Origin: a virus
IMG/VR virus record: IMGVR_UViG_3300032046_000016
Location: 1-64,000 of that record
Length of the DNA: 64,000 nucleotides
Strand: one strand, 5' to 3'
Shown: positions 1 to 64,000 of the stretch, in pieces
Numbering within the stretch: the first letter of the stretch is position 1
Layout: each line of letters opens with the position of its first letter
Notes under the pieces: model-generated
Database searches by the model: none
What the model was told of the DNA's origin: nothing
Seen by the model: only the letters and a program-made list of their open reading frames with translations
Translations under genes and position numbers: made by a program

Positions 1-15
1 CGGGCGGCGAACTCG

Positions 16-45
16 TTGACAGGGGGCCAACCGCAAGGCTACAAT
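16..45 (+). promoter_or_regulatory. Promoter of the tRNA-Asp gene
   Basis: A TTGACA -35 (16-21) and a TACAAT -10 (40-45) are separated by 18 bp and lie about 33 bp before the mature tRNA 5' end. It is the only host-side regulatory signal visible at the left edge. Confidence 0.6.
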
Positions 46-77
46 CAACCTGGCCCGATGGGCTCCAGACTGTGGGC

Positions 78-154
78 GGCCCCGTGGTGTAGCGGTCTAA
101 CATGCCACCCTGTCACGGTGGAGATCGGGGGTTCGAATCCCCTCGGGGTCGCCA
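78..154 (+). tRNA. tRNA-Asp (anticodon GTC), prophage integration target
   Basis: The full cloverleaf is visible: a 7-bp acceptor stem (78-84 with 144-150), an anticodon stem of 5 bp (105-109 with 117-121) and a loop with GTC at 112-114, a T-arm with GTTCGAATCC, and an encoded CCA at 152-154. GTC reads Asp codons. The tyrosine integrase gene follows within 450 bp, the usual arrangement when a phage inserts into a tRNA 3' end and rebuilds an intact tRNA at one junction. No second copy of the 3' end occurs in this window, so the attachment core itself cannot be delimited. Confidence 0.95.
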
Positions 155-222
155 ACTATGACAACCCGCGACGAGATTTGGGGGGACGGTCGGAGCGTCG
201 CACGCTCCTCGGCGGGAGTATT

Positions 223-250
223 ATCGTACACCCCTGCCGTGCACTGTCAA
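223..250 (-). promoter_or_regulatory. Leftward promoter reading toward tRNA-Asp
   Basis: On the minus strand there is a TTGACA -35 (245-250), a 16-bp spacer and a TACGAT -10 (223-228). Transcription would start near 215 and run antisense into the tRNA. The first transcribed bases include a perfect 7-bp hairpin (192-198 with 202-208). No gene lies between this promoter and the tRNA. The rest of 155-246 holds nothing else I can support. Confidence 0.45.
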
Positions 251-459
251 GCGGTTGGGGACCTCTGGCACGACCCGTTTTCGTCGACCTTCTCTATGGC
301 AGATCGCAGCTCGCGGGCGAGTATGCCCTGCGGTTCTACGGACTCCACCCATCGAAGGACGCACCTGGCTTCTGGCAGAGGCAGCTTGAGTTCTCCGACC
401 GTAACGACTGGCGACGAGAGAAGAGCCCGGTCCTGGGGCGTGAGATCGGGCGGTTGCAT
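247..459 (-). CDS. Hypothetical 70-residue protein between integrase and tRNA
   Basis: Unrecognised acidic-to-neutral protein of 70 residues. The ATG at 459 lies two bases past the TAG of a 17-codon frame (462-515), and a good promoter lies upstream at 553-580; those two facts are the main support. The protein has no membrane segment or metal motif. It sits between the integrase and the tRNA, a usual place for small accessory genes. Its stop codon region overlaps the -35 of the next leftward promoter. It could also be non-coding; confidence is low. Confidence 0.4.
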   Translation of the reverse strand: MQPPDLTPQDRALLSSPVVTVGELKLPLPEARCVLRWVESVEPQGILARELRSAIEKVDENGSCQRSPTA

Positions 460-461
460 GG

Positions 462-515
462 CTACCACCCAGCCAGTATGCCTTCTTCGAGATGAACGGT
501 AATGGTAGAGCTCAT
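462..515 (-). CDS. Possible 17-residue leader peptide
   Basis: A short frame begins at ATG 515 directly after a purine-rich GAGGGAGAGAG Shine-Dalgarno and ends with TAG at 462, two bases before the next ATG. The peptide begins MSSTITVHLEE, which resembles the first strand of small antitoxin or DNA-binding proteins. It may be a translation-coupled leader, or the 5' remnant of a gene whose body was shifted out of frame into 247-459. Confidence 0.35.
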   Translation of the reverse strand: MSSTITVHLEEGILAGW

Positions 516-552
516 CTCTCTCCCTCTTTGAAGAAGGGCACATCCGGCCGCG

Positions 553-580
553 ATCATACATCGCTTCAGAGAATTGTCAA
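553..580 (-). promoter_or_regulatory. Promoter for the 247-515 leftward genes
   Basis: TTGACA (575-580), a 16-bp spacer and TATGAT (553-558) on the minus strand form a near-consensus sigma-70 promoter immediately downstream of the integrase stop codon. The predicted start, near 546, precedes the Shine-Dalgarno of the 17-codon frame. Confidence 0.6.
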
Positions 581-593
581 GCCCGTTCCTGCG

Positions 594-1550
594 CTAAGCC
601 GGTCGTCTGGATCGTTCGATAGGCAAGGGCAGGCGGTCCACGGGGTTATGCTTCCGCTGGGCCTCCAGAGCCCGACTGCGCGCCGCGTACTCCAGGTACG
701 GTAGCGTCGTCTCCAGCTTCGAATGCCCAAACAAGATCTGCAGGTCCAGGACGTTCCCGCCATCCTCAATGAAGACCCGGGCAAACGTGTGACGCCAGCG
801 GTGAACGTTGGCTGACCGGATGTCGGCGCGCTGAGCGATGGCCCGGTTCGCATCCCACAGGCTGTGGCGGTGCAAGGCACGCCCGTCTTCACCAGGAAAG
901 ACCCAGCCTGTTTCGATCCCGGCCGAGTCAAGGTAGCGACGCAGGGCCGAGATCGCGCGCCAGCTCGGGGCCGACACGTGCTTCTTCCGCCCTTTGCCCC
1001 TGCAGGTGAGCTGGCCGACCTTCCAATCAATATCGCTCACCTTAAGTCGGCGCACCTCGCTGGCTCGCCAGCCGGTAGAGAGCAGCACGTAGAACAGCGC
1101 CTCGTCTCGCAGCGTCCTGATGGCGCCGAAGAAGCGCCCTACCTCGTCGTCGGTGTACGGTCGCACGGGGTCGACCTGTGACCGCGCGATCTTGAGCCCT
1201 TCGAGCGGATTGCTCGGTCGGATACCCCGGCTCACCAGGAACGCGAAGAGCACCTTGAGGTTCACCAGGCGGTTGCGAACCGTGGCGGTGGCCCTTCCTT
1301 GCTTGGTGAACCATTCGGCGAAGCGGGCGAGATCGTTAGTGGAGGCTACAAGCGGCTCGACGCTGGCGCCCTCGCAAAACCGCTCGAAGACGTTGGCGGC
1401 AGCGAGCGCGTTCTCTACGGTATCGGGGCTCCTCCCGACCAGGATCAGGTAGAGTCGGTAGTCATCCTTGACGCTCTGCCAGGTGTGGCCGATTGTCTCG
1501 GAACCTCCGGCGGGGTGCCAAGGCCAATGCCAAGGCCGTGTCTCCGACAT
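594..1550 (-). CDS. int: Tyrosine recombinase / phage integrase
   Basis: Site-specific recombinase that catalyses integration and excision of the prophage. The N-terminal half is a SAM-like core-binding domain. The C-terminal catalytic domain carries the first Arg in TGWRASEV (about residue 162), the HxxR box in HRWRHTF (about 250), a following GHSKLETT and the nucleophile Tyr in LPYLEY (about 284), so the set looks complete. At about 318 residues the length is typical. I chose the ATG at 1550; an in-frame GTG lies 9 bases upstream, and neither has a clear Shine-Dalgarno. It faces the tRNA-Asp gene, which is the likely attachment target, and is the last large gene of the leftward block. Confidence 0.93.
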   Translation of the reverse strand: MSETRPWHWPWHPAGGSETIGHTWQSVKDDYRLYLILVGRSPDTVENALAAANVFERFCEGASVEPLVASTNDLARFAEWFTKQGRATATVRNRLVNLKVLFAFLVSRGIRPSNPLEGLKIARSQVDPVRPYTDDEVGRFFGAIRTLRDEALFYVLLSTGWRASEVRRLKVSDIDWKVGQLTCRGKGRKKHVSAPSWRAISALRRYLDSAGIETGWVFPGEDGRALHRHSLWDANRAIAQRADIRSANVHRWRHTFARVFIEDGGNVLDLQILFGHSKLETTLPYLEYAARSRALEAQRKHNPVDRLPLPIERSRRPA

Positions 1551-1626
1551 GATGTGCACACGTGGTTTGCTGTACCATCATAGTATCGGAGTAACGGCGG
1601 GGAAACTGAAGCCACGCGGGAACAGG

Positions 1627-2763
1627 CTAGATCAGTGGTTCTTGCCTGATAGCGCGGGCAACGATCGCGGCGTAAGCGGCGCCAGCAGCGTCGGGTTTGG
1701 CAACGTCGGCCACGGTCTTCAGCCCTGCAGCTCGTAGGGCGTCGCGGCGACTGACGAGACCAAAGTCCTCGTGACAGGCACGGAAGAAGGCGTCGGCGGT
1801 GCGAATCGTGGCGGGGTCTCGCGGCTCGAAGGGAGGCGCCTCCTCAGCAGGACGCACCTGGGAATCGGCTGGATCGGCGACCGGAATTGGCTTCTCCCCC
1901 GCGTCACCATCGCGCGCCTGCGGGCCAAGCTCGGCGGGCAGGTCGCCCGACTGCGGCTCGGCCACCTCGGCTTCAGCCTCAGCCGCGACCTCCTCGGCCT
2001 CGCCAGGCTCCGGCTCCTTGGGCGGCGGCAGGAGAAGCTGGGCGGTCGTGCCTTGCTGGCGCGCTTCCAGGAGCTGGACGATAGTCGCATCGGGCGTGAC
2101 CTGCGGCCGGCTGACCTTGAACTTCTTCCCCAACGACTGCACCTGGACCTCTTCGCGGATCAGGTCCAGGAAGAACGGCACCCAGGCGATGCTGCCCAGG
2201 GCGTGAACGACGGCGTCCAGGACGCTCAGGATGCGCTCCATGGCCACCGGCGAGCCGAGGTTACACTGCCAGACGCCCAGCCCGGGCAGTTGCGGGATCA
2301 TGAATTGGAGGAACATGATCGCCTTGCACTGCCCGGCGGCGAACTCCGGGCACTCAGGTCCGCCAGGACAGGTGATCGGCCTCTGCGTGACCTCCTTGGT
2401 CGAGGCGTCGGCCATGGCGCCCGTGGCCGTATCGACCAGGCGCAGCGCCTGGAGCCCGTCGCCTCGGCAGACGGCCCCCCTGGTCTGCGTGTACGCCCGG
2501 AAGCCGCACACCGCCGCCTCGTCGGGGAACTCGGTGGGGAAGACGATCCGCAGGCGCTTGGGCTTGACGCCAACGATCTCCTTGATGTCGGCGAGCAGGA
2601 GCTCTCGCTCCTGCTCGTCGCGTGTCTCTGGGTCAAAGATGAAGTACTCGGTCGCCCGCGGCACGCCGTTTACCCGGACGCCCAGGCGAACGTGCCCTAG
2701 TCGCGGTAGCCGCTGCGCCCTCTGGAAGCGATGAATGCGCCGCCCGACCCCATCAGGAACCAT
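1627..2763 (-). CDS. Recombination directionality factor-like (Gp3-like family) protein
   Basis: A 378-residue protein. Residues 1-230 resemble the Gp3-like family named after the phiC31 excision factor. Visible marks are an early strand with VRLGVRVNG, a central segment ending in RFRAYTQTRG-like residues, and a cysteine cluster (CPGGPEC, then a Cys in AGQCKA, then VWQCNLGSP). After about residue 235 comes an acidic, Pro/Ala-rich tail and a C-terminal helical segment with R-D-A-L-R-A-A-G, as in helix-hairpin-helix domains. It is adjacent to the integrase, so a role in control of recombination fits. Gp3 acts on serine integrases, however, while the enzyme here is a tyrosine recombinase, so the biochemical role is open. 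Confidence 0.55.
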   Translation of the reverse strand: MVPDGVGRRIHRFQRAQRLPRLGHVRLGVRVNGVPRATEYFIFDPETRDEQERELLLADIKEIVGVKPKRLRIVFPTEFPDEAAVCGFRAYTQTRGAVCRGDGLQALRLVDTATGAMADASTKEVTQRPITCPGGPECPEFAAGQCKAIMFLQFMIPQLPGLGVWQCNLGSPVAMERILSVLDAVVHALGSIAWVPFFLDLIREEVQVQSLGKKFKVSRPQVTPDATIVQLLEARQQGTTAQLLLPPPKEPEPGEAEEVAAEAEAEVAEPQSGDLPAELGPQARDGDAGEKPIPVADPADSQVRPAEEAPPFEPRDPATIRTADAFFRACHEDFGLVSRRDALRAAGLKTVADVAKPDAAGAAYAAIVARAIRQEPLI

Positions 2764-2772
2764 TCAACTTAC

Positions 2773-2994
2773 CTACCCCCGCGCCACCACTTTCGGAGGT
2801 CCGTACTCTACTGAGAGGCCAAGCCGTGTGAGCCAGCGCGAGATCACGCTCGGCCACACCTCCAGTTCCTCGGCGGCGCCTCGAACGCTTCCCTTCTCCA
2901 TGATGAGTCGGGGGAGCAACTTCTCCATGGGCTCACCGCGCTCTATCTCGATGAGCTTCATGCGGTCCGTCTTGCCATCGGCACTTGGTGCCAC
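2773..2994 (-). CDS. Small helix-turn-helix DNA-binding protein
   Basis: A 73-residue protein whose C-terminal half contains a helix-turn-helix of the form KGSVRGAAEELEVWPSVISRW, as in Fis- or Mor-like and transposase-type HTH folds. The start is the GTG at 2994 because a strong AAAGGAGG (3001-3008) stands 6 bases before it; the longer frame upstream has no such signal. A consensus promoter is at 3017-3045 and two copies of a 16-bp palindrome stand just upstream. That layout suits an autoregulated repressor, activator or excisionase of the integration module. No family name can be given. Confidence 0.75.
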   Translation of the reverse strand: MAPSADGKTDRMKLIEIERGEPMEKLLPRLIMEKGSVRGAAEELEVWPSVISRWLTRLGLSVEYGPPKVVARG

Positions 2995-3016
2995 GGCGTG
3001 CCTCCTTTCGTGGTTT

Positions 3017-3045
3017 AGTGTACCAGATAGGTTCACCGTTGTCAA
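3017..3045 (-). promoter_or_regulatory. Promoter of the small HTH gene
   Basis: TTGACA (3040-3045) and TACACT (3017-3022) with an exact 17-bp spacer on the minus strand. The Shine-Dalgarno and GTG start of the HTH gene follow about 20 bases later. It is one of a family of promoters in this element with TACACT-like -10 boxes. Confidence 0.75.
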
Positions 3046-3193
3046 GAAGCCACGTGTACCGGGGTCGGGCGACGCGACTCGCTCGCTATATCCTACATGA
3101 CTCGCTGTCTGTGTACACCCAAGGAACACCCTACATCGTGAGCGATGGCACCCTATTAGAGCCATCCCAAAGCCTGGATCGGCAAGCTGGATC

Positions 3194-3250
3194 GTCCAGA
3201 CGTCTGGACAATCGCGCTGGTCGCCGCTAATCCCGTCCAGACTTCTGGAC
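3194..3250. promoter_or_regulatory. Tandem palindromic operator-like sites
   Basis: A perfect 16-bp palindrome GTCCAGACGTCTGGAC at 3194-3209 and a second copy with one central change (3235-3250, flanked by CC and GG so that its symmetry extends to 20 bp) stand 41 bp apart, close to four helical turns. They lie in the roughly 290-bp non-coding gap upstream of the small HTH gene. The same palindrome recurs at 24410 and 42563. Candidate operator or centromere-like site. Confidence 0.6.
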
Positions 3251-3281
3251 GGATGTCGGCCACCAGCCGACTCTCTCGTCT

Positions 3282-4535
3282 TTATCGGACGGGGATAGGG
3301 GCCTCTGCAGGCCACCAGCGGAGGCAACCGACCGTCTTCGTCTTGAGCCGGAGAGGATAGCGGGCCCGGCAGGTGCCGGCGTCGTCCAGCTTCACGGTGA
3401 TGGTCCCGTGACCGCCCTCTCGCATGGTCACCTGGCCGGCGTAGCCATCGTTCGATCCGTCAGGCGTCCCGCCGTCGAAGAGCGCTACGCCGGCGGTATC
3501 ACCCCCGCCAGCCGAGCCGAGGAACAGCTCGATCTCCACCCACTTGGCCTCGGGCGGCAGGCCGAAGTCGCTCCGCATCTGCCAGACGGCGTCCTTGATG
3601 CCGTTCTCATACGGACCGGGCTCCAGGATTCGGTCGGTGAACCAGATGGCCACGGCGTTGTGTCGATATCCTGCGCCTCCCATTTCGTCGTCCTCCTGGT
3701 CGAACGTGACGTCGCCAACGGCGCGCCACATCTCCTCGGTCATGTACTCCCAGACCCACCAGAGAGCGCCCTGCCCTCCCAGCTTGCCCCCGCCCGACAG
3801 CTCCTTCCAGGTCCGCGCCCAGGTGCGGATCTCGTCGCCCGTGACCGCATGAGCGGCGTTCATCGGGGCAGGGATGGCGTCGCCGGCGGGCACGATGGGG
3901 ACCTCCACCAGCCCATGCTGCAGGAAGTCGTCGTAGCAGACCCGGGCAGCATGGCTAGCGCGGTCCGGCCGGTAGTACTGAGTGCCGGCCGGGTACATCG
4001 AGCCGTGGTAGTCCTGGGGGAACGCGGCCGCGACATGGCGGTGGAAGGCATCGTACACGTCCATGCGGTGATAGGACGGCTGCGCCAGCGGGCACCAGTA
4101 GTGTGGCTTGCCCGGCGCGCCTTGCTCGATGCGTCGGCAGTACGCCTCGGCAATTTCGCCGGCTCGGTCGTCAAGGGATTCGAACTCGCCCTCGACGTCG
4201 CTCATGTAGCCGGTGGCGCCCAACACAGTCAGGGCGCGGATAGCCTGGGTAGCCTCGGCCTCCCAGCCCAGCTTCTGGTCGTCGTAAATCACACCCGCCC
4301 GACCGTAGACGAACTGCCAGAGCCAGACGTCCACGCCGTTGCGCAGGAGCTCCTGGACGATCCATTTCCCTCGCTCCTCACTCCAGAATGGCCCGAAGGG
4401 ATGGCCACCATCCGCCGACTTCAGGACTACGCCCCGCACGCCGTACTCGCAGCACTTCGCAGCGATGCGCTGCGCATTGCCGCCCTCTGTCAGTGCCCAA
4501 TTCCAGATGAAGACGCGCTTACCCTGGTGGCTCAC
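3282..4535 (-). CDS. Glycoside-hydrolase-like endolysin
   Basis: A 417-residue protein. The first 270 residues read as a TIM-barrel glycoside hydrolase: an early strand with FIWNWAL, alternating strands and helices, and acidic residues at the strand end DVEGEFESLDD where catalytic acids sit in related barrels. The last 130 residues are a beta-rich domain that may bind the cell wall. The GTG start at 4535 has an AGGAGGGACCA Shine-Dalgarno and overlaps the 3' end of the holin gene by 17 bases. Position next to the holin makes a peptidoglycan-degrading lysin the best reading; the exact hydrolase family is not certain. Confidence 0.65.
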   Translation of the reverse strand: MSHQGKRVFIWNWALTEGGNAQRIAAKCCEYGVRGVVLKSADGGHPFGPFWSEERGKWIVQELLRNGVDVWLWQFVYGRAGVIYDDQKLGWEAEATQAIRALTVLGATGYMSDVEGEFESLDDRAGEIAEAYCRRIEQGAPGKPHYWCPLAQPSYHRMDVYDAFHRHVAAAFPQDYHGSMYPAGTQYYRPDRASHAARVCYDDFLQHGLVEVPIVPAGDAIPAPMNAAHAVTGDEIRTWARTWKELSGGGKLGGQGALWWVWEYMTEEMWRAVGDVTFDQEDDEMGGAGYRHNAVAIWFTDRILEPGPYENGIKDAVWQMRSDFGLPPEAKWVEIELFLGSAGGGDTAGVALFDGGTPDGSNDGYAGQVTMREGGHGTITVKLDDAGTCRARYPLRLKTKTVGCLRWWPAEAPIPVR

Positions 4536-4848
4536 TGGTCCCTCCTGTGTCTTGAGCTGGCAGCGCCCTCTCCCGCAGATTCTTCGTCGCGCTGTAGATT
4601 CCAGACGCCGCCATTCCGGTAACGACCCCTCGGAGACCCGCCGCGATCCAGCCGACGTCGGACACGGCAGCGTCGGGCAGAGCGGCGTTGACAGCCAGGC
4701 TCCAGGCCACGCCCATGGCGATGGCGATCAGCGGCCACCAGCGGCTGTCAGGAACGAACGGCTTTATGACCTGCAGCAGGGCGGCGATGATGGGAGCCGC
4801 GGCCAGCCCCGTGACCAGGACATCGTCAAGTCCTGAGGCGGGTGTCAT
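4519..4848 (-). CDS. Holin
   Basis: A 109-residue membrane protein with a hydrophobic segment near residues 8-30, a second around 36-56 after a short WWPL turn, and possibly a third near 64-86, then a charged C-terminal tail. Size, topology and position directly upstream of the lysin gene match phage holins that time lysis by forming inner-membrane holes. ATG at 4848 overlaps the preceding stop as ATGA, which suggests translational coupling. Confidence 0.75.
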   Translation of the reverse strand: MTPASGLDDVLVTGLAAAPIIAALLQVIKPFVPDSRWWPLIAIAMGVAWSLAVNAALPDAAVSDVGWIAAGLRGVVTGMAASGIYSATKNLRERALPAQDTGGTSEPPG

Positions 4849-5321
4849 GTCGGCTCTCCCTCCTTCTTCTCTCCGTCCTTCTCCACCACCCCGATCTTCG
4901 CTTGCTTGCCCAGCTCATCCACTACGCGTTGCAGTTCGTCGGCCCAATGCTCCAACATCAAATCGTTTTGGCGTTGGCCCTCGGTAGCGCCCTCAACGAG
5001 GAGCTGGAGCTGTACCCGGTGGGCCGCCGCCTTCGACCGGTCGAGGAGCTCGTTCAACTGTCTGATCTCGTCGGATGTCAGGTCCTCAACCTCGGGCGCC
5101 TCTGCAAGAGCCTGCCGATGCCGCGTGGTGAGGGCTGTCTGGGAGTGCGCGTCAGTGTACGCCTTGAGGAAAAGCGTGCTGAGGGTCTTCTTTTCGTCCT
5201 CTAGCCGCGCCTTCTTGATGTCGGGATCAATCTTCTCAATCAGATCGCGGTAGCGCTGTTCGCCGCTCGGTGCAGCAGCCATGGCTTTAGCCAGCCTCCT
5301 TCGCTGTGCTCGGTTGCCCAT
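4845..5321 (-). CDS. Hypothetical coiled-coil protein before the holin
   Basis: Unrecognised, highly charged and almost wholly helical protein (158 residues from the ATG at 5321). Long heptad-like stretches are seen around LNELLDRSKAAAHRVQLQLL and in the C-terminal third. There is no signal peptide or membrane segment. An in-frame TTG at 5357 preceded by AGGTGA would overlap the fibre gene by 20 bases and is an alternative start. It lies between the tail fibre and the lysis pair, so it could be a fibre-associated or lysis-accessory protein. Confidence 0.65.
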   Translation of the reverse strand: MGNRAQRRRLAKAMAAAPSGEQRYRDLIEKIDPDIKKARLEDEKKTLSTLFLKAYTDAHSQTALTTRHRQALAEAPEVEDLTSDEIRQLNELLDRSKAAAHRVQLQLLVEGATEGQRQNDLMLEHWADELQRVVDELGKQAKIGVVEKDGEKKEGEPT

Positions 5322-5337
5322 CGGGGTACAGTGTACT

Positions 5338-7548
5338 CTACGGGGACAAGTTGGCAAGAGTCACCTGGGTCTCAACAGCCCCAATCTTGCCCCGCACGCG
5401 CAGCTCGTCGGCACCCGCCCCGTCCGAGTAGAAGTACAGCAGCGCCTCGCCGTCCACGTAGGCGGGGTCAGCGGCCACGGACGCCAGCCGCGTGTGCTGG
5501 ATGATCTTGAGCGTCGTGCCGACACGCAGCGCGCCTGCGATGTCAGCGATGAACCCAGCCGTGATCGCCGCGTCAGCACCCACGAATAGTCGAGCGGCGT
5601 TCAGATCGCCAGCAGTCACGTTAGTCGGGGCGGTGACGGCACCGACTCGCGCGTAGCGAGCCACTCTCAATGCGTCATCGGTGGCGAGCACGTTGCCGTC
5701 GGCGTGGCGGTAGAGGTTGGTGTCCCTCCCGGAGCCCCAGGCGATGACGTTCCGGCTCGCCGTGTCAGACGACAGCCACAACGCCGCCGTGTTCATCCCC
5801 TCAATGCGTATACCCACATTCAGCGTCGTAGCTACGATGCAGTTCACCAGGTAGATGCCGTAGTAGTTAGCAACCACCCCGGGGCCCGCGCCCAGTGCAG
5901 GACCATCGATGTGGATACCCTGCACCTCGCCTGTGACCTGCGCGACCGATCCACCTACGAAACTGCTCGGATGAACATACAACCCATAGCAGGTTCCCAC
6001 GTTTCCGGCGCCTAGACTAATGAAGTTAGAGAGTTGTCCGGCCCACAGGTTCGCCATCGTGCCGGAGCCGGAGTGCTGCACGAGCGCGTCCAGGCCCACG
6101 AGGTATCCAGTGAAGTTCTGGACATTACCTGGCCGCGACTCGGCGAACACCCGCTGACCGACGTAGGTCGCAGAAGACGCCCCGCTCGGGTTGGCGTCCA
6201 CGAGGCTCTGCAGCTCGTAGAAGGAACCTGCGGTGATGGTCGGAATGTGGAAGATGCTCAGGCCCCTCAGCGGGTTTATCGTCCTGCTCGCGGGGTCATT
6301 CGTGACCAGCAGGTTACCGAAGACAAGGGCACCGCCCTCTACGTCAAGAGCAGCCGTGGCTTCGATGGCAGTATTCGCACCAATAACTGCCCGCAACGCC
6401 GTTAGGTCGCCGGCAGTCGTGTTGACCGGAGCCAACCAACTGTCTCCGATGCGCGCCCATGCACCGACATTCAACTTCCCGTTGGCACCGACGATCCGAG
6501 TCCATCCAACGATTTGAGCTGCGTAGTTAGTAACCCCGATGGTCGGTTCCTCAACGATGAGCCCCCAGGCGTTCGTGATCGTGCCCGTGCCGACCTTTAT
6601 CTGTGCCGCCAGGTAACAACTGTACGTATCAGGAACCGTCTCCCCCGCGTCTACCTGAATGCGACCGCCGCCTGCCAGAGCCGTCGCACTTTGGCCGTTC
6701 GCCGGATACAAGGTGGCGCTGGCCCAATTCATCCCGTGGGCTGGATTCCCGCTTGCGTGACCATCGATGGTGCCCACGTACTCGAAGCCGATGTAGGCAT
6801 GAGGTTGCGTGCAAGCTCCCAGGCGCAACGGCCCACCAAACGACGCTCCGAGACCAAGGGGCCAGATCGCAAACTGGGCGACGGCATCCGCGTAAGCCCG
6901 AAGCGTGTTCCTGTAGGCGTCCAGGTGCCAGGTGGTCGCCCACGCGCCCGCGCTGTGGAAGTCGATCTGCCCGCCTTCGTCTACGGCATCCTGGGCGGCC
7001 ATGATGAGAACTGGGGCGCTGCCATCGACCCCGATCTTGACATCGCCGAGGAAGGTAGGCCCATGGTGCCCCGTCAGGTAGGACCGCCGGTCCGCGACGC
7101 TCGTCACCACGCCGCCGGCCGTGACCACCTCCGCCAGGGGAACGCAGTTGGCGGGGAAGCCGGTCGTGTTCTTGGCGACCACTCCGAGGTTGTTGACGAA
7201 GACATAGTTCGTCGCCGAGTCGGTAAGCGCGATGCTGCCCGCTGCGACCAGCGTGTACGTCTCGTCGACCCGGACCGAGCCCTCCTCGTAGGAGGCGTTC
7301 AGCCCGGCGCCAGCCGTGACCCTCAAGCTCTTGGTGTGCTTCGATCCGTAGAGGACGTGGACCGAAGTCTCGGGGATGATCGGAGGACCGCCGCCGTTTC
7401 CATCCCCACTCTCGGCACCGGAGCCGGTGCTGCCGTAGACCAACACCCTCCCGTCGGTGACACGGGTCAGCATCGCCTCCAGGTGATCGACGCGCGCCAT
7501 CGCCAGGGAGACGGAGTTAGCCAGGCCGTACCCTTGGGTGCGCCTCAT
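5338..7548 (-). CDS. Tail fibre / receptor-binding protein
   Basis: A 736-residue protein rich in Gly, Ala, Thr and Val with repeated short strands, typical of trimeric beta-structured tail fibres. The N-terminal 60 residues would attach to the hub. After that come blocks in which phrases such as TAGDL-(TN)-A-ARL/V-GA recur (near residues 400 and 660), suggesting internal duplication around the shaft. The ATG at 7548 forms an ATGA overlap with the hub gene. Its place at the end of the tail genes, before lysis, supports a host-recognition role. Confidence 0.75.
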   Translation of the reverse strand: MRRTQGYGLANSVSLAMARVDHLEAMLTRVTDGRVLVYGSTGSGAESGDGNGGGPPIIPETSVHVLYGSKHTKSLRVTAGAGLNASYEEGSVRVDETYTLVAAGSIALTDSATNYVFVNNLGVVAKNTTGFPANCVPLAEVVTAGGVVTSVADRRSYLTGHHGPTFLGDVKIGVDGSAPVLIMAAQDAVDEGGQIDFHSAGAWATTWHLDAYRNTLRAYADAVAQFAIWPLGLGASFGGPLRLGACTQPHAYIGFEYVGTIDGHASGNPAHGMNWASATLYPANGQSATALAGGGRIQVDAGETVPDTYSCYLAAQIKVGTGTITNAWGLIVEEPTIGVTNYAAQIVGWTRIVGANGKLNVGAWARIGDSWLAPVNTTAGDLTALRAVIGANTAIEATAALDVEGGALVFGNLLVTNDPASRTINPLRGLSIFHIPTITAGSFYELQSLVDANPSGASSATYVGQRVFAESRPGNVQNFTGYLVGLDALVQHSGSGTMANLWAGQLSNFISLGAGNVGTCYGLYVHPSSFVGGSVAQVTGEVQGIHIDGPALGAGPGVVANYYGIYLVNCIVATTLNVGIRIEGMNTAALWLSSDTASRNVIAWGSGRDTNLYRHADGNVLATDDALRVARYARVGAVTAPTNVTAGDLNAARLFVGADAAITAGFIADIAGALRVGTTLKIIQHTRLASVAADPAYVDGEALLYFYSDGAGADELRVRGKIGAVETQVTLANLSP

Positions 7549-10500
7549 GTCAGCTTCACCGCCAGGGCGCCTTGTGGCCACCAGCCGATCACCCCGATCT
7601 TGGTCTTCCAGTCGTACTCCATGACCGTCCAACTGGCCTCCAGGTCCGCCTTAGCCGCCGTCGCTGGCTTCATCCTTGCCACTGGTGCAGGATACGGGCT
7701 ATCCCCGAAGGATGAGTAGAAGATGAACAGCCGCTCGCCGTCTGGATTATATGCCAGGGCGTGCTTAGTCTCCTCGGTGTTGAGCCAGATTGCCTCCCAC
7801 GCCTCTCCGTTGTTGCTAGACCGGATCAGGCAGAGGTCGTCTTGGCCGTCCGACTGGTTATAAGTCAGCAGAAACGCCCACATGCCGCACCGAATGAAGT
7901 TCTGCGCATGGAGGGTATCAGCCGGGGCCTCATGCTTTTGAGTCCAACTGACGCTGAAATCATCTGACACGCTGATGCGCACCTTCTGGTGATGCGTCAG
8001 GATCAATCGGTTGTTCTGCCCCCAGAGCACCCAGAGGTCGGCCACATCCGCCCCCCAGTTGCTAGGGATGTGCTGCTCAACGAAGTTGCCTCCCCCGTCA
8101 AGCGTCAACACACAATGGTTGTCCACCACCGACACCCCCCTGACCGCCGCGACTTGAAGCGCGTTGTTGGGGTTGACCGAGATCGAGTTGAAGGGCACGA
8201 GGTTGGAGCCGCTTCGGTGGTAGCGCTGCGTCCACGTCCCAAACTCGCCCGTGGGACTGCTCCAAATGTAGAGGTCTGTGGCGTAATCAGTGCCAGCGTC
8301 GCCCCTGGTACACGCCCAGAAGGTTCCGTCCGGCCCTCGCGTGAATGCCGAGCAGTAATCAAGTACCGGCGTAAACGTCAGCCCGAAGTCCACGCTCCGC
8401 ATGAGGGAACCGTGAGCCAGCGAGTTGCCCTCATTTTGGAAGAAGAGCACCTGGCCGTGCCACTGCAAGCGCCAGGCGTCGTCTCCAATGTCCTGCTTGA
8501 TGATCTCCCACGAAGTCCCCGCCAGCTTACACAAGTTCTTGTGACCACTCGCCATTCCCACAATGAGCCATATCTCGTCCGGTTCCTGGCTTGCCTCCGC
8601 ACTCTGGGCGACGAAGCTTATCATTCGCCCGATAGCGCCACCTGGCCAGGTCGAAATGCCGGCCGCCGGCCGCAGGAACCCAGCCGTGTTCCCCTTGTCG
8701 GTCGTCTTCCAGATACCCTCGATGCTCGCCCCGAAGAAGAGGTTCGGGTGCCCCTGCACGTTCATGGCGTGCCACGGCTTGTTCGCGGCCGTGCCCGGTA
8801 AGACCCAGGCCGTCGTATTCTGCGTCGGCAGCGCGCCGCTCGGTACCACGGACCCGAGGTCGTCCCACTGGTTGACGGCGCCGACGGTCGCCATCAATAG
8901 CTCGCTGCCAGCCGTGCGGCCGTAGACCTTGTAGCCTGTGGCGCCCACCACGCTAACCCAGCTCACGCGTACGCCCGCCGGTCCAACGAGAACGATAGTC
9001 GTGTTCGGTGAGGCGAGCGTCTGGCCGAGATCGTTGATGGCGCTCACCCGATACGAGTAGGTCCCCGACGCCAGGCTGCCCGCGATGGGTGCCAGCGTGG
9101 GCGCTGTCGGCGTGGACAGACGGGCACGGCTCGTCGTCCAGTTCACGCCGTCCGTCGAGACCCACATCTCCTTCGTGTCGAAGGCGGCCAGGAAGTCGCC
9201 AGCCGTGCCCATCTGACCGATCGCGCCCCCATTCGGACAGATCAGGCGGCCCTGCCTGAGACCTGCATCCAGCCCCACGGCGTTCTGCCAGACGACTGGC
9301 CAGGCGTACAGGTCGGCGGCATACATGATGGCCGGCTCACGCGTGCCCTTGAAGATAATCGCCAGCTCGGGGAAGACGTTAGCGGCAGCCTCGGCCACCG
9401 AATCCCCGGCGGCGCTCGGCGTAAAACTGCTCATGTCGGGACAGTGCCAATCGTTGGCGTTGTCTATCCAGTTCCATTGGATCAGGGTGCCCGGCAGGTC
9501 GGCCCGGCCGCCGAAGACGAAGACCACCGGCGGGCCCGGGGGCGTGGCGATGCGGTTCAGCGGGTAGGTGCCGCCGAAGTCGTGGTAGAGCTCCCACGTG
9601 CCGCCGGCGCCGCCGATGGAGCGGTACAGGCGCCCATTCTGCGTACAGGCCCAGACCACGTTCTGCTGGTTACTGTCCCACCAGAGGTGATTGATGGGCG
9701 ACCCGGCGGGCTCGGTGTAGACCAGGGTCGGCGAGGTCGCCAGCCGGTCGATGCTGCGGTATATCTTGCCGCTGTCCGTCCCGAACAGGAGCACTCCCAG
9801 ATCGTCGGGCCCGCCGTACTCGGCGGCGGCCGTCGAGATGAGGTTGCCGCTCAACGGTCCCTGGTCGGTCCAGGTCCAGCCGCCATCGGGCGTGAACGTG
9901 GCCCGATTGTAGATAGCCGCGGAGATCGTCGGCACGAACATGTCACCAGACGCGCCAGGGCCGATGTTCACCGTCTGGCTGATGCTTCCCTTCAGCCCGT
10001 CGTTATCGGTCACCTCCAGAGTGATCGTGACGTCGGCCTTCACAGCAGGGTCGTACACGAAGTTGACCGTGTTCAGGTCCGCGCCTTGCTGGAGGTTCGG
10101 CGGCACGTAGTCGTCGGTCCACTTGTAGTCAACGATGGTGCCGTCGAGGTCCTGCGAGGTGCTGAGGCACGTCACCAGGACCTGCAGGGTGGTGCCGATC
10201 AGCTCCTTCTCCATCTTCACGATGAAGTCGGCCAGCGGCATCAGCTTGATCGTCGTGCCCGACTGGTCGCCGCCCATGAGCTGCAGCTCCGTGTCGCACG
10301 TGCCCGCCTCGGCGTCGTAGACGTGCCGGTAGCTCTTGACGAACCAGCGCCCCACCTTCCCCGTGATGTTCGGGTCGGTGATCCCGATGGTCTGGCAGAG
10401 CCGGATGTCGGGGTCGAGCGGCACTCTGAACGGGATCGACTCCAGGATGCGGTGCTGCTTGTCCAAGAGGCGGACGGCCACGGCCGTGGCCTTCGGGACG

Positions 10501-11294
10501 TCCTGAAGGAGCTCCGAGCGGTAGTTCATCGAGTAGAGCTCGGGGTCGCCGGCGACCAGGTCGTTCGAGTCCGTAACCGCCGGCTGGCCCTTGATCTGGA
10601 TCGGCTTCGCGTTGCCCTCGGAGTCGAACCCGTCGAGGACGGCACCGGAGACGTAGACCTTCTTCTTCACCTGGTCAACGTCCTCGTCCGAGCTGATGTC
10701 GAGCACCCAGGGCGGCGAGCCGCTGGTCGTGTAGGTTCGGAAGGCCGTCGGTGCCGGAGCCGCCAGGAGCTTCCGGATCACGAGGGCGCCGGAAGGGAGC
10801 TCGAACATCCTGTGCCCGTCGACCTCGATGATCGCCTGTATCGCCTCTCCGGGGTTGGCCAGGTCAAGCAGCACCGGCTTCACCGTGCCGATCGTCCACG
10901 CCTCCATGTCGATGACGCGCTCGGTCACGCCAACGTCGTCCAGGATCTCCTCCACCGCTGCTTGAGCGCTCACGTTGGCGAAGACCCAGGCGGCTGTCTT
11001 GAACGGCTGCCACAGACGCTGAGTCTTCCCGACGCATTGGAGCACGTACTGCCCGAGTGCCGGCCGCCGGCGCTTCACCTCGCCGGTAAAGAGCCGGCTA
11101 GCGAATTCGACCTGGACGCTGTCGCCGCGTCCGATCCAACTGGGGAGGACGCCGGCCACCGTGATGTCAGCGGTAGGTACAGGGGAGTCGATGTCGTTGG
11201 CTACGACGGCACCGATCACGTTGGGCAGCGTGATACCCTTCACCCTTGCAACGGGCGTCACGCTGCGCGTGGCTTCCATGACCGAGTAGACCAT
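7545..11294 (-). CDS. Tail hub/adhesin with PKD, propeller and FnIII-like domains
   Basis: A 1,249-residue tail-tip protein. Residues 1-360 resemble baseplate-hub or Tal-type proteins (early beta-barrel with GRGDSVQVEF, later an LQLMGGDQSG segment). A PKD-like domain follows at about 380-450 (LDGTIVDYKW, TDNDGLKGS). The central part, 460-1200, has repeated Asp-box-like segments (S-x-D-x-G-x-x-W) of a beta-propeller, interrupted near 720-830 by a fibronectin-III-like domain (GTYSYRVSAIN). ATG at 11294 has an AGGTGA Shine-Dalgarno. The propeller suggests carbohydrate binding during adsorption. Confidence 0.7.
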   Translation of the reverse strand: MVYSVMEATRSVTPVARVKGITLPNVIGAVVANDIDSPVPTADITVAGVLPSWIGRGDSVQVEFASRLFTGEVKRRRPALGQYVLQCVGKTQRLWQPFKTAAWVFANVSAQAAVEEILDDVGVTERVIDMEAWTIGTVKPVLLDLANPGEAIQAIIEVDGHRMFELPSGALVIRKLLAAPAPTAFRTYTTSGSPPWVLDISSDEDVDQVKKKVYVSGAVLDGFDSEGNAKPIQIKGQPAVTDSNDLVAGDPELYSMNYRSELLQDVPKATAVAVRLLDKQHRILESIPFRVPLDPDIRLCQTIGITDPNITGKVGRWFVKSYRHVYDAEAGTCDTELQLMGGDQSGTTIKLMPLADFIVKMEKELIGTTLQVLVTCLSTSQDLDGTIVDYKWTDDYVPPNLQQGADLNTVNFVYDPAVKADVTITLEVTDNDGLKGSISQTVNIGPGASGDMFVPTISAAIYNRATFTPDGGWTWTDQGPLSGNLISTAAAEYGGPDDLGVLLFGTDSGKIYRSIDRLATSPTLVYTEPAGSPINHLWWDSNQQNVVWACTQNGRLYRSIGGAGGTWELYHDFGGTYPLNRIATPPGPPVVFVFGGRADLPGTLIQWNWIDNANDWHCPDMSSFTPSAAGDSVAEAAANVFPELAIIFKGTREPAIMYAADLYAWPVVWQNAVGLDAGLRQGRLICPNGGAIGQMGTAGDFLAAFDTKEMWVSTDGVNWTTSRARLSTPTAPTLAPIAGSLASGTYSYRVSAINDLGQTLASPNTTIVLVGPAGVRVSWVSVVGATGYKVYGRTAGSELLMATVGAVNQWDDLGSVVPSGALPTQNTTAWVLPGTAANKPWHAMNVQGHPNLFFGASIEGIWKTTDKGNTAGFLRPAAGISTWPGGAIGRMISFVAQSAEASQEPDEIWLIVGMASGHKNLCKLAGTSWEIIKQDIGDDAWRLQWHGQVLFFQNEGNSLAHGSLMRSVDFGLTFTPVLDYCSAFTRGPDGTFWACTRGDAGTDYATDLYIWSSPTGEFGTWTQRYHRSGSNLVPFNSISVNPNNALQVAAVRGVSVVDNHCVLTLDGGGNFVEQHIPSNWGADVADLWVLWGQNNRLILTHHQKVRISVSDDFSVSWTQKHEAPADTLHAQNFIRCGMWAFLLTYNQSDGQDDLCLIRSSNNGEAWEAIWLNTEETKHALAYNPDGERLFIFYSSFGDSPYPAPVARMKPATAAKADLEASWTVMEYDWKTKIGVIGWWPQGALAVKLT

Positions 11295-11297
11295 GGC

Positions 11298-11654
11298 TCA
11301 CCTGGCGATGAAGGTCATCGTGTAGCGGTACATCAGCCCGGGCAGGACCTCCTTAAAGTCCTGCTCCTGGATGCGCGCCGATTGGCTCTGTCCCTCGCCA
11401 TCAACGAGGTTGCCGATCGTCTTGTTGTTAAAGAAGGTCCGCATCTGGTTGCGGAACGCCTGGGTGCAATCGCCCTCGATCGTGCGCCGGCGGCTGGTGA
11501 AACCGAAGTCGGTGATCACGTCCGTGTCGCTGTTGATCGGCTGATGGATCACGCTCTTCAGCGCCCTGTTCCATTCCCCGGCGCCCTGGCGACCGCTAGG
11601 CTGACACTCGACTGGAAAGGTGTACCCGGCGAAGGCCCACAACAGCGCCACCAT
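11298..11654 (-). CDS. Minor tail protein (distal-tail-like)
   Basis: A 118-residue protein between the tape measure and hub genes, where siphoviruses encode the distal tail protein or its partner. It ends in a beta-rich segment (GLMYRYTMTFIAR) common in tail-tip ring proteins. No signature motif allows a precise family call. Confidence 0.55.
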   Translation of the reverse strand: MVALLWAFAGYTFPVECQPSGRQGAGEWNRALKSVIHQPINSDTDVITDFGFTSRRRTIEGDCTQAFRNQMRTFFNNKTIGNLVDGEGQSQSARIQEQDFKEVLPGLMYRYTMTFIAR

Positions 11655-11655
11655 C

Positions 11656-14600
11656 TCACACCCTCGGAATCCCCGCGCCCTGCACGGTCAGCGGACTGGC
11701 AATACCAGCGGTGGCGGCGATCTCGTCGAGGTGGCGCTCCACCGCCCTCAGCAACTGAGCCTTGGCCTCCCGCCAGTCCTGAGCAGCCTGGATATTGATC
11801 TCGAAGGACGGCGCGAGATTGATCCCGCGACCGCGTCCCAGATTCTCCAGGAGTCGGGCGGTCTGCGCCGCCGGCACCACCGTCGTGCCTGTGGGCATGG
11901 CGGCGATCTCCGGGCCCTTCTCACCCAGCAACGCCACGCCCCCTGGCCAGCGGCGGATTCCCTGCTGCAGGCCCGGCACTCCTGGTATGTCGAAGCCAGG
12001 CGTGATGTCGGGGAGGGGGATGCTCTTGAGCCCATCGACGAAGCCCTGCATGGCGTCCTTGCCCGCCTGGAGCAGCTTGACAGGGAGCTCCTTCAGGGCG
12101 TCGATGATCCGGCCCGGCCATTCGGTGAACGCCGTAACCACGTCGTCGAGGATGGTCGTGACGCCAATCTTGAGTCCATCGAAGGCGGTCGAGACCCAAT
12201 TCCAGGGCAGGAGCATACTCAACAGGGAGGCGACGTTGGCGAACCAGTTACCGATGGCTCCCGTGGCGCCCTTCCCGAGTAGGGCGTCGAGGATGTCGGC
12301 GATGCCCTGCTTGAACCCTTCCCAGGCCCCCTTTATCCACTCCCACGGCAGCACACCGCTGAACATCGACGCGAGCTGACCGATCCAGCCGACGACGGTT
12401 CCCACCACGAGCTGCAGCAGCCCACCGATCTGACCGGGCAGCGCCAGGAATTCCTTCAACACCGACCGGATCGTAAGCGGCATGCCCTGAGTGACGGCCT
12501 GCGGGATGTAGACCGTAAACAGGTCGAGGAAGAACTGCGGCATCCCCATCAGGATCTGGAGCACCTGGCCTGGCAAGGCGGCCAGCTCGCCGAGGATCGC
12601 CCGGGCCACGGCGCCGAGCACTCCAGGAATCTGGCTGACGAAGCCCATCACCTGCTCACGGAACTTCACCAGCAGCAGGGGCGGAAAGAGGGCGATGGCG
12701 ATCCACTGCGCGATGTCGGCAATCGGAAGCTGAGACAGCAGGTCCCGGAACACGCCGCCGAGCCTGGCAAGGAAGCCGCCTACCTGCTCCCGGAAACGAA
12801 TCAGCAAGAGCGTGGGCAGGAGAGGCGGAAAGAGGATCGACGCGATGGCGATGGCGAAGAGCGCCGCCGCGCGCCCGAGGAAGCGGCCCACGCGGGCCGG
12901 ATCGGACAGGAAGTCGCGGATGGCCCCGAAGACCTTCTGGAAGAACTTGGCTATCGGCTCGCGGAACTTATAGATCAGGAAGCCAGCCAGGATCGCAGCG
13001 ACGATGATGCCCGCGATGATCAAGACGGGCGCGCTGATAACGCCGGCAACGGCGGCACCCACCGCGGCGAGCATGCTGCCGATGGACCCCGCTATGGCCG
13101 ATACGTTGACACCGGCCCCCAGCGCCACACCGAGCCCGCCCACGATTCCACCAGCCAGGTTCAGCCCCAGCTTCTGGCCTATCCCCTCCGGGCTGACCTT
13201 GGGCTTCGCCTCGATACCGACCTTCTGCAGGATGTCCTGGACCTTCGGGCCGAAGTCCTCGATCAGCTTCTCACCGCCGCGGCGGACGAACTGCGTGATG
13301 TTCTGGGTCATGTCGACGAGCCCGCTGATCAGGGACGCGCCGGCGCGCACGATGGTCTGCGTGATCTTGACGCTCTTGCTTACCATCCCGGCCGCCGCCG
13401 ACACGAAGTCCTTGACGGTCGAGGCGACACCGGCCGCGGCCTTGATGGGGAAGGTCACGAATTGCGTGGCCATGGACGCGATCCCGCCAACGAACGAGGC
13501 GACCGTATTGAACGCCAGCACCCCGATGAAGGTCAGGATAGCTCCCGACACCAGCGGCAGCACGTCCCTGCCCAGGAACTCCAGCCGGTTGCCAGCCCGC
13601 TCCAAGGGCAGCTCGAAGCCGGTGAACCGGTCAATCAGCCGGCCGATGTCCTGGGCCAGCGGCCGGGCGAAGTCGAGCAGGGCCCGCACTTGCCGGACGA
13701 TCTCGGCCAGGACGAGAGCGGCCACCTTCACCGGCCCGGGCAGATCGGCGAAGAAATCGTTCAGCTCATCGCCGGTCTTCAGGAAGGTGCGGAGCCACTG
13801 CACGAGCGTCTTCGTCACCGAAGCGGCCAGTTTCAGCGGCGGTCCTATCGCCTTACCGGCCCGGTCCAGATTCTTGGCCAGGGAAGTGGCGAACCGCTCT
13901 ACCGTCTTCGCCACGCCTTCGCTCCCAAGCAGCTCGTTCAGAGACTCAAGGCCCTTCTTGCCCAGGTCGAAGAACGGCTTCAGGGCGGTCGCCGACAGAA
14001 TCTTGATCGTGTCGCTGAAGGTCGAGGTCAGGCCAGCCCAAGTGCCGGCCTGTTTCGCCATGGCCCCGCCAAACTTGCCCATGTCATTCGTGAACACGGT
14101 CCACAGCTCATCACCGCTGGCTCCAGCAGCGGTGAGCTTATCGATCTCGTTGCGTGCCTGGGGCGAGAGGACGGCCAGCTCCTGGAGGCGGGTCGCGGCT
14201 TCACCGATGGGCCGGCCGGATTGCAGGGCGGCGTAGAGTCGGCCCGTCCAGAAGGCGATCTCGTTGATGTCGGTGCTGGTGGCCGCCGCGGCGTCGCCCA
14301 CCATGGTCAGGTTCTGCATGGTGTCGAGGGCGTCACCGCCGAAGGTACGCATCATGCGGGACGCCTCGATTACGGGCTCCGTCTCGAACGGGGTCTTCTT
14401 GGCAAAGACGAAGAGGTCCTCGACGTGCTTCTTCGCCTCGTCGGCGTTGCCCATCAGGGTCTCGAACTGGAGGGTCGAGGTCTCCAGGGTGGCGTTCATC
14501 CCGAACACCGACCCCTTGACCATGTCGAAGATGCCGCCCAGGCCCTGTACGGCCTGCTGCATACCAAAGAAGCCGACGCCGCCAGCCAGCCCGGCCTTGA

Positions 14601-14709
14601 TCGCGCTGCCCAGGCCAAGCGTCTTCTGCTTGGCCCGGTCGATGTCCTTCTGAAGGCCGCTGGTATCGCCCTTGATCTGAACGATGGCGTCGCCGAGCGG
14701 AATAGCCAC
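11656..14709 (-). CDS. Tail tape measure protein
   Basis: A 1,017-residue protein that sets tail length and is ejected with the DNA. The N-terminal 250 residues match the tape-measure domain (QIKGDTSGLQKDI, then MNATLETSTLQFETLMGN and KKTPFETEPVIEAS). The middle holds several hydrophobic segments (near 360-400, 510-580, 620-680) and long amphipathic helices. The start is GTG. It follows the frameshifting chaperone pair and a 52-codon gene, as expected for this operon. Length implies a tail of roughly 150 nm by the usual rule of 0.15 nm per residue. Confidence 0.93.
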   Translation of the reverse strand: MAIPLGDAIVQIKGDTSGLQKDIDRAKQKTLGLGSAIKAGLAGGVGFFGMQQAVQGLGGIFDMVKGSVFGMNATLETSTLQFETLMGNADEAKKHVEDLFVFAKKTPFETEPVIEASRMMRTFGGDALDTMQNLTMVGDAAAATSTDINEIAFWTGRLYAALQSGRPIGEAATRLQELAVLSPQARNEIDKLTAAGASGDELWTVFTNDMGKFGGAMAKQAGTWAGLTSTFSDTIKILSATALKPFFDLGKKGLESLNELLGSEGVAKTVERFATSLAKNLDRAGKAIGPPLKLAASVTKTLVQWLRTFLKTGDELNDFFADLPGPVKVAALVLAEIVRQVRALLDFARPLAQDIGRLIDRFTGFELPLERAGNRLEFLGRDVLPLVSGAILTFIGVLAFNTVASFVGGIASMATQFVTFPIKAAAGVASTVKDFVSAAAGMVSKSVKITQTIVRAGASLISGLVDMTQNITQFVRRGGEKLIEDFGPKVQDILQKVGIEAKPKVSPEGIGQKLGLNLAGGIVGGLGVALGAGVNVSAIAGSIGSMLAAVGAAVAGVISAPVLIIAGIIVAAILAGFLIYKFREPIAKFFQKVFGAIRDFLSDPARVGRFLGRAAALFAIAIASILFPPLLPTLLLIRFREQVGGFLARLGGVFRDLLSQLPIADIAQWIAIALFPPLLLVKFREQVMGFVSQIPGVLGAVARAILGELAALPGQVLQILMGMPQFFLDLFTVYIPQAVTQGMPLTIRSVLKEFLALPGQIGGLLQLVVGTVVGWIGQLASMFSGVLPWEWIKGAWEGFKQGIADILDALLGKGATGAIGNWFANVASLLSMLLPWNWVSTAFDGLKIGVTTILDDVVTAFTEWPGRIIDALKELPVKLLQAGKDAMQGFVDGLKSIPLPDITPGFDIPGVPGLQQGIRRWPGGVALLGEKGPEIAAMPTGTTVVPAAQTARLLENLGRGRGINLAPSFEINIQAAQDWREAKAQLLRAVERHLDEIAATAGIASPLTVQGAGIPRV

Positions 14710-14713
14710 AGCT

Positions 14714-14872
14714 CTAACCTCGCGGCCCCTTGCCGCCTAACGCTCTAGCCATCAGGTCGATGATCCAGTCCTGGCCTTTCGGCGAGAAGCGGATCACTGC
14801 CGAAAGGTCGCTGCTCCAGCCTGGCCCCGACTGCTTGAAGCCTGGTGGGGGCGTGAGCGGGATCTCGAGCAC
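14714..14872 (-). CDS. Small protein (52 residues) between chaperone and tape measure
   Basis: Starts at GTG 14872, six bases after a TAGGAG Shine-Dalgarno, and ends with TAG at 14714, four bases before the tape measure start. The translation (VLEIPLTPPPG... FSPKGQDWIIDLM...) looks protein-like, with a hydrophobic C-terminal helix. It lies between genes of the tail-assembly module and may be a small assembly factor. Family unknown. Confidence 0.65.
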   Translation of the reverse strand: MLEIPLTPPPGFKQSGPGWSSDLSAVIRFSPKGQDWIIDLMARALGGKGPRG

Positions 14873-14881
14873 AGCTCACTC

Positions 14882-15277
14882 CTACTTAACCTGAATCCCG
14901 GCCGCCATGAGGCTCTGCGCCGTGTCGAGCGTGACAGGCGCCGGCGACCAGCCTCTGATGGCCATGTCGAGCTGCTTGGCGACACGATCGGGACGTGCGG
15001 CGTGGAAGATTCCCAACTGCACACGCTCCTCAAAGGCGCGGAGCTGGGGGATGCGCCGATAGTAGGCCCATAACAGCCGGGCCGGCATACCCAGGAGCTG
15101 ATCCGGCGCCAGCCCATAGAACCGGGTCAGGTGCGCGAAGACCAGCTCTAGCTCTACTGGGCCACTGGGCCTCGGCCGTTCCTCCGCGCTCTCCGCCGCC
15201 GCGCTGCCCGGTTCGTCTGAAAAGGGGACAGGTGGGCGATCAGCGCCCCGATCTGCTCGGGCGACAGTTTGCGCCAC
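14882..15277 (-). CDS. Tail assembly chaperone, -1 frameshift extension (GT-like)
   Basis: This frame overlaps the preceding one by 124 bp in the -1 frame and has no good start of its own. It is most likely reached by slippage at CCCTTTT (15220-15226), giving a fusion of 96 residues from the upstream frame plus 112 residues from here (208 in total). This is the lambda G/GT arrangement: the short and long products chaperone the tape measure and recruit tail tube protein. The added part contains a helical domain with FYGLAPDQLLGMP and a WAYYRRI segment. The credible translated part is 14882-15220. Confidence 0.8.
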   Translation of the reverse strand: MAQTVARADRGADRPPVPFSDEPGSAAAESAEERPRPSGPVELELVFAHLTRFYGLAPDQLLGMPARLLWAYYRRIPQLRAFEERVQLGIFHAARPDRVAKQLDMAIRGWSPAPVTLDTAQSLMAAGIQVK

Positions 15278-15507
15278 ACCTTCCTGTCCACATCAGGCAG
15301 AATCGTCGTCATGAACTCGGCGAAGTCGACCACGGCCTTCGTGAGCTCCTCGGGCGTCTCTGCCTGCTGTGCCCGGTCAGCGAGAGCGAAGAGGTCAGCG
15401 GCCTCCAGAACGGTCAGCTCTGGGAGCTCGTAGACCTCTTCGCCCAGCTTCACCTTCTTGACGCGCGCCTGAATCGCGCCAAGATCGAGAACCTTTTCCT
15501 CAGCCAC
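15154..15507 (-). CDS. Tail assembly chaperone, short form (G-like)
   Basis: A 117-residue protein directly upstream of the tape measure module. The N-terminus is a beta-rich segment with KLGEEVYELPELTVLEAADL, as in many siphovirus pre-tape-measure proteins; the C-terminus becomes Arg-rich past the slippery site, as expected for the unshifted tail of such a pair. The start at 15507 follows a Shine-Dalgarno within AGAAGGGCAGGAGG. Confidence 0.8.
   Translation of the reverse strand: MAEEKVLDLGAIQARVKKVKLGEEVYELPELTVLEAADLFALADRAQQAETPEELTKAVVDFAEFMTTILPDVDRKVWRKLSPEQIGALIAHLSPFQTNRAARRRRARRNGRGPVAQ
15220..15226 (-). promoter_or_regulatory. Slippery heptamer for -1 programmed frameshift
   Basis: On the minus strand the zero frame reads TCC CCT TTT CAG. 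The heptamer C CCT TTT fits X XXY YYZ, so tRNAs can re-pair one base back. After slippage the reading continues TCA GAC GAA into the -1 frame, which is open for 112 codons. Both frames on each side look protein-like only in the expected segments. Confidence 0.75.
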
Positions 15508-15539
15508 CAGCGTACCTCCTGCCCTTCTCGGGCTGCGAA

Positions 15540-15887
15540 CTATGTCCTGACGACGGCGATCGACACCGTGCCAACGATGGAGGCGAACGTCAGGCTCACC
15601 TTCCCTTCGTTAGGCGCGGTCGTCTGATTGAACTCGGCGGCCGGCAGGGCATAGATCATGTGCTCCTCGCTGGCCGCGATAGCCACGACCTTGTCGCCCG
15701 TCCGCTGGTGGGAGCAGGGCACGCTCACAACCGTCACGGTCACGCTCGACGCGGCGGCGGCCTTGATGACAGCGATCTCGCGGCCGCTGTTGTTGAAGTA
15801 CATGCCGTCAGGGTTCAGGGCCTCGAAGGTGATCTTCTTGGCCCCCTTCTTCGTCAGGTCCTGCACGGTTATCGTTGTGGCAGACAA
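15540..15887 (-). CDS. Virion-associated hypothetical protein
   Basis: A 115-residue, mainly beta-strand protein (alternating VTVTVVS-type runs) with no motif I recognise. The start is TTG at 15887, supported by a GGAGGTG Shine-Dalgarno five bases upstream. It lies between tail tube protein and chaperone genes, so a tail tube accessory or decoration role is plausible. Confidence 0.6.
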   Translation of the reverse strand: MSATTITVQDLTKKGAKKITFEALNPDGMYFNNSGREIAVIKAAAASSVTVTVVSVPCSHQRTGDKVVAIAASEEHMIYALPAAEFNQTTAPNEGKVSLTFASIVGTVSIAVVRT

Positions 15888-15948
15888 TGTTCACCTCCGA
15901 CCTCGATGCGCCACCTCCGGCGTAGGCATCCTTGGGCCAACCCAAGGA

Positions 15949-16533
15949 TTACGGGCCCGTCTCGTTGGCCGTCTTGCGGACGATCAGCCCCAGCTCCTGC
16001 CCGGCCTCGCTGGACTGGAGAAGCGCCTTGAACTCGGCAGGAATGGCCATCTCCTCGCCCTTGCGCATCGCCAGCGTAATCTCCACGGTGCTCACGCCAC
16101 GCCACATGTTGGCCCGCATGTAGAAGCCGTTGTGGTCGAGGCCCTCGACCGCGACAGCCTTCTCGGTCGGACACGCCACGGCCGCAGCCACCTTGAACGT
16201 GTCCTTGCCGATCTGTCCGGCTCCCGGCGCCTGGGTCTGCACGCTGCCAAGGCCGTACAGGGCCGGCATGTTCGTGAGTATGATCTCGTCCAGGCTGGCC
16301 CGGAAGATGAACGTGGTCCCCGTCACCTGCACGAGGACGGCGGCGGTGAACTGGTCGGGGATCACCTCGTAGATGTCCTTGCCGAGGACGATCTGCAGGC
16401 CCTCCTTCAGCCACCCTAGTTTGGTCCAGGGCGCCTCGAATGCCTCGTCGTCGCCCGGCATCGGCGTGCCTACCGGCGCGAGCCAGACGTCGGCCGGCGC
16501 GATGAAGATGTTGGCCTCGTCGTTGACAGGCAT
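15949..16533 (-). CDS. Major tail tube protein
   Basis: A 194-residue protein. Early residues include IFIAPADVWLAPVGTP followed by a WTKLGWLKEG segment, the usual opening of phage tail tube proteins. The body is beta-rich, and it sits one gene upstream of the chaperone pair. I use the ATG at 16533, at good distance from GGAGGAG; an in-frame GTG at 16539 is possible. It is expected to form the stacked rings of the tail. Confidence 0.78.
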   Translation of the reverse strand: MPVNDEANIFIAPADVWLAPVGTPMPGDDEAFEAPWTKLGWLKEGLQIVLGKDIYEVIPDQFTAAVLVQVTGTTFIFRASLDEIILTNMPALYGLGSVQTQAPGAGQIGKDTFKVAAAVACPTEKAVAVEGLDHNGFYMRANMWRGVSTVEITLAMRKGEEMAIPAEFKALLQSSEAGQELGLIVRKTANETGP

Positions 16534-16535
16534 AG

Positions 16536-16838
16536 TCACACTCCTCCCGTCTCGGATGGCGGCTCGGCCTCCGTCGCGGGTGCCGCCTCGCCTTCAGCGG
16601 GGCCGGCCTGCCCTTGATCGGGCGGCTGGGCCTGAGCTATGGGCGCACCTTCCGTCTCCTCGGGCTCTGGCACGTGAACGACGAAGCGGTGCCCCGGATA
16701 CGTGAGCAACTCCAGGGCCTGTTCCTCTTCCAGCTCGTGGACCTGGCCCTGGGTGAAGTGCAGTCCCCATCCGGTGATGAACTCGTCGGAGGGGCCGTCG
16801 TAACGGATCGGCTGCGGAGGCTTCCTTCTTGGGCTCAT
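16536..16838 (-). CDS. Small acidic protein in head-tail module
   Basis: A 100-residue protein. A short folded N-terminal part (FITGWGLHFTQGQVHEL, then YPGHRFVVHV) is followed by a disordered tail rich in Glu, Pro, Ala and Gln. It overlaps its neighbours at both ends by a few bases. Function unknown; similar small acidic proteins lie beside tail tube genes in many siphoviruses. Confidence 0.6.
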   Translation of the reverse strand: MSPRRKPPQPIRYDGPSDEFITGWGLHFTQGQVHELEEEQALELLTYPGHRFVVHVPEPEETEGAPIAQAQPPDQGQAGPAEGEAAPATEAEPPSETGGV

Positions 16839-17257
16839 GCAACAACCCCCAGCTTCAATAGGCAGCGGTAGTACACCAACTGCCCCTCAACGGCTCGCCA
16901 GACGGGATCGTCGGCGTAGTCGGGTATCACGAACGGACCGCTGTCATGGATCGCGCCCAGGAAGCCCGGAGCACGCTCGGCGTAGGCGCCGTTCACCTGA
17001 AGCTCCAGCCTCAGGATCTCCACCAGCTCTTGAGCCACCAGGAGCGTACCGCCAAGGCAGCGGAAGCCGATTCTCATCCAGTGCATCGGCGCCTGCTCTT
17101 CCATGGGCCCCGGCTCCGGTGCGAACCAGATGCAGGGCACCTGATCGACGCCGCCCTCCATCTTCCCGGCGAAGACCCGCTGGCCGACCACACCGGTCAG
17201 GTCGCCGCTGCCCAGCAGATAGTCGCGGACGATGTGCATCGGGTCCTTGAAGGTCAT
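16835..17257 (-). CDS. Tail completion / terminator protein
   Basis: A 140-residue protein with the layout of the tail-completion family: an N-terminal helix (IVRDYLLGSGDLTGVVGQRVF), then central strands with cysteine and tryptophan, and a final YYRCLLKLGV strand. It lies between the HK97 gp10-like and tail tube genes, the usual place of the protein that caps the tail and joins it to the head. Confidence 0.65.
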   Translation of the reverse strand: MTFKDPMHIVRDYLLGSGDLTGVVGQRVFAGKMEGGVDQVPCIWFAPEPGPMEEQAPMHWMRIGFRCLGGTLLVAQELVEILRLELQVNGAYAERAPGFLGAIHDSGPFVIPDYADDPVWRAVEGQLVYYRCLLKLGVVA

Positions 17258-17649
17258 CGCCGCCGCACCCCCAGATGCTCGCCGATGCGCGACGTCTCGT
17301 AGTCAAACGCGGGCCGGAGGAAGGGCCGGCCGTGCATGAACTTGGTGCCCATCTCCACGTAGCCCCCGTACCCGCACTCCGCCTCCATGCCGCTGGCGAC
17401 CACCACGACGGGCCCCTTGCCACCGCCGGCGAACCTGCCCTGAAAGCTACGCAGCATCGCGTCAGTCCCCACGCGGTAGCCGATCGAGAACCGGAGCCGG
17501 CCGGTCCGCACCGGCGCCCTCGCCTTCGCCCCGTCGCGCACGGCCCGGCCGAAGCTGTGCAGCCCGGCCTCGACCTGGTGCAGGGTCGTGGAGTAGGCCA
17601 TCTGGCCCCTCCAGTTCAGCTTCACGCGGCAATCGAATCCGCGAGCCAC
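17254..17649 (-). CDS. HK97 gp10-like head-tail joining protein
   Basis: A 131-residue protein with the gp10-family pattern: KARAPVRTGRLRFSI followed by GYGGYVEMGTKF and the closing RPFLRPAFD. The GTG at 17649 starts one base inside the previous stop (TAGTG) and has an AGGAGG Shine-Dalgarno; the longer upstream frame is a shadow. Expected to act in head-tail connector completion. Confidence 0.82.
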   Translation of the reverse strand: MARGFDCRVKLNWRGQMAYSTTLHQVEAGLHSFGRAVRDGAKARAPVRTGRLRFSIGYRVGTDAMLRSFQGRFAGGGKGPVVVVASGMEAECGYGGYVEMGTKFMHGRPFLRPAFDYETSRIGEHLGVRRR

Positions 17650-18005
17650 TAGCCTCCTCCTGAACGAGTCCGGCGCAGGTCGACCTCCAGGTGGTGGTCG
17701 ATACCGCCGGCGTCGATGACGCCGGTCACCTGATACTCGACGCCGTCCACCGTCACGCGGTCCGCCTCCAGGACGTCCGTCCCGGCCTTCAGAAACAGGC
17801 GGTAGTCGGCGGCCGTGATGTCCCCCGACTGCGCCATCCGTTCCTTGGCTGACAAGGGCTGGAGCCAGCAGGGAACGTCGCTGCCCCATTCCTGCCAGTC
17901 GGCGATTAGGTGGCCGTTGGCGTCATGCGTGCTGCCTACGTTGCGCACGACGGTGCACGTCTGACCCAGCAGGGACTCGTAGAAGGCGGTCGGCAGGCTT
18001 ACCAT
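17649..18005 (-). CDS. Head closure (stopper) protein
   Basis: A 118-residue, beta-rich protein with YESLLGQTCTVVRN at the start and VEYQVTGVID near the end, in the style of phage head-closure proteins such as SPP1 gp16. It overlaps the connector gene by 7 bases and is followed by the gp10-like gene. It is inferred to plug the portal vertex after packaging. Confidence 0.65.
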   Translation of the reverse strand: MVSLPTAFYESLLGQTCTVVRNVGSTHDANGHLIADWQEWGSDVPCWLQPLSAKERMAQSGDITAADYRLFLKAGTDVLEADRVTVDGVEYQVTGVIDAGGIDHHLEVDLRRTRSGGG

Positions 18006-18604
18006 GTCGGTGCCGCCTTGAAGCCGCCCAACTTGGCCTTGCCAGGGCCGAGCATCGACTTCATGATGTCGACCAGCTCCGAGTGCAGCTTCGCCTGCGC
18101 CTGGTTGGTCACGGACACCTGGCCCACGCTATAGCTGACCCCGCCCGTGCCCACCAGTCCCGCCTTGGCAGCCCGGGCGATGTGGGCGACCATCTGCGTC
18201 GCACAGGCCTCCACCCGCGGCGCGACGGTCTTCTCGTACGTGTACTGCACCTCGACGTTCTGGACGCCAGCCGGAAAGACCATCGGGGGCAGGTTGGACT
18301 GCACGACGTAGGGCAGCGACGACAGCATTCGGACATAGCCCTCGTTGCCGTAGAGCTTGTAGGCGTTGGCGTCCAGGGCAACGCCCGACACCTTCACGCT
18401 CGTCAGGGCCGTCACCGGACGGTACTTCAGGAACACCACGTCCCTGTCCTTGCCGTCCAGGGTCTCGGTCACGTCAGCCGTACCGAACGGCGTGCCGAGG
18501 CGGTTCTCAATCAGGTCCTGCACCCAGGCGATCCAGTCGTCCTGGATCTCCGCCTGGGCGAGGCCGGTCAGCGCGGCCACCTTCGCCTTATCTGTAACGG
18601 CCAT
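17999..18604 (-). CDS. Head-tail connector (gp6/gp15-like)
   Basis: A 201-residue protein. The N-terminus is helical (a VAALTGL...QDDWIAWVQDLIENRLG segment), then strands (VKVSGVALD, VEVQYTYEK) and a helical C-terminus, the order seen in the phage connector-adaptor family. It is the first of four consecutive joining genes downstream of the capsid gene. Confidence 0.7.
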   Translation of the reverse strand: MAVTDKAKVAALTGLAQAEIQDDWIAWVQDLIENRLGTPFGTADVTETLDGKDRDVVFLKYRPVTALTSVKVSGVALDANAYKLYGNEGYVRMLSSLPYVVQSNLPPMVFPAGVQNVEVQYTYEKTVAPRVEACATQMVAHIARAAKAGLVGTGGVSYSVGQVSVTNQAQAKLHSELVDIMKSMLGPGKAKLGGFKAAPTW

Positions 18605-18610
18605 CGTCGC

Positions 18611-18922
18611 TCAGCTATAGCAGACCGTCAGGTCCACCGCCCCGCTGCACAGCACCCTGATGCCATCCTTGAACGACAGCCCGATGGGGATGGCGGGGTA
18701 GCTCAGGGCGGCCGGCACGACGACGACCGTCACGATGGGATCGCCGTCGGCGTCGCCGTCTCGCAGGGTGACGGTCCGGTCGGCGGCCGGCACCGCTTCA
18801 ACCAGAATGCGGTGCACGACCCCGCCCTTCTCCTTCACCTGCGTGGTGGCGCCAGCGGCCACCCTCTTGGACTGCCCGGAGAGAGCGCCGTACTGCAGGT
18901 CGGGAAGCGTCAACGGTTCCAT
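18611..18922 (-). CDS. Small structural hypothetical protein
   Basis: A 103-residue, mainly beta protein with a DxDxDGDP acidic loop in the middle and a final VDLTVCYS strand. ATG at 18922 follows GGAGG at a five-base distance. It lies between head genes, so it may be a decoration or fibre-like protein. No family recognised. The 90 bases between it and the next gene hold nothing else I can support. Confidence 0.6.
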   Translation of the reverse strand: MEPLTLPDLQYGALSGQSKRVAAGATTQVKEKGGVVHRILVEAVPAADRTVTLRDGDADGDPIVTVVVVPAALSYPAIPIGLSFKDGIRVLCSGAVDLTVCYS

Positions 18923-19014
18923 CAAGACCTCCCGCGCCTAGTGCTGGGCGGAGACGCCGCTGGTGGCCGAGGAAAACGACCCCGCCCAGCAGCTTGAGGC
19001 GCCAAGCGTTACCG

Positions 19015-19731
19015 CTACTCGACCGCCACCACCACGATCACGTCCGTGGCCGCGATGTGCGTGGCGCCGTTCGTAGCCACCTTGATGCGGTTCGGGCCGG
19101 TCTGCACCGTGGCCCGGTCCGTGACCGCCTTCTCGCCGCCGTTGGCGTCGCGCACCACCCACGTCCAGCTCGACGGAGCGAACGGGAGCGGTATGTGCGC
19201 CTCGACCAACGTGCCCTCCTCGGTGGTCACGGTATGGCTGACGACGACGGTCTGCTTGACCGCCGCGTCAGCGCCGCCGACCAGGTTCTCGACCGTTGCC
19301 GGCTGGGCACCGCCGACCCGCGCCACCGCCACGTTCCCGGCTGCGCCAACAGCCAGCGCGAAGATGAAGACCGTGGCGGTACTGACGATGGCCGCGTAGT
19401 ACGGCCCGCCAGCGTTTCGCTGGTCGCCGTTGATGGCGGCGGCAAGGTTAGTGGCTGAGGCGCCCTGGTTCGCGCCCGCACCCCAGATGCCCTTCGGATT
19501 GTCCTGGGTGCCACGGGTGTACGTCACCGTGCCCACGGTAACGCTCGTGCAGTCGCCCTGGGCCGCGAAGTTCACCAGGCCGACGGACTTGCGGCCCGGG
19601 TCCTCGAGCGACACCACGATGTCGTCGAGGAACTCCTGCAAGTCGGGGATCAGCGGCTGGCCACCGCCGCCGTAACCGTACTGCTCGACCATCGCCGCCA
19701 CGCGAGCGGCGGTAAGCTTCTGTCCTGTCAT
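19015..19731 (-). CDS. Probable virion protein downstream of capsid gene
   Basis: A 238-residue protein with an early glycine run (YGYGGGGQ), a central Ala/Val-rich part, and a beta-rich C-terminus with a PSSWTWVVRD segment. ATG at 19731 has a TGAGGAG Shine-Dalgarno. It lies between the major capsid gene and the connectors; a head decoration or auxiliary role is an inference from position only. Confidence 0.6.
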   Translation of the reverse strand: MTGQKLTAARVAAMVEQYGYGGGGQPLIPDLQEFLDDIVVSLEDPGRKSVGLVNFAAQGDCTSVTVGTVTYTRGTQDNPKGIWGAGANQGASATNLAAAINGDQRNAGGPYYAAIVSTATVFIFALAVGAAGNVAVARVGGAQPATVENLVGGADAAVKQTVVVSHTVTTEEGTLVEAHIPLPFAPSSWTWVVRDANGGEKAVTDRATVQTGPNRIKVATNGATHIAATDVIVVVAVE

Positions 19732-19760
19732 GGCTCCTCACTTTCCCGTCGGAAGGGGCG

Positions 19761-19791
19761 GGCGACCGCCTACCCGCCAGCAGCGGTCGCC
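19761..19791. terminator. Hairpin after the major capsid gene
   Basis: A perfect 9-bp stem (19761-19769 with 19783-19791) encloses a 13-base loop in the gap between the capsid gene and the next gene. There is no U-run after it, so it may be a partial terminator or an mRNA-stabilising or processing hairpin for the highly expressed capsid message. Confidence 0.4.
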
Positions 19792-19842
19792 GGCCCTCTT
19801 CCCGCGGAGGGAGTTATCCCTTTCGTTCCGCTCGACCAGCCG

Positions 19843-21198
19843 CTACGCCACGCTCACGCGGCGAGCGTTCGCGTGCAGCTTCTCCCACGGAATCTGGAGC
19901 GCCACCAGGCAGCGCATCAAGAAGTCGTACGTCCCGCGGGTGATCGCCAGCGGAATGTAGGCCATGAAGTTCGCCTGGGGCTGCCCCAACGGGTCGAGCA
20001 TGCCGACCAGCGATGCCCCGCGAGCCGGATTGCGATTGATCAGGAAGATCACCTCATCGCCGGCGTCGAGCGGCTTCTGGTTGGCGGCGTGCGGAGGCGC
20101 CGTGTACCCGCCGGTGTCGTCGAACGTGACCACCCGCGCCAACGGGTTGCCGTCCGCGTCGTAGGTGTTGGCGGGAATGACCGCCAGCAGCGTCTCCGTG
20201 CCGCTGGCCGTGCCCCGGAACACCTTGTAGAGGATGGCATCCGCGTCGTCGTCCCACGTGAGGCGGATGGTCTTGTTCGGGTTGGCGGTCGTGGCGTCGT
20301 CCTCGACCGCGGCCACCTGCTCGCCCCTCTGCGTGACCGACGCCACGCGATAGAAGAACTGCGTCGCGTCGGGCAGCGTGCCGCCGGCGACGGCTGCGGC
20401 GGAGAGGTTCCCCGGCTTCGCCACGCCGGTCGGCTTCACGTAGCTCGTTTCCAGAATGACCACGCCGCGATATGTTGACATGCGCATTCCGCCCTCGAAC
20501 TCCACGTCGGGCGTCTCCCGGCGGGCGAGGGTCTGAAGGCCGCTCACCTTCGAGTGCATGCCGATGCTCATCATGAACATCAGCGGGTCCTTCGCCGTGC
20601 CCCTGTACGGCGTGGCCGCGTCGATCAGCTCGTCCAGGACGCTGAGCGCGACGACCCCGTTCACGTCGAAGACGTTGGTCTGGGACAGGCGGTCGAACCC
20701 GTTGTACTGGTACGGGTCGCCGGACGCCGCGCCACCACCCGAGACGTCCTTCTCACCCGTGCTCCCGGAGGCGCCCCAGATGGTGCAGAACTCCAGCATC
20801 TCGCTGATGCTCTCCACGCCGGCGCCCTGCTCCAGGAGCAGAGAGTCGAAGAACTTCTTGCTCGCGCCCATCTGGAAGCCCGAAACCGAGCCCCAGTAGT
20901 CGTCGATCTTCAGGGTGACGGTGGGGCGATCGAAGGTCGACGCGCCAGGGCTGGTCTCCTTCGCCAGCTCGCCCTCGAAACGGGCCTGCTGACGCGCCGT
21001 GCGCCGCACGATCTCGTGCACCCGGGCCGTGGCCTGCGTCCTCTCAAGCAGGGCTACCAGCGGATTCTGGCTCAGAAGGTCCTCCACGAGGACCTTCTCC
21101 AGGTCTTCCGCCTGGAGAGCGGCACCAGAGCCGGAAGCCGCCGTCAGCGCCTTGATGAGCTCGCTGGTGGCCCCTTGAACCTGCGCGCTGGGGGGCAT
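19843..21198 (-). CDS. Major capsid protein with inserted Ig/FnIII-like domain
   Basis: A 451-residue HK97-fold-type capsid protein. The N-terminal 60 residues are a likely delta or arm region and hold ALQAEDLEKVL. The fold region includes KIDDYWGSVSGFQMG and a C-terminal NPARGASLVGMLDPLG ... YIPLAITRGTYDFLMR. Between about residues 265 and 385 sits an extra beta domain with FFYRVASVTQRGEQ and LYKVFRGTASGTE, resembling fibronectin-III or Ig-like insertions that decorate capsids. ATG at 21198 has GAAGGAGG upstream. It is followed by connector genes. Confidence 0.85.
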   Translation of the reverse strand: MPPSAQVQGATSELIKALTAASGSGAALQAEDLEKVLVEDLLSQNPLVALLERTQATARVHEIVRRTARQQARFEGELAKETSPGASTFDRPTVTLKIDDYWGSVSGFQMGASKKFFDSLLLEQGAGVESISEMLEFCTIWGASGSTGEKDVSGGGAASGDPYQYNGFDRLSQTNVFDVNGVVALSVLDELIDAATPYRGTAKDPLMFMMSIGMHSKVSGLQTLARRETPDVEFEGGMRMSTYRGVVILETSYVKPTGVAKPGNLSAAAVAGGTLPDATQFFYRVASVTQRGEQVAAVEDDATTANPNKTIRLTWDDDADAILYKVFRGTASGTETLLAVIPANTYDADGNPLARVVTFDDTGGYTAPPHAANQKPLDAGDEVIFLINRNPARGASLVGMLDPLGQPQANFMAYIPLAITRGTYDFLMRCLVALQIPWEKLHANARRVSVA

Positions 21199-21277
21199 GA
21201 TTCATACCTCCTTCAACCGAAACCGCCACGCAGAACGATCCGGTCGCTATCGTCCGTCTGCAGGTAGGTTCGGAGCG

Positions 21278-22828
21278 CTACTCGACCCGCACCCCGAACA
21301 TGATGCGGTTCAGCGCGCCCAGCCTCTCACGCGGGGGCAGGGCGTCCAAGCGCTTGCGCAGGGCGGTCTCGGCCTCGCTACCCTCGGCCTCCGAGCCCTC
21401 CCCTTCGGGAGGGCTACCGCCGAGGCTCTTGTAGACCGGCCGGCGGGCCTTCGCAATCTCGCTACGGACGACCTTCGCCACGTCCACGAGGGTGAGCGGC
21501 GCGTCTCCGTTCTGACCAGTGTCACCAGCCGCGGCGGCGGGAGCCTTCTCCCCGGCATCCTTGGGCACCAGGCCGGTCCCCTTCGCCACGTCCACGATGG
21601 CGCCCTGAAGGTCCTGCACCCAGGCAACCAGCTCCTTCATGGCGTCGCGGATGCCCGTCGCGTCGACAGCGCCATCGGCGCGCTTCTCCACGGCGGGAGC
21701 CGGCGTACCGTCGCCATCGGCCTTCTGGGTAGAGCCCTCCTCGAGCAGGGCGAGCATGGCCTTCACGCCCTCCTCGATCTTGTCCATGGCGCTCTTGATC
21801 TCGATCTGGGACTGCTTCGAGAAGCGGGCTCCCCGCTTCTCGATGTCGCCCAGCGTGAGACCGCTCATGGCGACGACGGCTTCCAGAGCCCGCTTCGAGG
21901 TGTCGGTCAGCTCCTCGCTGCCGGCCGCCTTCTCCGGCTTGTAGACGGTGGCCGCGTTCTCGAAGGCGGCCAGCCACCTGGAGTTGAAGTCGCCCAGCGC
22001 CTTCTTCATGAGGTTGCCGCGCTCGTCCGTCTTGACCTCCGCGGCCTTCAGGATATTGAGCGAGACCTGGTGCAGAGCGTCGCTCAGCCGCCAGAACTGG
22101 CTCGTCGCCTCCTGGCCAGCGATCAGCCCGGCGAAGTCGGTCTGCTTCGCCACGCCACCAGCCGGCGCCTCGGCCGCAGCCTTCTGGACCGCGGCTCCCT
22201 CACCAGCCGGCGCGCCCTCACCAGCCGGCGCTCCCTCACCGGTCGGCGCGCCCTCAGCGGCCGGAGCGGCAGCGGGAGCGCCCTCGCCGGCCGGAGCGCC
22301 CTCAGCACCCTTGGCCGCTTCGCCCTCGCCCTCGCCCTCACCTTCGCCGTCGCCACCCTTCTTGGTGGGCTCCGGATAGCCGTACTTCGGCTTCTCCTTC
22401 GGCTTCTTCGCCTTGCCCGCGATGGCGGCGCGCAGCGCCTTAACCGCCTCCTGGAGGGGAGCCGGCAGGGAGTCGAAGACCTTGTCGAGCTGCTCGACAG
22501 CAGCCTTCACGGCCTTCACCTCGTCGTCCCCGAGGTCGCCGGCGGCCTTGCTCACCAGCACATCGAGGGCATTGGTGATCTCCACGGCCGCTTCCTTGCT
22601 TAGCTGGTCACCCTCGACCAGCACCGCCAACCCGCGGCCAATGGAGGCGACCTGGCCAGCCAGGTCCTTGGGGTCGGTGTCCAAGTCCGACATTCTCGCG
22701 CCTCCTTCTTGTCTGCGCTTCACGACCCACCAGTCCTCACCCAGGGCTGGCACGTCTACTAGGTCCACCCCACTGACGTGGAGATCGACCAGCTCTCCGA
22801 CTTCATCGGGCTTCTTCGCGTCAGGCAT
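21278..22828 (-). CDS. Scaffolding-type protein with XkdF-like N-terminus
   Basis: A 516-residue protein upstream of the capsid gene, the normal place for a scaffold. Residues 1-40 (ELVDLHVSGVDLVDVPALG) look like the opening of XkdF-type proteins. The rest is helical and charged, with a low-complexity block near 160-215 made of repeated EGAPAG units after a run of EG dipeptides. A second in-frame ATG at 22693 (residue 46) has a strong AAGGAGG eight to nine bases upstream, so a shorter 471-residue form may be the main product. Expected to guide procapsid assembly and be removed by the protease. Confidence 0.65.
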   Translation of the reverse strand: MPDAKKPDEVGELVDLHVSGVDLVDVPALGEDWWVVKRRQEGGARMSDLDTDPKDLAGQVASIGRGLAVLVEGDQLSKEAAVEITNALDVLVSKAAGDLGDDEVKAVKAAVEQLDKVFDSLPAPLQEAVKALRAAIAGKAKKPKEKPKYGYPEPTKKGGDGEGEGEGEGEAAKGAEGAPAGEGAPAAAPAAEGAPTGEGAPAGEGAPAGEGAAVQKAAAEAPAGGVAKQTDFAGLIAGQEATSQFWRLSDALHQVSLNILKAAEVKTDERGNLMKKALGDFNSRWLAAFENAATVYKPEKAAGSEELTDTSKRALEAVVAMSGLTLGDIEKRGARFSKQSQIEIKSAMDKIEEGVKAMLALLEEGSTQKADGDGTPAPAVEKRADGAVDATGIRDAMKELVAWVQDLQGAIVDVAKGTGLVPKDAGEKAPAAAAGDTGQNGDAPLTLVDVAKVVRSEIAKARRPVYKSLGGSPPEGEGSEAEGSEAETALRKRLDALPPRERLGALNRIMFGVRVE

Positions 22829-22836
22829 ATCCGCTC

Positions 22837-23214
22837 CTAACGCTTCTTGCGCTTGCCGTTGTTCTCGACGAGCGCCACATGGACCTCATGTATGCTGGCG
22901 GCAATCTCTCGCAGGGCCGGCATCTCGGCATCGGAGTGCGCCTTCAGCGCCGCGATGAGCTCGGTATGCTGCACTTCTGTTGCCTCCAGCCTTCTCAACA
23001 GCTCGGTGATGAACGCCTCTCTGATCTCGGCCTGGCGCCTGGCCTCCGCCATCTGTTCCTTGACGAACTCCTCGAACGCCAGGCGCTGGCGTTCTGTGAC
23101 GACCTGATTGTTGCGCACCACCCACGTGAACACCCCCGCGAGCACCAGGGCGGAGAGGAGCGTGCCGCCTTCCTTCAGCGCCTCGTACCCGAAATCGAGC
23201 ATGACCAATGTCAC
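22837..23214 (-). CDS. Single-pass membrane coiled-coil protein
   Basis: A 125-residue protein with one hydrophobic segment at about 15-33 (GTLLSALVLAGVFTWVV) followed by a long charged helix rich in Glu, Arg and Ala. The GTG at 23214 overlaps the stop of the large polyprotein gene; an ATG four codons later is the alternative start. A membrane protein inside the head operon is unusual. It may anchor procapsid assembly or act at another stage. Function unknown. Confidence 0.65.
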   Translation of the reverse strand: MTLVMLDFGYEALKEGGTLLSALVLAGVFTWVVRNNQVVTERQRLAFEEFVKEQMAEARRQAEIREAFITELLRRLEATEVQHTELIAALKAHSDAEMPALREIAASIHEVHVALVENNGKRKKR

Positions 23215-26200
23215 TTGATCTCGGACCGCTTTCTGGGTATGCGGCGCGCCCGGCCCTCAATGCTGAACCCGGTCCGCTCACCCTTCTTCACGCGCTCCCA
23301 CTCGCGCGGATCGTTCACTCGCACGCCCATGATCCAGGTGCCCTTGACTACCTTATGCAGCTTGCCATCGGTTCCCTCCAGCTCGAAGTCTGTCGGTGCC
23401 AGGTAGCTCTCGACGACCCGGAGCCTCGGGTCGTCGTACACGTGCATAACGCCGATCTGCTGGAAGCGCTCCATAAAGCCGTGCGCCGCCTTGCGGATCT
23501 CCTCGGCCTTGACCACCTCGTCCTGGAGGTCGATGTACGGCCACGGCTTGAGCACGGGCCCGTAGACCAGGTGCTCCTCCTCGACCGCCTTGATGATCAG
23601 CATCTTCAGGACGATGCGGCTCTCGACGGCCTTCGCCTTCAGATCGACGAGCTTCGGCTTCTCCCCAGGCTTTGCCCACACCAGCCAGTGATCCCCGCGC
23701 TTCCGCCTCTCGTCTGCCACCTCGTCGAGCGTCTTCGTATCGGCGACTGGCGTTTCATCCTCAGGCCACTGAGCCAGCCAGAAGCGCTCGCCGGTGGGTC
23801 GGGGGACGGAGCTGATCACCAGCCGGCCCTTCATGTCGCCCTTCTCGTCCTTCAAGAAGAGCTCGAAGCTGTGGCGGTGCCACACGCCCATGTCCCAGGT
23901 GCCGTAGGCGACGGCGAACAGCATGCCGTAGGTCTTGGAGCTGGCGCCGGCCTCGCCAGGCTTGAAGACGGCGGGCTTGCCTCGCCCGACCTTCAGCCAC
24001 TCGACGGGCGGCGGGCCGTACCAGGTGCATTGGAAGCTGGGCGCGTGGTCGGCGGCGAGGAACTCGTCGGTCCCGTCGTCGTCGGTGTCCGGCTTGAAGA
24101 TGACGGGGTGAAACATGAGCTTGGGGCTGAACTGGCAGCGCAGGTCGCCGTGGTAGCGGTAGCCGGCCTTGCGCAGGTCGGCCTCGCTCTTGCCGGCGTC
24201 CTCTTCCTTGATGCCCATGTAGTGGTGGTGATAGACGAACTGGCCCGTGCCGCTGGGCGGCCACATTCTCTGCCAGTCGGTCTCCCAGAGGCGCAGGAAG
24301 CGCTCACCCCGCGACTCGCCCTCGCCCTGCTTCAGGAGGTGGATCAGCCCGATGTCGGGGACCTCGAGCAGCTCGAAGTCGGCGTCGGCGATCTCCGGGC
24401 AGGTCACTTGTCCAGACGTCTGGACTTTCTGCTTGGGCTCCTGGAGGACGTGGGCCCGGCGGGCGATATCGACCGCTTGGTTCGCGTAGTAGGCGTCCTT
24501 CCGGCTGATGTCCCGGTCGATCACGGTCGGCACGACCCAGTACAGGATCGGCTTCCCGTCCTTATCGGGACCGCTCACCAGCTCCTGGACCTGGACGGTC
24601 AGGACGGCGCCCAGGGGATAGGTGCCGTTGTCGCTGACGCCGCCGACGTCGATGTACTCCCGGCCGTCGTACTCCTGGAGGTTCGTGTAGCTGTCGCGTC
24701 CGTGGAGCAGCCCGCAGGTGTAGGTCTTCGAGCCGCCGGCGTTGTCCTTGCTGTCGATCACCGTCACCTTCAGCTCGGTGACGTGCTTCACCTTCGACCA
24801 CTCGTTCGTCGACCCGCCGATGCCATAGGGACCGTCGAGGGTCTTCACCATGGCGCCCTCGGACATGGCGACGGCGCTCGCCTTGAGGATCGCCGCGTTC
24901 ATCTGCGCGCGGTCGTGAACGATGGTGGTGCTGGTGATAGCGAAGGCGGCCTTCCCCTTCAGGTTCTTGGCGTAGAACTCCTCCAGGGCGGTGCGCCGCT
25001 CGGTCCACGGCTTCTCGTGCAGGTCCTCTTCCCGGTAGGGCAGGTCGAAGACGGTCAGCACGACGGTGGCGCCGGCCAGGTCGGGCTCGTCGGCCAGGAG
25101 CGGGTCGAGCTCGGTGCGAGGCAGCCGCTTGCCATCCCGTACCATGCCCATATCGCAGTCGAGAATGTAGTCGCCAGGGATGGCGAGCAGCATCTTCGCC
25201 AGGTCGGGGAAGACCTTGGCCCGGTCGCGGATATTCTCGAAGGCGATCTCGACGCGGCCGCCCGCCTTCTGCACCACCGTACGGTAGCCGTTGAACTTCA
25301 CCTCGACGTCGAGGCCGCCGGCGATGCGGTCCTTTGCCCAGTGATCCCAGAGCTCCGAGCTGGACAGGAACTCCGTGTACTCGGCGACCGCCGGCTTGGG
25401 CGGTATCCACTTGCCGAAGGGCTTCAGGGCGACCTTCTCCAGGTCTTCGGCCTGCAGCGCCATCCCAGAGGGCGAGTCGGCGGTCAGCGCCTTCGTCGTG
25501 GGCTTCACGGCCCGGAGGCGCCCGCGGACGTGAACCGTCTCCCAAAGGCCCGGCTCCTCGAACGTCTCCTCCTCAAGGTCCAGGATCTCGAACTCGGCAG
25601 TAGTGCCAGCCTCCTCCCGGAGCTTGGGGTCGGCGTAGAACTGGAAGCTCAGCTTGTTCCAGTAGCTCTTGTGGGTCGGGTCGGCGAAGGCGCCCTCGCC
25701 CTGCGTGCTCGGTACCTCGAAGGCCAGGACGCCGCCGGACTTCAGCACCCGCCAGATCTCGCCCATGATGGCGACCTGGTCCTCCAGGTGCTCCAGGAAG
25801 TGCCAGGCCCGTACCTCGTCCACGCTGCCGTCGGGCCAGGGGATGCCCTGGCTCAGGTCGTGGACGACGTCCGGCTTGACGTCGGCCCGGGCGTCGATAT
25901 TCACGTAGCCGTCCAGCTTCTCCTTCCCGCAGCCCAGGTTCAGGCGCACGGGCCCAGCCTTCTTCAGCGTGACCACCGCGCGCTCTTCCACGGGACGCAG
26001 CACCAGGTCGTACAGGGGAACGTAGTCGGAGTGGGGGCCGGAGGCGCTGAACACGTGATGCAGCTCGGGCTTGCCGCTCTTGCCTGGGTCAACCTCCTTC
26101 CGCATCAGGATGGTCAACCCTTCTATCAGGCCGGCGTTGTGGTCGCACGCCTCAAGCCGGTAAAGCAGGTCTACGTCTCCGGGCTTCGAGCCGTTGCCGC

Positions 26201-26534
26201 CGGCCTTGATCGCCAGGACCTCGTCGGCCGACTGCACCGCCGAGCCGACTATGCTCACGAAGTGAGGGACGACCAGGACGGGATCGGTCAGCCGCTTCAG
26301 CACGCTGTCGTGCTTCATGCCCCGCTTGTCCATCTCGGCGACGATCCCAGCGTGGAGGGCGCGGCAGCGCTTCTGGCTCAGCGGCTTCTCGTGGACAAGG
26401 ACCTCGTTGCCCTTCTTCAGCTCGGCCCACCAGATATGCGTCAGGCGGTGGTCAGCGACAAGCCCGCCATCCGATACCTTCGACGGGTCGAACGTGTCGA
26501 TGTCCTTGATCTTGGCGATGTCCACAGCATTCAT
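23211..26534 (-). CDS. Multidomain protein: NTase-like, methyltransferase, DNA ligase, phosphoesterase-like, XkdF protease
   Basis: About 1,107 residues from the ATG at 26534 (a TTG at 26573 would add 13). Order: a nucleotidyltransferase-like region (about 90-125, GSAVQ ... GDVDLLYR); a class I SAM methyltransferase (about 195-340, VRLNLGCG, then WHFLEHLED and RVLKSGG); a linker with ALQAEDLEKV (about 346-368) also found in the capsid protein; an ATP-dependent ligase adenylation domain (Lys 413 in VKFNGYR, then VFDLP, EGAMVK near 564 and EWSKVK near 582); a region like the LigD 3'-phosphoesterase (about 763-955, FVYHHHY, HGDLRC); and an XkdF-type protease (about 976-1107, VYGPVLKPWPYID, GTWIMGVRV, GERTGFSI). 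XkdF is a prohead protease family. I see no internal stop or frameshift. Confidence 0.72.
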   Translation of the reverse strand: MNAVDIAKIKDIDTFDPSKVSDGGLVADHRLTHIWWAELKKGNEVLVHEKPLSQKRCRALHAGIVAEMDKRGMKHDSVLKRLTDPVLVVPHFVSIVGSAVQSADEVLAIKAGGNGSKPGDVDLLYRLEACDHNAGLIEGLTILMRKEVDPGKSGKPELHHVFSASGPHSDYVPLYDLVLRPVEERAVVTLKKAGPVRLNLGCGKEKLDGYVNIDARADVKPDVVHDLSQGIPWPDGSVDEVRAWHFLEHLEDQVAIMGEIWRVLKSGGVLAFEVPSTQGEGAFADPTHKSYWNKLSFQFYADPKLREEAGTTAEFEILDLEEETFEEPGLWETVHVRGRLRAVKPTTKALTADSPSGMALQAEDLEKVALKPFGKWIPPKPAVAEYTEFLSSSELWDHWAKDRIAGGLDVEVKFNGYRTVVQKAGGRVEIAFENIRDRAKVFPDLAKMLLAIPGDYILDCDMGMVRDGKRLPRTELDPLLADEPDLAGATVVLTVFDLPYREEDLHEKPWTERRTALEEFYAKNLKGKAAFAITSTTIVHDRAQMNAAILKASAVAMSEGAMVKTLDGPYGIGGSTNEWSKVKHVTELKVTVIDSKDNAGGSKTYTCGLLHGRDSYTNLQEYDGREYIDVGGVSDNGTYPLGAVLTVQVQELVSGPDKDGKPILYWVVPTVIDRDISRKDAYYANQAVDIARRAHVLQEPKQKVQTSGQVTCPEIADADFELLEVPDIGLIHLLKQGEGESRGERFLRLWETDWQRMWPPSGTGQFVYHHHYMGIKEEDAGKSEADLRKAGYRYHGDLRCQFSPKLMFHPVIFKPDTDDDGTDEFLAADHAPSFQCTWYGPPPVEWLKVGRGKPAVFKPGEAGASSKTYGMLFAVAYGTWDMGVWHRHSFELFLKDEKGDMKGRLVISSVPRPTGERFWLAQWPEDETPVADTKTLDEVADERRKRGDHWLVWAKPGEKPKLVDLKAKAVESRIVLKMLIIKAVEEEHLVYGPVLKPWPYIDLQDEVVKAEEIRKAAHGFMERFQQIGVMHVYDDPRLRVVESYLAPTDFELEGTDGKLHKVVKGTWIMGVRVNDPREWERVKKGERTGFSIEGRARRIPRKRSEIK
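24410..24425. promoter_or_regulatory. 16-bp palindrome inside the polyprotein gene
   Basis: GTCCAGACGTCTGGAC, identical to the copies at 3194 and 42563, here within coding sequence for Val-Gln-Thr-Ser-Gly. Exact conservation inside a gene points to selection for a DNA-binding site or to chance; it is part of the four-site set. Confidence 0.5.
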
Positions 26535-26542
26535 GACGACAA

Positions 26543-26569
26543 AGACCCCACCGAAAGACGGTGGGGTCT
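26543..26569 (-). terminator. Strong hairpin in front of the polyprotein gene
   Basis: An 11-bp perfect GC-rich stem (26543-26553 with 26559-26569) with a 5-base loop is followed on the minus strand by TTGTCG and, nine bases after the stem, by the ATG at 26534. It resembles a rho-independent terminator with a short U-tract. Its position right before a start codon suggests an attenuator or translation-limiting hairpin that keeps the protease-bearing protein low. The whole 26574-26616 gap contains nothing else. Confidence 0.55.
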
Positions 26570-26616
26570 CCAAGGGACCTCTTCGTTAAGTGCTGGGGAT
26601 CAGATTCAGCGCCAGG

Positions 26617-26835
26617 TCATTGCAGGCGGGCGGCCGTCCTGTTGATCTCGGCTACCAGCTCGTCAAGGGGCACCTCCCAGTAGTGCCAGGCCCCGTGGTG
26701 CTTCTGGCGCATTCGCACCACGATCACGTCACGTCTAAGGCATACCATAAACCAGGGCGCTCCGCAAGCACAATACTGAGCGCGCTCGGCACCCTCTGCC
26801 GGCGGCGTCTCATGGGCCTGCAGCTCCCGCGTCAT
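26617..26835 (-). CDS. Hypothetical small protein
   Basis: A 72-residue protein with a C-x-C pair (YCACGAPW) and a basic middle part (RMRQKHHGAWHYWEV). ATG at 26835 is used; a TTG at 26841 would make a TTGA overlap with the upstream stop and fits the AGGA sequence better. Unknown function; part of a run of small genes between head genes. Confidence 0.55.
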   Translation of the reverse strand: MTRELQAHETPPAEGAERAQYCACGAPWFMVCLRRDVIVVRMRQKHHGAWHYWEVPLDELVAEINRTAARLQ

Positions 26836-26837
26836 TG

Positions 26838-27125
26838 TCAACGATAGGATTCCTGCCCTACCGCTGCCCGCGCGGCCCGGCGTACCTCGCCGACTTCCCG
26901 GGCCGTCAGGCCCCATTCCTGGAGCTGCTCGTCGGACACGCCGTCAAGCTGCTCCCTGGTCAAGGTTGTCAGGCCACCGCCCAGCTCCACCACGTCGCCC
27001 TTCCAGCAGTCCATCAGGCGCTGCCGCAGGCGGGGCCGGATGCCCATCTCTTCCAGAAACGACGTGTCGTCCCGCCGGCTGACGGGATACGTCTTGACGA
27101 TCTTCGCAGCGCTACCATCAGGCAC
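26838..27125 (-). CDS. Hypothetical protein with C-terminal helical domain
   Basis: A 95-residue protein. GTG at 27125 is preceded by AGAGGAGG at six bases. The C-terminal half (LTREQLDGVSDEQLQEWGLTAREV) has the look of a helix-hairpin-helix or SAM-like domain. No catalytic motif. It overlaps the preceding gene by 8 bases. Confidence 0.6.
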   Translation of the reverse strand: MPDGSAAKIVKTYPVSRRDDTSFLEEMGIRPRLRQRLMDCWKGDVVELGGGLTTLTREQLDGVSDEQLQEWGLTAREVGEVRRAARAAVGQESYR

Positions 27126-27390
27126 GGCTGGCCTCCTCTGCCGGTTCTCTACCGCCACCGCCGCTCTCACCCTTCTCAAGGCGCGGGCCCCAATCCTCCG
27201 CGCGCTCTTCGACAGGCACGGCCATGAGCACGCGGCAGCGAAGGCAGGGCACCACGTAGAAGGTCGATGGCTCCCCCGCCGTCGGGCCGAAGTCCAGCAG
27301 ATGGAACTCCGACTCGCCCTCGACCTGGACGCTATGCAGGTTCGGCCGGTGGCCGATCAGGACGCACAGCAAGCGCTTAAACAGATTCAT
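27118..27390 (-). CDS. Hypothetical small protein with CxxC
   Basis: A 90-residue protein that starts MNLFKRLLCVLIGHR and contains one CLRC pair in a VPCLRCRVLMAVP context, probably half of a metal knuckle. The C-terminus is disordered and glycine-rich. It overlaps both neighbours by a few bases, consistent with co-translation. Confidence 0.6.
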   Translation of the reverse strand: MNLFKRLLCVLIGHRPNLHSVQVEGESEFHLLDFGPTAGEPSTFYVVPCLRCRVLMAVPVEERAEDWGPRLEKGESGGGGREPAEEASRA

Positions 27391-27707
27391 GGCCTCGCTC
27401 CCTCTGCGGCCAGCTCCTCGGGCTCGTCGGCGGTGACGTGCAGGGCGGCGGCCGGCAGTGGTGGAAGCATCTGGACGTCAGCCGCCTCTGCGGGCGCGGC
27501 ATGGAGCATCACCGCCGTCATGGCGTCGATCTGCGGGTTCCGGGCGCCATCGAGCAGACCGAGCAACGTCATGCCCGTGACGGTCCAGCCGGACGGCCAG
27601 CAGCCGCGGATGATGCGCTCTGCCGCCTCCGCGTCGTGGACGATGAAGGGTGCCTCCGCCACGACACTACCGTCCTGGTCGAGAACCTTGAGCACATGCA
27701 GCTCCAC
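27387..27707 (-). CDS. Hypothetical protein, first gene of a small operon
   Basis: A 106-residue acidic protein starting at GTG 27707 with GGAGGTG six bases upstream. It is the first gene after the 27.7-27.87 kb gap and has its own promoter (27735-27762). The C-terminus is Ala/Pro/Glu-rich. Unknown function. Confidence 0.6.
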   Translation of the reverse strand: MELHVLKVLDQDGSVVAEAPFIVHDAEAAERIIRGCWPSGWTVTGMTLLGLLDGARNPQIDAMTAVMLHAAPAEAADVQMLPPLPAAALHVTADEPEELAAEGARP

Positions 27708-27734
27708 GCTTCACCTCCGACAACTATCGCGCAG

Positions 27735-27762
27735 ATGATAACACAACGACTAAGCCCGTCAA
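27735..27762 (-). promoter_or_regulatory. Leftward promoter for the 27.7-19 kb head genes
   Basis: TTGACG (27757-27762), a 16-bp spacer and TATCAT (27735-27740) on the minus strand. It stands 28 bases before the GTG start at 27707 and could supply transcription for the scaffold and capsid genes downstream. Confidence 0.55.
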
Positions 27763-27768
27763 TCGACC

Positions 27769-27796
27769 TTGACAGCACGGACAGGCGTGCTACACT
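27769..27796 (+). promoter_or_regulatory. Rightward promoter for a candidate small RNA
   Basis: TTGACA (27769-27774), a 16-bp spacer ending in TGC and TACACT (27791-27796) on the plus strand. Its boxes match the promoter family used on the minus strand, yet no plus-strand gene follows. It is divergent from the promoter at 27735-27762, only 6 bp between their -35 boxes. Confidence 0.55.
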
Positions 27797-27802
27797 CAAG
27801 GT

Positions 27803-27864
27803 GCCCCTAAACAGGTGCCCTCCTGTGACGGAGCACAAGAGCGTCGGCGCCAGCCGGCGTTCTT
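27803..27864 (+). ncRNA. Candidate plus-strand regulatory RNA
   Basis: Downstream of the plus-strand promoter comes GGTGCCCTCCTGT (27814-27826), the exact antisense of the ACAGGAGGGCACC leader that precedes three minus-strand genes (starts at 41273, 46373 and 53374). It is followed by a hairpin (27837-27848 with 27853-27864, GCCA loop) that pairs fully only as plus-strand RNA, where two positions are G-U wobbles; on the minus strand these become A-C mismatches. The RNA would end near the MuF stop codon. No U-run follows, so the 3' end is uncertain. Confidence 0.4.
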
Positions 27865-27870
27865 GATGTC

Positions 27871-28887
27871 TCAGGCAGAGCGCCTCTGGCCGCTCCAAGG
27901 AACCTCCGGGCGGTCCCAGGCACAAGGATCGGCAGCGGCCTTTCGCAGCAGCTTGCCCACGCCAACCCAGCAGCGACGCGAGAACGGCGACACCCTGCAG
28001 CGGCAGCGTGGGTGTAGGGGAGGATGATCGTGGCCGCTCGGAAACATGCCCCCGAAATGGGCGCTGGGAGGCGACGGCGCCAGGAGGCCGGACCGGAGAG
28101 GCACCGCGCCGGCCGCCTCGTTGTCCCGGCAGCGTGAGCAGGCGCCAAACTGGCAGATCCACTCGACGTACTCCACGCCGTTCTGCTGGAAGGTCATCAG
28201 GCGGCCGATCTGCCGCGTGCGCTTCAGCTCGGTCCTGGCGATCAGCTCGGCGCGGTCCCGGTTCTGAACGATCTTGTCTATCTGGCCAGTCATGCGCTCC
28301 GGCCCGAAGTTGCCGGACAACCCGCGGAGGATGGAGTTGGCGATGGAGCGGCGGGTCTGCTCACGGATTCCCTTGATGCTGGAGCCCACGGTCAGCGACA
28401 GCATGCGCCGGATCGCTGGGTCGCGGAGAACGAAGCGCTCGGGCGGGAAGCCCTCGCCCTTCGGGCCCGCCTTCTTGACGTCCTGAGCGGTGTAGCCCAG
28501 CTCGGTCAGGGCGTCGGCGCCGCCCCGCTGGAAGCCCAGGATCGCGTCCAGCGCCAGGACCGTTCCCATCTTGGCCCACAGACGCTGCGCCTCCTCGCTA
28601 TCGTCCCAGGCTGCCAGCAGCCCCTCGATGCGGCTGCGCGTCGAGTTGGGCGACAGGCGCACCCATTCCTCGACCGGCATCGAACGGCGCAGCTCCGCGA
28701 ACAGGCGGAGGACACCGAGGCCGGCCTTTACCTCGTGGGGCTCAATCAGGTCGCGGGGTTTCGGGCGTGTGGGGAGCGGAAGACGGTAGCGTTGCTGGGG
28801 CGTCGCCGCCTTGAGGATGTCAGTCGCCGGAGGGCTGAGAGTCGTGGTCCTGTGCCTCCCTTCGGCGATAGCCGTTACGCTCTCCAA
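27871..28887 (-). CDS. MuF-like minor capsid / head morphogenesis protein
   Basis: A 338-residue protein. The C-terminal part has the MuF signature: IARTELKRTRQIGRLM, then CQFGACSRCRDNEAAGAV and PPLHPRCRCRV. MuF-type proteins sit inside the procapsid next to the portal and can be injected with DNA. The only start for the full frame is TTG at 28887, overlapping the previous gene by about 68 bases, without a clear Shine-Dalgarno. A 39-residue Arg-rich tail follows the conserved domain. The N-terminus has ILKAATP, similar to the portal N-terminus. Confidence 0.82.
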   Translation of the reverse strand: MESVTAIAEGRHRTTTLSPPATDILKAATPQQRYRLPLPTRPKPRDLIEPHEVKAGLGVLRLFAELRRSMPVEEWVRLSPNSTRSRIEGLLAAWDDSEEAQRLWAKMGTVLALDAILGFQRGGADALTELGYTAQDVKKAGPKGEGFPPERFVLRDPAIRRMLSLTVGSSIKGIREQTRRSIANSILRGLSGNFGPERMTGQIDKIVQNRDRAELIARTELKRTRQIGRLMTFQQNGVEYVEWICQFGACSRCRDNEAAGAVPLRSGLLAPSPPSAHFGGMFPSGHDHPPLHPRCRCRVSPFSRRCWVGVGKLLRKAAADPCAWDRPEVPWSGQRRSA

Positions 28888-29122
28888 TCGCCGCCATCAG
28901 CGCCTGCAGGAGAAGGTCCCAAGGTCCGAGGCGCCGGCGCGGAAAGCCGGTTACCCGGCCGTGGCGCCAGGCCACACGCGGTCGCCGCCGCTTCGACAGG
29001 AACACCACGTAGTTGCCCATCGTCGGGCTTCCCGTGCAGTCGTTGGCGATCAGCGCCGTCCCCAGGTGCTCCCGCGGGGCGGCGCCGGCCGCAGGCACGG
29101 ACTCGACCGTCACCCTCAACAT
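28820..29122 (-). CDS. Conserved phage hypothetical protein
   Basis: A 100-residue protein of a type often found beside phage portals: it opens MLRVTVESVP, continues GTALIANDCTGSPTMGNYVVFLS and ends with a WDLLLQAL helix. The family has no known function that I can name. ATG at 29122 overlaps the zinc-ribbon gene stop. Confidence 0.7.
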   Translation of the reverse strand: MLRVTVESVPAAGAAPREHLGTALIANDCTGSPTMGNYVVFLSKRRRPRVAWRHGRVTGFPRRRLGPWDLLLQALMAAIGERNGYRRREAQDHDSQPSGD

Positions 29123-29268
29123 ACCGCCACCGCCTCGGGAGACCGGTTCCTCTTTATCTGTTGCAGGAGAAGCCGTAGCGCGCATTGCAGGCACACGTAC
29201 TCTTCCTCAAGAGGGTCGAAGTGCAGATCGCCGCCGCACTTCGGGCAGGCCTTCAGTACGAGCCTCAC
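29116..29268 (-). CDS. Small zinc-ribbon protein (50 residues)
   Basis: GTG at 29268 overlaps the portal stop as GTGA. The protein has a full four-cysteine ribbon, CPKCGGD then VCLQC 17 residues later, and a basic C-terminal helix. It lies between portal and MuF genes and overlaps the next gene by seven bases. Role unknown. Confidence 0.7.
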   Translation of the reverse strand: MRLVLKACPKCGGDLHFDPLEEEYVCLQCALRLLLQQIKRNRSPEAVAVC

Positions 29269-30908
29269 ACCGCTAGCTGAAACAGCTCCTGCAGGTCCGC
29301 GCTCGCCGCCTTCTTCGTAGCCGCATCCACGCCGGCGTCCCGGAGGTCCTGGATCACGCTGTCGAAGTACCAGCGGATCTCGCCCTCGGTGTCCAGCTCC
29401 TGCATCGCCTTCTCGACCGCCACCTTCAGCGGGTCGGGAACCTGCGAGCTCAGGAACTTGCGCCGGCGGCCCCGCTCGCAGTCCTTGAGCGCGGCCCTCT
29501 TCCAGCGCCGCATCTCGTCCAGGACAGGCTGAGCGGCGTCGGCCTTCTGCGCCTTGCCTGCGCCCTCGGGCTGCACGAAGAGCGGAGTGGCCGCCTCGCC
29601 AGCCGGCACGAGGCCCTGATTCATCAGGAACGTATCGCCGCCCTCGTAGGGCTCCATGCCGCGCTTGGCGCGCCACTCGTTGCGGGTCTGCAGGCCGGAG
29701 CCGACCGCGCTCACGCCGACCGCCACCTCGTCGCTTTCCTTGGCGAAGTCCGGAACCTTGAACTGGATGCGCCAGCCCTTGATGCCCTTCCGCCAGAGGC
29801 GCCACATGTTCAGCGTCGTCTGCACGATCTCCTGCATGGGCTTGGCTTCCATCCAGTACAGGATCTGCTCCAGGCCCTCCAGGTTCGCGCGGTTGACGTC
29901 CTCGACCATGCCAAGCACGCCCGCCGATGCGCCCACGACGGACAGCATCTCGTTGCGGCTGAACGTCCGGCCCTTCAGGTACTCCGAGTCGCGGCCCGGA
30001 CCTGGACCGCTCACGAAGCTCTTGTAGTCGACGCCACCCTTCACGACAACGGCGTCGCGGTTGGCGTTCTCGACCCCCGCATACCAGGCCTCGATCTTAG
30101 CCTCCAGCGCTGCGAAATCGTCGTCCTCGATGTCCTCGGGCGCTGCCCACATGCCTGGTGGGGTGCGCTGATTGCGGAACGAGTTCTTGTTCCACGCCTG
30201 GGCGTACAGATCGGTGATAGCGGCGATGCGCAGCGACTCCAGGTCGGAGGCGGTCCACCGTCCCTCGATGTCGGGCACCTGGAAGTTCAGCACCTCGTCG
30301 ATGGCAAACTCGGCGGCTTTGCCCTCGAAGTACTGGATGTACGCCTTCTCCAGGTTGGGGAAGTAGCCCTTGGCGTCCACCATCGGCACCACCCGCCCCG
30401 GCATGACCACGAAGTCGATCTCGTCGCCGAAGCCGTTCTTGACGATCTCCCACGAGCAGAGGTTAAAGAGCTTCAGCCGGGCGAACGTCAGCCAGAGCTT
30501 GTGCACGGTGAGCTGCCACTGGCGGACGTTAATCACGGGCCCCTGGAGGTCGGGGTTAAAGAAGGTCCGCAGGTAGGCGCCAGCGTCGGGGTCGGGGTCT
30601 TCACCCTCTTCCAGCTCGTCGCGGGCCTCGACGATCTCCAGCGGCTGCGCCACGCAGATCAGGGCGATGCGCCGAATGGCGGCGCGCACCCAGGGTAGCG
30701 ACCGCCACAGGGCGACGAGCTCGAAGTGGCTGATCTGGGCGCTGCCCTCATACATGGCAGCCATCCCAGCGCCAAGCCCGTACAGGAAAGGTGGCCGCAT
30801 GAAGCTGCGCGGCTGCGGCGCGGACTTCGGCGATGGCGTCGCCGCCTTAATGACGCGCCGCTCGTGGCCAGGAGGAAGCCAGAGCTCAACCTCAGTCCCT
30901 GTCGTCAT
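29265..30908 (-). CDS. Portal protein
   Basis: A 547-residue HK97-type portal forming the dodecameric channel at the capsid vertex. Visible family marks: WRSLPWVRAAIRRIA near residue 70, a YFEGKAAEFAIDEVLNF strand, the stem region GRTFSRNEMLSVVGAS and a C-terminal crown with NQGLVPAGE. It follows terminase and precedes the MuF gene. ATG at 30908 overlaps the previous gene as ATGA. After residue 450 there is a charged helical extension. Confidence 0.88.
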   Translation of the reverse strand: MTTGTEVELWLPPGHERRVIKAATPSPKSAPQPRSFMRPPFLYGLGAGMAAMYEGSAQISHFELVALWRSLPWVRAAIRRIALICVAQPLEIVEARDELEEGEDPDPDAGAYLRTFFNPDLQGPVINVRQWQLTVHKLWLTFARLKLFNLCSWEIVKNGFGDEIDFVVMPGRVVPMVDAKGYFPNLEKAYIQYFEGKAAEFAIDEVLNFQVPDIEGRWTASDLESLRIAAITDLYAQAWNKNSFRNQRTPPGMWAAPEDIEDDDFAALEAKIEAWYAGVENANRDAVVVKGGVDYKSFVSGPGPGRDSEYLKGRTFSRNEMLSVVGASAGVLGMVEDVNRANLEGLEQILYWMEAKPMQEIVQTTLNMWRLWRKGIKGWRIQFKVPDFAKESDEVAVGVSAVGSGLQTRNEWRAKRGMEPYEGGDTFLMNQGLVPAGEAATPLFVQPEGAGKAQKADAAQPVLDEMRRWKRAALKDCERGRRRKFLSSQVPDPLKVAVEKAMQELDTEGEIRWYFDSVIQDLRDAGVDAATKKAASADLQELFQLAV

Positions 30909-31057
30909 CTCTTGCTCCTTCGGCGGGCACTAACCGAGCCAGGGAGGATCACGGCGGAGGCGACGCTCTTCCGCGCCTGCTTCCTCGCCTGATGCTTAGC
31001 TATCTCATTCGCCCTGTGCGCGGACGCGGCCCTGCGCTTCCTGGCGTTATGGCTCAC
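30905..31057 (-). CDS. Small very basic protein (50 residues)
   Basis: GTG at 31057 and TGA at 30905-30907 give GTGA and ATGA overlaps with both neighbours, which is the main support. About a third of the residues are Arg or Lys (NARKRRA, QARKQARKS, ARRRSKR). It could bind DNA or RNA. No family recognised. Confidence 0.6.
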   Translation of the reverse strand: MSHNARKRRAASAHRANEIAKHQARKQARKSVASAVILPGSVSARRRSKR

Positions 31058-31287
31058 CCGCCGCCACCGTTCCGCTTTCCCTGTTGCTGTGCCTTCTCAG
31101 CGACCTCGGCCGCCAGCCGGCGATAGGTCGGTCGGGCGGCCACGACGTCCTGGCAGTGGCGCAGGGAGAACATGAAGTGAACCGGATCGCTCGGGGATTG
31201 CTGGGGCAGTTGGGAGAAGGCGGTCCAGGCGGCCGTTAGGTGCTCAAGAAGTGCCTTCTCAGCGTCGGTCAGGCCAGTCTCGCTCAC
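31054..31287 (-). CDS. Small helical protein, Acb2/Tad1-hairpin-like
   Basis: A 77-residue helical protein: LTDAEKALLEHLTAAWTAF, then LPQQSPSDPVHFMFSLRHCQDVVAARP. This pattern (two helices with a Pro-x-Asp turn and a His/Gln-rich second helix) recalls small phage proteins often labelled Acb2/Tad1 hairpin domain. In characterised Acb2 proteins the fold sponges cyclic nucleotides of CBASS defence. Whether this one binds nucleotides cannot be told by eye. It lies between terminase and portal. Confidence 0.6.
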   Translation of the reverse strand: MSETGLTDAEKALLEHLTAAWTAFSQLPQQSPSDPVHFMFSLRHCQDVVAARPTYRRLAAEVAEKAQQQGKRNGGGG

Positions 31288-32867
31288 CTTTTCCCTCCCA
31301 AGACCCGGAACTCGGCCTCAGCGGGGAACCCCTTATCTACCCCCACACAGCCGTATGATACAGCATCACAACCGTGATCGGGATTGCTTCCGGCAACATT
31401 CTCCGCAGGCTGCTCGCCGTAGGTCCCATCGGGAAGCTGTACCCTGTGCCACACCTCCATCTCTTCGGCCAGGCCCGGCACTCTCGGGTGCACCTTGAAC
31501 CGGCGGTAACCGCTGTTGTCGCGGACGAAGCGCCGATAGACCGACACGCGATCGAGGATTCTCACCGGCTTGCTGAGGTCCCGGACCCGGCAGCGCTTTC
31601 GGATACGGTAGGCCGTCTCGGGTGAGCTGGGGTCGCCGTAGGAGACCCGCGGCTTCCTGTACGGGCCCCGCCGCTCGCCGCTGCGCGGGTCGCGGCAGAA
31701 GAAGCGTTCCTCCTTCTCGAGCGAGCCGTCGTGCACGTAGTCGAGGACCTCGTCGATGTCGTGCTGGGTGACGTAGACGCCGTCGAACACGTGGACGTCG
31801 CCGTTCTTGCAGAACTGGCACCAGTAGAGGACAAACGGGTCGGTGAAGCCGTAGTCCCAGCACCAGAACGTGGGGCCGGCCTCCGCGTCGTACTCGGCCT
31901 CCTCCGTCACGTTGCCGTCGGGCAGGACCGACCAGTTGGGCACCACCAGCCCCTGCCGCGACCCTCTTCGCACAAGGTACTGGACGATCCAGGTCTCCTC
32001 GTCAACCTCCTGGTGCCTGTGCAGGATATCTTCAAGCCTCAGGTGCCCACGGCTGTTTCGAACCCGGCCGCCGCACTCGCTCGGCTCGCGCCACAACGGG
32101 CAGCTCGGCGGCTCCAGGACAATCCCCCGCTTCACCCTCTCGGCGTCCTCACACATCGGGCAGGGCCGCATCGCCTCGTACACACACCAGCGGTAGACCC
32201 GGCGCCCACGCGCCGGCGCCTCATTGATGATCCGCTGCATCGTCCCGTGGACGGTCCGCAGGGCGCTCGTGATGATCTCCTGGAGCGGCACCTCGTCGCT
32301 GCTCAAGGGCATCCCCAGGAACTGCTGATAGACGTCCCACGGGCAGAAGTCGGCCTCGTCCAGCAGGCCGCGCTGCGGGTGCGGGCCCGACACACCGGTT
32401 ATGGTCCCGGGCAGGATCGCCACGAACGAGCCGTTGCGATACGTCGTCTTCCTCATCGTCGGCAGGGTCAGCGGGTCGCGGCGGAACGGCTTCATCTGGA
32501 AGTACTCAAGCAGATAGCCGTAGCCGAGCTGCGCCTGAGCCAGGATCGAGCCAACGTGGTTCGTCCCGCAGCGTTCGCGGAACCGGCTGTTCAGGTGGTC
32601 GAGGATCGACAGGTTCCTGGTCTTGCCGCCACCGCGCGGGCCCACGACGGCCGCGGATCGGAAGCGGTCGAAGATGGCGTCGGCCATGAAGTCGAGGGGC
32701 GCGACGTGGTCCTCGCAGACGGCCGCGTAGTCGATGTCAAACCCGAGGTGCTGGCTGACGTAGTGGAAGAGGTGCTCTCTATTCCTCGGCCGGATCTCGG
32801 GCAGGTGGTGCAGCCAGTCTGGGGGCCGACCGCCCTGTGCGGTTCTCGTAGAGGGCGCGGTAGGCAA
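31284..32867 (-). CDS. terL: Terminase large subunit
   Basis: DNA-packaging motor and nuclease, about 527 residues from the TTG at 32867. The ATPase part has Walker A VVGPRGGGKT and Walker B RGLLDEADF; a later FWCWDYGFTDPF begins the nuclease domain and SNPDHGCDAVSYG closes it. A Cys-rich insertion (CPMCEDAERV ... CPLWREPSECGG) between ATPase and nuclease looks like a zinc finger. No ATG or GTG exists in a suitable place; the TTG has AGAGGTG six bases upstream and lies inside the 3' end of the small subunit gene. Confidence 0.87.
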   Translation of the reverse strand: MPTAPSTRTAQGGRPPDWLHHLPEIRPRNREHLFHYVSQHLGFDIDYAAVCEDHVAPLDFMADAIFDRFRSAAVVGPRGGGKTRNLSILDHLNSRFRERCGTNHVGSILAQAQLGYGYLLEYFQMKPFRRDPLTLPTMRKTTYRNGSFVAILPGTITGVSGPHPQRGLLDEADFCPWDVYQQFLGMPLSSDEVPLQEIITSALRTVHGTMQRIINEAPARGRRVYRWCVYEAMRPCPMCEDAERVKRGIVLEPPSCPLWREPSECGGRVRNSRGHLRLEDILHRHQEVDEETWIVQYLVRRGSRQGLVVPNWSVLPDGNVTEEAEYDAEAGPTFWCWDYGFTDPFVLYWCQFCKNGDVHVFDGVYVTQHDIDEVLDYVHDGSLEKEERFFCRDPRSGERRGPYRKPRVSYGDPSSPETAYRIRKRCRVRDLSKPVRILDRVSVYRRFVRDNSGYRRFKVHPRVPGLAEEMEVWHRVQLPDGTYGEQPAENVAGSNPDHGCDAVSYGCVGVDKGFPAEAEFRVLGGKR

Positions 32868-33438
32868 CCAGCACCTCTTCCTCGACCTCAGGGGTGGCGC
32901 CAGTCCCAACGAAGACGTTGGTCTGGCTCTGCAGGAAGGTCGGCGGGACCGGGCGCGACGGGTACATTCCCACGTCCTGCCCGATCTCCCATATCTTACC
33001 AAGGACGGTGACCAGGGTTCGCGTGGCGCCGTCTATCTCTTCCATCAAGAAGCCCCCGCGCGCCCCTTCTTCCACCTCCATCGCCCGACCTATCCGGTCG
33101 ATCAAGGACGGCACCAGGCCGCTCAGCACTTCGAGGACGTTGATCTTGACGTCGATGCCGGCGAGCTTCTTCTGGATGAAGCTCTCGGGCAGCATCGCCG
33201 CGTCCGGAACGTGGGCCTCTCGGTAACGCTGGATGCAGCTTCGCCCTGGAATGGCGGCGAGCAGGTCGGGATAGTCGGCGTAGAGCGTGCGCAGGTAGCG
33301 TTCGACGCTGCCCGGCGACCAGCGCGACTGCAGCAGGTCAACGATGTCGTCGCAGAAGGGCGACGCCTCGACGCGGGACACGTGCCGCCCGCCCAACCGC
33401 TGCGGAGCTTTAACGGGTTCTTCGGGGTTCTCTCTCAT
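32779..33438 (-). CDS. Probable terminase small subunit
   Basis: A 219-residue protein directly upstream of the large terminase. The N-terminal part resembles a helix-turn-helix (DIVDLLQSRWSPGSVERYLRTLYADY), as in DNA-recognising small terminases, followed by helical oligomerisation segments. ATG at 33438 makes an ATGA overlap with the ParB-like gene. Assignment rests on position and predicted HTH. Confidence 0.6.
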   Translation of the reverse strand: MRENPEEPVKAPQRLGGRHVSRVEASPFCDDIVDLLQSRWSPGSVERYLRTLYADYPDLLAAIPGRSCIQRYREAHVPDAAMLPESFIQKKLAGIDVKINVLEVLSGLVPSLIDRIGRAMEVEEGARGGFLMEEIDGATRTLVTVLGKIWEIGQDVGMYPSRPVPPTFLQSQTNVFVGTGATPEVEEEVLVAYRALYENRTGRSAPRLAAPPARDPAEE

Positions 33439-34172
33439 GCCGCCCCCTTCAGCGGCGCGTAGACCTCCAGCAGCTCGTTCAGACGCTCGTTGATGTCCAC
33501 GCCAGCGCGCTCGCACTCCTCGGCGATGCGCGTGAGGTTCTTCATCGTACGCTCGCTCGCCCTCACCATCAAGTGCGTCCGGCCAGCGTACTTGAACACG
33601 ATGAAGCCCCAGTGCAACTGCTGGCCGTGCTCGGCCGTGATCTGCTTCAGCACCGACGCCAGGTCCTCGACGGTGGTGATTTCCCTCTTCGTCGCATCGA
33701 GCCGCTTGCGGATCTCGGGCGCAAGCTTGGCGCGCACGTCCCGAAACAGGCGCTTGAATTCGCTGTCCTCAGTAACGGCCATCAGCCGCCGTGTGGCGTC
33801 GGGCCCGTACTTGTTCGACAGCTCGAGAAAGACCCTGGTGAAGCCGACTCCGCTCATGCGCCCCTTCAGCATGTTGTCGCGGACCGTCTCGAACTTCCGC
33901 TTGTCCTCGTCGTAGTCGGCGAAGACGATGCAGGGAAGCTCCGGCATCTCCAGGAGCTTGGCGGCGCGCCAGCGATGCTCGCCAGCGATGATCTGGTATC
34001 TCCCGTCCGGCGTCGGCGCCACGCGCAGGGGCATCGTGAAGCCGTCCGCCTTGATGCTCTCCACCAGGGCGGCGAACGCGGCGTCGCTCTCCACGTTCGG
34101 GTTCCACTCGACCGGGTCCAGGAGGTCGACGGCGATCCTCTGCGGCTCCCGGATAGGAGGCGGTTTAGCCAT
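33435..34172 (-). CDS. ParB-like nuclease-domain protein (1)
   Basis: A 245-residue protein with the ParB/Srx N-terminal fold: a DPVEWNPN loop, ALVESIKADGFTMPLRV and the GEHRWRAAKLL box that corresponds to GERRxRA of ParB. In ParB this box binds CTP. The C-terminal 120 residues are helical and not obviously HTH. It lies between the ribbon-helix-helix gene and the terminase genes, so it may act in packaging-site choice or regulation. ATG at 34172. Confidence 0.75.
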   Translation of the reverse strand: MAKPPPIREPQRIAVDLLDPVEWNPNVESDAAFAALVESIKADGFTMPLRVAPTPDGRYQIIAGEHRWRAAKLLEMPELPCIVFADYDEDKRKFETVRDNMLKGRMSGVGFTRVFLELSNKYGPDATRRLMAVTEDSEFKRLFRDVRAKLAPEIRKRLDATKREITTVEDLASVLKQITAEHGQQLHWGFIVFKYAGRTHLMVRASERTMKNLTRIAEECERAGVDINERLNELLEVYAPLKGAA

Positions 34173-34359
34173 CGGCAGGCGGCTCCAGCAATTCGTTGCG
34201 CTTCGCCCGCGGATCGTAGCGTTCCAGGGCCTCATCCACCAGGCGCCGGAGCGCCTCCGTGCGGTTCGTTTCCCAATCGACGGCCAGGTAGTCGATCATC
34301 TTCACCTGCCTGGTCGGGAGCCAGACATGAACGGCCTTGTCACCTTTACGCGGACTCAT
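34165..34359 (-). CDS. Ribbon-helix-helix protein
   Basis: A 64-residue CopG/Arc-type DNA-binding protein: a beta strand (KAVHVWLPTRQVKMI), then two helices (DYLAVDWETNRTEALRRLVDEALERY). It overlaps the glycosyltransferase stop by 14 bases and the ParB-like start by 8. It could be a transcriptional repressor of this part of the operon. Confidence 0.75.
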   Translation of the reverse strand: MSPRKGDKAVHVWLPTRQVKMIDYLAVDWETNRTEALRRLVDEALERYDPRAKRNELLEPPADG

Positions 34360-35755
34360 GTTCAGCCTCCATGTAGGACGGCTCGGGCTGCAGGCAGTTG
34401 TCGACGAAGCCCGCCGGCAGCATGTTCTGGGTGAGGCAGGCGAGCATCTGCCCGCGCGAATTGAGCCCTTGTCGGAGTAGATTCGGCCTCATGTGCACAA
34501 GTGCACGGCCTAGGTCGCGGTATGAGCAGGGCGTCCCAACGCCGCGCAGGGCATTCTCCACCAGGTCCTCCGTCGCCTCGAGATCTCGGGCGGCGCGTTC
34601 GCGGGCCCGCTCTCTCCTATCGGCTACCCGGGCCTCCACGATGTCCAGGAGCGCGCCGATATTGGCGGTTCGATCGTAGCGCTCCCTAATCAGGGCCGGC
34701 ACGTGGGCGATGCGCCGCTTCGCCTCATCGTAGTTCTCGGCCACCCATCGCAGCATAGCGGCGCACTCCACGTCGTTCCGGAAGTAGAAGGGGTAGTCGG
34801 GCAGGAACTCGCCCTCGTTCCCCGTCCAGCGGACGAGCACCACGAGCCCGGCGTAGAGCTGCTCGAAGCAGGCGGCCGGAAACAGCTTCAGCGACTGCCA
34901 GTAGATGCTGGCGTGGCAGCGGCTCATGAGCGCCAGGGCGTCCTCCCAGGACAGGTTGGACATGGCGCGCACGACGCGCTGGGCGCCCATCCTCTTGACG
35001 ACGTCGTGCAGCCGCTTCCCTGTGTCAACGTAGGTCACGTAGACATCGGCCTCCCGGCCGCCGGCGACGTACTGGACGTAGTGCCCAACGGCCTTCTCGC
35101 CGCCCTTCGTCGCCGTGAAGCGCCCGCCGAAGTAGAAGCTGAACCGGTCGAACTTCGGGCCCCGCAGTCGGTCCAGCAGGTCGCAGTCGGGACCGATGGG
35201 CAGCACCGTGGTCCGCCGGTCGTAGTCGGCAATCAGGGGAGCTCCGCAGAGCGCCGCCACGACGTCCCGGGCCCGCTCCAGGGAGAAACGGCTCGGCATC
35301 ACGTTCACGTTCAGGGCGTAGCCCAAGGCCCAGGTCGCCAGGTCATCCCGCGACAGCGGCGTGACCTCGTCCGAGTCGAAGAACTTGGCGCTCACGTTCC
35401 AGATGACGACAGGCACCTCGTACATCGCCTTGTTCACGCCCTCCAGGAAGCGGCTCAGCACCAGGCCCTGGACGGGATTGTTCGTCAGCACGGCGTCGAT
35501 GGGATAGGCGAGCGGCTCGCGCCAGCGCTCCCACACCGAGGTCGGTATCAGCGCCTCGGCCTGCCGGCCGATCTTTGGCGTAGGCAGAAGGCGCTCGACG
35601 CGGTCGGTCAGGCCGTCAGCGGTGGCGCTGGGAGTGACGTAGTAGGAGAACCAGCCGCGCTCAGCGGCCAGGCGGACCCAGTCCCGGCTCAGGAGCCAGG
35701 AGCTGTCGGCGCCGAAGTGGCCGGCCTCGTAGACCGGGCAGACCAGGAGCCTCAT
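34346..35755 (-). CDS. Glycosyltransferase (GT-B type)
   Basis: A 469-residue protein. The second half has the GT-B donor-binding architecture: a FYFGGRFTATKGGEKA segment, then VYVTYVDTGKR, DALALMSRCHASIYWQSLKLFP and FEQLYAGLVVLVR, similar to group 1 glycosyltransferases. It probably transfers the sugar made by the two enzymes encoded upstream. ATG at 35755 overlaps the dehydratase stop. Acceptor unknown: cell surface, virion protein or DNA. Confidence 0.72.
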   Translation of the reverse strand: MRLLVCPVYEAGHFGADSSWLLSRDWVRLAAERGWFSYYVTPSATADGLTDRVERLLPTPKIGRQAEALIPTSVWERWREPLAYPIDAVLTNNPVQGLVLSRFLEGVNKAMYEVPVVIWNVSAKFFDSDEVTPLSRDDLATWALGYALNVNVMPSRFSLERARDVVAALCGAPLIADYDRRTTVLPIGPDCDLLDRLRGPKFDRFSFYFGGRFTATKGGEKAVGHYVQYVAGGREADVYVTYVDTGKRLHDVVKRMGAQRVVRAMSNLSWEDALALMSRCHASIYWQSLKLFPAACFEQLYAGLVVLVRWTGNEGEFLPDYPFYFRNDVECAAMLRWVAENYDEAKRRIAHVPALIRERYDRTANIGALLDIVEARVADRRERARERAARDLEATEDLVENALRGVGTPCSYRDLGRALVHMRPNLLRQGLNSRGQMLACLTQNMLPAGFVDNCLQPEPSYMEAEHESA

Positions 35756-36723
35756 ACCAGGATTTCACCCGCGGCGGCCCTATCGACGTCAGCGGCGAGC
35801 ATCATCTCAATGAGCTCGTCGAAAGAGGTACGCGGCCGCCAGCCAAGCTCCTCGAAGGCGCGCGTGGGGTCGGCGATCAGATTGGCGGTCTCCAGAGGGC
35901 GCTCCCGGGCCTCGTCGTGCTTGACTACCTTCTCGGGGTCGAGGCCCGCCAGGCTGCAGGCCAGCGATACCAGCTCGCCGACCGTTCGACCGACGCCGGT
36001 CCCGATCACCAGGTCCGCCGGCGTGGGCTGCTGGAGCATCAGGTGCACCGCCTCCATGTAGTCGGCGGCGTACCCCCAATCCCGGACGGCCGTCAGCCGG
36101 CCGATGGGCAGGTAGTCGCGGCGGCCGGCCTTAATCTCGGCCAGCCCCTTCGTCACGTGCCTGGTGACGAACTCCGCACCCCGCCAGGGCGACTCGTGGT
36201 TAAAGAGGATGCCCGACACCACGTACATGCCATAGGACCGCCGATAGACGTCGCACATCTGGTGGGCGAACACCTTCGCGCAGGCGTAGGGGCTCACCGG
36301 ATGGAAGGGCGTCGTTTCGCTCTGAGGCGGTGGTGAGTGGCCGAACATCTCAGACGAGCAGGCCTGGTAGACGCGGACCTTGCTCGCCCCCGACTGCCTC
36401 ACCGCTTCCAGCACCCTGACGGGCCCGAGACCGGTCAGCAGCGCCGTCAGCTCGACGTGATCCCAGGAAGCCGGCACGAAGGTCAACGCGGCCAGATTGT
36501 AGATCTCGTCGGGCCCGACCTTCTCAAGGGCGGCGCAGATCGACCACGGGTCGAGTAGGTCGGCGGCCACGAGCTTCATGCCCGGCGCCCGCTGCCGCGC
36601 CAGGGGCTCCCCGTAGCGATCATGGCTGGCCAGCGTACCGAACACCTCGTAGCCCATCTTCTCCAGGTGAACGGCGAGGTACGGCCCGTCCTGGCCGGTG
36701 ATCCCCGTGATCAGCGCGCGCAC
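35752..36723 (-). CDS. gmd: GDP-mannose 4,6-dehydratase
   Basis: A 323-residue short-chain dehydrogenase-type enzyme that converts GDP-mannose to GDP-4-keto-6-deoxymannose. It shows the NADP loop TGITGQDGPYLA, the GMD signature SSEMFG, the catalytic YACAK (Tyr-x3-Lys) and FNHESPWRG followed by FVTRH. It overlaps both neighbours by a few bases, so it is embedded in the phage operon and not host flank. Its product is the substrate for the DegT-type enzyme encoded just upstream. Confidence 0.9.
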   Translation of the reverse strand: MRALITGITGQDGPYLAVHLEKMGYEVFGTLASHDRYGEPLARQRAPGMKLVAADLLDPWSICAALEKVGPDEIYNLAALTFVPASWDHVELTALLTGLGPVRVLEAVRQSGASKVRVYQACSSEMFGHSPPPQSETTPFHPVSPYACAKVFAHQMCDVYRRSYGMYVVSGILFNHESPWRGAEFVTRHVTKGLAEIKAGRRDYLPIGRLTAVRDWGYAADYMEAVHLMLQQPTPADLVIGTGVGRTVGELVSLACSLAGLDPEKVVKHDEARERPLETANLIADPTRAFEELGWRPRTSFDELIEMMLAADVDRAAAGEILV

Positions 36724-37856
36724 ATTACCCTCTCAAGAGCGTCGGCTACTCTCATCACGTCCCGAGCGGATACGTTCGGGCCGATTGGCAGGCAGATGCC
36801 CGTCTTCCAGATGGAGCTCGCGCAGGGCATAGCGTGCACAACGCCGGCGCCGTGGTCCTTATGGAAGGGGAGGAGGTGCATCGGCGTGAAGGCGGCGATG
36901 GTCTCGATGCCGCGCTCGCTGAGGGCGACCGCGACGTCAGCAGGCTGATGGGCAGACTTCAGCGAGACGCAGAGTCGGTAGTAGACGTGACCACGAACGT
37001 CGACCGGCACGGCGATAGGTAGGTCGCGGAGCGCGGACCTGTAGACCTCGGCTATCCGTTGCCGGTGTGCCACCAGCGACTGCACCCTGCCGATCTGCGG
37101 GATGCCGAAGGCGGCCTGGAGGTTCGACATCTGGCATCCGAAGCCAAGGCCGGCGGCGTCGTAACGGGCCCACTCCCCGACGTGGAGAAACAGATCCCGG
37201 CGGGATCGGACCGCGATCGCCAGCTCCTCGTCGTCCGTTATGACTGCGCCGCCGGCTCCCCCCGTCGTGATGATCTTGTCGCCACGGAAGCTGAAACAAC
37301 CGGCGAGGCCGCTATGCCCGACGAGCCTGCCATCCTCGTACCAGGCGCCGGCCGCCTCGCAAGCGTCCTCGATGATAGGCACCCCGACCTCCTCGCACAC
37401 CTGAAAGACGTCGGGATGCACGGGCGCGCCGTAGACGTGAACGGGCACCACGGCCAGGACGTTCGCCGGCCCCAGCTCGGCCAGCAGCTCGGACAGCCGA
37501 TCGGGAGCCATCCCAAGGCGCTCAGGCTCGGCGTCTACCACCGCCACCTTGCAGCCGGCATGAACCGCCGCGGCGTAGGTCGGGGCGCAGGTGTAGGTTG
37601 CCGTCACGACGATGGAGCCGGATCTGCGCTCGCGCAGAGCATCCAGGACGGTCAGCAGGGCGGCAGTGCCCGAGCTGACAGCCACGCAGTGCTGGGCGTG
37701 GAGGAAGGCTGACCACATGCGCTCGAAGACCTGCACGTAGTCGCCTGGGGAGAGCCACCCGCTATCGAGGCAGGAGAGAACGCTGGACCGCTCGGGTTCG
37801 CCGAACTCGGGCGATGTCAGGGCAAGCGGCGGGGACGGCATTGCCATTTGCGCCAA
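36711..37856 (-). CDS. DegT/DnrJ/EryC1-type aminotransferase, perosamine-synthase-like
   Basis: A 381-residue PLP enzyme. Family marks: SPGDYVQVFER near the start, VSSGTAALL, a DACEAAGAWY segment, SFRGDKIITTGGAGGAV with the PLP-binding Lys, and GFGCQMSNLQAAFG. With a GDP-mannose dehydratase gene adjacent, amination of GDP-4-keto-6-deoxymannose to GDP-perosamine is the likely reaction. It overlaps gmd by 13 bases. Substrate is inferred from context. Confidence 0.82.
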   Translation of the reverse strand: MAQMAMPSPPLALTSPEFGEPERSSVLSCLDSGWLSPGDYVQVFERMWSAFLHAQHCVAVSSGTAALLTVLDALRERRSGSIVVTATYTCAPTYAAAVHAGCKVAVVDAEPERLGMAPDRLSELLAELGPANVLAVVPVHVYGAPVHPDVFQVCEEVGVPIIEDACEAAGAWYEDGRLVGHSGLAGCFSFRGDKIITTGGAGGAVITDDEELAIAVRSRRDLFLHVGEWARYDAAGLGFGCQMSNLQAAFGIPQIGRVQSLVAHRQRIAEVYRSALRDLPIAVPVDVRGHVYYRLCVSLKSAHQPADVAVALSERGIETIAAFTPMHLLPFHKDHGAGVVHAMPCASSIWKTGICLPIGPNVSARDVMRVADALERVMCAR

Positions 37857-37889
37857 TGATACTCGAAGGGTCGGGGGCTGAAAAGAGGG

Positions 37890-38642
37890 CTACGGCACTC
37901 GCTGGAACAGAACGGCGGCATACCGCCAGCGGTGCGCTCGCACCAGGCGGGCCAGCACGATGTCGAGGGGCAGAGTGATCGCGAAAGCGAGCGGCGCCAG
38001 CAGGTGGCGGAACAAGGCCCGGTCCAGGACGTTGACGCCCACGCCACGCTCGACCATGAAGCCGTTACTAGCGAACTCGCACACCAGGGGCGCCAGCTCC
38101 ACAGGTTCCTTATACGGCAGGCCCCGTTGCCAGGGCGGTGACGGCGTCTGCAGATTGTCCAGGACGAGGACGCGGTCGGCCAGGCGGCACATCTCGCTCA
38201 CGACCAGGCGCCAATCGTTCGAGAACGGCAGGCTGGTTATCGCCACGGCCAAGTGCGGCCGCACTTCCCGCAGCCAGGGAATCTCGCTCATAGTCTCGGC
38301 ATCGGCGACGGCGAAGTGGCCGAACGGACCGATCTCTCGCTGGTCTCTAACGTCGCGCAGGTGCTTTCTGAGCTGCGACATGCGGTGCGCCGCTCCTGGC
38401 CAGTCTACGGCGTCTATCCCCCACACCTCGCAGTGGAAGCGCCGCGCCATCCACGCGCTCAGTTTGGCGTCGCCGCACCCAACGTCAAGCACGCGCGGCA
38501 GGCCGGGCAAGCGGGGAAAGATGCGCACCAACGCTGCCTTGCGCACCAGGTCGGCGTAGGCGTCCAGCCAGCGATCACGATAGTGACACGGCGACGAATC
38601 ACCTTGCCGGCGGGACCAGAAGGCTCTATCCCGGAGCGGCAT
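37890..38642 (-). CDS. Class I SAM-dependent methyltransferase
   Basis: A 250-residue methyltransferase with motif I VLDVGCGDAKLSAW, an acidic second strand (VWGIDAVDW) and a motif IV region AVAITSLPFSNDW. The C-terminus has a hydrophobic stretch (FAITLPLDIVLARL) that may sit at a membrane. ATG at 38642 has GAAGGTGG upstream. Placed before the sugar genes, it may methylate the sugar or glycan; the substrate is not shown by sequence. Confidence 0.75.
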   Translation of the reverse strand: MPLRDRAFWSRRQGDSSPCHYRDRWLDAYADLVRKAALVRIFPRLPGLPRVLDVGCGDAKLSAWMARRFHCEVWGIDAVDWPGAAHRMSQLRKHLRDVRDQREIGPFGHFAVADAETMSEIPWLREVRPHLAVAITSLPFSNDWRLVVSEMCRLADRVLVLDNLQTPSPPWQRGLPYKEPVELAPLVCEFASNGFMVERGVGVNVLDRALFRHLLAPLAFAITLPLDIVLARLVRAHRWRYAAVLFQRVP

Positions 38643-39000
38643 GGCCACCTTCTCGGAACACCACGTCAAACGCCCGCTGCAGGTCGAGGCAGCGCCCTTC
38701 CCGGTGAAAGCGCGCCTTGCCGAGTTTCTCGGCGGCCATCACCGCCGCCATGCGACCCTGTTCCTCGCTAAACGGCTCTGCCCCCGACGACATGACGTGC
38801 TGATCCCCGCATGGGCAACTGAGGCGATACAAGACCACCGGCATCGCACCCGGGTCGTCGGGGTGCGCCATCTCCAGATGTCTCTCCGCTCGTCTGAACC
38901 ACTCAAACCGTCGCTCCTCGACTTTGGCGCCCAGGGCGATGGCTGCCCGCTCGAAGGCCAGGCAGTAGGCGTCGATCTCGTCCAGGTCGCGCGCCGGCAT
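38626..39000 (-). CDS. Hypothetical protein with CPCG
   Basis: A 124-residue protein: helical N-terminus, a LSCPCGDQHVM knuckle in the middle and a helical C-terminus. ATG at 39000 has AGGTG seven bases upstream; the longer upstream frame is Arg-rich shadow. Unrecognised. Confidence 0.6.
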   Translation of the reverse strand: MPARDLDEIDAYCLAFERAAIALGAKVEERRFEWFRRAERHLEMAHPDDPGAMPVVLYRLSCPCGDQHVMSSGAEPFSEEQGRMAAVMAAEKLGKARFHREGRCLDLQRAFDVVFREGGHAAPG

Positions 39001-39002
39001 CG

Positions 39003-39386
39003 TCAGCACCTGAGGGGGATCACAAGCCGCTCGGACCAAAGCGGCAACGGCGAGTCGGGGAAGGCGTCGCGGCCCTCGCCACACCACTCGAAGATGTAGA
39101 AGGATGCGGGAGCGTACCCGCGCGGCATTGCCAGGCCGCCCCAATAGCTGTGCCCGGGCACCTTGATCGCCAGGAAGCGCCCTCCCTTCGCCACGACCCG
39201 GAAGCGGTTCTTTCCGCTGATCGTGGACATGCCGGTGTCGAGCCAGAGCTGCTCGTCCTCTTCGACCAGTCGTGCTCCGATGATCATGTGCGAACCCCTA
39301 ACAAATGCGCTCTGTAGCCCCTGGAGCGCCTCGTAGCGCCTTCTAAGCAGAACGGCAGGGTGGGTGGTTTGGGGGTTGCTCCTCAT
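39003..39386 (-). CDS. Hypothetical beta-rich protein
   Basis: A 127-residue protein with a basic N-terminus and strands (LVEEDEQLWLDTGMS, GRFLAIKVPGHSYW). A later internal ATG (MIIGARL) is an alternative start. No motif recognised. Confidence 0.5.
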   Translation of the reverse strand: MRSNPQTTHPAVLLRRRYEALQGLQSAFVRGSHMIIGARLVEEDEQLWLDTGMSTISGKNRFRVVAKGGRFLAIKVPGHSYWGGLAMPRGYAPASFYIFEWCGEGRDAFPDSPLPLWSERLVIPLRC

Positions 39387-39392
39387 GCCTCG

Positions 39393-39575
39393 CTAGGTCG
39401 GTATCTTGTGGCGCTGGCCCGTAGAGGCCAGGGCAGCGCGCCGAAGGCCCTCGTCGTAGTCACCGTGGCGACCAGGATAACGCCGGCACTTGGCCTCGCC
39501 TACCGCCGCCAGCATCATGCCCAGGACCGCCGGATGCCACGTCTCCATCTCAGACGCTACTGCGCCTATATCCAT
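39393..39575 (-). CDS. Possible small protein
   Basis: A 60-residue frame opening MDIGAVASEMETWHPAVLG and containing one cysteine; it has no convincing Shine-Dalgarno. It fills the gap between two better-supported genes; real or not is uncertain. Confidence 0.35.
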   Translation of the reverse strand: MDIGAVASEMETWHPAVLGMMLAAVGEAKCRRYPGRHGDYDEGLRRAALASTGQRHKIPT

Positions 39576-39617
39576 CCGGTTAAGGTGCTCGTGGGCTTCC
39601 TAAAGGTCATGACCATT

Positions 39618-39839
39618 CTACAACTCCGACCACCAGGGCGGTGGCCAACTCGTGCCGGCCAGGGCGTAGTCTAACCTCTCAGACGCCCTCTCTGTTCGGC
39701 GACGCGAGGCGCCGGCGCACTCATGCTCGGCTGCGCAGCCGTCGCAGAGAACGTCGCCGCAGACCGGGCAGGTGGCCGCGTTATCAGACATCATGGTGCG
39801 CTGGCAGCTCTGGCAGGTCTCCGTCTGTGGCTCCGTCAT
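39618..39839 (-). CDS. Zinc-binding small protein
   Basis: A 73-residue protein with CQSCQ, CPVCGD and CDGCAAEHEC, enough ligands for two zinc ions. ATG at 39839 overlaps the upstream stop. One of many small zinc proteins of the early region. Confidence 0.65.
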   Translation of the reverse strand: MTEPQTETCQSCQRTMMSDNAATCPVCGDVLCDGCAAEHECAGASRRRTERASERLDYALAGTSWPPPWWSEL

Positions 39840-40417
39840 ATCGCCTTCAGCCGCGAGGGAGAGCCCTCGTAGCGGTTCGGGCCTCCCCTGTTCTCCAGGT
39901 GGGCCCCGTCTTCAAACCAGTTGGCAAGGTCGCGGCCCATCGCGCGGCCGCGGTTCGTGTGCATGTCGAGGGCGTAGTCGGGAACCTCAGGGTGCCAGCC
40001 CTCGTTCTTCCGCCCCTCGACGTGCAGCTTGAAGTCGTCGACCTCGCGGTTCTTAGTCGCGCGCGCCAGGTACAGGACCGCGAACGCCAGCAGGTCGCCC
40101 TCGACCACGGGCGACTGCTGGAACTTCTTGATCTGCAGGAACGTGGCCCACAGGCTGCCGACCAGGACGGCGGCGTGAGGGTCGGCCATGCCCACGTCCT
40201 CGCAAGCGATGATGCCCAGCCGCTTCCACACGTAGTTGAAGTAGCCGGACTCCATCATCTCCTGCGCCCAGAAGAGCGCCTCTTCCTCATGGCCGCGCCG
40301 GATCTCCTTCTGGAGCGTCGACACGACCTCGTCGAGCTGATAACCCCGCTTCGTCAGGACCGGCCGCGGATTCGGCGGCATCCCTGGAAGTGGGGCCTGG
40401 TCAGTTGGTCTCGCCAT
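39836..40417 (-). CDS. RarA/MgsA C-terminal-domain protein without ATPase
   Basis: A 193-residue protein matching only the C-terminal oligomerisation part of RarA/MgsA (and clamp-loader-like) proteins: EEALFWAQEMMESGYFNYVWKRL, then ACEDVGMADPHAAVLVG. The AAA+ ATPase part with Walker motifs is absent. ATG at 40417 has GGAGG six bases upstream. In RarA this domain contacts replication-fork proteins, so a role in phage replication or fork handling is plausible. Confidence 0.7.
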   Translation of the reverse strand: MARPTDQAPLPGMPPNPRPVLTKRGYQLDEVVSTLQKEIRRGHEEEALFWAQEMMESGYFNYVWKRLGIIACEDVGMADPHAAVLVGSLWATFLQIKKFQQSPVVEGDLLAFAVLYLARATKNREVDDFKLHVEGRKNEGWHPEVPDYALDMHTNRGRAMGRDLANWFEDGAHLENRGGPNRYEGSPSRLKAI

Positions 40418-41273
40418 CTCTGCCTCCAATCGTCTGCATCCGGGTGCGTCTCTTCTTCAGGTCTCGCCGCAGGGCGGCGAAGCCGCGGATCACATACCCT
40501 ATCTTCTCGTCAGCCACGTCCAGCTCGTGGGCCAGCGCCTCACCAAGGACGCCCTCACCGGCGGCCTGTGCCTTGTCGAGGGCGGTCACGGCTCGATCGA
40601 GCGCGGCCCGCCAGGCAGCGGCGGCCTTGATCGCCTCCGGCGTGAGCTTGGTCTCGGGAAACATCTGGCCCTGCGTCTCCTCGGCATAGATCACGCCAGC
40701 CATGGCCGCGACCTGGTCGGTGTCCATGGCGGTGGTGGCGAGCTGGCGCGCCGCCCGTAGCTGGCCGTTCAGAGACAACTTCGCCAGATACCAGCCGGCC
40801 GTGGGCGCGAGCTGGCCTCTGGCAATCAGGTGCTGGAGCTCCGGGCGCAGTTGCAGCAGCTCGATGCGCCACGTGACCTGGCTCGGCGGGAGGCCGGCTA
40901 TGATGCCGATATCGCTGGTCGAGAAGCCGCGCTCCTGGAGTGCTGCCAGCGCCTTGGCCTCTTCCATCGGGTTCAGATCCTCGCGGGCCGCGTTCTCGGC
41001 CACCGCCATCACCAGGGCACGGTCGTCATCCGTCTCTGCGACCACGGCCTCGAGGTCGGGCCACTGCAGTTTCTGAGCGGCCCGCCAACGGCGCTCGCCG
41101 GCGACGATCTGATAGCCGCCGTTCACCGGTCTCACGACGATGGGCTGGAGCTGGCCGACCTCCCGCATATTCGCGGCCAGGTCCGCCAGGGCGCCCTCGT
41201 CGAAGGTCTGCCGAGGTTGCGAGCCGTTAGGTCGAAGCTGGTCAAGGGGGATGCGGACGATGAACCGTCCCAC
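40401..41273 (-). CDS. ParB/Spo0J-like partition protein (2)
   Basis: A 290-residue protein with the full ParB order: LRPNGSQPRQTFDE near the start, VGQLQPIVVRP, the CTP box GERRWRAAQKL, ENAAREDLNPMEEA and an HTH (GFSTSDIGIIAGLPPSQVTWRIEL). The GTG at 41273 is the start because the leader ACAGGAGGGCACC abuts it; the frame extends upstream without a signal. A promoter at 41300-41328 drives it. No ParA-type ATPase gene is seen nearby, so it may act in gene control or genome segregation of a plasmid-like stage. Confidence 0.85.
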   Translation of the reverse strand: MGRFIVRIPLDQLRPNGSQPRQTFDEGALADLAANMREVGQLQPIVVRPVNGGYQIVAGERRWRAAQKLQWPDLEAVVAETDDDRALVMAVAENAAREDLNPMEEAKALAALQERGFSTSDIGIIAGLPPSQVTWRIELLQLRPELQHLIARGQLAPTAGWYLAKLSLNGQLRAARQLATTAMDTDQVAAMAGVIYAEETQGQMFPETKLTPEAIKAAAAWRAALDRAVTALDKAQAAGEGVLGEALAHELDVADEKIGYVIRGFAALRRDLKKRRTRMQTIGGRDGETN

Positions 41274-41299
41274 GGTGCCCTCCTGTTGTCCGTGAGTAT

Positions 41300-41328
41300 A
41301 GTGTAGCACCCGACATCGCTGACGGCAA
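41300..41328 (-). promoter_or_regulatory. Promoter of the ParB-like (2) gene
   Basis: TTGCCG (41323-41328), a 17-bp spacer ending in TGC, and TACACT (41300-41305), with a second overlapping TATACT just downstream. The leader ACAGGAGGGCACC (complement of 41274-41286) lies directly before the GTG. Confidence 0.65.
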
Positions 41329-41336
41329 ATTACTCG

Positions 41337-41519
41337 TCAGCGAGTGCCTCGGCCAGCCATGTCCCGGCAAAGCGGGCACTTGGCTACGTGGGTCGTGTGG
41401 CTAGCCGTGTAGAAGTGCTCTAGGGCTTGCTGCACCTCGGCCAGAGTGGAGGCCTTGACCGGCCTGCCGTCTCCAGTCGAGATATGGTAGCTGATCCCAT
41501 CATGATCGACCCTGAACAT
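41337..41519 (-). CDS. Small protein with CPLC
   Basis: A 60-residue protein, beta-rich at first (RVDHDGISYHIST), ending with HVAKCPLCRDM. ATG at 41519 has GGAGAAGGGAG upstream and overlaps the preceding gene. Unknown. Confidence 0.55.
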   Translation of the reverse strand: MFRVDHDGISYHISTGDGRPVKASTLAEVQQALEHFYTASHTTHVAKCPLCRDMAGRGTR

Positions 41520-41706
41520 GGCTCCCTTCTCCTATCTGCAGCGCCTCGAACGCTGCCACCGCCTCGGGCTTCAGGTACTCGCGGACGCACGGCCCGCAGA
41601 TCGGCACCGTCCTACGTCCGGCGCGGAGGCCAGCGTAGGCGGCGCCACCGCAGATCGCACAGGGCGAAGGCGCCCGCAGAAGCTCAGCCTTCGGTTTCCC
41701 TGCCAT
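41500..41706 (-). CDS. Small zinc-ribbon protein
   Basis: A 68-residue protein with CAICGG and ICGPC, a four-cysteine ribbon separated by 17 residues. ATG at 41706 overlaps the previous stop by one base. Unknown role. Confidence 0.65.
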   Translation of the reverse strand: MAGKPKAELLRAPSPCAICGGAAYAGLRAGRRTVPICGPCVREYLKPEAVAAFEALQIGEGSHVQGRS

Positions 41707-42143
41707 CAGCGCATCCTCTCGTCCCAGCAGCCGTCGCACACGGGCCGGTTGTCGCGGTCCCGGTGGAAGTCCTTGCCGGCAGCCATGCCGCAGATCGAGC
41801 AGGTCACCTGGTGCAGCTCACAGGGCTCCACGAAGGGGCGTCCGCCTATTCTCTCGACCACCTTGCACCCGCACATGGCCTCGGCCAGTACCCTCTCCCC
41901 GGGCTCCTTCTCGAAGAGGTCCACCGGCACGTCCCATATCTCCAGGCAAGTCTCGTTCGTGCAGGCGAGCCGGCCGGGCACTCCAGGCGGGCGAACCTCG
42001 TCGGGTGTGTCGTACAGGTAGTCGCCGAGCTCGCCGTCAATCACCGGAAAGGAGTGGTAGCGTAAGCACGGCTCCATGAACTCCAACGAAGTGCGGCCGC
42101 ACTTCGGGCAACGCAGCCCTTCTAGCCACGGCTTCATCGTCAC
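41706..42143 (-). CDS. Zinc-binding hypothetical protein
   Basis: A 145-residue protein with three cysteine groups: CPKCG near the start, CTNETC in the middle and CSICGM plus CDGCW at the end. Could bind two or three zinc ions. Between small zinc proteins; unknown function. Confidence 0.65.
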   Translation of the reverse strand: MTMKPWLEGLRCPKCGRTSLEFMEPCLRYHSFPVIDGELGDYLYDTPDEVRPPGVPGRLACTNETCLEIWDVPVDLFEKEPGERVLAEAMCGCKVVERIGGRPFVEPCELHQVTCSICGMAAGKDFHRDRDNRPVCDGCWDERMR

Positions 42144-42538
42144 GCCTCCTCTCGCCGAATGGACCGCGCCACCTCGCGGGGAAACTTGAACGTCTTCCCA
42201 TCCGCTACCCGCTCGGCCAGGATGGGATACGACGGCGCATTCGGATTGATCCCCGTCAACCGGAATCTCTCGCCCCGCCAGGTGAACTCGCGGCCCAGGT
42301 CGCCAGGGTATAAGCCGTATGCCGTCGCGTACCGACCGAAGTCGCGGGCCTCGCGGGTGGCGGCCATACCGTCTTCGTCAATTTCCGCGACCTCTACAGT
42401 GAAGCGAGCGAAGCCGGAGTCAGCGGAAGGGTCGAAGGTCCCGCCAGCTATCCGGGCCCTGACGTTGAACTCCCCCTCCAGCGGCGCCAGGAGCTCCTCG
42501 ACCCGTTTCGAGATCGTCCGCGCCTTAGCCTTGTCCAT
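42140..42538 (-). CDS. Conserved phage hypothetical protein
   Basis: A 132-residue protein of a type seen in many phages: helical N-terminus (ISKRVEELLAPLEGEF), then REARDFGRYATAYGL and GREFTWRGERFRLTGINPN with YPILAERVADGKTFKFP at the end. Function unknown. A palindrome copy (42563-42578) lies 25 bases upstream of its ATG, so it may be directly regulated. Confidence 0.7.
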   Translation of the reverse strand: MDKAKARTISKRVEELLAPLEGEFNVRARIAGGTFDPSADSGFARFTVEVAEIDEDGMAATREARDFGRYATAYGLYPGDLGREFTWRGERFRLTGINPNAPSYPILAERVADGKTFKFPREVARSIRREEA

Positions 42539-42562
42539 CGTCCTCGCTTCTCCTTCTTAATC

Positions 42563-42578
42563 GTCCAGACGTCTGGAC
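42563..42578. promoter_or_regulatory. 16-bp palindrome between two genes
   Basis: GTCCAGACGTCTGGAC, identical to the sites at 3194 and 24410, in the 48-bp gap upstream of the gene starting at 42538. Confidence 0.55.
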
Positions 42579-42586
42579 ATTCCGGC

Positions 42587-42772
42587 TCACATCTCTTCCA
42601 CCGGCAGCTCGGGATCTACTTGCCAGCTGCCTTCCACAACCTCGCTCTGGCCGGCACCAGGCAGGGCGGTGTCGGAACCGAGGGCGATGGTCTTCGCTTG
42701 CTCCGCGTCCTCGGCATCAACCTCCACAGTGCCCGACATCTGCCAGAGCAGAGGCACCCTAAACGTCGGCAT
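42587..42772 (-). CDS. Hypothetical small acidic protein
   Basis: A 61-residue protein starting at ATG 42772 with GGAGG seven bases upstream, right after the stop of the membrane protein gene. A VPLLWQMSGTVEVDAEDAEQA segment suggests a small alpha/beta fold. It is in the same frame as the longer 42587-43168 frame but has its own strong start signal. Confidence 0.65.
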   Translation of the reverse strand: MPTFRVPLLWQMSGTVEVDAEDAEQAKTIALGSDTALPGAGQSEVVEGSWQVDPELPVEEM

Positions 42773-43168
42773 CACGCACCCTCCTAACCGCCGCCGGCCG
42801 CTGCTGCTGCTGCCACGATCAGGACAATGAGCCCCGGCACCAACGCCGCGACGCCCACTCCCAGCATGAACCCGAACCCGATGATGAACGCCCGCCCCAG
42901 CGTCACCTGGAGCTGTATCCCGCGTCTGCCCGCCCCCGTAATCTCCACTGTCCTGCCTCTTTCTCGCTACCGCAGCGGCCACTTCTGGGCAACAAGGACA
43001 ACCCTCGCCTGCCCGGAATCGTTGCCGCTCCTCGTCGGTCATGTCGCCGTGCTCCACGCCGTAGGCGTCCCATGGCTCGCCGCAGCGATTGCACACCAGG
43101 TCGCCATCGAACCGGACCGGGCGACCCAGCTCCCGTGCTCTCTTCCCGGCTTCCACAAGCGTTGTCAT
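42587..43168 (-). CDS. Zinc-binding protein in a long overlapping frame
   Basis: From ATG 43168 the first 75 residues look real: VEAGKRARELGRPVRFDGDLVCNRCGEPWDAY and later GCPCCPEVAAAV, four zinc ligands. The frame then stays open without a stop across the membrane protein gene and joins the frame of the 61-residue protein. The central part is Arg/Gly-rich, as expected for an unused frame. Either a stop was lost by a frameshift, or a 193-residue fusion is made. The true 3' end is uncertain. Confidence 0.45.
   Translation of the reverse strand: MTTLVEAGKRARELGRPVRFDGDLVCNRCGEPWDAYGVEHGDMTDEERQRFRAGEGCPCCPEVAAAVARKRQDSGDYGGGQTRDTAPGDAGAGVHHRVRVHAGSGRRGVGAGAHCPDRGSSSSGRRRLGGCVMPTFRVPLLWQMSGTVEVDAEDAEQAKTIALGSDTALPGAGQSEVVEGSWQVDPELPVEEM
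42784..42948 (-). CDS. Small single-pass membrane protein
   Basis: A 54-residue protein from GTG 42948 to TAG 42784 that contains one long hydrophobic stretch (RAFIIGFGFMLGVGVAAL, continuing PGLIVLIVAAAAAA). The reading frame differs from the overlapping longer frame. It may be a membrane peptide of unknown role. Confidence 0.55.
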   Translation of the reverse strand: MEITGAGRRGIQLQVTLGRAFIIGFGFMLGVGVAALVPGLIVLIVAAAAAAGGG

Positions 43169-43260
43169 TGCTCGGCCTTCTGCCTCGGGGGCGGAACGTC
43201 CTGGTGGCATGGGGCAATTTCCGTTCCCGCCCCCAGGCGCAGCGGGCCGAGCGACCCGCC

Positions 43261-44466
43261 TTAGCGCACTCTCACGGGCACCAACTCCTTGGCGCCCAGC
43301 TCCAGAATGACGTTGCCGGCCCGCTCGTATTCGATTCTCCTGTCGTACTCGTCGTCGAAAGCCTTCCCTCGAGCGGTCACCGCCTGCACGAGGCCGTACA
43401 GATTACGGCCTGGATCGACCTCCCTGGTGGGAGCGACGAACTCGTTAAGGATCGCCTCGCGGTCGGCGTCGCTCCAGCCGAACCGCTCTACCACGGCATC
43501 GACCGCCTTCACCGGCTCGTCGATCTTCTCCTCCTGCGCTCCGCGCAGGCGAGCGACCATCTTCTGGAAGCGCTCGCGGTCGAAGCCGGCCTCGATGACG
43601 TCGCGCACCTTGCTCCACGTCGCCTTGGCCTCAAGGGACAGCGTCTCGGTGCTCCAATCGATCAGGCCGTCGCCCTTGCGACTGCCGACGTGAACCTCGG
43701 CTATGCCGGTCTCGCCGACCAGCCGGTTGTCGCAGACGACGCTGAAGACCAGCAGCTCGGCGCGCAGGCTTCCCAGGCCGACCTCGCTGTTGCTGACGAT
43801 GACACCTGGAACGAGGATGTCGTCGCCTCGGCGGTAGTGCCCGCCTAGGTCGCCAGGCGGTGCGGCGTCGCGGCGGACATCGAACCTCTCGCCTCCCACG
43901 TGGCTGGGCTCCAGGACCTCCTGCCAGCCTTGGTGCAGCGCCTGCAGGTAGAAGCGCTCCTCGGTCAGGTCGGCCCTCACGATCTCGGCGCCGACTCGCT
44001 GCACCACATCGATCGCCTGGTAGAAGAGGTCGACGTTGTCGAGGGCTCTGTACCACTCGCTGAGAAAGGCGCGCGCTCTGCCGCCTAGCGTGCGGACCAT
44101 GAAGCGGCGCTCGCCGGACCGCTGCAGCCAGCTATTCACGTTGACGGCCAGGAGCCCAGGAATCTCGGCGGCGCAACGCTGATAGTAAGCCCCAGGAATC
44201 TGCAGCTTCTCGGCTATCTGGCGGTGGGCCACCGGCCCCACGTCAAAGGTGGGCGACGCGCCACCGATCCCGGCGCCCTGGAAGCTCAGCCGCGGCACCA
44301 TTCGCGGAGCCCCTCCGTCTGCCGGCGGCCCTTCCATGGCCACCATCACCAGCTTGTCAGCCAGCACCACGAAGTCCTGCTTCGTGTGGGCCTGCTGATC
44401 CAGCTCCCTGACCAGGTCGGCGATCGCCTCTTTGGTCAGTGCCTTCCTGTGAAACTCGTCGATCAT
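43261..44466 (-). CDS. DUF932-type phage/plasmid protein
   Basis: A 401-residue protein that matches the DUF932 family order: QIAEKLQIPGAYYQRCA, then LLAVNVNSWLQRS, RFMVRTLGGRARAFLSEWYRALDN and SNSEVGLGSL. These proteins are common on plasmids and phages; no function is established that I can state. ATG at 44466 has GGAAGG four bases upstream; the 92 bases before the next gene on the left carry no gene. Confidence 0.82.
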   Translation of the reverse strand: MIDEFHRKALTKEAIADLVRELDQQAHTKQDFVVLADKLVMVAMEGPPADGGAPRMVPRLSFQGAGIGGASPTFDVGPVAHRQIAEKLQIPGAYYQRCAAEIPGLLAVNVNSWLQRSGERRFMVRTLGGRARAFLSEWYRALDNVDLFYQAIDVVQRVGAEIVRADLTEERFYLQALHQGWQEVLEPSHVGGERFDVRRDAAPPGDLGGHYRRGDDILVPGVIVSNSEVGLGSLRAELLVFSVVCDNRLVGETGIAEVHVGSRKGDGLIDWSTETLSLEAKATWSKVRDVIEAGFDRERFQKMVARLRGAQEEKIDEPVKAVDAVVERFGWSDADREAILNEFVAPTREVDPGRNLYGLVQAVTARGKAFDDEYDRRIEYERAGNVILELGAKELVPVRVR

Positions 44467-44521
44467 GTCACCTTCCTTCCCCAGCCGGTATATCACCGGC
44501 TACTATGCTACCCGCCAATCT

Positions 44522-45382
44522 TTACCGGCCAATCATTCTGACGGGAACGAACTCGCACTCCTCCGGCAACTTGTCATCGCGCAGCCTCAAGAGCTGCGGG
44601 TGCCGAAGGGCGCCACTGGTGGGGCTCTGGCCATACGCCTTGACCACGCCGACCTTGCCGATGTAGGAGGCGAGCTGCTCGGGCGGGCCGGTGATGCCGA
44701 GCGAGCTCACCACGACCAATCGACCGTCAACGTAGAACCCGTAGCGCAGGTTCCGGTAGCCCAGCTTCTTCCGGTCCTCGGAAGTCGGCAGGCCCTCCAT
44801 GTCTACGATCACGACGTCGAACTCCTGGGTTCGCTTCACCTTCAGCCAGTCCCAGGAGCGCTTGCCGGCCTGGTAGGTCGAGGCCCGTCGCTTGAGCATC
44901 ACGCCCTCGATCCCGTTGTTCATGAGGCACTCGGCCTCGTCCAGGTCAGGCACTCCGAGTACCCGCGACGCCTGCACCAGCAGCGGCTGGTTGGCTTCCC
45001 CTACGATCATCTCGACCACTTGCCGGCGCGTGTCGAGGGGCTGGCTCTGCAGGTCGTGGCCTCCAAGCCGCGGCACGTCGAAGACGACATACCGCAGCGC
45101 CCGGCGCCAGTCGCCGCTGGCATACGCGGACGCCTCGCCCACAGGAACCATCTCGCCGTCGAGGATGGTCCCGGCGGGCAGCACCATGGCGTCGAGCCAG
45201 GCGTGCTCGCCGGTGTGCTCCATCCCCGAGCGGGCGTATTGCCTGGGGCGGTCGGCCATCACCCACACGAGGCGAAAGCCGTCGTACTTGACCTCCATCG
45301 TCCAGCTATCGTCGCCCCAGGGAACCCGTGGCGCCTTCTCCGCCTGCTGCGCGAGCATCGGTCGGAGCGGCAGTCCTGTCAT
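44522..45382 (-). CDS. ATP-dependent DNA ligase
   Basis: A 286-residue ligase adenylation domain with a C-terminal OB-like part. Catalytic Lys is in VKYDGFR (K32); other motifs are LDGEMV, YVVFDVP, GIEGVMLKRR and WLKVKR. It lacks the polymerase and phosphoesterase domains of bacterial LigD. The ATG at 45382 overlaps the Ku stop as ATGA, so the two are made together, as in bacterial non-homologous end joining where Ku recruits the ligase to ends. Confidence 0.88.
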   Translation of the reverse strand: MTGLPLRPMLAQQAEKAPRVPWGDDSWTMEVKYDGFRLVWVMADRPRQYARSGMEHTGEHAWLDAMVLPAGTILDGEMVPVGEASAYASGDWRRALRYVVFDVPRLGGHDLQSQPLDTRRQVVEMIVGEANQPLLVQASRVLGVPDLDEAECLMNNGIEGVMLKRRASTYQAGKRSWDWLKVKRTQEFDVVIVDMEGLPTSEDRKKLGYRNLRYGFYVDGRLVVVSSLGITGPPEQLASYIGKVGVVKAYGQSPTSGALRHPQLLRLRDDKLPEECEFVPVRMIGR

Positions 45383-46185
45383 GCGGCTTTCGCCTTCGCC
45401 TGTTGGACGCTCGCGGTCAGGACGCTCATCAGGTCGGCCTCGGCCGTCTCTTCCCGAGCAGCCACCTTGGTGGGCATCGGCTGGCCCATCAACTTGGCGT
45501 CGATCAGGGCGGTCAGGGCCTCACGATACTCGTCCTGCAGACCGTCTATCACATCGCCGTCCTGGGACAAGGCGCCAATAAGCTGCTCGGCAAGCTGTGT
45601 CTCCGCATCGCTGACAGCCACTTGCTCGACCAGGGAATCCAGCTCCGCGACGTTCGCCGCCTCGTCCGCCCAAAAGAGCAGGGAGACGGCCAGGAGCCGG
45701 CCTGCGGGCTCCACCACGCATAGGCTTTCCTTGCCCGTGCCGAAGGCCACCTTGCCCAGGCCCAGGAGCTTCGACCGCGCCATGGCGTCTCGGAGCAGGG
45801 CGAAGGGCTTCTGGCCAGCCTTACCGTTCGCTCCGGGCACCGCGAAGTAGGTCTTCTCGCGCCGCCCGATGGGAACTGAGTCGGCAGGGACGAAGGCGGT
45901 GAGATCGAGGCCGGCACCGCTGGCCAGCGGCAGGGCCTCCAGCTCTTCCGGCTCGAACAAGACCATCTGCTCCTTCGAGACCGGATAGCCCTTGATGATT
46001 TCCGTCTTGTCGGTGATCTCGCGGTCACAGGTCCGGCAGACCGTCGCGGAGTTTACTCGCTGGCCGCAGGGGCGGTGCACCATGTGGAACTTGGCGTCGT
46101 TATCGCGACCAGCTCCATACAGCTTCACCGGCACCGTGACCAGCCCAAACGTGATGGGCAGCGACCGCGTCGCTCTCATGGTCAT
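45379..46185 (-). CDS. ku: Ku protein (non-homologous end joining)
   Basis: A 268-residue bacterial-type Ku. It opens ATRSLPITFGLVTVPVKLY, has the CGQRVNSATVCRTCDREI zinc-like motif and GYPVSKEQMVLFEPEEL, and later SKLLGLGKVAF, all typical. Ku forms a ring on double-strand DNA ends and recruits ligase. ATG at 46185 has GAGAGG upstream and overlaps the preceding small gene. Phage Ku proteins are known from a few mycobacteriophages, where they help circularise the genome. Confidence 0.93.
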   Translation of the reverse strand: MTMRATRSLPITFGLVTVPVKLYGAGRDNDAKFHMVHRPCGQRVNSATVCRTCDREITDKTEIIKGYPVSKEQMVLFEPEELEALPLASGAGLDLTAFVPADSVPIGRREKTYFAVPGANGKAGQKPFALLRDAMARSKLLGLGKVAFGTGKESLCVVEPAGRLLAVSLLFWADEAANVAELDSLVEQVAVSDAETQLAEQLIGALSQDGDVIDGLQDEYREALTALIDAKLMGQPMPTKVAAREETAEADLMSVLTASVQQAKAKAA

Positions 46186-46373
46186 GGCTTACCTCTCGTT
46201 CGATAGGCGACCTTCCTTGTCGATCTCTTCCTCGTGCCGATCAGACAGTCCGCTGGCGCCTCGCTGATTCGGACGGGCAAGCGGCCTGGCACTAGCTGAT
46301 ACGGCTCGACTACCGGACAGCCAGGGCAAGACCGGCACAGACAAACGGGACATGGCGTAGCAGATACAAGCAA
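46182..46373 (-). CDS. Cys-rich small protein heading the Ku operon
   Basis: A 63-residue protein from TTG 46373 (AGGAGGG eight bases upstream within the repeated leader) to TGA overlapping the Ku ATG. Near the start it has CPVCLCRSCPGCP, a dense cysteine cluster, and a basic C-terminus. It is the first gene after the promoter at 46404-46432. Possible small DNA- or RNA-binding partner; family unknown. Confidence 0.6.
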   Translation of the reverse strand: MLVSATPCPVCLCRSCPGCPVVEPYQLVPGRLPVRISEAPADCLIGTRKRSTRKVAYRTRGKP

Positions 46374-46403
46374 ACTCGGTGCCCTCCTGTTGTCGTTAAG
46401 TAA

Positions 46404-46432
46404 AGTGTAGCAGAGTGGTACAGCGTCGTCAA
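46404..46432 (-). promoter_or_regulatory. Promoter of the Ku/ligase operon
   Basis: TTGACG (46427-46432), a 17-bp spacer ending in TGC, and TACACT (46404-46409) on the minus strand. The leader ACAGGAGGGCACC (complement of 46378-46390) follows. Confidence 0.72.
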
Positions 46433-46449
46433 TAGGTTCGGGAGCGAGC

Positions 46450-48108
46450 CTACTGACTGGTTGCGCCTTTCCTTCTGCTCTTTCCCTTCTTCTCCTTCGC
46501 CGCCTCGACGCTGGCCTGGAGCTGCTCGGCCAGGGTAGGCCCGAACAGCAGCTCCAGGGTGCCGGCCAGACGGTTCGGCATCCATCGCCGGTCATAGGTC
46601 TCGTAGGCGCGATCCAGGTTCCTCACGATCATCAGGGCATGGACGTGGAGCAACGCCTCCTCGCCAAGCGCCTTGAGAGCGTGAATGACCGAGTCGCTCG
46701 TGCCGCCGAAGGGCGGGAGGTTGATCGCCAGCTCCCGCAGGACCTCATCGACGTTGTACTCAAGATGCGCCTCCTGCTTGACCCCATCGCGCCGCACGAG
46801 GAGCGCGGCCAGGAGCAGGAGCCTGTCGCCGGCCAGCCTATCCATCGCCGCCCTAGCGGAGAGCCCCAGCTCGCCCTGCGCCTCCTCGATTTGCTGCTTG
46901 CGGGTCTGATCCTTCACATCCTGGGCGCTGCGGCCCTCCCGCTGCTTCTTCTTCCGGCACTTGGCGTTCATGCAGAGGATCGTGACCCGTCGCTCGCCGC
47001 CATACATGTAGCGCGCCGGCGGCGTGACCAGGAGCGCCCTACCGGGCCCCTTGCCGCACCAGGCGGGACAGGCTCGGCAGCCGTCCTTGTCGGCCACCTG
47101 GGAGATATGGTCATCCCACTTAAGCGCCTCGCCCTTGTCGTCGTAGCTCCCCCGCGACATGCTCACCGGCAGGGATGGGAAGCCCTCGACCTCGCCAACC
47201 TCGACTCGGTATCCGGGCTGGAGACCATGCAGGTCGTAGAAGACGGGGAACGTGTCGTCGACGCCTTGCTTCTTCCCGGGCCCGGCGACGTACTCGGCCA
47301 CCTTCTCGACCATCTCTTCGCGGTGGACGTCCACCACGCTGGCCACGTAGTTGGTCGGGCTCGTGCAGACCGGTCTGCCATCAGGGGCCGTGCCAAGGCA
47401 GCCCTTCTCCGCGCAGATTTCCTTCCAGGCGAACGGCGTCTGATCGTCCAGTCTCACCGTTCGCTGCTCGAAGGCTTGCTCGACCATGCGGCCCACACTC
47501 TCATCGGTCACTTCGCCGGTGGCAGCGGCGATCGACCGAAGGCCATCGGGCACCAGCCCGAGCTGCTTCAGCGGCTCCAGGATAACGGCCTGGGCCGGCG
47601 TGACCGCCCGCTCCCTGAGAGCGACCTGCAGCTCGTCGGAGAGCTGGAGCAACAGCAGCCGCTCGCTGATGTAGCTCCGCGACCGGCCTACGGCCTCGGC
47701 TAGGCGCTTCTGCGTCCAGCCGAGCGTCTCCAGGGCCGTCTGAAACTGCAGCGCCTCCTCCAACGGGTGCAGGGAGGCGCGCTTCAGGTTCTCCGTCAGG
47801 GCCACCCGCAGGGCGTCCCCGTCGTCCACCTCGACCACCTGGACGGCCACCTGCTCCCAGGCCAGGCGTCGAGCCGCCTCAAGGCGACGGTGGCCGCACA
47901 CCACCTGATAGCGCCCATCGATCGGCCGGACCTTGATGGGGTACAGGAGCCCGTCGCGCCGCATGGACTCGACCAGCTCCTCCATCGCCCCCTCGTCGGC
48001 CACGACCCGGCTGGTGTGTGGCGAGGGGTCTATCGCTTCGACGGCCACCAGGCCCTCGAAGGTCGGGGCTGGCAAGGGCCCCATTTCCTCGGTCTTGGCT
48101 TTCGCCAT
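46450..48108 (-). CDS. ParB-like protein with zinc-finger C-terminal region (3)
   Basis: A 552-residue protein. Residues 20-200 are ParB-like: the loop AIDPSPHTSRVV, ELVESMRRDGLLYPIKVRP, GHRRLEAARRL, ENLKRASLHPLEEALQF and an HTH (TQKRLAEAVGRSRSYISERLLLL). After residue 230 come two Cys-rich parts (CAEKGCLG and CRACPAWCGKG, then CMNAKCRKKK). This layout is common in phage- and plasmid-borne ParB relatives that regulate genes. ATG at 48108 has GGAGAGGAG upstream. Confidence 0.8.
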   Translation of the reverse strand: MAKAKTEEMGPLPAPTFEGLVAVEAIDPSPHTSRVVADEGAMEELVESMRRDGLLYPIKVRPIDGRYQVVCGHRRLEAARRLAWEQVAVQVVEVDDGDALRVALTENLKRASLHPLEEALQFQTALETLGWTQKRLAEAVGRSRSYISERLLLLQLSDELQVALRERAVTPAQAVILEPLKQLGLVPDGLRSIAAATGEVTDESVGRMVEQAFEQRTVRLDDQTPFAWKEICAEKGCLGTAPDGRPVCTSPTNYVASVVDVHREEMVEKVAEYVAGPGKKQGVDDTFPVFYDLHGLQPGYRVEVGEVEGFPSLPVSMSRGSYDDKGEALKWDDHISQVADKDGCRACPAWCGKGPGRALLVTPPARYMYGGERRVTILCMNAKCRKKKQREGRSAQDVKDQTRKQQIEEAQGELGLSARAAMDRLAGDRLLLLAALLVRRDGVKQEAHLEYNVDEVLRELAINLPPFGGTSDSVIHALKALGEEALLHVHALMIVRNLDRAYETYDRRWMPNRLAGTLELLFGPTLAEQLQASVEAAKEKKGKSRRKGATSQ

Positions 48109-48127
48109 ACTCCTCTCCTTCTGCCCG

Positions 48128-48640
48128 TTACTGGTCGGGCGTCTCTACCGCAGTCACTATGTCCCGCAGGACACCGATGAGCGTATCGGAGCGCTCCCGC
48201 AGGTTCTCCAGCTCGGGACCTTGCCCGCCTTCTTCCTCGTCCCACCACCTAACCTGCTCCTTCGCCCGCTGTAGGACGTGGGACAGCCCGCGGGTCAGGT
48301 CGACGCGGCCGTGGCCAATGCAGGCGGGACACCGCTCCGTCGTCTCCTCATGGACGCCGTACACCGTGAACAGATCGACATCGCTCACCCAGAAGGCCAC
48401 GTGGCCACCCTGGAGCACCAGCTCCACGGCGTCCGCGGCGGCCATCACCGGCTCGGCGTCCTCGCCGAGAGCCGTCACCGCCGACTCAAACGAGATCTCC
48501 TCGCCATCGTCGACGTCGCAGCACTCTCGGAAGTAGGCCAACAGGACGGCCTCCGGGCTCTCGCCCTCGACGTCGTGCTGCGGTTCGTCCCACGTGTCCT
48601 CCAGGTGGGTACACTTGATGTCGATCTCGTACTTGGGCAT
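48128..48640 (-). CDS. Hypothetical protein with CPAC motif
   Basis: A 170-residue acidic protein. ERCPACIGHGRVD in the second half could be half of a zinc ribbon; before it is a long acidic part. ATG at 48640 follows GAGAGG. Unrecognised. Confidence 0.6.
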   Translation of the reverse strand: MPKYEIDIKCTHLEDTWDEPQHDVEGESPEAVLLAYFRECCDVDDGEEISFESAVTALGEDAEPVMAAADAVELVLQGGHVAFWVSDVDLFTVYGVHEETTERCPACIGHGRVDLTRGLSHVLQRAKEQVRWWDEEEGGQGPELENLRERSDTLIGVLRDIVTAVETPDQ

Positions 48641-48650
48641 GGTCAACCTC

Positions 48651-49067
48651 TCAGTCTGGCAGCGCGGCGAGGTTCACGTGGACCGCAACCCAGGCCAGCG
48701 CATCATCAACATCATCGTGGTCGGTCGAGCAATAGCGACGCTCCGAAGTGCCGGCATTCGCCATCGTCCGGTCGAGCAGCACTTCAACAGCGAGGAAGGA
48801 CGACACATGCAGCTCTGTACCGCCGCGGTAGCCCACGTTGATGCCCAGGGAGCACGAGCCCTCGAACCTCGGCCGGCTATCCTTCAACCAGGCGCCGCCG
48901 GATCGACGATCGCTATTGAACCGGATCTCGACATCCTGGCAGAACTCCCGCTCCAGGAGCCGCGCCGCCTTTAGCACGAGACCGTCCAGCTCGTCAGTCG
49001 CGCCGTTGTAGCCGCCACCGACCACAAAGCCGCCAACGGCTATGCCGCGACTGCGCTCAATCGCCAT
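48651..49067 (-). CDS. Hypothetical protein
   Basis: A 138-residue protein with a glycine-rich GGFVVGGGYNG segment and a DDVDDALAWVAVHV helix near its C-terminus. ATG at 49067 has GAGGAGG four bases upstream. Unrecognised. Confidence 0.58.
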   Translation of the reverse strand: MAIERSRGIAVGGFVVGGGYNGATDELDGLVLKAARLLEREFCQDVEIRFNSDRRSGGAWLKDSRPRFEGSCSLGINVGYRGGTELHVSSFLAVEVLLDRTMANAGTSERRYCSTDHDDVDDALAWVAVHVNLAALPD

Positions 49068-49542
49068 CGCAACCTCCTCCTTCATCGAACAGACGCGGCT
49101 GGTAGCCGTCCTTGTGCTTCCCGACATCTGCCGCAAACGCACGCATGGCGTCCAGGAGCGGGTGCTGGATGCGGCCTCCCCGAGCCTGCCAGATCTGCCG
49201 GCGGAGCTCGGCCAGCTCGTCCATCTCGCCAGGACGAAGATCGTCCTCGCTCACATCGATGTCAGGCGGGACTTCCATGCCTCGCTTCTTCATCAGCTTC
49301 GAGGCCAGGTGAAGGTAAATCTGGACGTGTTCCGACAGCATCGGCGCCCGCAGGCTCGCCGTGTAGAGGTACACGCATACCTCAGCGTCGCCGACCTCAC
49401 CGTCCAGGCCGGGCTTCAGGATCGAAGCGAGGCCGAGCACCATACGCTCGGCCTCGACCTCCTTCAGCAGCCACTCGGGGATCGTGTCAGCCCAGGCAGC
49501 GGACCCGACCACTAACCTGTTACCGTCTCGCCTCGCCACCAC
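49057..49542 (-). CDS. Hypothetical protein
   Basis: A 161-residue protein with a helical C-terminal half (GEMDELAELRRQIWQARGG, DAMRAFAADVGKH). GTG start at 49542 with AGGTGGG nearby. It overlaps the next gene by 11 bases. Unrecognised. Confidence 0.58.
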   Translation of the reverse strand: MVARRDGNRLVVGSAAWADTIPEWLLKEVEAERMVLGLASILKPGLDGEVGDAEVCVYLYTASLRAPMLSEHVQIYLHLASKLMKKRGMEVPPDIDVSEDDLRPGEMDELAELRRQIWQARGGRIQHPLLDAMRAFAADVGKHKDGYQPRLFDEGGGCDGD

Positions 49543-49546
49543 CCAC

Positions 49547-49834
49547 CTAGAGCAACTTCTCGGCGATCGTCTGCGTCAGCTCGTCCAAGAAGACCTCGAT
49601 GGGATTCTCGACCTCGGCGTTCCGCCTGTTGAAGTCGTCCTCGTCGATGCCAAGACCGTGCTCGCTCCACATCCTGTGCGTCTCGCCGATCACCCACGTG
49701 TGAAGCCTCTTCGGGCCCCGCCGCTCGGTGGTTCCCAAGAAGAGGACTCCATGCAGGTCGAACGGGTCGCCTGGCAACTTCCTCTCCTGCCAATGCTGGC
49801 GGACCTTCTCGCTGGGTGTCGTTACATCTACCAT
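49547..49834 (-). CDS. Hypothetical protein
   Basis: A 95-residue protein: VRQHWQERKLPGDPFDLHGVLFLG, then HTWVIGETHRMWSEH and an acidic C-terminal helix. ATG at 49834 follows ATAGGAG. Unrecognised. Confidence 0.58.
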   Translation of the reverse strand: MVDVTTPSEKVRQHWQERKLPGDPFDLHGVLFLGTTERRGPKRLHTWVIGETHRMWSEHGLGIDEDDFNRRNAEVENPIEVFLDELTQTIAEKLL

Positions 49835-49842
49835 CACGGCTC

Positions 49843-50055
49843 CTATCTTCCGCTGCCCGGCGGCCTCGACGCCGGACCAACCTCGCGGTAGCAGTCCGAG
49901 CAGACCTCCAGGTCGCGGTGAATCCACCTTCTTCGGCAGCGTGGGCACGGCTTCAAGTTAGCCCGCGGAGGCTTGGCGCCCCTCGGAATCCTCTTCCTCT
50001 CAGCGTCACCCTGAAGGACGCTTTCGTTCGTTTCGTCGGTCACTGGTCTAGTCAT
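49843..50055 (-). CDS. Zinc-ribbon small protein
   Basis: A 70-residue protein with CPRCRRRW and CSDCYREV. ATG at 50055 lies inside the end of the upstream gene. The N-terminal 35 residues are charged and probably unstructured. Confidence 0.6.
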   Translation of the reverse strand: MTRPVTDETNESVLQGDAERKRIPRGAKPPRANLKPCPRCRRRWIHRDLEVCSDCYREVGPASRPPGSGR

Positions 50056-50242
50056 CTTTCCGCCACAGGTTACGGCGGCTGGCTTGGGGCCGCCCGTTCG
50101 CCGCCTGGTCCGCCCGCGCCTTGTCGTAGGCAGCATTGATGTGTTGCTCGTAGAGGGGCGTCCCGAGAGCGGGGATGATACGGGCCATTCGCTCCCCGTT
50201 CTCGTCCTCACTCCAGTGCCAGCGCAATCCTAACTTGGTCAC
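50048..50242 (-). CDS. Hypothetical small protein
   Basis: A 64-residue protein starting at GTG 50242 with a GTGA overlap to the lipoprotein stop. It has LRWHWSEDENGERM and a basic C-terminus. Unrecognised. Confidence 0.58.
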   Translation of the reverse strand: MTKLGLRWHWSEDENGERMARIIPALGTPLYEQHINAAYDKARADQAANGRPQASRRNLWRKDD

Positions 50243-50772
50243 TGAAGGTGCTCCTGCGCCCAGGCCGACCGCACAGGGTCGAGGCCGGTCAGCCCCTGCG
50301 GGTCCACCAGGAACCGCGAGCAGGTGTTGGCGAAGTCCTCGATCGGGTTGGCGTTCGACAGGTACGACCAAGGATGGCTCCCCGTCCAGGTCGGCGGCTG
50401 GCCGCTGACCGACGTCGACTTCCAGCCTGTCGTCTCGACGAAGCTCTTGCCTTCGGCCGTCTCGTACCAATCCCGAAGGTCCACGTTGCTGGGCTCGTGC
50501 CCGAGGTCCTCCAGAATCATCTCGTGTTGGTGGGCGTGACAGGCCTCGTGGGCCAGCGTCGACTTGCCCTGGTTTGGGGCCGCGACGATAGTCCGGGTCG
50601 GCGCCCAATAGAAGGTGGCTGGCGCCTTCCCACCATAGGGGCAGGTCCCATCGGGAAGGCACCCGTTCTCGCTGACGTGGATGGTCAGCCCTTCGGGGAG
50701 CGCCAGGCAGCCGGTCAAGAGCACTAGGCTTGCCAGGCAAAAGAGAGCTGCTATACCGAATCTGCGTCCCAT
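50239..50772 (-). CDS. Putative lipoprotein with HExxH-like motif
   Basis: A 177-residue protein with a lipoprotein signal (LVLLTGC, Cys 22 as lipobox cysteine). The body has THLAHEACHAHQHE-like residues (STLAHEACHAHQ), a HExxH zinc-metalloprotease pattern, and DFANTCSRFLVDP where a third ligand could lie. This suggests a small surface-anchored metalloprotease-like protein. It is first in its transcription unit behind the promoter at 50805-50833. Likely a lysogenic-conversion gene, since it would act outside the cell membrane. Confidence 0.65.
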   Translation of the reverse strand: MGRRFGIAALFCLASLVLLTGCLALPEGLTIHVSENGCLPDGTCPYGGKAPATFYWAPTRTIVAAPNQGKSTLAHEACHAHQHEMILEDLGHEPSNVDLRDWYETAEGKSFVETTGWKSTSVSGQPPTWTGSHPWSYLSNANPIEDFANTCSRFLVDPQGLTGLDPVRSAWAQEHLQ

Positions 50773-50804
50773 TTGTGCGTCCCCGTGTGTTGCTTCCTGA
50801 TATT

Positions 50805-50833
50805 ATCGTAGCACACGGGCACGCTGTTGTCGA
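50805..50833 (-). promoter_or_regulatory. Promoter of the lipoprotein gene
   Basis: TCGACA (50828-50833), a 17-bp spacer ending in TGC, and TACGAT (50805-50810) on the minus strand. Upstream it shares ACGGCGTACCA with the sbcD promoter. Confidence 0.6.
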
Positions 50834-50876
50834 GTGGTACGCCGTCCCTAAGGTGAAGGTTTGGTGAAGGTCTCTC

Positions 50877-51368
50877 TCAGCCAACACGCACCCGAAGCCC
50901 CTGGCGACCGGCCTCACTCCTTACCCTGGCTTTGATCTCCGCAAGCTTGACATCCACGTTGACCCGCGCGCCGCGGAGCCCGAACACCTCTCTACCCCAG
51001 AAGCGGCAGGCCCACAGGAGCCGGTTGCCGAGAACGGGCGATCTCACCCAGGTGCCGGCCGTGACGCTGAAGAAGCGGTCACTATCGAGGGCACCCAGGA
51101 CGGCAGCCGCGAATTCTGCGTAGACGTGGGGCTCCCGATAGTGCCCTGGCAGGTTCAGCATCATCAATCCGTGGGCGCCCTTGCGGTACGCGGACACGTA
51201 GATCGTCCGAGCCTCCACGGGCTCTTCCAGCGCCATCTGTCTCGCCAGCTCACGGAACGTCTCCGGGCTCAGGCCCGAGTTGTCCAGGAGCGGGCAGGAG
51301 TGCCCGCTGCCATCTTCACGAAGCACCACGTCCTCGTAGCAGAACGGGCAGATCATCTTCTCTTTCAT
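50877..51368 (-). CDS. Hypothetical protein with CPFC zinc knuckle
   Basis: A 163-residue protein with CPFCYED and a later Cys in GHSCPLL at the N-terminus, probably a zinc ribbon, then a strand-rich domain (LMMLNLPGHYREPHVYAEF). Unrecognised. Confidence 0.6.
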   Translation of the reverse strand: MKEKMICPFCYEDVVLREDGSGHSCPLLDNSGLSPETFRELARQMALEEPVEARTIYVSAYRKGAHGLMMLNLPGHYREPHVYAEFAAAVLGALDSDRFFSVTAGTWVRSPVLGNRLLWACRFWGREVFGLRGARVNVDVKLAEIKARVRSEAGRQGLRVRVG

Positions 51369-51374
51369 CGCACG

Positions 51375-51956
51375 TCAGTCCTCCTCGGCGGTGAGCGACC
51401 AAGCGTCGTGCTGCGGGAGCCGGGCGACCCATTCGCGCGCCACCTGGAAGGTCGGGAAGCGCCCGGGCATGGCGTCGGCCAGGACCGCCGCCAATCCGGT
51501 CGGCCCCTCCCCGAGATACCCCCAGGCGAATCCCAGGAACTTCACCGTCTTGCCGTTCTCGCCCACCAGCTCCACGGCACCCCAGACGTCATCCTCGTAG
51601 GGCCGGCTGCGGGCCATGCGCACAGGACCGAACGCTTCGCGCAGCCGCCACCACTTCGCCTTGCTGAACACCGTGATACCTGGGCGGCTGGCGTCGTCAC
51701 CGTCCCAATCGGGCTGGTTGCCCCTCACCCACTTGTCAGCGTCTCTCAGCTTCATCACCGCCATGATGACGATGCCTTCCCCATGGCAGACGGTACACTG
51801 CACGGCCGGGCCACAGCCCGTGCCCTGGCAGGCCGCGCAATCTTCATCCGCGGGCTGTTGGCCGCCCTGGGTGCAATCGCAAGGCGTCTCGACCTGCCCC
51901 TCGAAGCAATCGGGGCAGTACGCCTCGTCTTTCTCAGCGTTTGGCATTCTCGCCAT
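51375..51956 (-). CDS. Zinc-finger hypothetical protein (DnaJ-like CxxC repeats)
   Basis: A 193-residue protein. The first 65 residues hold CPDCFEG, CDCTQGG, CAACQGTGCG and CTVCHGEG, resembling the CxxCxGxG repeats of the DnaJ zinc domain. The rest is a mixed fold with KAKWWRLREAFG and WGAVELVGENG. No J-domain. ATG at 51956. Confidence 0.65.
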   Translation of the reverse strand: MARMPNAEKDEAYCPDCFEGQVETPCDCTQGGQQPADEDCAACQGTGCGPAVQCTVCHGEGIVIMAVMKLRDADKWVRGNQPDWDGDDASRPGITVFSKAKWWRLREAFGPVRMARSRPYEDDVWGAVELVGENGKTVKFLGFAWGYLGEGPTGLAAVLADAMPGRFPTFQVAREWVARLPQHDAWSLTAEED

Positions 51957-52461
51957 GGTCAGTCTCCTTCAGGTCAATACGACCCTCTTTGTCATACCGC
52001 AGGATGCTCTCCGTCTTCAGTCCAAGCAGCGGCTCGTCAAGCCAGAGCACGGCGGCAGCGCGAATCTCCAAGTCGCCAGCGGACACCGATTCGCCTGAGC
52101 GCCGGATCTTCCACATCACGAACCGCGATCTTCCATCCTGGTGGCGTGCCGAGAGCAGCAGGACCTCGCGCCGGTTCGGATTCAGCGCCGGCCTCAACTG
52201 GCCGAGCATGTCGTCCAGTGGCAGGTCCGGCAATATCCAGGCCTCCGAGACCTCGATGTACCAGTCGGCTCGGCCAGCATACCGCCGAGCCAGGACCTGT
52301 CTCATTACCTCTCTCTCGGCATTATCTCGATAGACCAGGCCGCCGATTGTCACCTCGCCCCCGTAGAACACCATGACCAGGTGCGTGTGCCGGCCGTCCT
52401 TCGCCAGGATGAGGGGAGCCTGGACCTCAGCGTAGGCCACCAGGCGGTCGAACTCGTCCAT
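51934..52461 (-). CDS. Hypothetical protein
   Basis: A 175-residue protein with strands (HTHLVMVFYGGEVTIGGLVY) and a LDDMLGQLRPALN helix. It overlaps the next gene by 23 bases. Unrecognised. Confidence 0.58.
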   Translation of the reverse strand: MDEFDRLVAYAEVQAPLILAKDGRHTHLVMVFYGGEVTIGGLVYRDNAEREVMRQVLARRYAGRADWYIEVSEAWILPDLPLDDMLGQLRPALNPNRREVLLLSARHQDGRSRFVMWKIRRSGESVSAGDLEIRAAAVLWLDEPLLGLKTESILRYDKEGRIDLKETDHGENAKR

Positions 52462-52462
52462 C

Positions 52463-52870
52463 TCAGCTCTCGACGTTCACGTTCTTCTCGCACAGATCCT
52501 GGGCCGCCTGAACGTGGGTCAGGATCGCGTCGAGCGTCTTGTTCCTACGCGGGTGACGCCCCTCATTGCTGTGCCAGTCCTTCTCGTCTCGCACTCGGTC
52601 GTACAGGGCGTCTAGCACGACCCATAGGCTGCTCCACGGTTCAGTCAATTCCGACGGGGCATGGCTGGCAAAGGCGTTCAGCTCGTCGATAGCCGGAACC
52701 CGGCGCTCCACCCGCATCCGACTGGAGCGTTCCTTCGCTTGTCGTTGGAGCTCTTCCCCCACGGCCGCCTGGACGTCAAACGCCCATTTGGCGAGCGGTG
52801 GGGCATCAGGGTCTTCGCTCGTGAGACCTGGGACGAGCTCGTGCTCGTCAACGTATACCTGCACTAGCAA
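52463..52870 (-). CDS. Hypothetical helical protein
   Basis: A 135-residue protein. TTG at 52870 lies five bases after GAGGAGG. It is mostly helical with a KWAFDVQAAVGEELQRQAKE segment and a WHSNEGRHPRRNKTLD turn. Unrecognised. Confidence 0.58.
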   Translation of the reverse strand: MLVQVYVDEHELVPGLTSEDPDAPPLAKWAFDVQAAVGEELQRQAKERSSRMRVERRVPAIDELNAFASHAPSELTEPWSSLWVVLDALYDRVRDEKDWHSNEGRHPRRNKTLDAILTHVQAAQDLCEKNVNVES

Positions 52871-52884
52871 TTCGACCTCCTCCC

Positions 52885-53109
52885 TCAGCCCTTGAACTGA
52901 GGCTCCGTCATGAGCGAGCCGTGGCCGGCCACTGCCTGGCAGCGGTTGGTGGCATGAAGGCCGGTCGTGTAACCGACCGGACAGGTGGGGCTCATGGCCA
53001 CCGTCACCGTGAAGTCGCGGTAGCCGAGGTCTCCAAGCCGCCCGGCAATGAGCTCGGCCGCTCGCCGCTCATCGAGGACGTTGTCATTGATGACGATGGT
53101 GACTTCCAT
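52885..53109 (-). CDS. Hypothetical small protein
   Basis: A 74-residue protein beginning VTIVINDNVLDERRAAELI. The leader AGGAGGGCACC (complement of 53113-53123) precedes ATG 53109, one of the repeated leaders. Unrecognised. Confidence 0.58.
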   Translation of the reverse strand: MEVTIVINDNVLDERRAAELIAGRLGDLGYRDFTVTVAMSPTCPVGYTTGLHATNRCQAVAGHGSLMTEPQFKG

Positions 53110-53164
53110 CAGGGTGCCCTCCTTCGGCCTGCCTCATTCAGCGCCGGTCGGCCAGCTCCGGCGG

Positions 53165-53181
53165 ACGGGCCCGCGGCCCGT
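53165..53181. terminator. Short GC hairpin between small genes
   Basis: A perfect 7-bp inverted repeat (53165-53171 with 53175-53181) with a 3-base loop lies just past the stop of the 53189-53374 gene. No U-run on the minus strand, so termination is doubtful. Confidence 0.3.
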
Positions 53182-53188
53182 TTCGGCT

Positions 53189-53374
53189 TCAGTCGGGGCT
53201 CAGCTCGACGACGAGATCGTTGGCCTGGGTCAGATGCCGACAGGCTTGGCTCAACGTATCCCGTTCGGTGGTGGGCGCCTCCTGGCCACCGTCACACCGC
53301 CTCAGTGCGGTGTTGGCCGCGCGCACCGCCTCGTCTACCGCCTGGGCCAATTGCTCGTAGTCTGTCCGTCTCAT
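53189..53374 (-). CDS. Small helical protein
   Basis: A 61-residue helical protein (YEQLAQAVDEAVRAANTAL). The repeated leader ACAGGAGGGCACC (complement of 53377-53389) abuts its ATG at two bases distance. Unknown. Confidence 0.58.
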   Translation of the reverse strand: MRRTDYEQLAQAVDEAVRAANTALRRCDGGQEAPTTERDTLSQACRHLTQANDLVVELSPD

Positions 53375-53405
53375 GTGGTGCCCTCCTGTCTTTTCAGGCT
53401 GCCTA

Positions 53406-53501
53406 TTAGTCGCACCTTGGGCAGTGGAGCCAGGGAATCTTGCCGCCGATCATGGCGAGCAGGATCGGTCCACCGCACTTGCCGCATCGTCTCGACTTCA
53501 T
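53406..53501 (-). CDS. Tiny zinc-ribbon protein (31 residues)
   Basis: ATG at 53501 has AAGGAG five bases upstream. The protein is little more than a zinc ribbon: CGKCGG near the start and HCPRC at the end. Many phages carry such mini-ribbons. Confidence 0.6.
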   Translation of the reverse strand: MKSRRCGKCGGPILLAMIGGKIPWLHCPRCD

Positions 53502-53518
53502 GATTGCTCCTTCCGCTC

Positions 53519-53734
53519 TTACGCTAGGACTACCTGGAAGATGGCGGGGAAGCCGGCCGCCCTCATGTGCTTGCAGGCGAACGGCCTCTCTTCCTTCTTG
53601 GCAAAACGCCATGACGGACACGAACAACTCAGCACCCCACTGGCGTGTAGCCGGATCTGATAGACGTCCGGCCGGCCGCTGAAGCTGGCCACCTCTCTGA
53701 GGACTATCGCTTTCGTTCCGTTGCTGCTTACCAC
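53519..53734 (-). CDS. SWIM zinc-finger protein
   Basis: A 71-residue protein with the SWIM pattern: CSCPSWRF, then ACKHM (C-x-C ... C-x-H). SWIM domains bind DNA or proteins. GTG at 53734 lies six bases after AAGGAG; the frame upstream has no start signal. A promoter is at 53772-53800. Confidence 0.7.
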   Translation of the reverse strand: MVSSNGTKAIVLREVASFSGRPDVYQIRLHASGVLSCSCPSWRFAKKEERPFACKHMRAAGFPAIFQVVLA

Positions 53735-53771
53735 TGCCGTCTCCTTCGGGTTGTGTGTTCCATCTGAGTAT

Positions 53772-53800
53772 AGCGTAGCAGAAGACAACAATGTTGTCAA
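53772..53800 (-). promoter_or_regulatory. Promoter of the SWIM gene
   Basis: TTGACA (53795-53800), a 17-bp spacer ending in TGC, and TACGCT (53772-53777) with an overlapping TATACT, on the minus strand. Confidence 0.7.
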
Positions 53801-53828
53801 TAAATTCGGACAGGAAAAATGGACGAGG

Positions 53829-54065
53829 TTAGTGAAGATTGGGTGAAGGTCGAAGCGGCGGTGGCAGGGCGTCGAGCTCTTCCAGCTCCAGGAAGTCGCC
53901 GCCACAGACGTCGCAGCTCTGCTGGTGCTCGTACCAGGGCTCGAAGGCGCCGCGCCTTAGGTCGAGCTTAGCGGAGTCGACGACGAACCGGAGATAGAGG
54001 TAGTGGCCCTTCCGACAGCGTCTGAAGGCCCTCAGATAGAACCCGCGGAAGAGGTAGTGGGACAT
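53829..54065 (-). CDS. Hypothetical small protein with CDVC
   Basis: A 78-residue protein, basic and aromatic at first (HYLFRGFYLRAFRRCRKG), with SCDVCGGDF near the C-terminus. ATG at 54065 overlaps the wHTH gene. Unknown. Confidence 0.58.
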   Translation of the reverse strand: MSHYLFRGFYLRAFRRCRKGHYLYLRFVVDSAKLDLRRGAFEPWYEHQQSCDVCGGDFLELEELDALPPPLRPSPNLH

Positions 54066-54358
54066 TCGCTCAGTACCCTGTAGCCCTCGGTGCTGAGAAC
54101 GTACTGGATCGGCATGGTCCAGTTCGGCGGCGTGATCAGATCCTCGCGCCGCAGCTTCCCTAGGAAGCCGCCGGCGGCGTAGGCCATCGCAATACCTCGG
54201 CTGGAGGCCTGGTTCCCACACTTGTAGACCTTCTTCCAGCATGGACTGTCGGGCCACATGTAGACGGCGAAGACGCCAGGACCGATGGGGCCGTGGTCCC
54301 GGATGATCTCGAGCGCCCGCCGACGCGCGGCGGTTAGCTGTGGCGTTCGCGCAGCCAA
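54032..54358 (-). CDS. Winged-helix-like phage protein
   Basis: A 108-residue protein of a known phage type: LTAARRRALEIIRDHGPIGPGVFAVYMWPD, then AGGFLGKLRREDLI and a final STEGYRVL strand, as in winged-helix domains. TTG at 54358 with GGAGG seven bases upstream. Likely DNA-binding. Confidence 0.68.
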   Translation of the reverse strand: MAARTPQLTAARRRALEIIRDHGPIGPGVFAVYMWPDSPCWKKVYKCGNQASSRGIAMAYAAGGFLGKLRREDLITPPNWTMPIQYVLSTEGYRVLSECPTTSSAGSI

Positions 54359-54666
54359 GCGGCTGCCTCCAGGCTCGGCCCGGAATAACCCGCCTCGACA
54401 ATGGCGGCGGGGGTCGGGAACGTCTTCGTCTCCCGCTGGCGCATCGAACGCCGGCCGGTAGGACCGTGGGAGGGGATGGCGTGGATCAGCATCACGGGAG
54501 TCTCCTCGTAGGGAACCCCGTCACGCCAGCGCAACTGGACTCTCACGATGCAGCCGAGCGTCTCGCAGGGCAACCCACGGAGCGGATGCTGGTGAGCGGC
54601 GAGCGCCAGCTTGAGGCCATCTTCGAACGATTGAGGCAGGCGGCCCGCGAAGTCGGTGAGTGACAA
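54334..54666 (-). CDS. Hypothetical protein
   Basis: A 110-residue protein with a C-x4-C pair (PCETLGCIV) and basic strands (VRVQLRWRDGV). TTG at 54666 follows GGAGGG at five bases. Unknown. Confidence 0.55.
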   Translation of the reverse strand: MSLTDFAGRLPQSFEDGLKLALAAHQHPLRGLPCETLGCIVRVQLRWRDGVPYEETPVMLIHAIPSHGPTGRRSMRQRETKTFPTPAAIVEAGYSGPSLEAAAWLRERHS

Positions 54667-54716
54667 AGTATCCCTCCCGTCCCATTTATCCCGCAGACCG
54701 CCTAATAAATGGTACA

Positions 54717-54753
54717 GGGGCTAGCAACGGCACGGGAACCCGCCGCTAGCCCC
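54717..54753 (-). terminator. Terminator hairpin after the secreted-protein group
   Basis: A perfect 9-bp stem (54717-54725 with 54745-54753) follows the stop codon of the serine protease gene by ten bases. On the minus strand it is followed by TGTACCATTTATT. Likely ends the transcript of the secreted-protein group. Confidence 0.55.
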
Positions 54754-54763
54754 CGCCGACGAC

Positions 54764-55786
54764 TCAGCGTCTTCTCGCGTAGAGTATGCCCGTGCCCATG
54801 ACGAACAGCGCCCCGGCAGCCAGCGCGCCGGCCAGCGCCACGTATCGGATAGCCGGCCCACTCTCCTCGGTCAGGGCGGCGCTCTCAAGGACCGGAAGCT
54901 CGGCGATTCCTCCGACGGAGCCACCGGGACTGAGGCTCCGCCAGTAGTTGAAGTTGCCGATAACGCTGCTCTCCACCCTCACTCCGCAGTTGTCGTTCGG
55001 GTAACACGCGGCATCACCGACGCCGCGCGTGTGGACAGCAACAACGTCGGGGCTGGTGCTGGCAGCCGGGTACCAGACAGGAGAACCGCTCTGGCCGCCG
55101 GCCGTGTCGATCTCATAACTGACGATGTGGGGGCTTACATCGGTCACGAGGTCGTCGTCCCACCATTGCTGCTGCGGATGGTCCCCTGGGTATCCGCTGA
55201 TCCGCGACGCTTGACCCACCGCTGCAAGATCGTCAAACCCCAGGAAACCCGAAAGCCCCGCGAAGCCACTGCCTAGGATAACGGCCCCATAGTCGTATTG
55301 GGCATCGCCGCCCAAGACCCAGCCGGCGACGCTCCACAGCGAGTCGGTTGGCTGCACCTGCGCGCCGAAGGGTTCGGCTACACCATCCTTGCCGGGGGCC
55401 ACTCGAACAGTCGCAGCCCACCCACCGAGGTCGCTGTCATACACGCAGTGACCAGCCGTCGCAACGGTCGCGGGGTAAATGAGGAACCCCGTACACTGGC
55501 ATCCGCTCGCGCAAACGCTGCCGGGCTGACCCGTGATCGTCAGGTAGGCGACCCACCGCCAGGGAGCGGCTACGTTGTTACCAGCACCAATGTACGCGCG
55601 GCCGTCCGGCGGAATAACCGACTCCGGGACCGCCACCGGCTGGAGCGCAACGCGCGCGAGACTCGTACCAGGGGTTCCACCCCGAACGGGCGCAGCAGCG
55701 TCGAACGGCTGAGCGTCGAGAGCCCCGCCGCCAGCGCCTACCAGCATGGCCACGCCAAAGGCGAGACCCACTAGGATTCTCTTCAT
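54764..55786 (-). CDS. Secreted, membrane-anchored V8-like serine protease
   Basis: A 340-residue protein with an N-terminal signal peptide, a trypsin-fold domain and a C-terminal membrane helix with RRR stop-transfer (LAGALAAGALFVMGTGILYARRR). Catalytic triad: His in TAGHCV (about 112), Asp in YDYGAVIL (about 165), Ser in GGQSGSPVW (about 235), in the style of glutamyl endopeptidases. It would act on the outer face of the membrane. Its occurrence in a prophage suggests a lysogenic-conversion trait. ATG at 55786 with AAGGAG. Confidence 0.85.
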   Translation of the reverse strand: MKRILVGLAFGVAMLVGAGGGALDAQPFDAAAPVRGGTPGTSLARVALQPVAVPESVIPPDGRAYIGAGNNVAAPWRWVAYLTITGQPGSVCASGCQCTGFLIYPATVATAGHCVYDSDLGGWAATVRVAPGKDGVAEPFGAQVQPTDSLWSVAGWVLGGDAQYDYGAVILGSGFAGLSGFLGFDDLAAVGQASRISGYPGDHPQQQWWDDDLVTDVSPHIVSYEIDTAGGQSGSPVWYPAASTSPDVVAVHTRGVGDAACYPNDNCGVRVESSVIGNFNYWRSLSPGGSVGGIAELPVLESAALTEESGPAIRYVALAGALAAGALFVMGTGILYARRR

Positions 55787-55797
55787 AGACCAGCTCC

Positions 55798-56052
55798 TTA
55801 GGGGCCCTGCTGTGTTTCCGGTTCGGCGATGAATCCGTCAGATCGGTCAGTCGCCATGAACATCGCAAGAGCAGCAACCATCAGGATCGCGAAGACCATG
55901 ATTGCGGATGCTGCCCCAGCAGTGACACCTCTACGCTTGTAGACATAGAGACCTACCAGCAGCGGTGGCACCGCCAGCAAAGCGAGGGGACCAAGGCCGA
56001 TCAGATACATTACCGCCGCCGCTGCCAGCAGACCCAGGATCAAGCCTCTCAT
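55798..56052 (-). CDS. Small membrane protein
   Basis: An 84-residue protein with two or three hydrophobic segments (about 5-20, 22-38 and 45-67) and an acidic C-terminus. It lies between two secreted-protein genes and may be their membrane partner. Unknown family. Confidence 0.65.
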   Translation of the reverse strand: MRGLILGLLAAAAVMYLIGLGPLALLAVPPLLVGLYVYKRRGVTAGAASAIMVFAILMVAALAMFMATDRSDGFIAEPETQQGP

Positions 56053-56070
56053 CTCGGGATTGCCCCCTTC

Positions 56071-56772
56071 CTAGCCCCCTGTGTACCCGGTGTCACTACC
56101 GTACTGGTTGACGGTGTGCGACACCCAGGGATGCACCTCCTGGAAGCACCAGGAGAAGCAGAGCTTGAACTTGCCCTGCTTCCACACGTAGTACTTGTAC
56201 GGGTAAGACTGCCAGTACTGGACGGCGCCGATCTGCCCGGCGTACTGCCAGCCCAAGGCAACGTTAGAGGGCCACACCCACGACACTGGCGTTCCCGTGA
56301 TTCTGGAGGAATTGTAGCACCAGTAGACCGAGTGATTGAACCTCCAGAGCCGTATGCCCAGCACGTTTCGCGCTTCCCGGTACCGGGTATATGTCCTGCA
56401 GTAGGTGATAGCCGACTCCTTGACCTGACTGGGGGTCGGGGTAGCTTTGACGGCGGGAGCTCTACGCCCCCAGATTGTCGGGCGCGCTAGCTCCTGGCTA
56501 CTAGAACCCGACGCCTGTGCCACAGCCCTCGCTACGTCGCCCGTGAACCCCGCAGGGTTGAACCCCTCGGTCACTATCGACCCTTCGTCGTAGTAGCTGA
56601 TGTTAGGATCGTCGCCACCAGGATCGACGGCCGTGGGGGTAGGCATCGGCGTCGGCGTCGTTCCGCCCCGTATGGGGTCAGTAGGGTCATAAGCCACAAC
56701 CGTTCGGCCGAGCAGAACAACCCCGAGCAGAACGGCGGCGACCAAGACCACGAGCCTGGACTTCATATCCAT
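56071..56772 (-). CDS. Secreted protein with TP-rich linker
   Basis: A 233-residue protein: a signal peptide (VVLVAAVLLGVVLLGRTVVA), a short PTPMPTPT linker, then a region with aromatic residues and four Cys near the C-terminus (CRTYTRY, WCYNSS, LCFSWCFQEVHPW). Disulfides are likely. Function unknown. ATG at 56772; a second ATG two codons later is possible. Confidence 0.65.
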   Translation of the reverse strand: MDMKSRLVVLVAAVLLGVVLLGRTVVAYDPTDPIRGGTTPTPMPTPTAVDPGGDDPNISYYDEGSIVTEGFNPAGFTGDVARAVAQASGSSSQELARPTIWGRRAPAVKATPTPSQVKESAITYCRTYTRYREARNVLGIRLWRFNHSVYWCYNSSRITGTPVSWVWPSNVALGWQYAGQIGAVQYWQSYPYKYYVWKQGKFKLCFSWCFQEVHPWVSHTVNQYGSDTGYTGG

Positions 56773-56835
56773 ATCTCCCTTAGGAAAGGCGGGGCTACCC
56801 GGACATTATGCCATATACTTCGCCTCCTTTCTACG

Positions 56836-57435
56836 CTAGTGCGGTGGGAACGGGTTAGCGCACGTGCTGCCCATCCGTCCATACACGTACTGGAGATCGC
56901 AGATGTCGATATCCTCGTCGCCTCCGGGCGGCTCCAGGTCATAGGCGGGGCTGTAGCACAGGAGCCCGAAGACGCACCCGAAGCGGGGCTCGATGATCTG
57001 CCAGTCCAGCACGTCGACCGAACAGTCGCCGTTCAGGTCGCCCTGCAGGTGCGTGGGCGTGGGTCTCGGCGTCGGGGAAGGCGGGGCAATCGTGGGCGTG
57101 GCGGTGGGAGTAGCGATCGCCGTGGGAGTCGCGGTAGGCGACGACGTCCACGTTGGTGAGCTAGTTGCGGTAGGTGATTTCGTCGAGGTAGGGAAGCTCG
57201 TTGCGGTGGCTGAGCTCGTGGCGGTAGGTGTCTTCGTTACCCTCGGCGTCCTCGTGGCGGTAGGCGTCCTAGTCGGTCTAGGTGTGCGCGTGGGAGTCGG
57301 GGAGCGACAGAAGCGCGGGAAGCGCTGGCAGAAGGTCGGACGCGGTGTAGGTGTCGCCCGCGGTGTAGATGCCGCCAGGACCGGCACCGCCATTGGCATG
57401 AGCGCCAGCAGCAGGATCAATACGATACGAGTCAT
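56836..57435 (-). CDS. Secreted TP-rich protein with dockerin-like domain
   Basis: A 199-residue protein: signal peptide (IVLILLLALMPMAVPVLA), a 100-residue stalk almost wholly Thr, Pro, Ser and Arg (TPTRTPRP type), then a domain that begins GDLNGDCSVDVLDWQI and repeats as GDEDIDICDLQYVYG, the two Ca-binding loops of dockerin. Dockerin binds cohesin partners on cell surfaces. Such proteins are usual in some free-living bacteria and unexpected in phages. ATG at 57435. Confidence 0.72.
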   Translation of the reverse strand: MTRIVLILLLALMPMAVPVLAASTPRATPTPRPTFCQRFPRFCRSPTPTRTPRPTRTPTATRTPRVTKTPTATSSATATSFPTSTKSPTATSSPTWTSSPTATPTAIATPTATPTIAPPSPTPRPTPTHLQGDLNGDCSVDVLDWQIIEPRFGCVFGLLCYSPAYDLEPPGGDEDIDICDLQYVYGRMGSTCANPFPPH

Positions 57436-57595
57436 TCCCCCGCCCCGATGCCAAGAAGAAGGCCCCGGCAGCCTGACGCTACCGAGGCCATGCTGTAAAC
57501 TCTGTGCAGCCGTTGGCCTGGTCACGCAGGCTGACGGTTAGGGCGCTCGTCGTGGTCACTTCACGGCGGGCGTCCGCCTTCTCCTTGGCAGTATC

Positions 57596-57624
57596 TTTGT
57601 ACTCGCCCCTTCACACTATGTCAA
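57596..57624 (-). promoter_or_regulatory. Promoter of the secreted-protein group
   Basis: TTGACA (57619-57624), a 17-bp spacer and TACAAA (57596-57601) on the minus strand, about 160 bases before the ATG at 57435. The long leader (57436-57590) has no gene I can support; a 26-codon frame from a GTG lacks a Shine-Dalgarno. Confidence 0.55.
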
Positions 57625-57642
57625 GGCCTTAGGCCAACGTCA

Positions 57643-59733
57643 TTATCTTCGCGTCACCGATGGTCCATCGGGCCCGGCAGCCACGGTCAAGACGCGCTGG
57701 AAGCTGTCGGCCATCTCCTCGATATGCGTCACGACCAGTACCAGGTCGAAGTCGTCCTGCACCCCGCGGATAGCCTCCAGGAGGCGCTTACGGCCTTCCG
57801 TGTCCTGCGTACCGAACCCCTCGTCGATGGCGAGCAGCGGCATGGCGGCGTCGGCCCGGCGCGCCAGCAGGCGCGCCAGCGCCAGCCGGACGGCGAAGTC
57901 GACGCGGAACTTCTGCCCGCCGCTGCAATTCTCGTACGGTAGCTCGCCGGCCTCGTTCGTCGTCAGGACGTCCAGCGTCTCTATCGGCTGAGCGCCATCC
58001 TTCTTCGAGGCGCGTTGCGTCCTCAGCTCGACCCGGGCTCCCGACCACAGCCGATCCAGCAGCTCGTTCGCCATGCTCTCCAGCTCGGGCAGCGCTCGAT
58101 CCACGAGTAGCGCCTGTACCCCTCGTTTCCCGAACGCGTCGCCGAGCTCCTGATAGTCGGCCTGTTCCTCGGTCTGTGCCGCGACGCGCAGCCTCAATTG
58201 CCGGAGTTGCTCCTCCGCCTCCTGCGCCAGCCTTACCTCTGTCTCCAGCGCAGCAGCCTGGTCGCGGGCAGCCGTGTGCGCTTCCTCGCACTCCCTCTTC
58301 TTGGCATCGGCAGCGGTCAGCCGGTCCTGGAGGCTGCGCCGCGCCCCTTCCAGGTCGCCTATCGCGTCCAGTTGCTCGCGCGCGACACCCAAGATGTTGC
58401 TCGCCGCCAACAGGCCCTTGCGCAGGTCTTCGAGCAACCTCTCCAGGTCGGGAACCTTCGCCGCCGCCTCCCGGGCCGCCTTGACCTGCGCGCGCAGCTC
58501 GGGCACCCCGGACGCCCTTCGCCGCAGGTCCTGCAGAGTGGTGACGAGCCCCTCTTTGGCGGCTATCTGCTGCTCAAGCTCAGAGACGAACTCGGCAGCC
58601 TCGACTTCCCTATCCAGTTGCGAGCCCTGCTCAAACAGCGCCTTCGCTGCCGCCGGCGTCAGGGGCTGCAGGCAGGTCGGGCAAGGCATGTTCTCCTCGC
58701 CCTCGGCGAGCGTCGCCAGGCCCAGGTATCGCTTGGCCTGTTGCTGTTTGGCGTCAACCTCCGCCTGCCAGCGCCCGCGGGCTTCACCGTATCGTTGCCT
58801 GAGCTCAGGGAGATCACGGATCTCCTCCTCCAGAGCGGCGACCTCTTCCTCCACGTTCTCGTTCGGCTCCAGCCTGGCTTCCAGGCCGGGCAGCGCCGCC
58901 GCCTTCTCCTGGAGGTCCGCCAGCTCCTTCTTCTTCTCCTCGCGGTCTGTCTCAAACCTGTCGTACTCGTGCTGATAGACGTCCACCTGGCTGCGCAGCG
59001 CAGACTGCTCGGCGGCCTTCGCCACCGCGTCGGCCAACTGCTGAGCGAGAGCGGACTGAGCCTCGCTCGCGGCGAGCAGCTCGTCGGCGGCCCGGGCAAC
59101 CTCTTCCCTGGCGGTGAGAAGCCGGGCTCGGCAATGGCCCAGCTTGGACGCCTGCGCCTCAAGCGTCTCCTCGGCCCCCCTGGCAGCGGCCAGCTCGGTC
59201 GTCAGGTCGAGGGCGCGCCGGCGGCAGACGTCAGACAGCTCCTGGTAGCGCTCCAATCCCAGGATGGCGGCCAGGACCTCCTGCCGGTGGGCCGGCTGAG
59301 CCTGGGTGAAGACGTCGGCCTTGCCTTGGGCGAAGAACGCCGTGTTCACGAACGTGTCGTAGTCCATCCGGAGCAGGGCGCAGATGAACGCTTCCGTGCT
59401 GGCGATGGACGCGCCGGTGAGGATCTCGCCGCCCGGTCCGAACAGGAGCAGGTAGGACCTCTTCCCGCGAACGCGGCGGCGCTCGACGCGATACTCCTTC
59501 TCCTGCGCCTTGAACGTCACCTCCACGATCATGTCCTCGGCGCCTTGCCGGATCAGCTCGTCGTCGGACCTAGAGCGCGCCTGGCCCCACAGCGCCCACG
59601 TCAGCGCCTCCAGGATGCTAGACTTCCCCGCTCCGTTCGGGCCCACCAGCGCGGCGACGTGCAGATCTCGCAGATCTACCTCGGTGTCCTGGTAAGGCAG
59701 GAAGTTACGCAGTCTCAGTGTCAGCGGTATCAT
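57643..59733 (-). CDS. sbcC: SbcC/Rad50-type ATPase
   Basis: A 696-residue SMC-like protein, shorter than cellular SbcC (about 1,000). Walker A VGPNGAGKSSILEAL near residue 30, long coiled coils, a zinc hook CPTC near residue 350, ABC signature NCSGGQKF near 600 and Walker B LLAIDEGFGTQD near 635. With SbcD it forms a nuclease complex that acts on DNA ends and hairpins; phage T4 gp46/47 and T5 D12/D13 are the parallels. ATG at 59733 overlaps the SbcD stop. Confidence 0.92.
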   Translation of the reverse strand: MIPLTLRLRNFLPYQDTEVDLRDLHVAALVGPNGAGKSSILEALTWALWGQARSRSDDELIRQGAEDMIVEVTFKAQEKEYRVERRRVRGKRSYLLLFGPGGEILTGASIASTEAFICALLRMDYDTFVNTAFFAQGKADVFTQAQPAHRQEVLAAILGLERYQELSDVCRRRALDLTTELAAARGAEETLEAQASKLGHCRARLLTAREEVARAADELLAASEAQSALAQQLADAVAKAAEQSALRSQVDVYQHEYDRFETDREEKKKELADLQEKAAALPGLEARLEPNENVEEEVAALEEEIRDLPELRQRYGEARGRWQAEVDAKQQQAKRYLGLATLAEGEENMPCPTCLQPLTPAAAKALFEQGSQLDREVEAAEFVSELEQQIAAKEGLVTTLQDLRRRASGVPELRAQVKAAREAAAKVPDLERLLEDLRKGLLAASNILGVAREQLDAIGDLEGARRSLQDRLTAADAKKRECEEAHTAARDQAAALETEVRLAQEAEEQLRQLRLRVAAQTEEQADYQELGDAFGKRGVQALLVDRALPELESMANELLDRLWSGARVELRTQRASKKDGAQPIETLDVLTTNEAGELPYENCSGGQKFRVDFAVRLALARLLARRADAAMPLLAIDEGFGTQDTEGRKRLLEAIRGVQDDFDLVLVVTHIEEMADSFQRVLTVAAGPDGPSVTRR

Positions 59734-60920
59734 GGCTCTGCCATCACCGTCTCGGCCCGCCGCAGCAGGCGTTCCCGTCGTTTCGGCTCCTCGACCTTGT
59801 CAGCCAGGTATACCCGCAGGGCGTCCAGCGGCGTCATGCTTTCCACGGCCTCCTCAGTCCGACGTCGGACCTCGCCCTCGAGATCGAGCTTGATGCCCTG
59901 CACCGAGAACGCGGGCGCCAGGGCGCGCTGCAGGGCCGGCATGTCCAACTGACTGGCCACCGAGCGAGGCCCGGACACGATCACCCTCACGATGGCGTCC
60001 TCGATGCCGGCCGTTTCGATGGCGCCCACGACGAAGACGGTAGGCATGTCGCACTCGGCCGGCACCTCAACCTTGACGGTGACGAGCCGCCGGTTCCACA
60101 CCGGAAGCGGCTTCACCTGCACTTTCTGGCTGATAATATCAACCAAAAGCGCCACCTTCTCCTGGCCCTCCTCGCTGAAGTCGACGGACTGCAGGCTGCC
60201 GCTGTACCAGGCGGGCAGTGGGGCGCTCACCTGCTGGCACTCGTGTATGTGGCCTAGGGCGGCGTAGGTGACCCCGGAGAGCGCCAGGTGCAGGGCGCTG
60301 ATGGCAATCTCGTCGCCGACCGACAGGAGCCTCTCGCTGCCGTAGCGGGCCCCGACGATCGGCAGGTGGCCGGCGATGATGCGGACGCCCTCACACTTCT
60401 CGGCCGCCGCCGCCATCATCGCCTTGACGATGCGCTCGGCGACGATCAGCATCGGGTCGCCACGGCCCAGGTCGCCCTCTTCCAGCCATTGGCGCGCGCT
60501 CGGCGCCGGCACACCCAGGATCTCCAACGGGCCGCTATTCGTCTCTACCCGGTACAGGCCCACTCGGTCGATGATCACAAGCGGAAGGCCGGCCGCCTTC
60601 AGCGCGTCGTAGGCGGTGTCCCTGGAGGTCAACCTCAGGGCATCGTGGTTGCCTAAGACCACGACGATCGGGATCGCTTTCTTGTCAGCCAGTCGGCGCA
60701 GCGGCTCCGCGAAGGCTCGCAGCACGATCGGGCTCGGCCGGCGCACCGCGAAGGCGTCGCCGCAGAACACGAACGCGTCAACGCCGTGCAGAACGGCGAG
60801 GTCAGTCGTCTCCTCCCAGGCGCGCACGTAGTCAGCCATGCGCAGGGAGCTGCCATCGGGGGCAAGAGGCGCGTCTGGCGCCAGGTCGAGGTGAAGGTCC
60901 GCACAGTGCAACAGGCGCAT
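59730..60920 (-). CDS. sbcD: SbcD/Mre11-type nuclease
   Basis: A 396-residue metallophosphoesterase. Motifs in order: HCADLHLD, FVFCGDAF, VVLGNHDALR, IIAGHLPIVG and LGHIHECQQV, giving the two-metal site. The C-terminus is the capping domain that contacts SbcC. ATG at 60920 has an ATAGGAGGGCATCTGA leader and a promoter at 60946-60974, so sbcDC is its own unit. Confidence 0.92.
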   Translation of the reverse strand: MRLLHCADLHLDLAPDAPLAPDGSSLRMADYVRAWEETTDLAVLHGVDAFVFCGDAFAVRRPSPIVLRAFAEPLRRLADKKAIPIVVVLGNHDALRLTSRDTAYDALKAAGLPLVIIDRVGLYRVETNSGPLEILGVPAPSARQWLEEGDLGRGDPMLIVAERIVKAMMAAAAEKCEGVRIIAGHLPIVGARYGSERLLSVGDEIAISALHLALSGVTYAALGHIHECQQVSAPLPAWYSGSLQSVDFSEEGQEKVALLVDIISQKVQVKPLPVWNRRLVTVKVEVPAECDMPTVFVVGAIETAGIEDAIVRVIVSGPRSVASQLDMPALQRALAPAFSVQGIKLDLEGEVRRRTEEAVESMTPLDALRVYLADKVEEPKRRERLLRRAETVMAEP

Positions 60921-60945
60921 TCAGATGCCCTCCTATGCTGTGTAC

Positions 60946-60974
60946 AGAGTAGCAGACGGGAACGCAAGTGTCAA
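60946..60974 (-). promoter_or_regulatory. Promoter of sbcDC
   Basis: TTGACA (60969-60974), a 17-bp spacer ending in TGC, and TACTCT (60946-60951) on the minus strand. The upstream ACGGCGTACCA is shared with the lipoprotein promoter. Confidence 0.75.
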
Positions 60975-61261
60975 TTGGTACGCCGTGGCGCGAGGCATCC
61001 CTCGGCCTCGGCTGTGGCGGCAAGCCGAACGAACGCAGCCTGCCGAGCGCTGCGCCGCCGTTCTAGCTCGGCCAGGTGAGCCCGCCGGAGCTGGGCACCC
61101 CGTCGCTGAAGATACCGCCGGCCAGTCGGAGAAACGACGTCGGTCGACCAATGATGGCGGCGGGCCCAAGCAACCGCTGGCGGATAGCCTCCCGGCGCCT
61201 CAGTAAAGAGGTGCTGCGGCTTCCCGTAGGTCGGTCCCTCCCACGGCGTCCAATCGTTCAT
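60971..61261 (-). CDS. Hypothetical small basic protein
   Basis: A 96-residue protein starting WTPWEGPTYG with an Arg-rich helix (RRAHLAELERRRSAR). ATG at 61261 or GTG one codon upstream; the GTGA overlap supports translation. Its stop overlaps the -35 box of the sbcDC promoter. Unknown. Confidence 0.55.
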   Translation of the reverse strand: MNDWTPWEGPTYGKPQHLFTEAPGGYPPAVAWARRHHWSTDVVSPTGRRYLQRRGAQLRRAHLAELERRRSARQAAFVRLAATAEAEGCLAPRRTN

Positions 61262-61680
61262 CACACAGGCTGGACGACGTAGCCTAGCCTCCCCGTCCGC
61301 GTGTGAGCCCGGCCCCGCAGCTCATTCTCCACGTACGCGGCCTTGTCACCGTCCAGCTCACCGTCAGCGAAGATCATCCCCTCGGGATCATGGCGGTAGT
61401 CCCATATCCCGCTCAGCGTCTCGAAGCCGTCGGGCGAGCGGGTTACCTCGAGGGCGAGGCCAAGCGGGTGCAGGAGCCGGCGGTTCACCTCCTGGAGATA
61501 CCCCAGGCGCCTGAACTCCTCGACGGGCATCCGATGCCCGGTCCCACCGTCCGCCACATCGGTAGGTGGCTCAAGCCCGACGCAGCGAGAGCACAGGCCG
61601 GGCTTCACCCAGGTACAGCCTCCATCACAGGCGCGGCTGTCCGTACAGCCGCAGACGCGGCATCGCTGCTCGTCAGTCAT
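61261..61680 (-). CDS. Zinc-finger phage protein
   Basis: A 139-residue protein. The first 35 residues hold CRVCGCTDSRACDGGC and LCSRC, a cysteine pattern common in small phage proteins. The remainder has a NRRLLHPLGLALEV helix and a final beta part. ATG at 61680 with AAGGAG. Function unknown. Confidence 0.65.
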   Translation of the reverse strand: MTDEQRCRVCGCTDSRACDGGCTWVKPGLCSRCVGLEPPTDVADGGTGHRMPVEEFRRLGYLQEVNRRLLHPLGLALEVTRSPDGFETLSGIWDYRHDPEGMIFADGELDGDKAAYVENELRGRAHTRTGRLGYVVQPV

Positions 61681-61783
61681 GTGGTTCTCCTTCCATTTAC
61701 GCTCGACGGGGTCTCGGAACTCCTCGTGGCCAACGGTTCTTACCCGCCACGATGCAACGCGCTATCTGAGCCGCGGAGGCTCT

Positions 61784-62707
61784 TCATCTGCCCTCCATCA
61801 CCGGAAACTCTTCCCAGGCCCTCCCCTGCAGGACGTTGCCGCCCCAGGTCCCGCCCTTCTTGGCCGAACCGCCCCACTGCTTGAAATAGAAGGGCACGTT
61901 GGCGCCCACACACTGATCGCGCAGCGCCAGCACCAATCGCAGCCCTCTCAGGCTCGGCTTGTAGCCGGTGCCGTCGCAGGCCAGGCAGGTCGGCACCGCC
62001 CGCCCGCGTACCTGCATACAGCCACACGGTTGCACCAGGGCGCGATAGATCGGCCCCAGGCTCTCGCCGCCAACGACCACCCAGCCAAGCGTCGGCAGCC
62101 AGGCGCTCAGGTCCACAGCCTCAAGCAGCGGCTCCAGGCACACCCAATACAGCGCCGCCTCGACGCTCAGGAGCTTCGGGATGCGGATCTCCGCGAAGCG
62201 CTGGTTCTCGACCGACACGCCAAGCTGGACATTCGGCAGAGGCCACGTAGGACGGAAGGGGATCGGCGTCTCCAGTACAGGCTGAAGCGCTCGAGAGTTC
62301 AGATACCGGCCGCCGTAGGCGGTGGACTGGCGCCAGACATCGTCAGCGAAGCCTGGACGCGACAGCATCCTCACCATGATCTCCGGGCGCTTGGTCAGGA
62401 GCAGGTACGTGTGCTGAGGCGTCGCGGCCATGACCGCGAAGGTCTGCAGGACGAAGTCTTCCGGCATCTCCTCGTGGAAGAGGTCCGACATCGAGCAGAC
62501 GAACACCCGACGCGGCCGGCGCCATTTGACCGGCTCCATCAGCCGCTCAGGGTGCAGGACCAGGCGCGCCTCGCCACGGACGAAGCGAGGACCGCCCCGG
62601 CGCAGGACGATCCGCTCAGCCCAACAGAAGGCGCAGCCCGGCGACGTCTTCCAACAGTTGTCCGCCAGGTTCAGGGTCTCGTCGGCCCACTCAATACCAG
62701 TCGGCAT
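61784..62707 (-). CDS. DUF5131 (phage Gp37/Gp68-like) protein
   Basis: A 307-residue protein with TGIEWADETLNLADNCWKTSPGCAFCWAE at its start and later VFVCSMSDLFHEEMPEDF, LLTKRPE, LGVSVENQ and GGESL plus FYFKQWGG near the end, all typical of this family. The early Cys triad resembles radical-SAM-type sites, but the reaction is not known. ATG at 62707. The gap of about 100 bases on its left holds nothing clear. Confidence 0.82.
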   Translation of the reverse strand: MPTGIEWADETLNLADNCWKTSPGCAFCWAERIVLRRGGPRFVRGEARLVLHPERLMEPVKWRRPRRVFVCSMSDLFHEEMPEDFVLQTFAVMAATPQHTYLLLTKRPEIMVRMLSRPGFADDVWRQSTAYGGRYLNSRALQPVLETPIPFRPTWPLPNVQLGVSVENQRFAEIRIPKLLSVEAALYWVCLEPLLEAVDLSAWLPTLGWVVVGGESLGPIYRALVQPCGCMQVRGRAVPTCLACDGTGYKPSLRGLRLVLALRDQCVGANVPFYFKQWGGSAKKGGTWGGNVLQGRAWEEFPVMEGR

Positions 62708-63063
62708 CACAGGTCTCGCGGGGCCGGATCGCCCATCTTCAGCTCGTGGCCCATTACCGCGTGACCATCGTCGGCGAAGACGAAGCGGACGGCGGCACCA
62801 TCCTTCAGGATCTCTCTGCCGGCGTCGCCTTCCTTGCTCCTCCACGTGAGCTCGATCGCGCCGTGCGACCAGGACAGGGAGAGCTGCAAGGACGGCGTGC
62901 TGGTGATAGGCACCTCAGTCCCGAAGATGTCGATGCGCGCCAGGCGCAGCGGCCTCAGGCACGGCAACAAGCGCCGCATCCACGCCGGCCATTCCCAGCG
63001 CGCGCCGGGGATGCCAAGGCCCTTGTGCACGACCTGTGGCGGATTGTCGGGCGGTCCTTCCAT
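62707..63063 (-). CDS. Hypothetical protein
   Basis: A 118-residue protein: Pro-rich N-terminus, a RLARIDIFGTEVPI strand, a LSLSWSHGAIELTWRSK beta hairpin and a charged end. ATG at 63063. Unrecognised. Confidence 0.58.
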   Translation of the reverse strand: MEGPPDNPPQVVHKGLGIPGARWEWPAWMRRLLPCLRPLRLARIDIFGTEVPITSTPSLQLSLSWSHGAIELTWRSKEGDAGREILKDGAAVRFVFADDGHAVMGHELKMGDPAPRDL

Positions 63064-63066
63064 CGC

Positions 63067-63393
63067 TCACGCTCCCTCGCTCGTGAAGAGTGGCTCCCGC
63101 GGATTGTCAGCTCGGGCCTCCCACTCGACCTTCAGCGGGCGTGGATCAAGACGATCACCGTCGCTGTTGAACACGCCTACCGCGGCGAAGATGGCGTGCA
63201 GGGATTCCAGGTACGCCTTCGCCGCTTCCTGGAGCTTTCTCCGCAGGTCGCCCTCAGGAGCGAGCATGGAGTAGAAAGGCAGCGCGTCGCCACCGACCGC
63301 GCGGTACACCTCCTCCACCAGGTTCGCACCTTCGTACAGTTGCTGCGCGACCCGGTCCGGACTGAAGTTTCGAGGCGGATAAGCGTAGGCCAT
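63067..63393 (-). CDS. Hypothetical helical protein
   Basis: A 108-residue protein with RVAQQLYEGANLVEEVYRAV and LRRKLQEAAKAYLESLHAI helices. ATG at 63393 has GAGGAGA six bases upstream. Unrecognised. Confidence 0.6.
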   Translation of the reverse strand: MAYAYPPRNFSPDRVAQQLYEGANLVEEVYRAVGGDALPFYSMLAPEGDLRRKLQEAAKAYLESLHAIFAAVGVFNSDGDRLDPRPLKVEWEARADNPREPLFTSEGA

Positions 63394-63394
63394 G

Positions 63395-63667
63395 TCACGT
63401 CTCCTCTCTCGGGGCTGCGGGAGCGGCGGGTTCGGGGCGGACCTCCCTGGGCTCGAACTCAGGCGGAGGCGGCTCGACGTGTTCAACGTCCTTCGTCCGA
63501 CCCATCGAGTAGGTGATACCCCGCCGCATCACCCACTGTTCATTGCCGGCCCTGCTCCGCTCCTGCCAGGTGGTGCCGGTCACAGCCAACAGGCGGTAAC
63601 CATGCTCCAGATACCAGTTGGCGTAGCGCAAGCGACCCTGCACCACCTCCACTATGTCATCGAACAT
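63395..63667 (-). CDS. Hypothetical small protein
   Basis: A 90-residue protein: a short folded part (LRYANWYLEHGYRLLAVTG) and a Pro/Glu-rich disordered tail. ATG at 63667 with AGGAG. Unrecognised. Confidence 0.58.
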   Translation of the reverse strand: MFDDIVEVVQGRLRYANWYLEHGYRLLAVTGTTWQERSRAGNEQWVMRRGITYSMGRTKDVEHVEPPPPEFEPREVRPEPAAPAAPREET

Positions 63668-63680
63668 GGACGCGCTCCTT

Positions 63681-64000
63681 TCAACTCAGTCCCGCTGGCC
63701 ACAGGATCTCGGCCGCCCTGACCATGCCTCGGCCCGGGTACTCGATGGCGCCCAGGGTTCGCAGGCGGCCCAGGTTGTTAAAGTAGCCACCGCTGGTGGG
63801 CGACACCCCCAACTGGACGGCCAGATCGTCTTTCTGCGCGGCCTCGGGGTACATCTCGATCAAGGCTCTGAGGATGGCACTCTGTGCACGGGGCAGGATT
63901 CGATACCAGGACTCGTGGAGCTCGGCGACGCCAGTGATCGGTTCCACGGGCCCGGCCGCCTCACGGCCGGCGTCGGTCAGGGAGACGTAGCTGGGCTGGG
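63681..64000 (-). CDS. Winged-helix-type protein, 5' truncated by the window edge
   Basis: The frame stays open to the right edge, so the N-terminus is missing. The visible 105 residues hold LPRAQSAILRALIEMYPEAAQKDDLAVQLG, then SPTSGGYFNNLGRLRTLGAIEYP, the pattern of a winged-helix unit seen at the ends of many phage and plasmid proteins. Before it, YVSLTDAGREAAG looks like the end of another such unit. The rest of the protein may be an enzyme outside the window. Confidence 0.65.
   Translation of the reverse strand, partial: QPSYVSLTDAGREAAGPVEPITGVAELHESWYRILPRAQSAILRALIEMYPEAAQKDDLAVQLGVSPTSGGYFNNLGRLRTLGAIEYPGRGMVRAAEILWPAGLS

Follow-up and report, generated by a model that had tools for sequence, protein, structure and literature searches.

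The DNA analysed here, a window of 64,000 nucleotides, comes from an uncultured tailed phage (IMG/VR record IMGVR_UViG_3300032046_000016). Its head operon contains genes for a portal protein, a MuF-like minor head protein, a very large polyprotein, a scaffold-like protein without a family match (g23) and a major capsid protein with a homologue in Leptospira phage LE3/LE4 (Table 1). The polyprotein gene occupies the protease slot of the operon. Just 5' of its ATG lies a strong hairpin (z of -4.1; equally good folds in 0 of 200 shuffles).

Table 1 Features of the window, in the order in which the text takes them up. Residue numbers refer to the polyprotein unless stated otherwise.
Feature	Position	Strand	Basis or detail
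Portal protein	29265..30764	-	PF04860, 4e-23
MuF-like minor head protein	27871..28680	-	PF04233, 1.4e-6, just below Pfam cut-off; PHROG head families
Scaffold-like protein (g23), between polyprotein and capsid genes	21278..22828	-	position and composition
Major capsid protein (MCP), HK97-type; N-arm motif at 21091-21153	19843..21198	-	phrog_752/phrog_212 major head protein
Hairpin, about 14 pairs, 5' of the polyprotein ATG	26540..26572	-	terminator-like match
Whole polyprotein ORF	23211..26534	-	1,107 aa, ATG start at 26534
XkdF (S78_2) prohead protease domain, residues 980-1099 of 1,107	23238..23597	-	PF14550, 1.1e-29
ATP-dependent DNA ligase, nucleotidyltransferase and OB domain (predicted), residues 367-676	24507..25436	-	PF01068, 3.5e-16
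LigD-type 3'-phosphoesterase (PE) domain, residues 739-960	23655..24320	-	Foldseek, hhalign, Pfam LigD_N via relatives
Pol-beta-superfamily-like nucleotidyltransferase (NTase) region, residues ~86-193	25956..26279	-	V96-G97-S98 ... D120-V-D122 ... Y175-D176-L177
Class I SAM methyltransferase (MTase), residues 196-335	25530..25949	-	Methyltransf_11, 3.7e-8
MTase-ligase linker, residues 348-368, capsid N-arm copy: KALTADSPSGMALQAEDLEKV	25431..25493	-	likeness to MCP residues 16-36
Ku protein	45379..46185	-	PF02735, 2.5e-31
Second, stand-alone ATP-dependent DNA ligase	44522..45358	-	PF01068, 4.4e-21; KYDG motif I
SbcC/Rad50-like and SbcD/Mre11-like pair	57643..60839	-	SbcCD-like

An earlier note on this DNA had described one uninterrupted frame of about 1,107 codons lying in the head operon between portal/MuF and scaffold, and both statements are borne out. 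The minus-strand frame runs without a stop, and its GC3 stays at 0.86-0.97 throughout, an even coding signal over the full length. The overlapping plus-strand ORF (23208-26645; 1,145 codons) has a GC3 of 0.66, on which ground we ruled it out as a shadow of the polyprotein frame. From N- to C-terminus, an NTase motif region is followed by a methyltransferase, an ATP-dependent DNA ligase and its OB domain, a LigD-type PE and XkdF. Three families exceed the Pfam cut-off (XkdF, DNA_ligase_A_M and Methyltransf_11); the ligase and XkdF searches, which the note had set as a test of its reading, are thus both positive. Every motif that it quoted is found: GDVDLL (119-124), VRLNLGCG (196-203), VKFNGYR, EGAMVK, EWSKVK, FVYHHHY and HGDLRC. 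Its four domain calls hold, that of the NTase least firmly.

The XkdF domain scores 103.5 bits against a curated cut-off of 24. Residues D1002, H1031, E1042 and S1091 are invariant in 20 of 20 sequences, and the putative catalytic pair H1031 and S1091 is kept also in distant XkdF proteins. In its match far above cut-off, its preserved active-site columns and its place in the head operon, the domain resembles other XkdF/S78_2 proteases. The usual members that we compared are about 130-420 residues long and stand alone or with a scaffold-like extension, whereas the polyprotein adds about 950 residues of enzymes. Arthrobacter phage Kharcho gp87 also has an enzyme domain, a 2H phosphoesterase, upstream of XkdF, but this is one small cargo domain only. 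The labels 'DNA methyltransferase' and 'RNA ligase' carried by XkdF proteins of other phages turned out to mark small XkdF proteins or a 2H phosphoesterase fusion, of different architecture.

The ligase region possesses the catalytic lysine and motifs IV and V of ATP-dependent DNA ligases (motif I, K413-F-N-G; motif IV, EGAMVK; motif V, WSKVK), and its PDB matches are DNA ligases. Residues K413, N415, G416, R418, E559, K564, K581 and K583 are invariant in 24 of 24 sequences, all of which have KxNG, not KxDG, as motif I. KxDG is usual in DNA ligases; some RNA ligases are known to have KxNG. We describe the domain as a predicted ligase-like enzyme with a variant motif I.

A model of the PE region (pLDDT 66) gave the LigD 3'-PE structures 3p4h and 3p43 as top Foldseek matches, both with probability 1.00, the next being at 0.15 or below; hhalign against LigD PE gave 81% (E 1.2e-5). 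Pfam LigD_N matches the PE regions of two of five relatives (best 8e-5) and gives no match with the polyprotein of the studied phage alone. Profile comparison, a PDB profile search and a fold search confirm the identity of the domain by way of its relatives. The active-site set H-x(n)-H-x-D-x-R is present as H771, H795, D797 and R799, invariant among the aligned relatives, whose PE parts are 19-36% identical. The PE of P. aeruginosa LigD has a second active-site pair, H84 and Y88, for which the polyprotein PE alignments hold no clear His/Tyr equivalent. The PE-like region of relative L057 appears degenerate by eye.

Like bacterial LigD, the ligase of non-homologous end joining (NHEJ), the polyprotein unites an ATP-dependent ligase with a 3'-phosphoesterase, and Ku is encoded in the same phage. 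Unlike LigD, it has a different domain order and is fused to an NTase, a methyltransferase and a prohead protease; as it also gives no Pfam match to LigD_Prim-Pol, the AEP polymerase domain, we did not file it as LigD.

Upstream of the ligase, a helical N-terminus (residues 1-85) precedes the NTase region, which shows the Pol-beta superfamily pattern of hG[GS], DxD and a third carboxylate. G97, S98, D120 and D122 are invariant in an alignment with 21 of 21 relatives, and D176 is found in 17 of them. The region has no Pfam match, its AF2 model (pLDDT 49) is too poor for use, and no kinship with the phage's own PolX was detected; conservation of the motif is what suggests an NTase-like domain. 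The methyltransferase region is conserved with relatives L138 and L139.

Scans with single proteins (the whole polyprotein or its PE piece, against viral and genome contigs) returned no relatives, nor did terminase and Ku scans of contigs. Relatives were recovered with a two-sequence XkdF alignment, then a ligase alignment, then a three-sequence MTase-ligase alignment as profiles, a seven-sequence XkdF alignment being too divergent for the purpose. The search for homologues of the same domain order, proposed in the earlier note, thereby yielded about two dozen viral contigs from many samples with the order NTase-(Dam)-MTase-ligase-(UDG)-PE-XkdF, several of them in head operons with other capsid protein families. 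The MTase-ligase part is about 46% identical among relatives, and catalytic residues of the ligase, PE, protease and NTase motifs are invariant across 19-24 sequences. Some relatives add UDG, Dam or both: UDG is often present, and Dam is fused in L138 and L171. These additions make the cargo a DNA-repair set. Comparison of the sequences establishes that one conserved polypeptide joins predicted NTase, methyltransferase, DNA ligase and LigD-type PE domains to a prohead protease whose active site appears intact, and we are nearly certain that this repair-protease family is real.

Between methyltransferase and ligase, the linker carries a near copy of the N-arm of the MCP encoded by the same phage. 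It shares 18 of 21 amino acids and 49 of 63 nucleotides with MCP residues 16-36, seven of the 18 shared residues being written with different codons. The match scores 96, against 27 for the runner-up in the phage proteome, and stands at z = 11.5 against shuffles. In HK97, a 102-residue delta domain is cleaved off gp5 (PMC4351075); in an ungapped alignment, linker and MCP N-arm fall on the K|SLGSDADSAGSL segment of gp5 (K-A-L-T... against HK97 K-S-L-G...). The copy is a candidate prohead-protease site or capsid tag; the arm might also serve docking instead of cutting.

In the distant relative L162, the linker copies the N-terminus of its own, unrelated capsid protein (z = 9.7), and this copy appears to have arisen independently of that in the studied phage. 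The protease of L162 is of the Mu-I type and sits at the N-terminal end of the protein (PF10123, 3e-12), as does the Mu-I-type protease of L164. With its cargo fusion kept, L162 indicates that the fusion survives a swap of protease. Capsid-arm copies as a general rule were rejected: they are present at two of the 16 loci tested and absent from 14. That two distant phages carry arm copies in their linkers, and that the fusion is retained through the protease swap, favours the earlier proposal that the head protease cuts the polyprotein; the cutting itself we infer.

Elsewhere in the window, the phage encodes Ku, a stand-alone ligase, PolX and an SbcCD-like pair. Among phages, Ku matches came from 81 records of Mycobacterium and a single uncultured one, and from no others. 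Ku was found in none of 43 related records, all of them fragments, and so does not seem to belong to the general system; a role as general partner of the repair polyprotein found no support.

The closest known kind are the phage polyvalent proteins (Iyer et al. 2017, PMC5512222), large multidomain enzyme fusions encoded among the structural genes of portal-terminase phages, with a prohead-type peptidase, where present, at the C-terminal end. Two of their defining traits, 2-15 unlike biochemical domains per polypeptide and a gene beside portal, terminase or head genes, are found in the polyprotein; a third, a peptidase at the C-terminus, is seen in XkdF 980-1099 and not in L162 or L164. The C-terminal assemblin-like peptidases described there are predicted to process the protein (PMC5512222). 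Unlike these proteins, the polyprotein copies the phage's own capsid arm in a linker, and its family carries DNA ligase, LigD-PE and UDG cargo, unmentioned in the main text of the founding paper. Internal head proteins of T4 and SPN3US are likewise cut by the prohead protease, and some are ejected (PMC10052503), but they come from separate genes with cleavable N-terminal propeptides, whereas here protease and cargo form one polypeptide. In the Ku-encoding mycobacteriophages Omega (cluster J) and Corndog (cluster O), NHEJ is implicated in genome circularisation and Ku is suspected in the virion (PMC3706429). Transfected Omega DNA gave no plaques, and a packaged end-joining protein was suspected, which mass spectrometry did not detect (PMC3706429). 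The studied phage shares Ku with them; in contrast to these phages, for which a virion-coupled ligase is not described, it ties ligase and PE to the head protease.

We propose that the protein is a prohead-protease polyprotein carrying DNA-repair cargo, an explanation that we hold, taken whole, to be reasonably probable. The protease domain would co-assemble with scaffold and capsid protein and draw the cargo into the prohead. At the start of maturation, the protease would cut the N-arm of the capsid protein and the linker that resembles it; alignment with HK97 K103|S104 places the latter cut near K348|A349. The freed, folded enzymes may be too large to leave the prohead, would remain with the packaged DNA and would pass into the cell together with the genome on infection. 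There, PE could heal damaged 3' ends, UDG, where present, remove uracil, and the ligase seal nicks or ends; Dam, where present, could methylate the entering DNA ahead of any phage gene expression. In the studied phage, end joining before integration may then draw on Ku, PolX and the stand-alone ligase, all newly made.

Cleavage by the polyprotein's own protease is likely, and retention of the enzymes in the virion probable, with rather less assurance; that they act on the incoming genome is favoured only slightly. The best inference is that the virion keeps the enzymes for use when its genome enters a cell; it gains strength from the UDG and Dam of relatives and from the Ku, second ligase and PolX of the studied phage. 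To be ejected down a long tail the enzymes would have to unfold, which we counted against this explanation. On balance, we lean towards an undescribed class of virion-borne repair kits. In such phages the prohead protease, of whatever type, would bear enzymes for base excision, end healing, ligation and methylation; some joints would be marked by a copy of the phage's own capsid maturation site, and the enzymes, set free in the maturing head, would travel with the genome and repair it on entry. If so, phage particles bring enzymes for repair of their own genome, explaining how damaged or linear DNA becomes usable ahead of phage gene expression. The packaged end-joining question raised for Omega becomes testable: here the gene itself points to a proposed way into the head, namely joining the cargo to the protease. 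The arm copies are a tangible candidate, accessible to mutation, for a prohead-protease site or head-targeting tag.

Among other readings, a counter-defence role as a polyvalent protein is possible, if unlikely: the cargo would repair or mask phage DNA attacked by host defences, while host proteins or small molecules would be targets for modification by the NTase and methyltransferase. PMC5512222 proposes that polyvalent NTases NMPylate proteins and that methylases serve in antirestriction, and Dam in L138 and L171 agrees with such a role. UDG, PE and ligase, however, have general repair activities and are not known to act against host defences, and the reading overlaps, and is partly complementary to, delivery with the genome. 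We consider it somewhat less likely that, late in infection, the enzymes act within the prohead or beside it and provide quality control for the DNA being packaged, with ejection unneeded. The packaging motor would stall at nicks, at uracil and at blocked 3' ends; the anatomy would be identical, and fusion co-localises the enzymes with the prohead either way. Yet a stand-alone late ligase would do equally, and the studied phage has one; the two Dam fusions fit entry protection more easily, although methylation before packaging would also be possible.

It is improbable that ligase and PE restore RNAs, for instance tRNAs, cut by host nucleases. The PE of LigD acts on 3'-ribonucleotide ends, motif I is KxNG throughout, and Kharcho gp87 joins a 2H phosphoesterase to XkdF; but family and PDB searches match the ligase best to DNA ligases, and the relatives' UDG and Dam act on DNA. 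Still less credible are enzyme domains that serve as worn-out or structural, non-catalytic ballast targeting the protease to the prohead: some motif residues differ from textbook forms and the L057 PE-like region looks degenerate, but catalytic residues stay invariant at the identities given above for the MTase-ligase and PE parts. A sequencing error or assembly chimera as the cause of the fusion, to which we give next to no weight, is ruled out by the about two dozen contigs, from many samples, that share the domain order and by the even coding signal.

The window encodes one uninterrupted frame, as the earlier note had proposed, with methyltransferase, DNA ligase and C-terminal XkdF prohead protease domains joined in a single protein by Pfam. 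Third-position GC stays at 0.86-0.97 across all 100-codon blocks of this ORF; an overlapping plus-strand ORF was rejected as a coding gene, being its shadow. The polyprotein's claimed place in the head operon, between portal/MuF and scaffold, is confirmed by the neighbouring genes: portal, MuF, small ORFs, polyprotein, small protein, scaffold-like protein and major capsid protein. No second head-protease match turned up among the phage's scanned proteins, which cover the small ORFs in part. Immediately upstream of the polyprotein ATG lies a very stable, terminator-like hairpin (26540-26572, minus strand; z -4.1). From a TTG at 26573, which has a Shine-Dalgarno-like AGAGG, reading continues through the hairpin. 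The polyprotein gene may be under an expression control of its own.

Features of the phage record (80,904 bases; window, bases 1-64000; L003, the same record past the window end) and of two related contigs
Feature	Position	Strand	Remark
Polyprotein ORF	26534 to 23211	minus	ATG start, 1,107 codons
Methyltransf_11 domain	residues 223-272		Pfam 3.7e-8
DNA ligase domain	residues 408-583		Pfam 3.5e-16
XkdF domain	residues 980-1099		Pfam 1.1e-29
Ku and stand-alone ATP ligase	45379-46185 and 44522-45358	minus	
PolX-like polymerase	L003:5059-5613	minus	palm plus thumb, 184 aa
SbcC/SbcD-like pair	57643-60839	minus	
HerA-like ATPase	63681-64000, continuing into L003:1-1408	minus	
tRNA-Asp	78-154	plus	contig end
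Tyrosine integrase and Gp3-like recombination directionality factor (RDF)	594-2664	minus	adjoin tRNA-Asp
Polyproteins with N-terminal Mu-I type protease in place of XkdF	L162:1805-5338, L164:2522-6055		

The phosphoesterase (PE) of the window polyprotein alone is below Pfam detection. Through its family, four agreeing tests bear out the LigD-like 3'-phosphoesterase suspected at first reading. The family matches LigD PE in hhalign (81%, E 1.2e-5); the sole PDB sequence match of its profile is 3p43 (E 0.007); LigD_N matches two of five members, at best with 8e-5. Finally, in a fold search of the PDB with an AF2 model built without LigD sequences (pLDDT 66), the archaeal LigD 3'-PE structures 3p4h and 3p43 rank first and second with probability 1.00, all others reaching at most 0.15.

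Searched whole by tblastn against 50,697 phage records, the polyprotein gave matches to single domains only. Alignment-guided IMG/VR scans recovered its family: contigs L058, L057 and L089 through XkdF, L138-L143 through the ligase, and 24 loci through the methyltransferase-ligase part. Homologues with the same domain order, which the earlier note had suggested seeking, were thus found; annotated with HMMs made from a few family members, complete relatives read nucleotidyltransferase (NTase)-(Dam)-methyltransferase-ligase-(UDG)-PE-XkdF. Pfam confirms ligase and XkdF in the tested relatives, as well as UDG (1.9e-25, 3e-22, 1.7e-20) and Dam (1.5e-19). L159, L160, L169 and L177 have no UDG, like the window polyprotein, and PE precedes the ligase in L058 and L143. 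Capsid families differ among these phages (phrog_1005, phrog_1623 and the window phage's own); notwithstanding, the polyprotein of tested relatives has portal or MuF on one side and the capsid gene on the other. XkdF also occurs with a single cargo: Arthrobacter phage Kharcho has a 2H phosphoesterase, L057 has Dam and L089 possibly a methyltransferase (weak match, below cut-off).

Frame breaks at L170:9533-9629 (UDG) and L176:1893-1936 (PE), in otherwise intact polyproteins, are sequencing errors or real splits. Between PE, or the N-terminus, and the ligase, L058, L143 and L141 share an unassigned conserved domain (LSWQRFKGQxVIR ... FHLxI ... DFQL), perhaps another PE-related beta-barrel. In Arthrobacter phage Mufasa8, gp3 (L009:2003-5005) unites portal, NUDIX and MuF, with XkdF directly after: another case of an enzyme fused into head proteins.

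Ligase residues K413, G416, R418, E559, K564, K581 and K583 are kept in 24/24 sequences, motif I being KxNG. The same holds for PE (H771 in 19/19; H795, D797 and R799 in 21/21), for the protease (D1002, H1031, E1042 and S1091, 20/20) and for NTase residues G97, S98, D120 and D122 (21/21), D176 being found in 17 of 21. Such invariance, despite only 46-47% identity of the nearest members to the window polyprotein in the methyltransferase-ligase part and 19-36% in PE, points to selection for active enzymes.

When the phage's own record was searched, its capsid gene came up as an unexpected second match. Polyprotein residues 348-368, KALTADSPSGMALQAEDLEKV, at the methyltransferase-ligase joint, and capsid residues 16-36, KALTAASGSGAALQAEDLEKV, are identical at 18 of 21 positions; the match scores 96, the runner-up segment of the phage proteome 27. 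Since 49 of 63 bases agree and 7 of the 18 shared residues use different codons, the copy is evidently not a fresh duplication. The homologous capsid protein of Leptospira phage LE3 carries KALTSATGSGEALVPQKLE, and HK97 gp5, from which a 102-residue delta domain is removed (PMC4351075), aligns ungapped directly after the maturation cut (K/SLGSDADSAGSL, cut at the slash); the capsid protein is thus the motif's natural home.

An independent capsid copy occurs in L162, where polyprotein TIQTPGIHTPQYIKNFRVDYA matches the N-terminus of that phage's own capsid protein, TVQTPGIHTNVYLSKIAVNYA, of Phage_cap_E type and unrelated to the window phage's. When 16 loci were all put through one and the same test, z relative to shuffled sequences was 11.5 for the window phage and 9.7 for L162; no copy stood out in the other 14 (z at most 2.0). 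No XkdF was found in L162 and L164, which carry a fused N-terminal Mu-I type prohead protease (PF10123, 3e-12), followed in L162 by the capsid copy and then an NTase-like GS...SDLDL motif. A separate downstream ORF of L162 (5281-6123) has a weak PE match. By these domain assignments, the link to a head protease persists through a change of protease type and terminus, which would be hard to explain unless processing with the head is the point.

The fusion exists and is conserved, and from sequence we conclude that this polyprotein couples a head protease to DNA-repair cargo. It would most likely be cut at its linkers as the head matures; the freed enzymes would stay with the packaged DNA and, once ejected, act when the genome enters the cell. 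Less probable alternatives are action of the repair enzymes during packaging, a counter-defence role and RNA repair. The 2017 survey of polyvalent proteins had already described assemblin-like peptidases at the C-terminus and expected them to process the proteins that carry them. That survey's main text mentions no LigD or glycosylase and only RNA ligases, so that LigD-type PE, the relatives' glycosylase (UDG) and DNA ligase are absent from it. Among open-licence papers we found no report of this enzyme-protease combination.

The window phage also has an end-joining set (Ku, stand-alone ATP ligase and PolX-like polymerase) and, near the HerA-like ATPase, the SbcC/SbcD-like pair: DNA-end resection genes. 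Elsewhere in the collection searched, the phages with Ku are nearly all mycobacteriophages; for cluster J phages, packaged Ku was suspected by the authors as the cause of failed transfection, yet not detected (PMC3706429). As 0/43 relatives' records, each possibly a fragment, carry Ku, it looks like a peculiarity of the window phage and not part of the repair kit. The tRNA-Asp beside the integrase and RDF-like protein is a possible attachment site or prophage boundary. Three ParB-domain proteins are also present (33435-34172, 40401-41273 and 46450-48108, minus strand). Upstream of a terminase-like gene, 34346-37736 (minus strand) reads by eye as glycosyltransferase, sugar-nucleotide dehydratase and aminotransferase.
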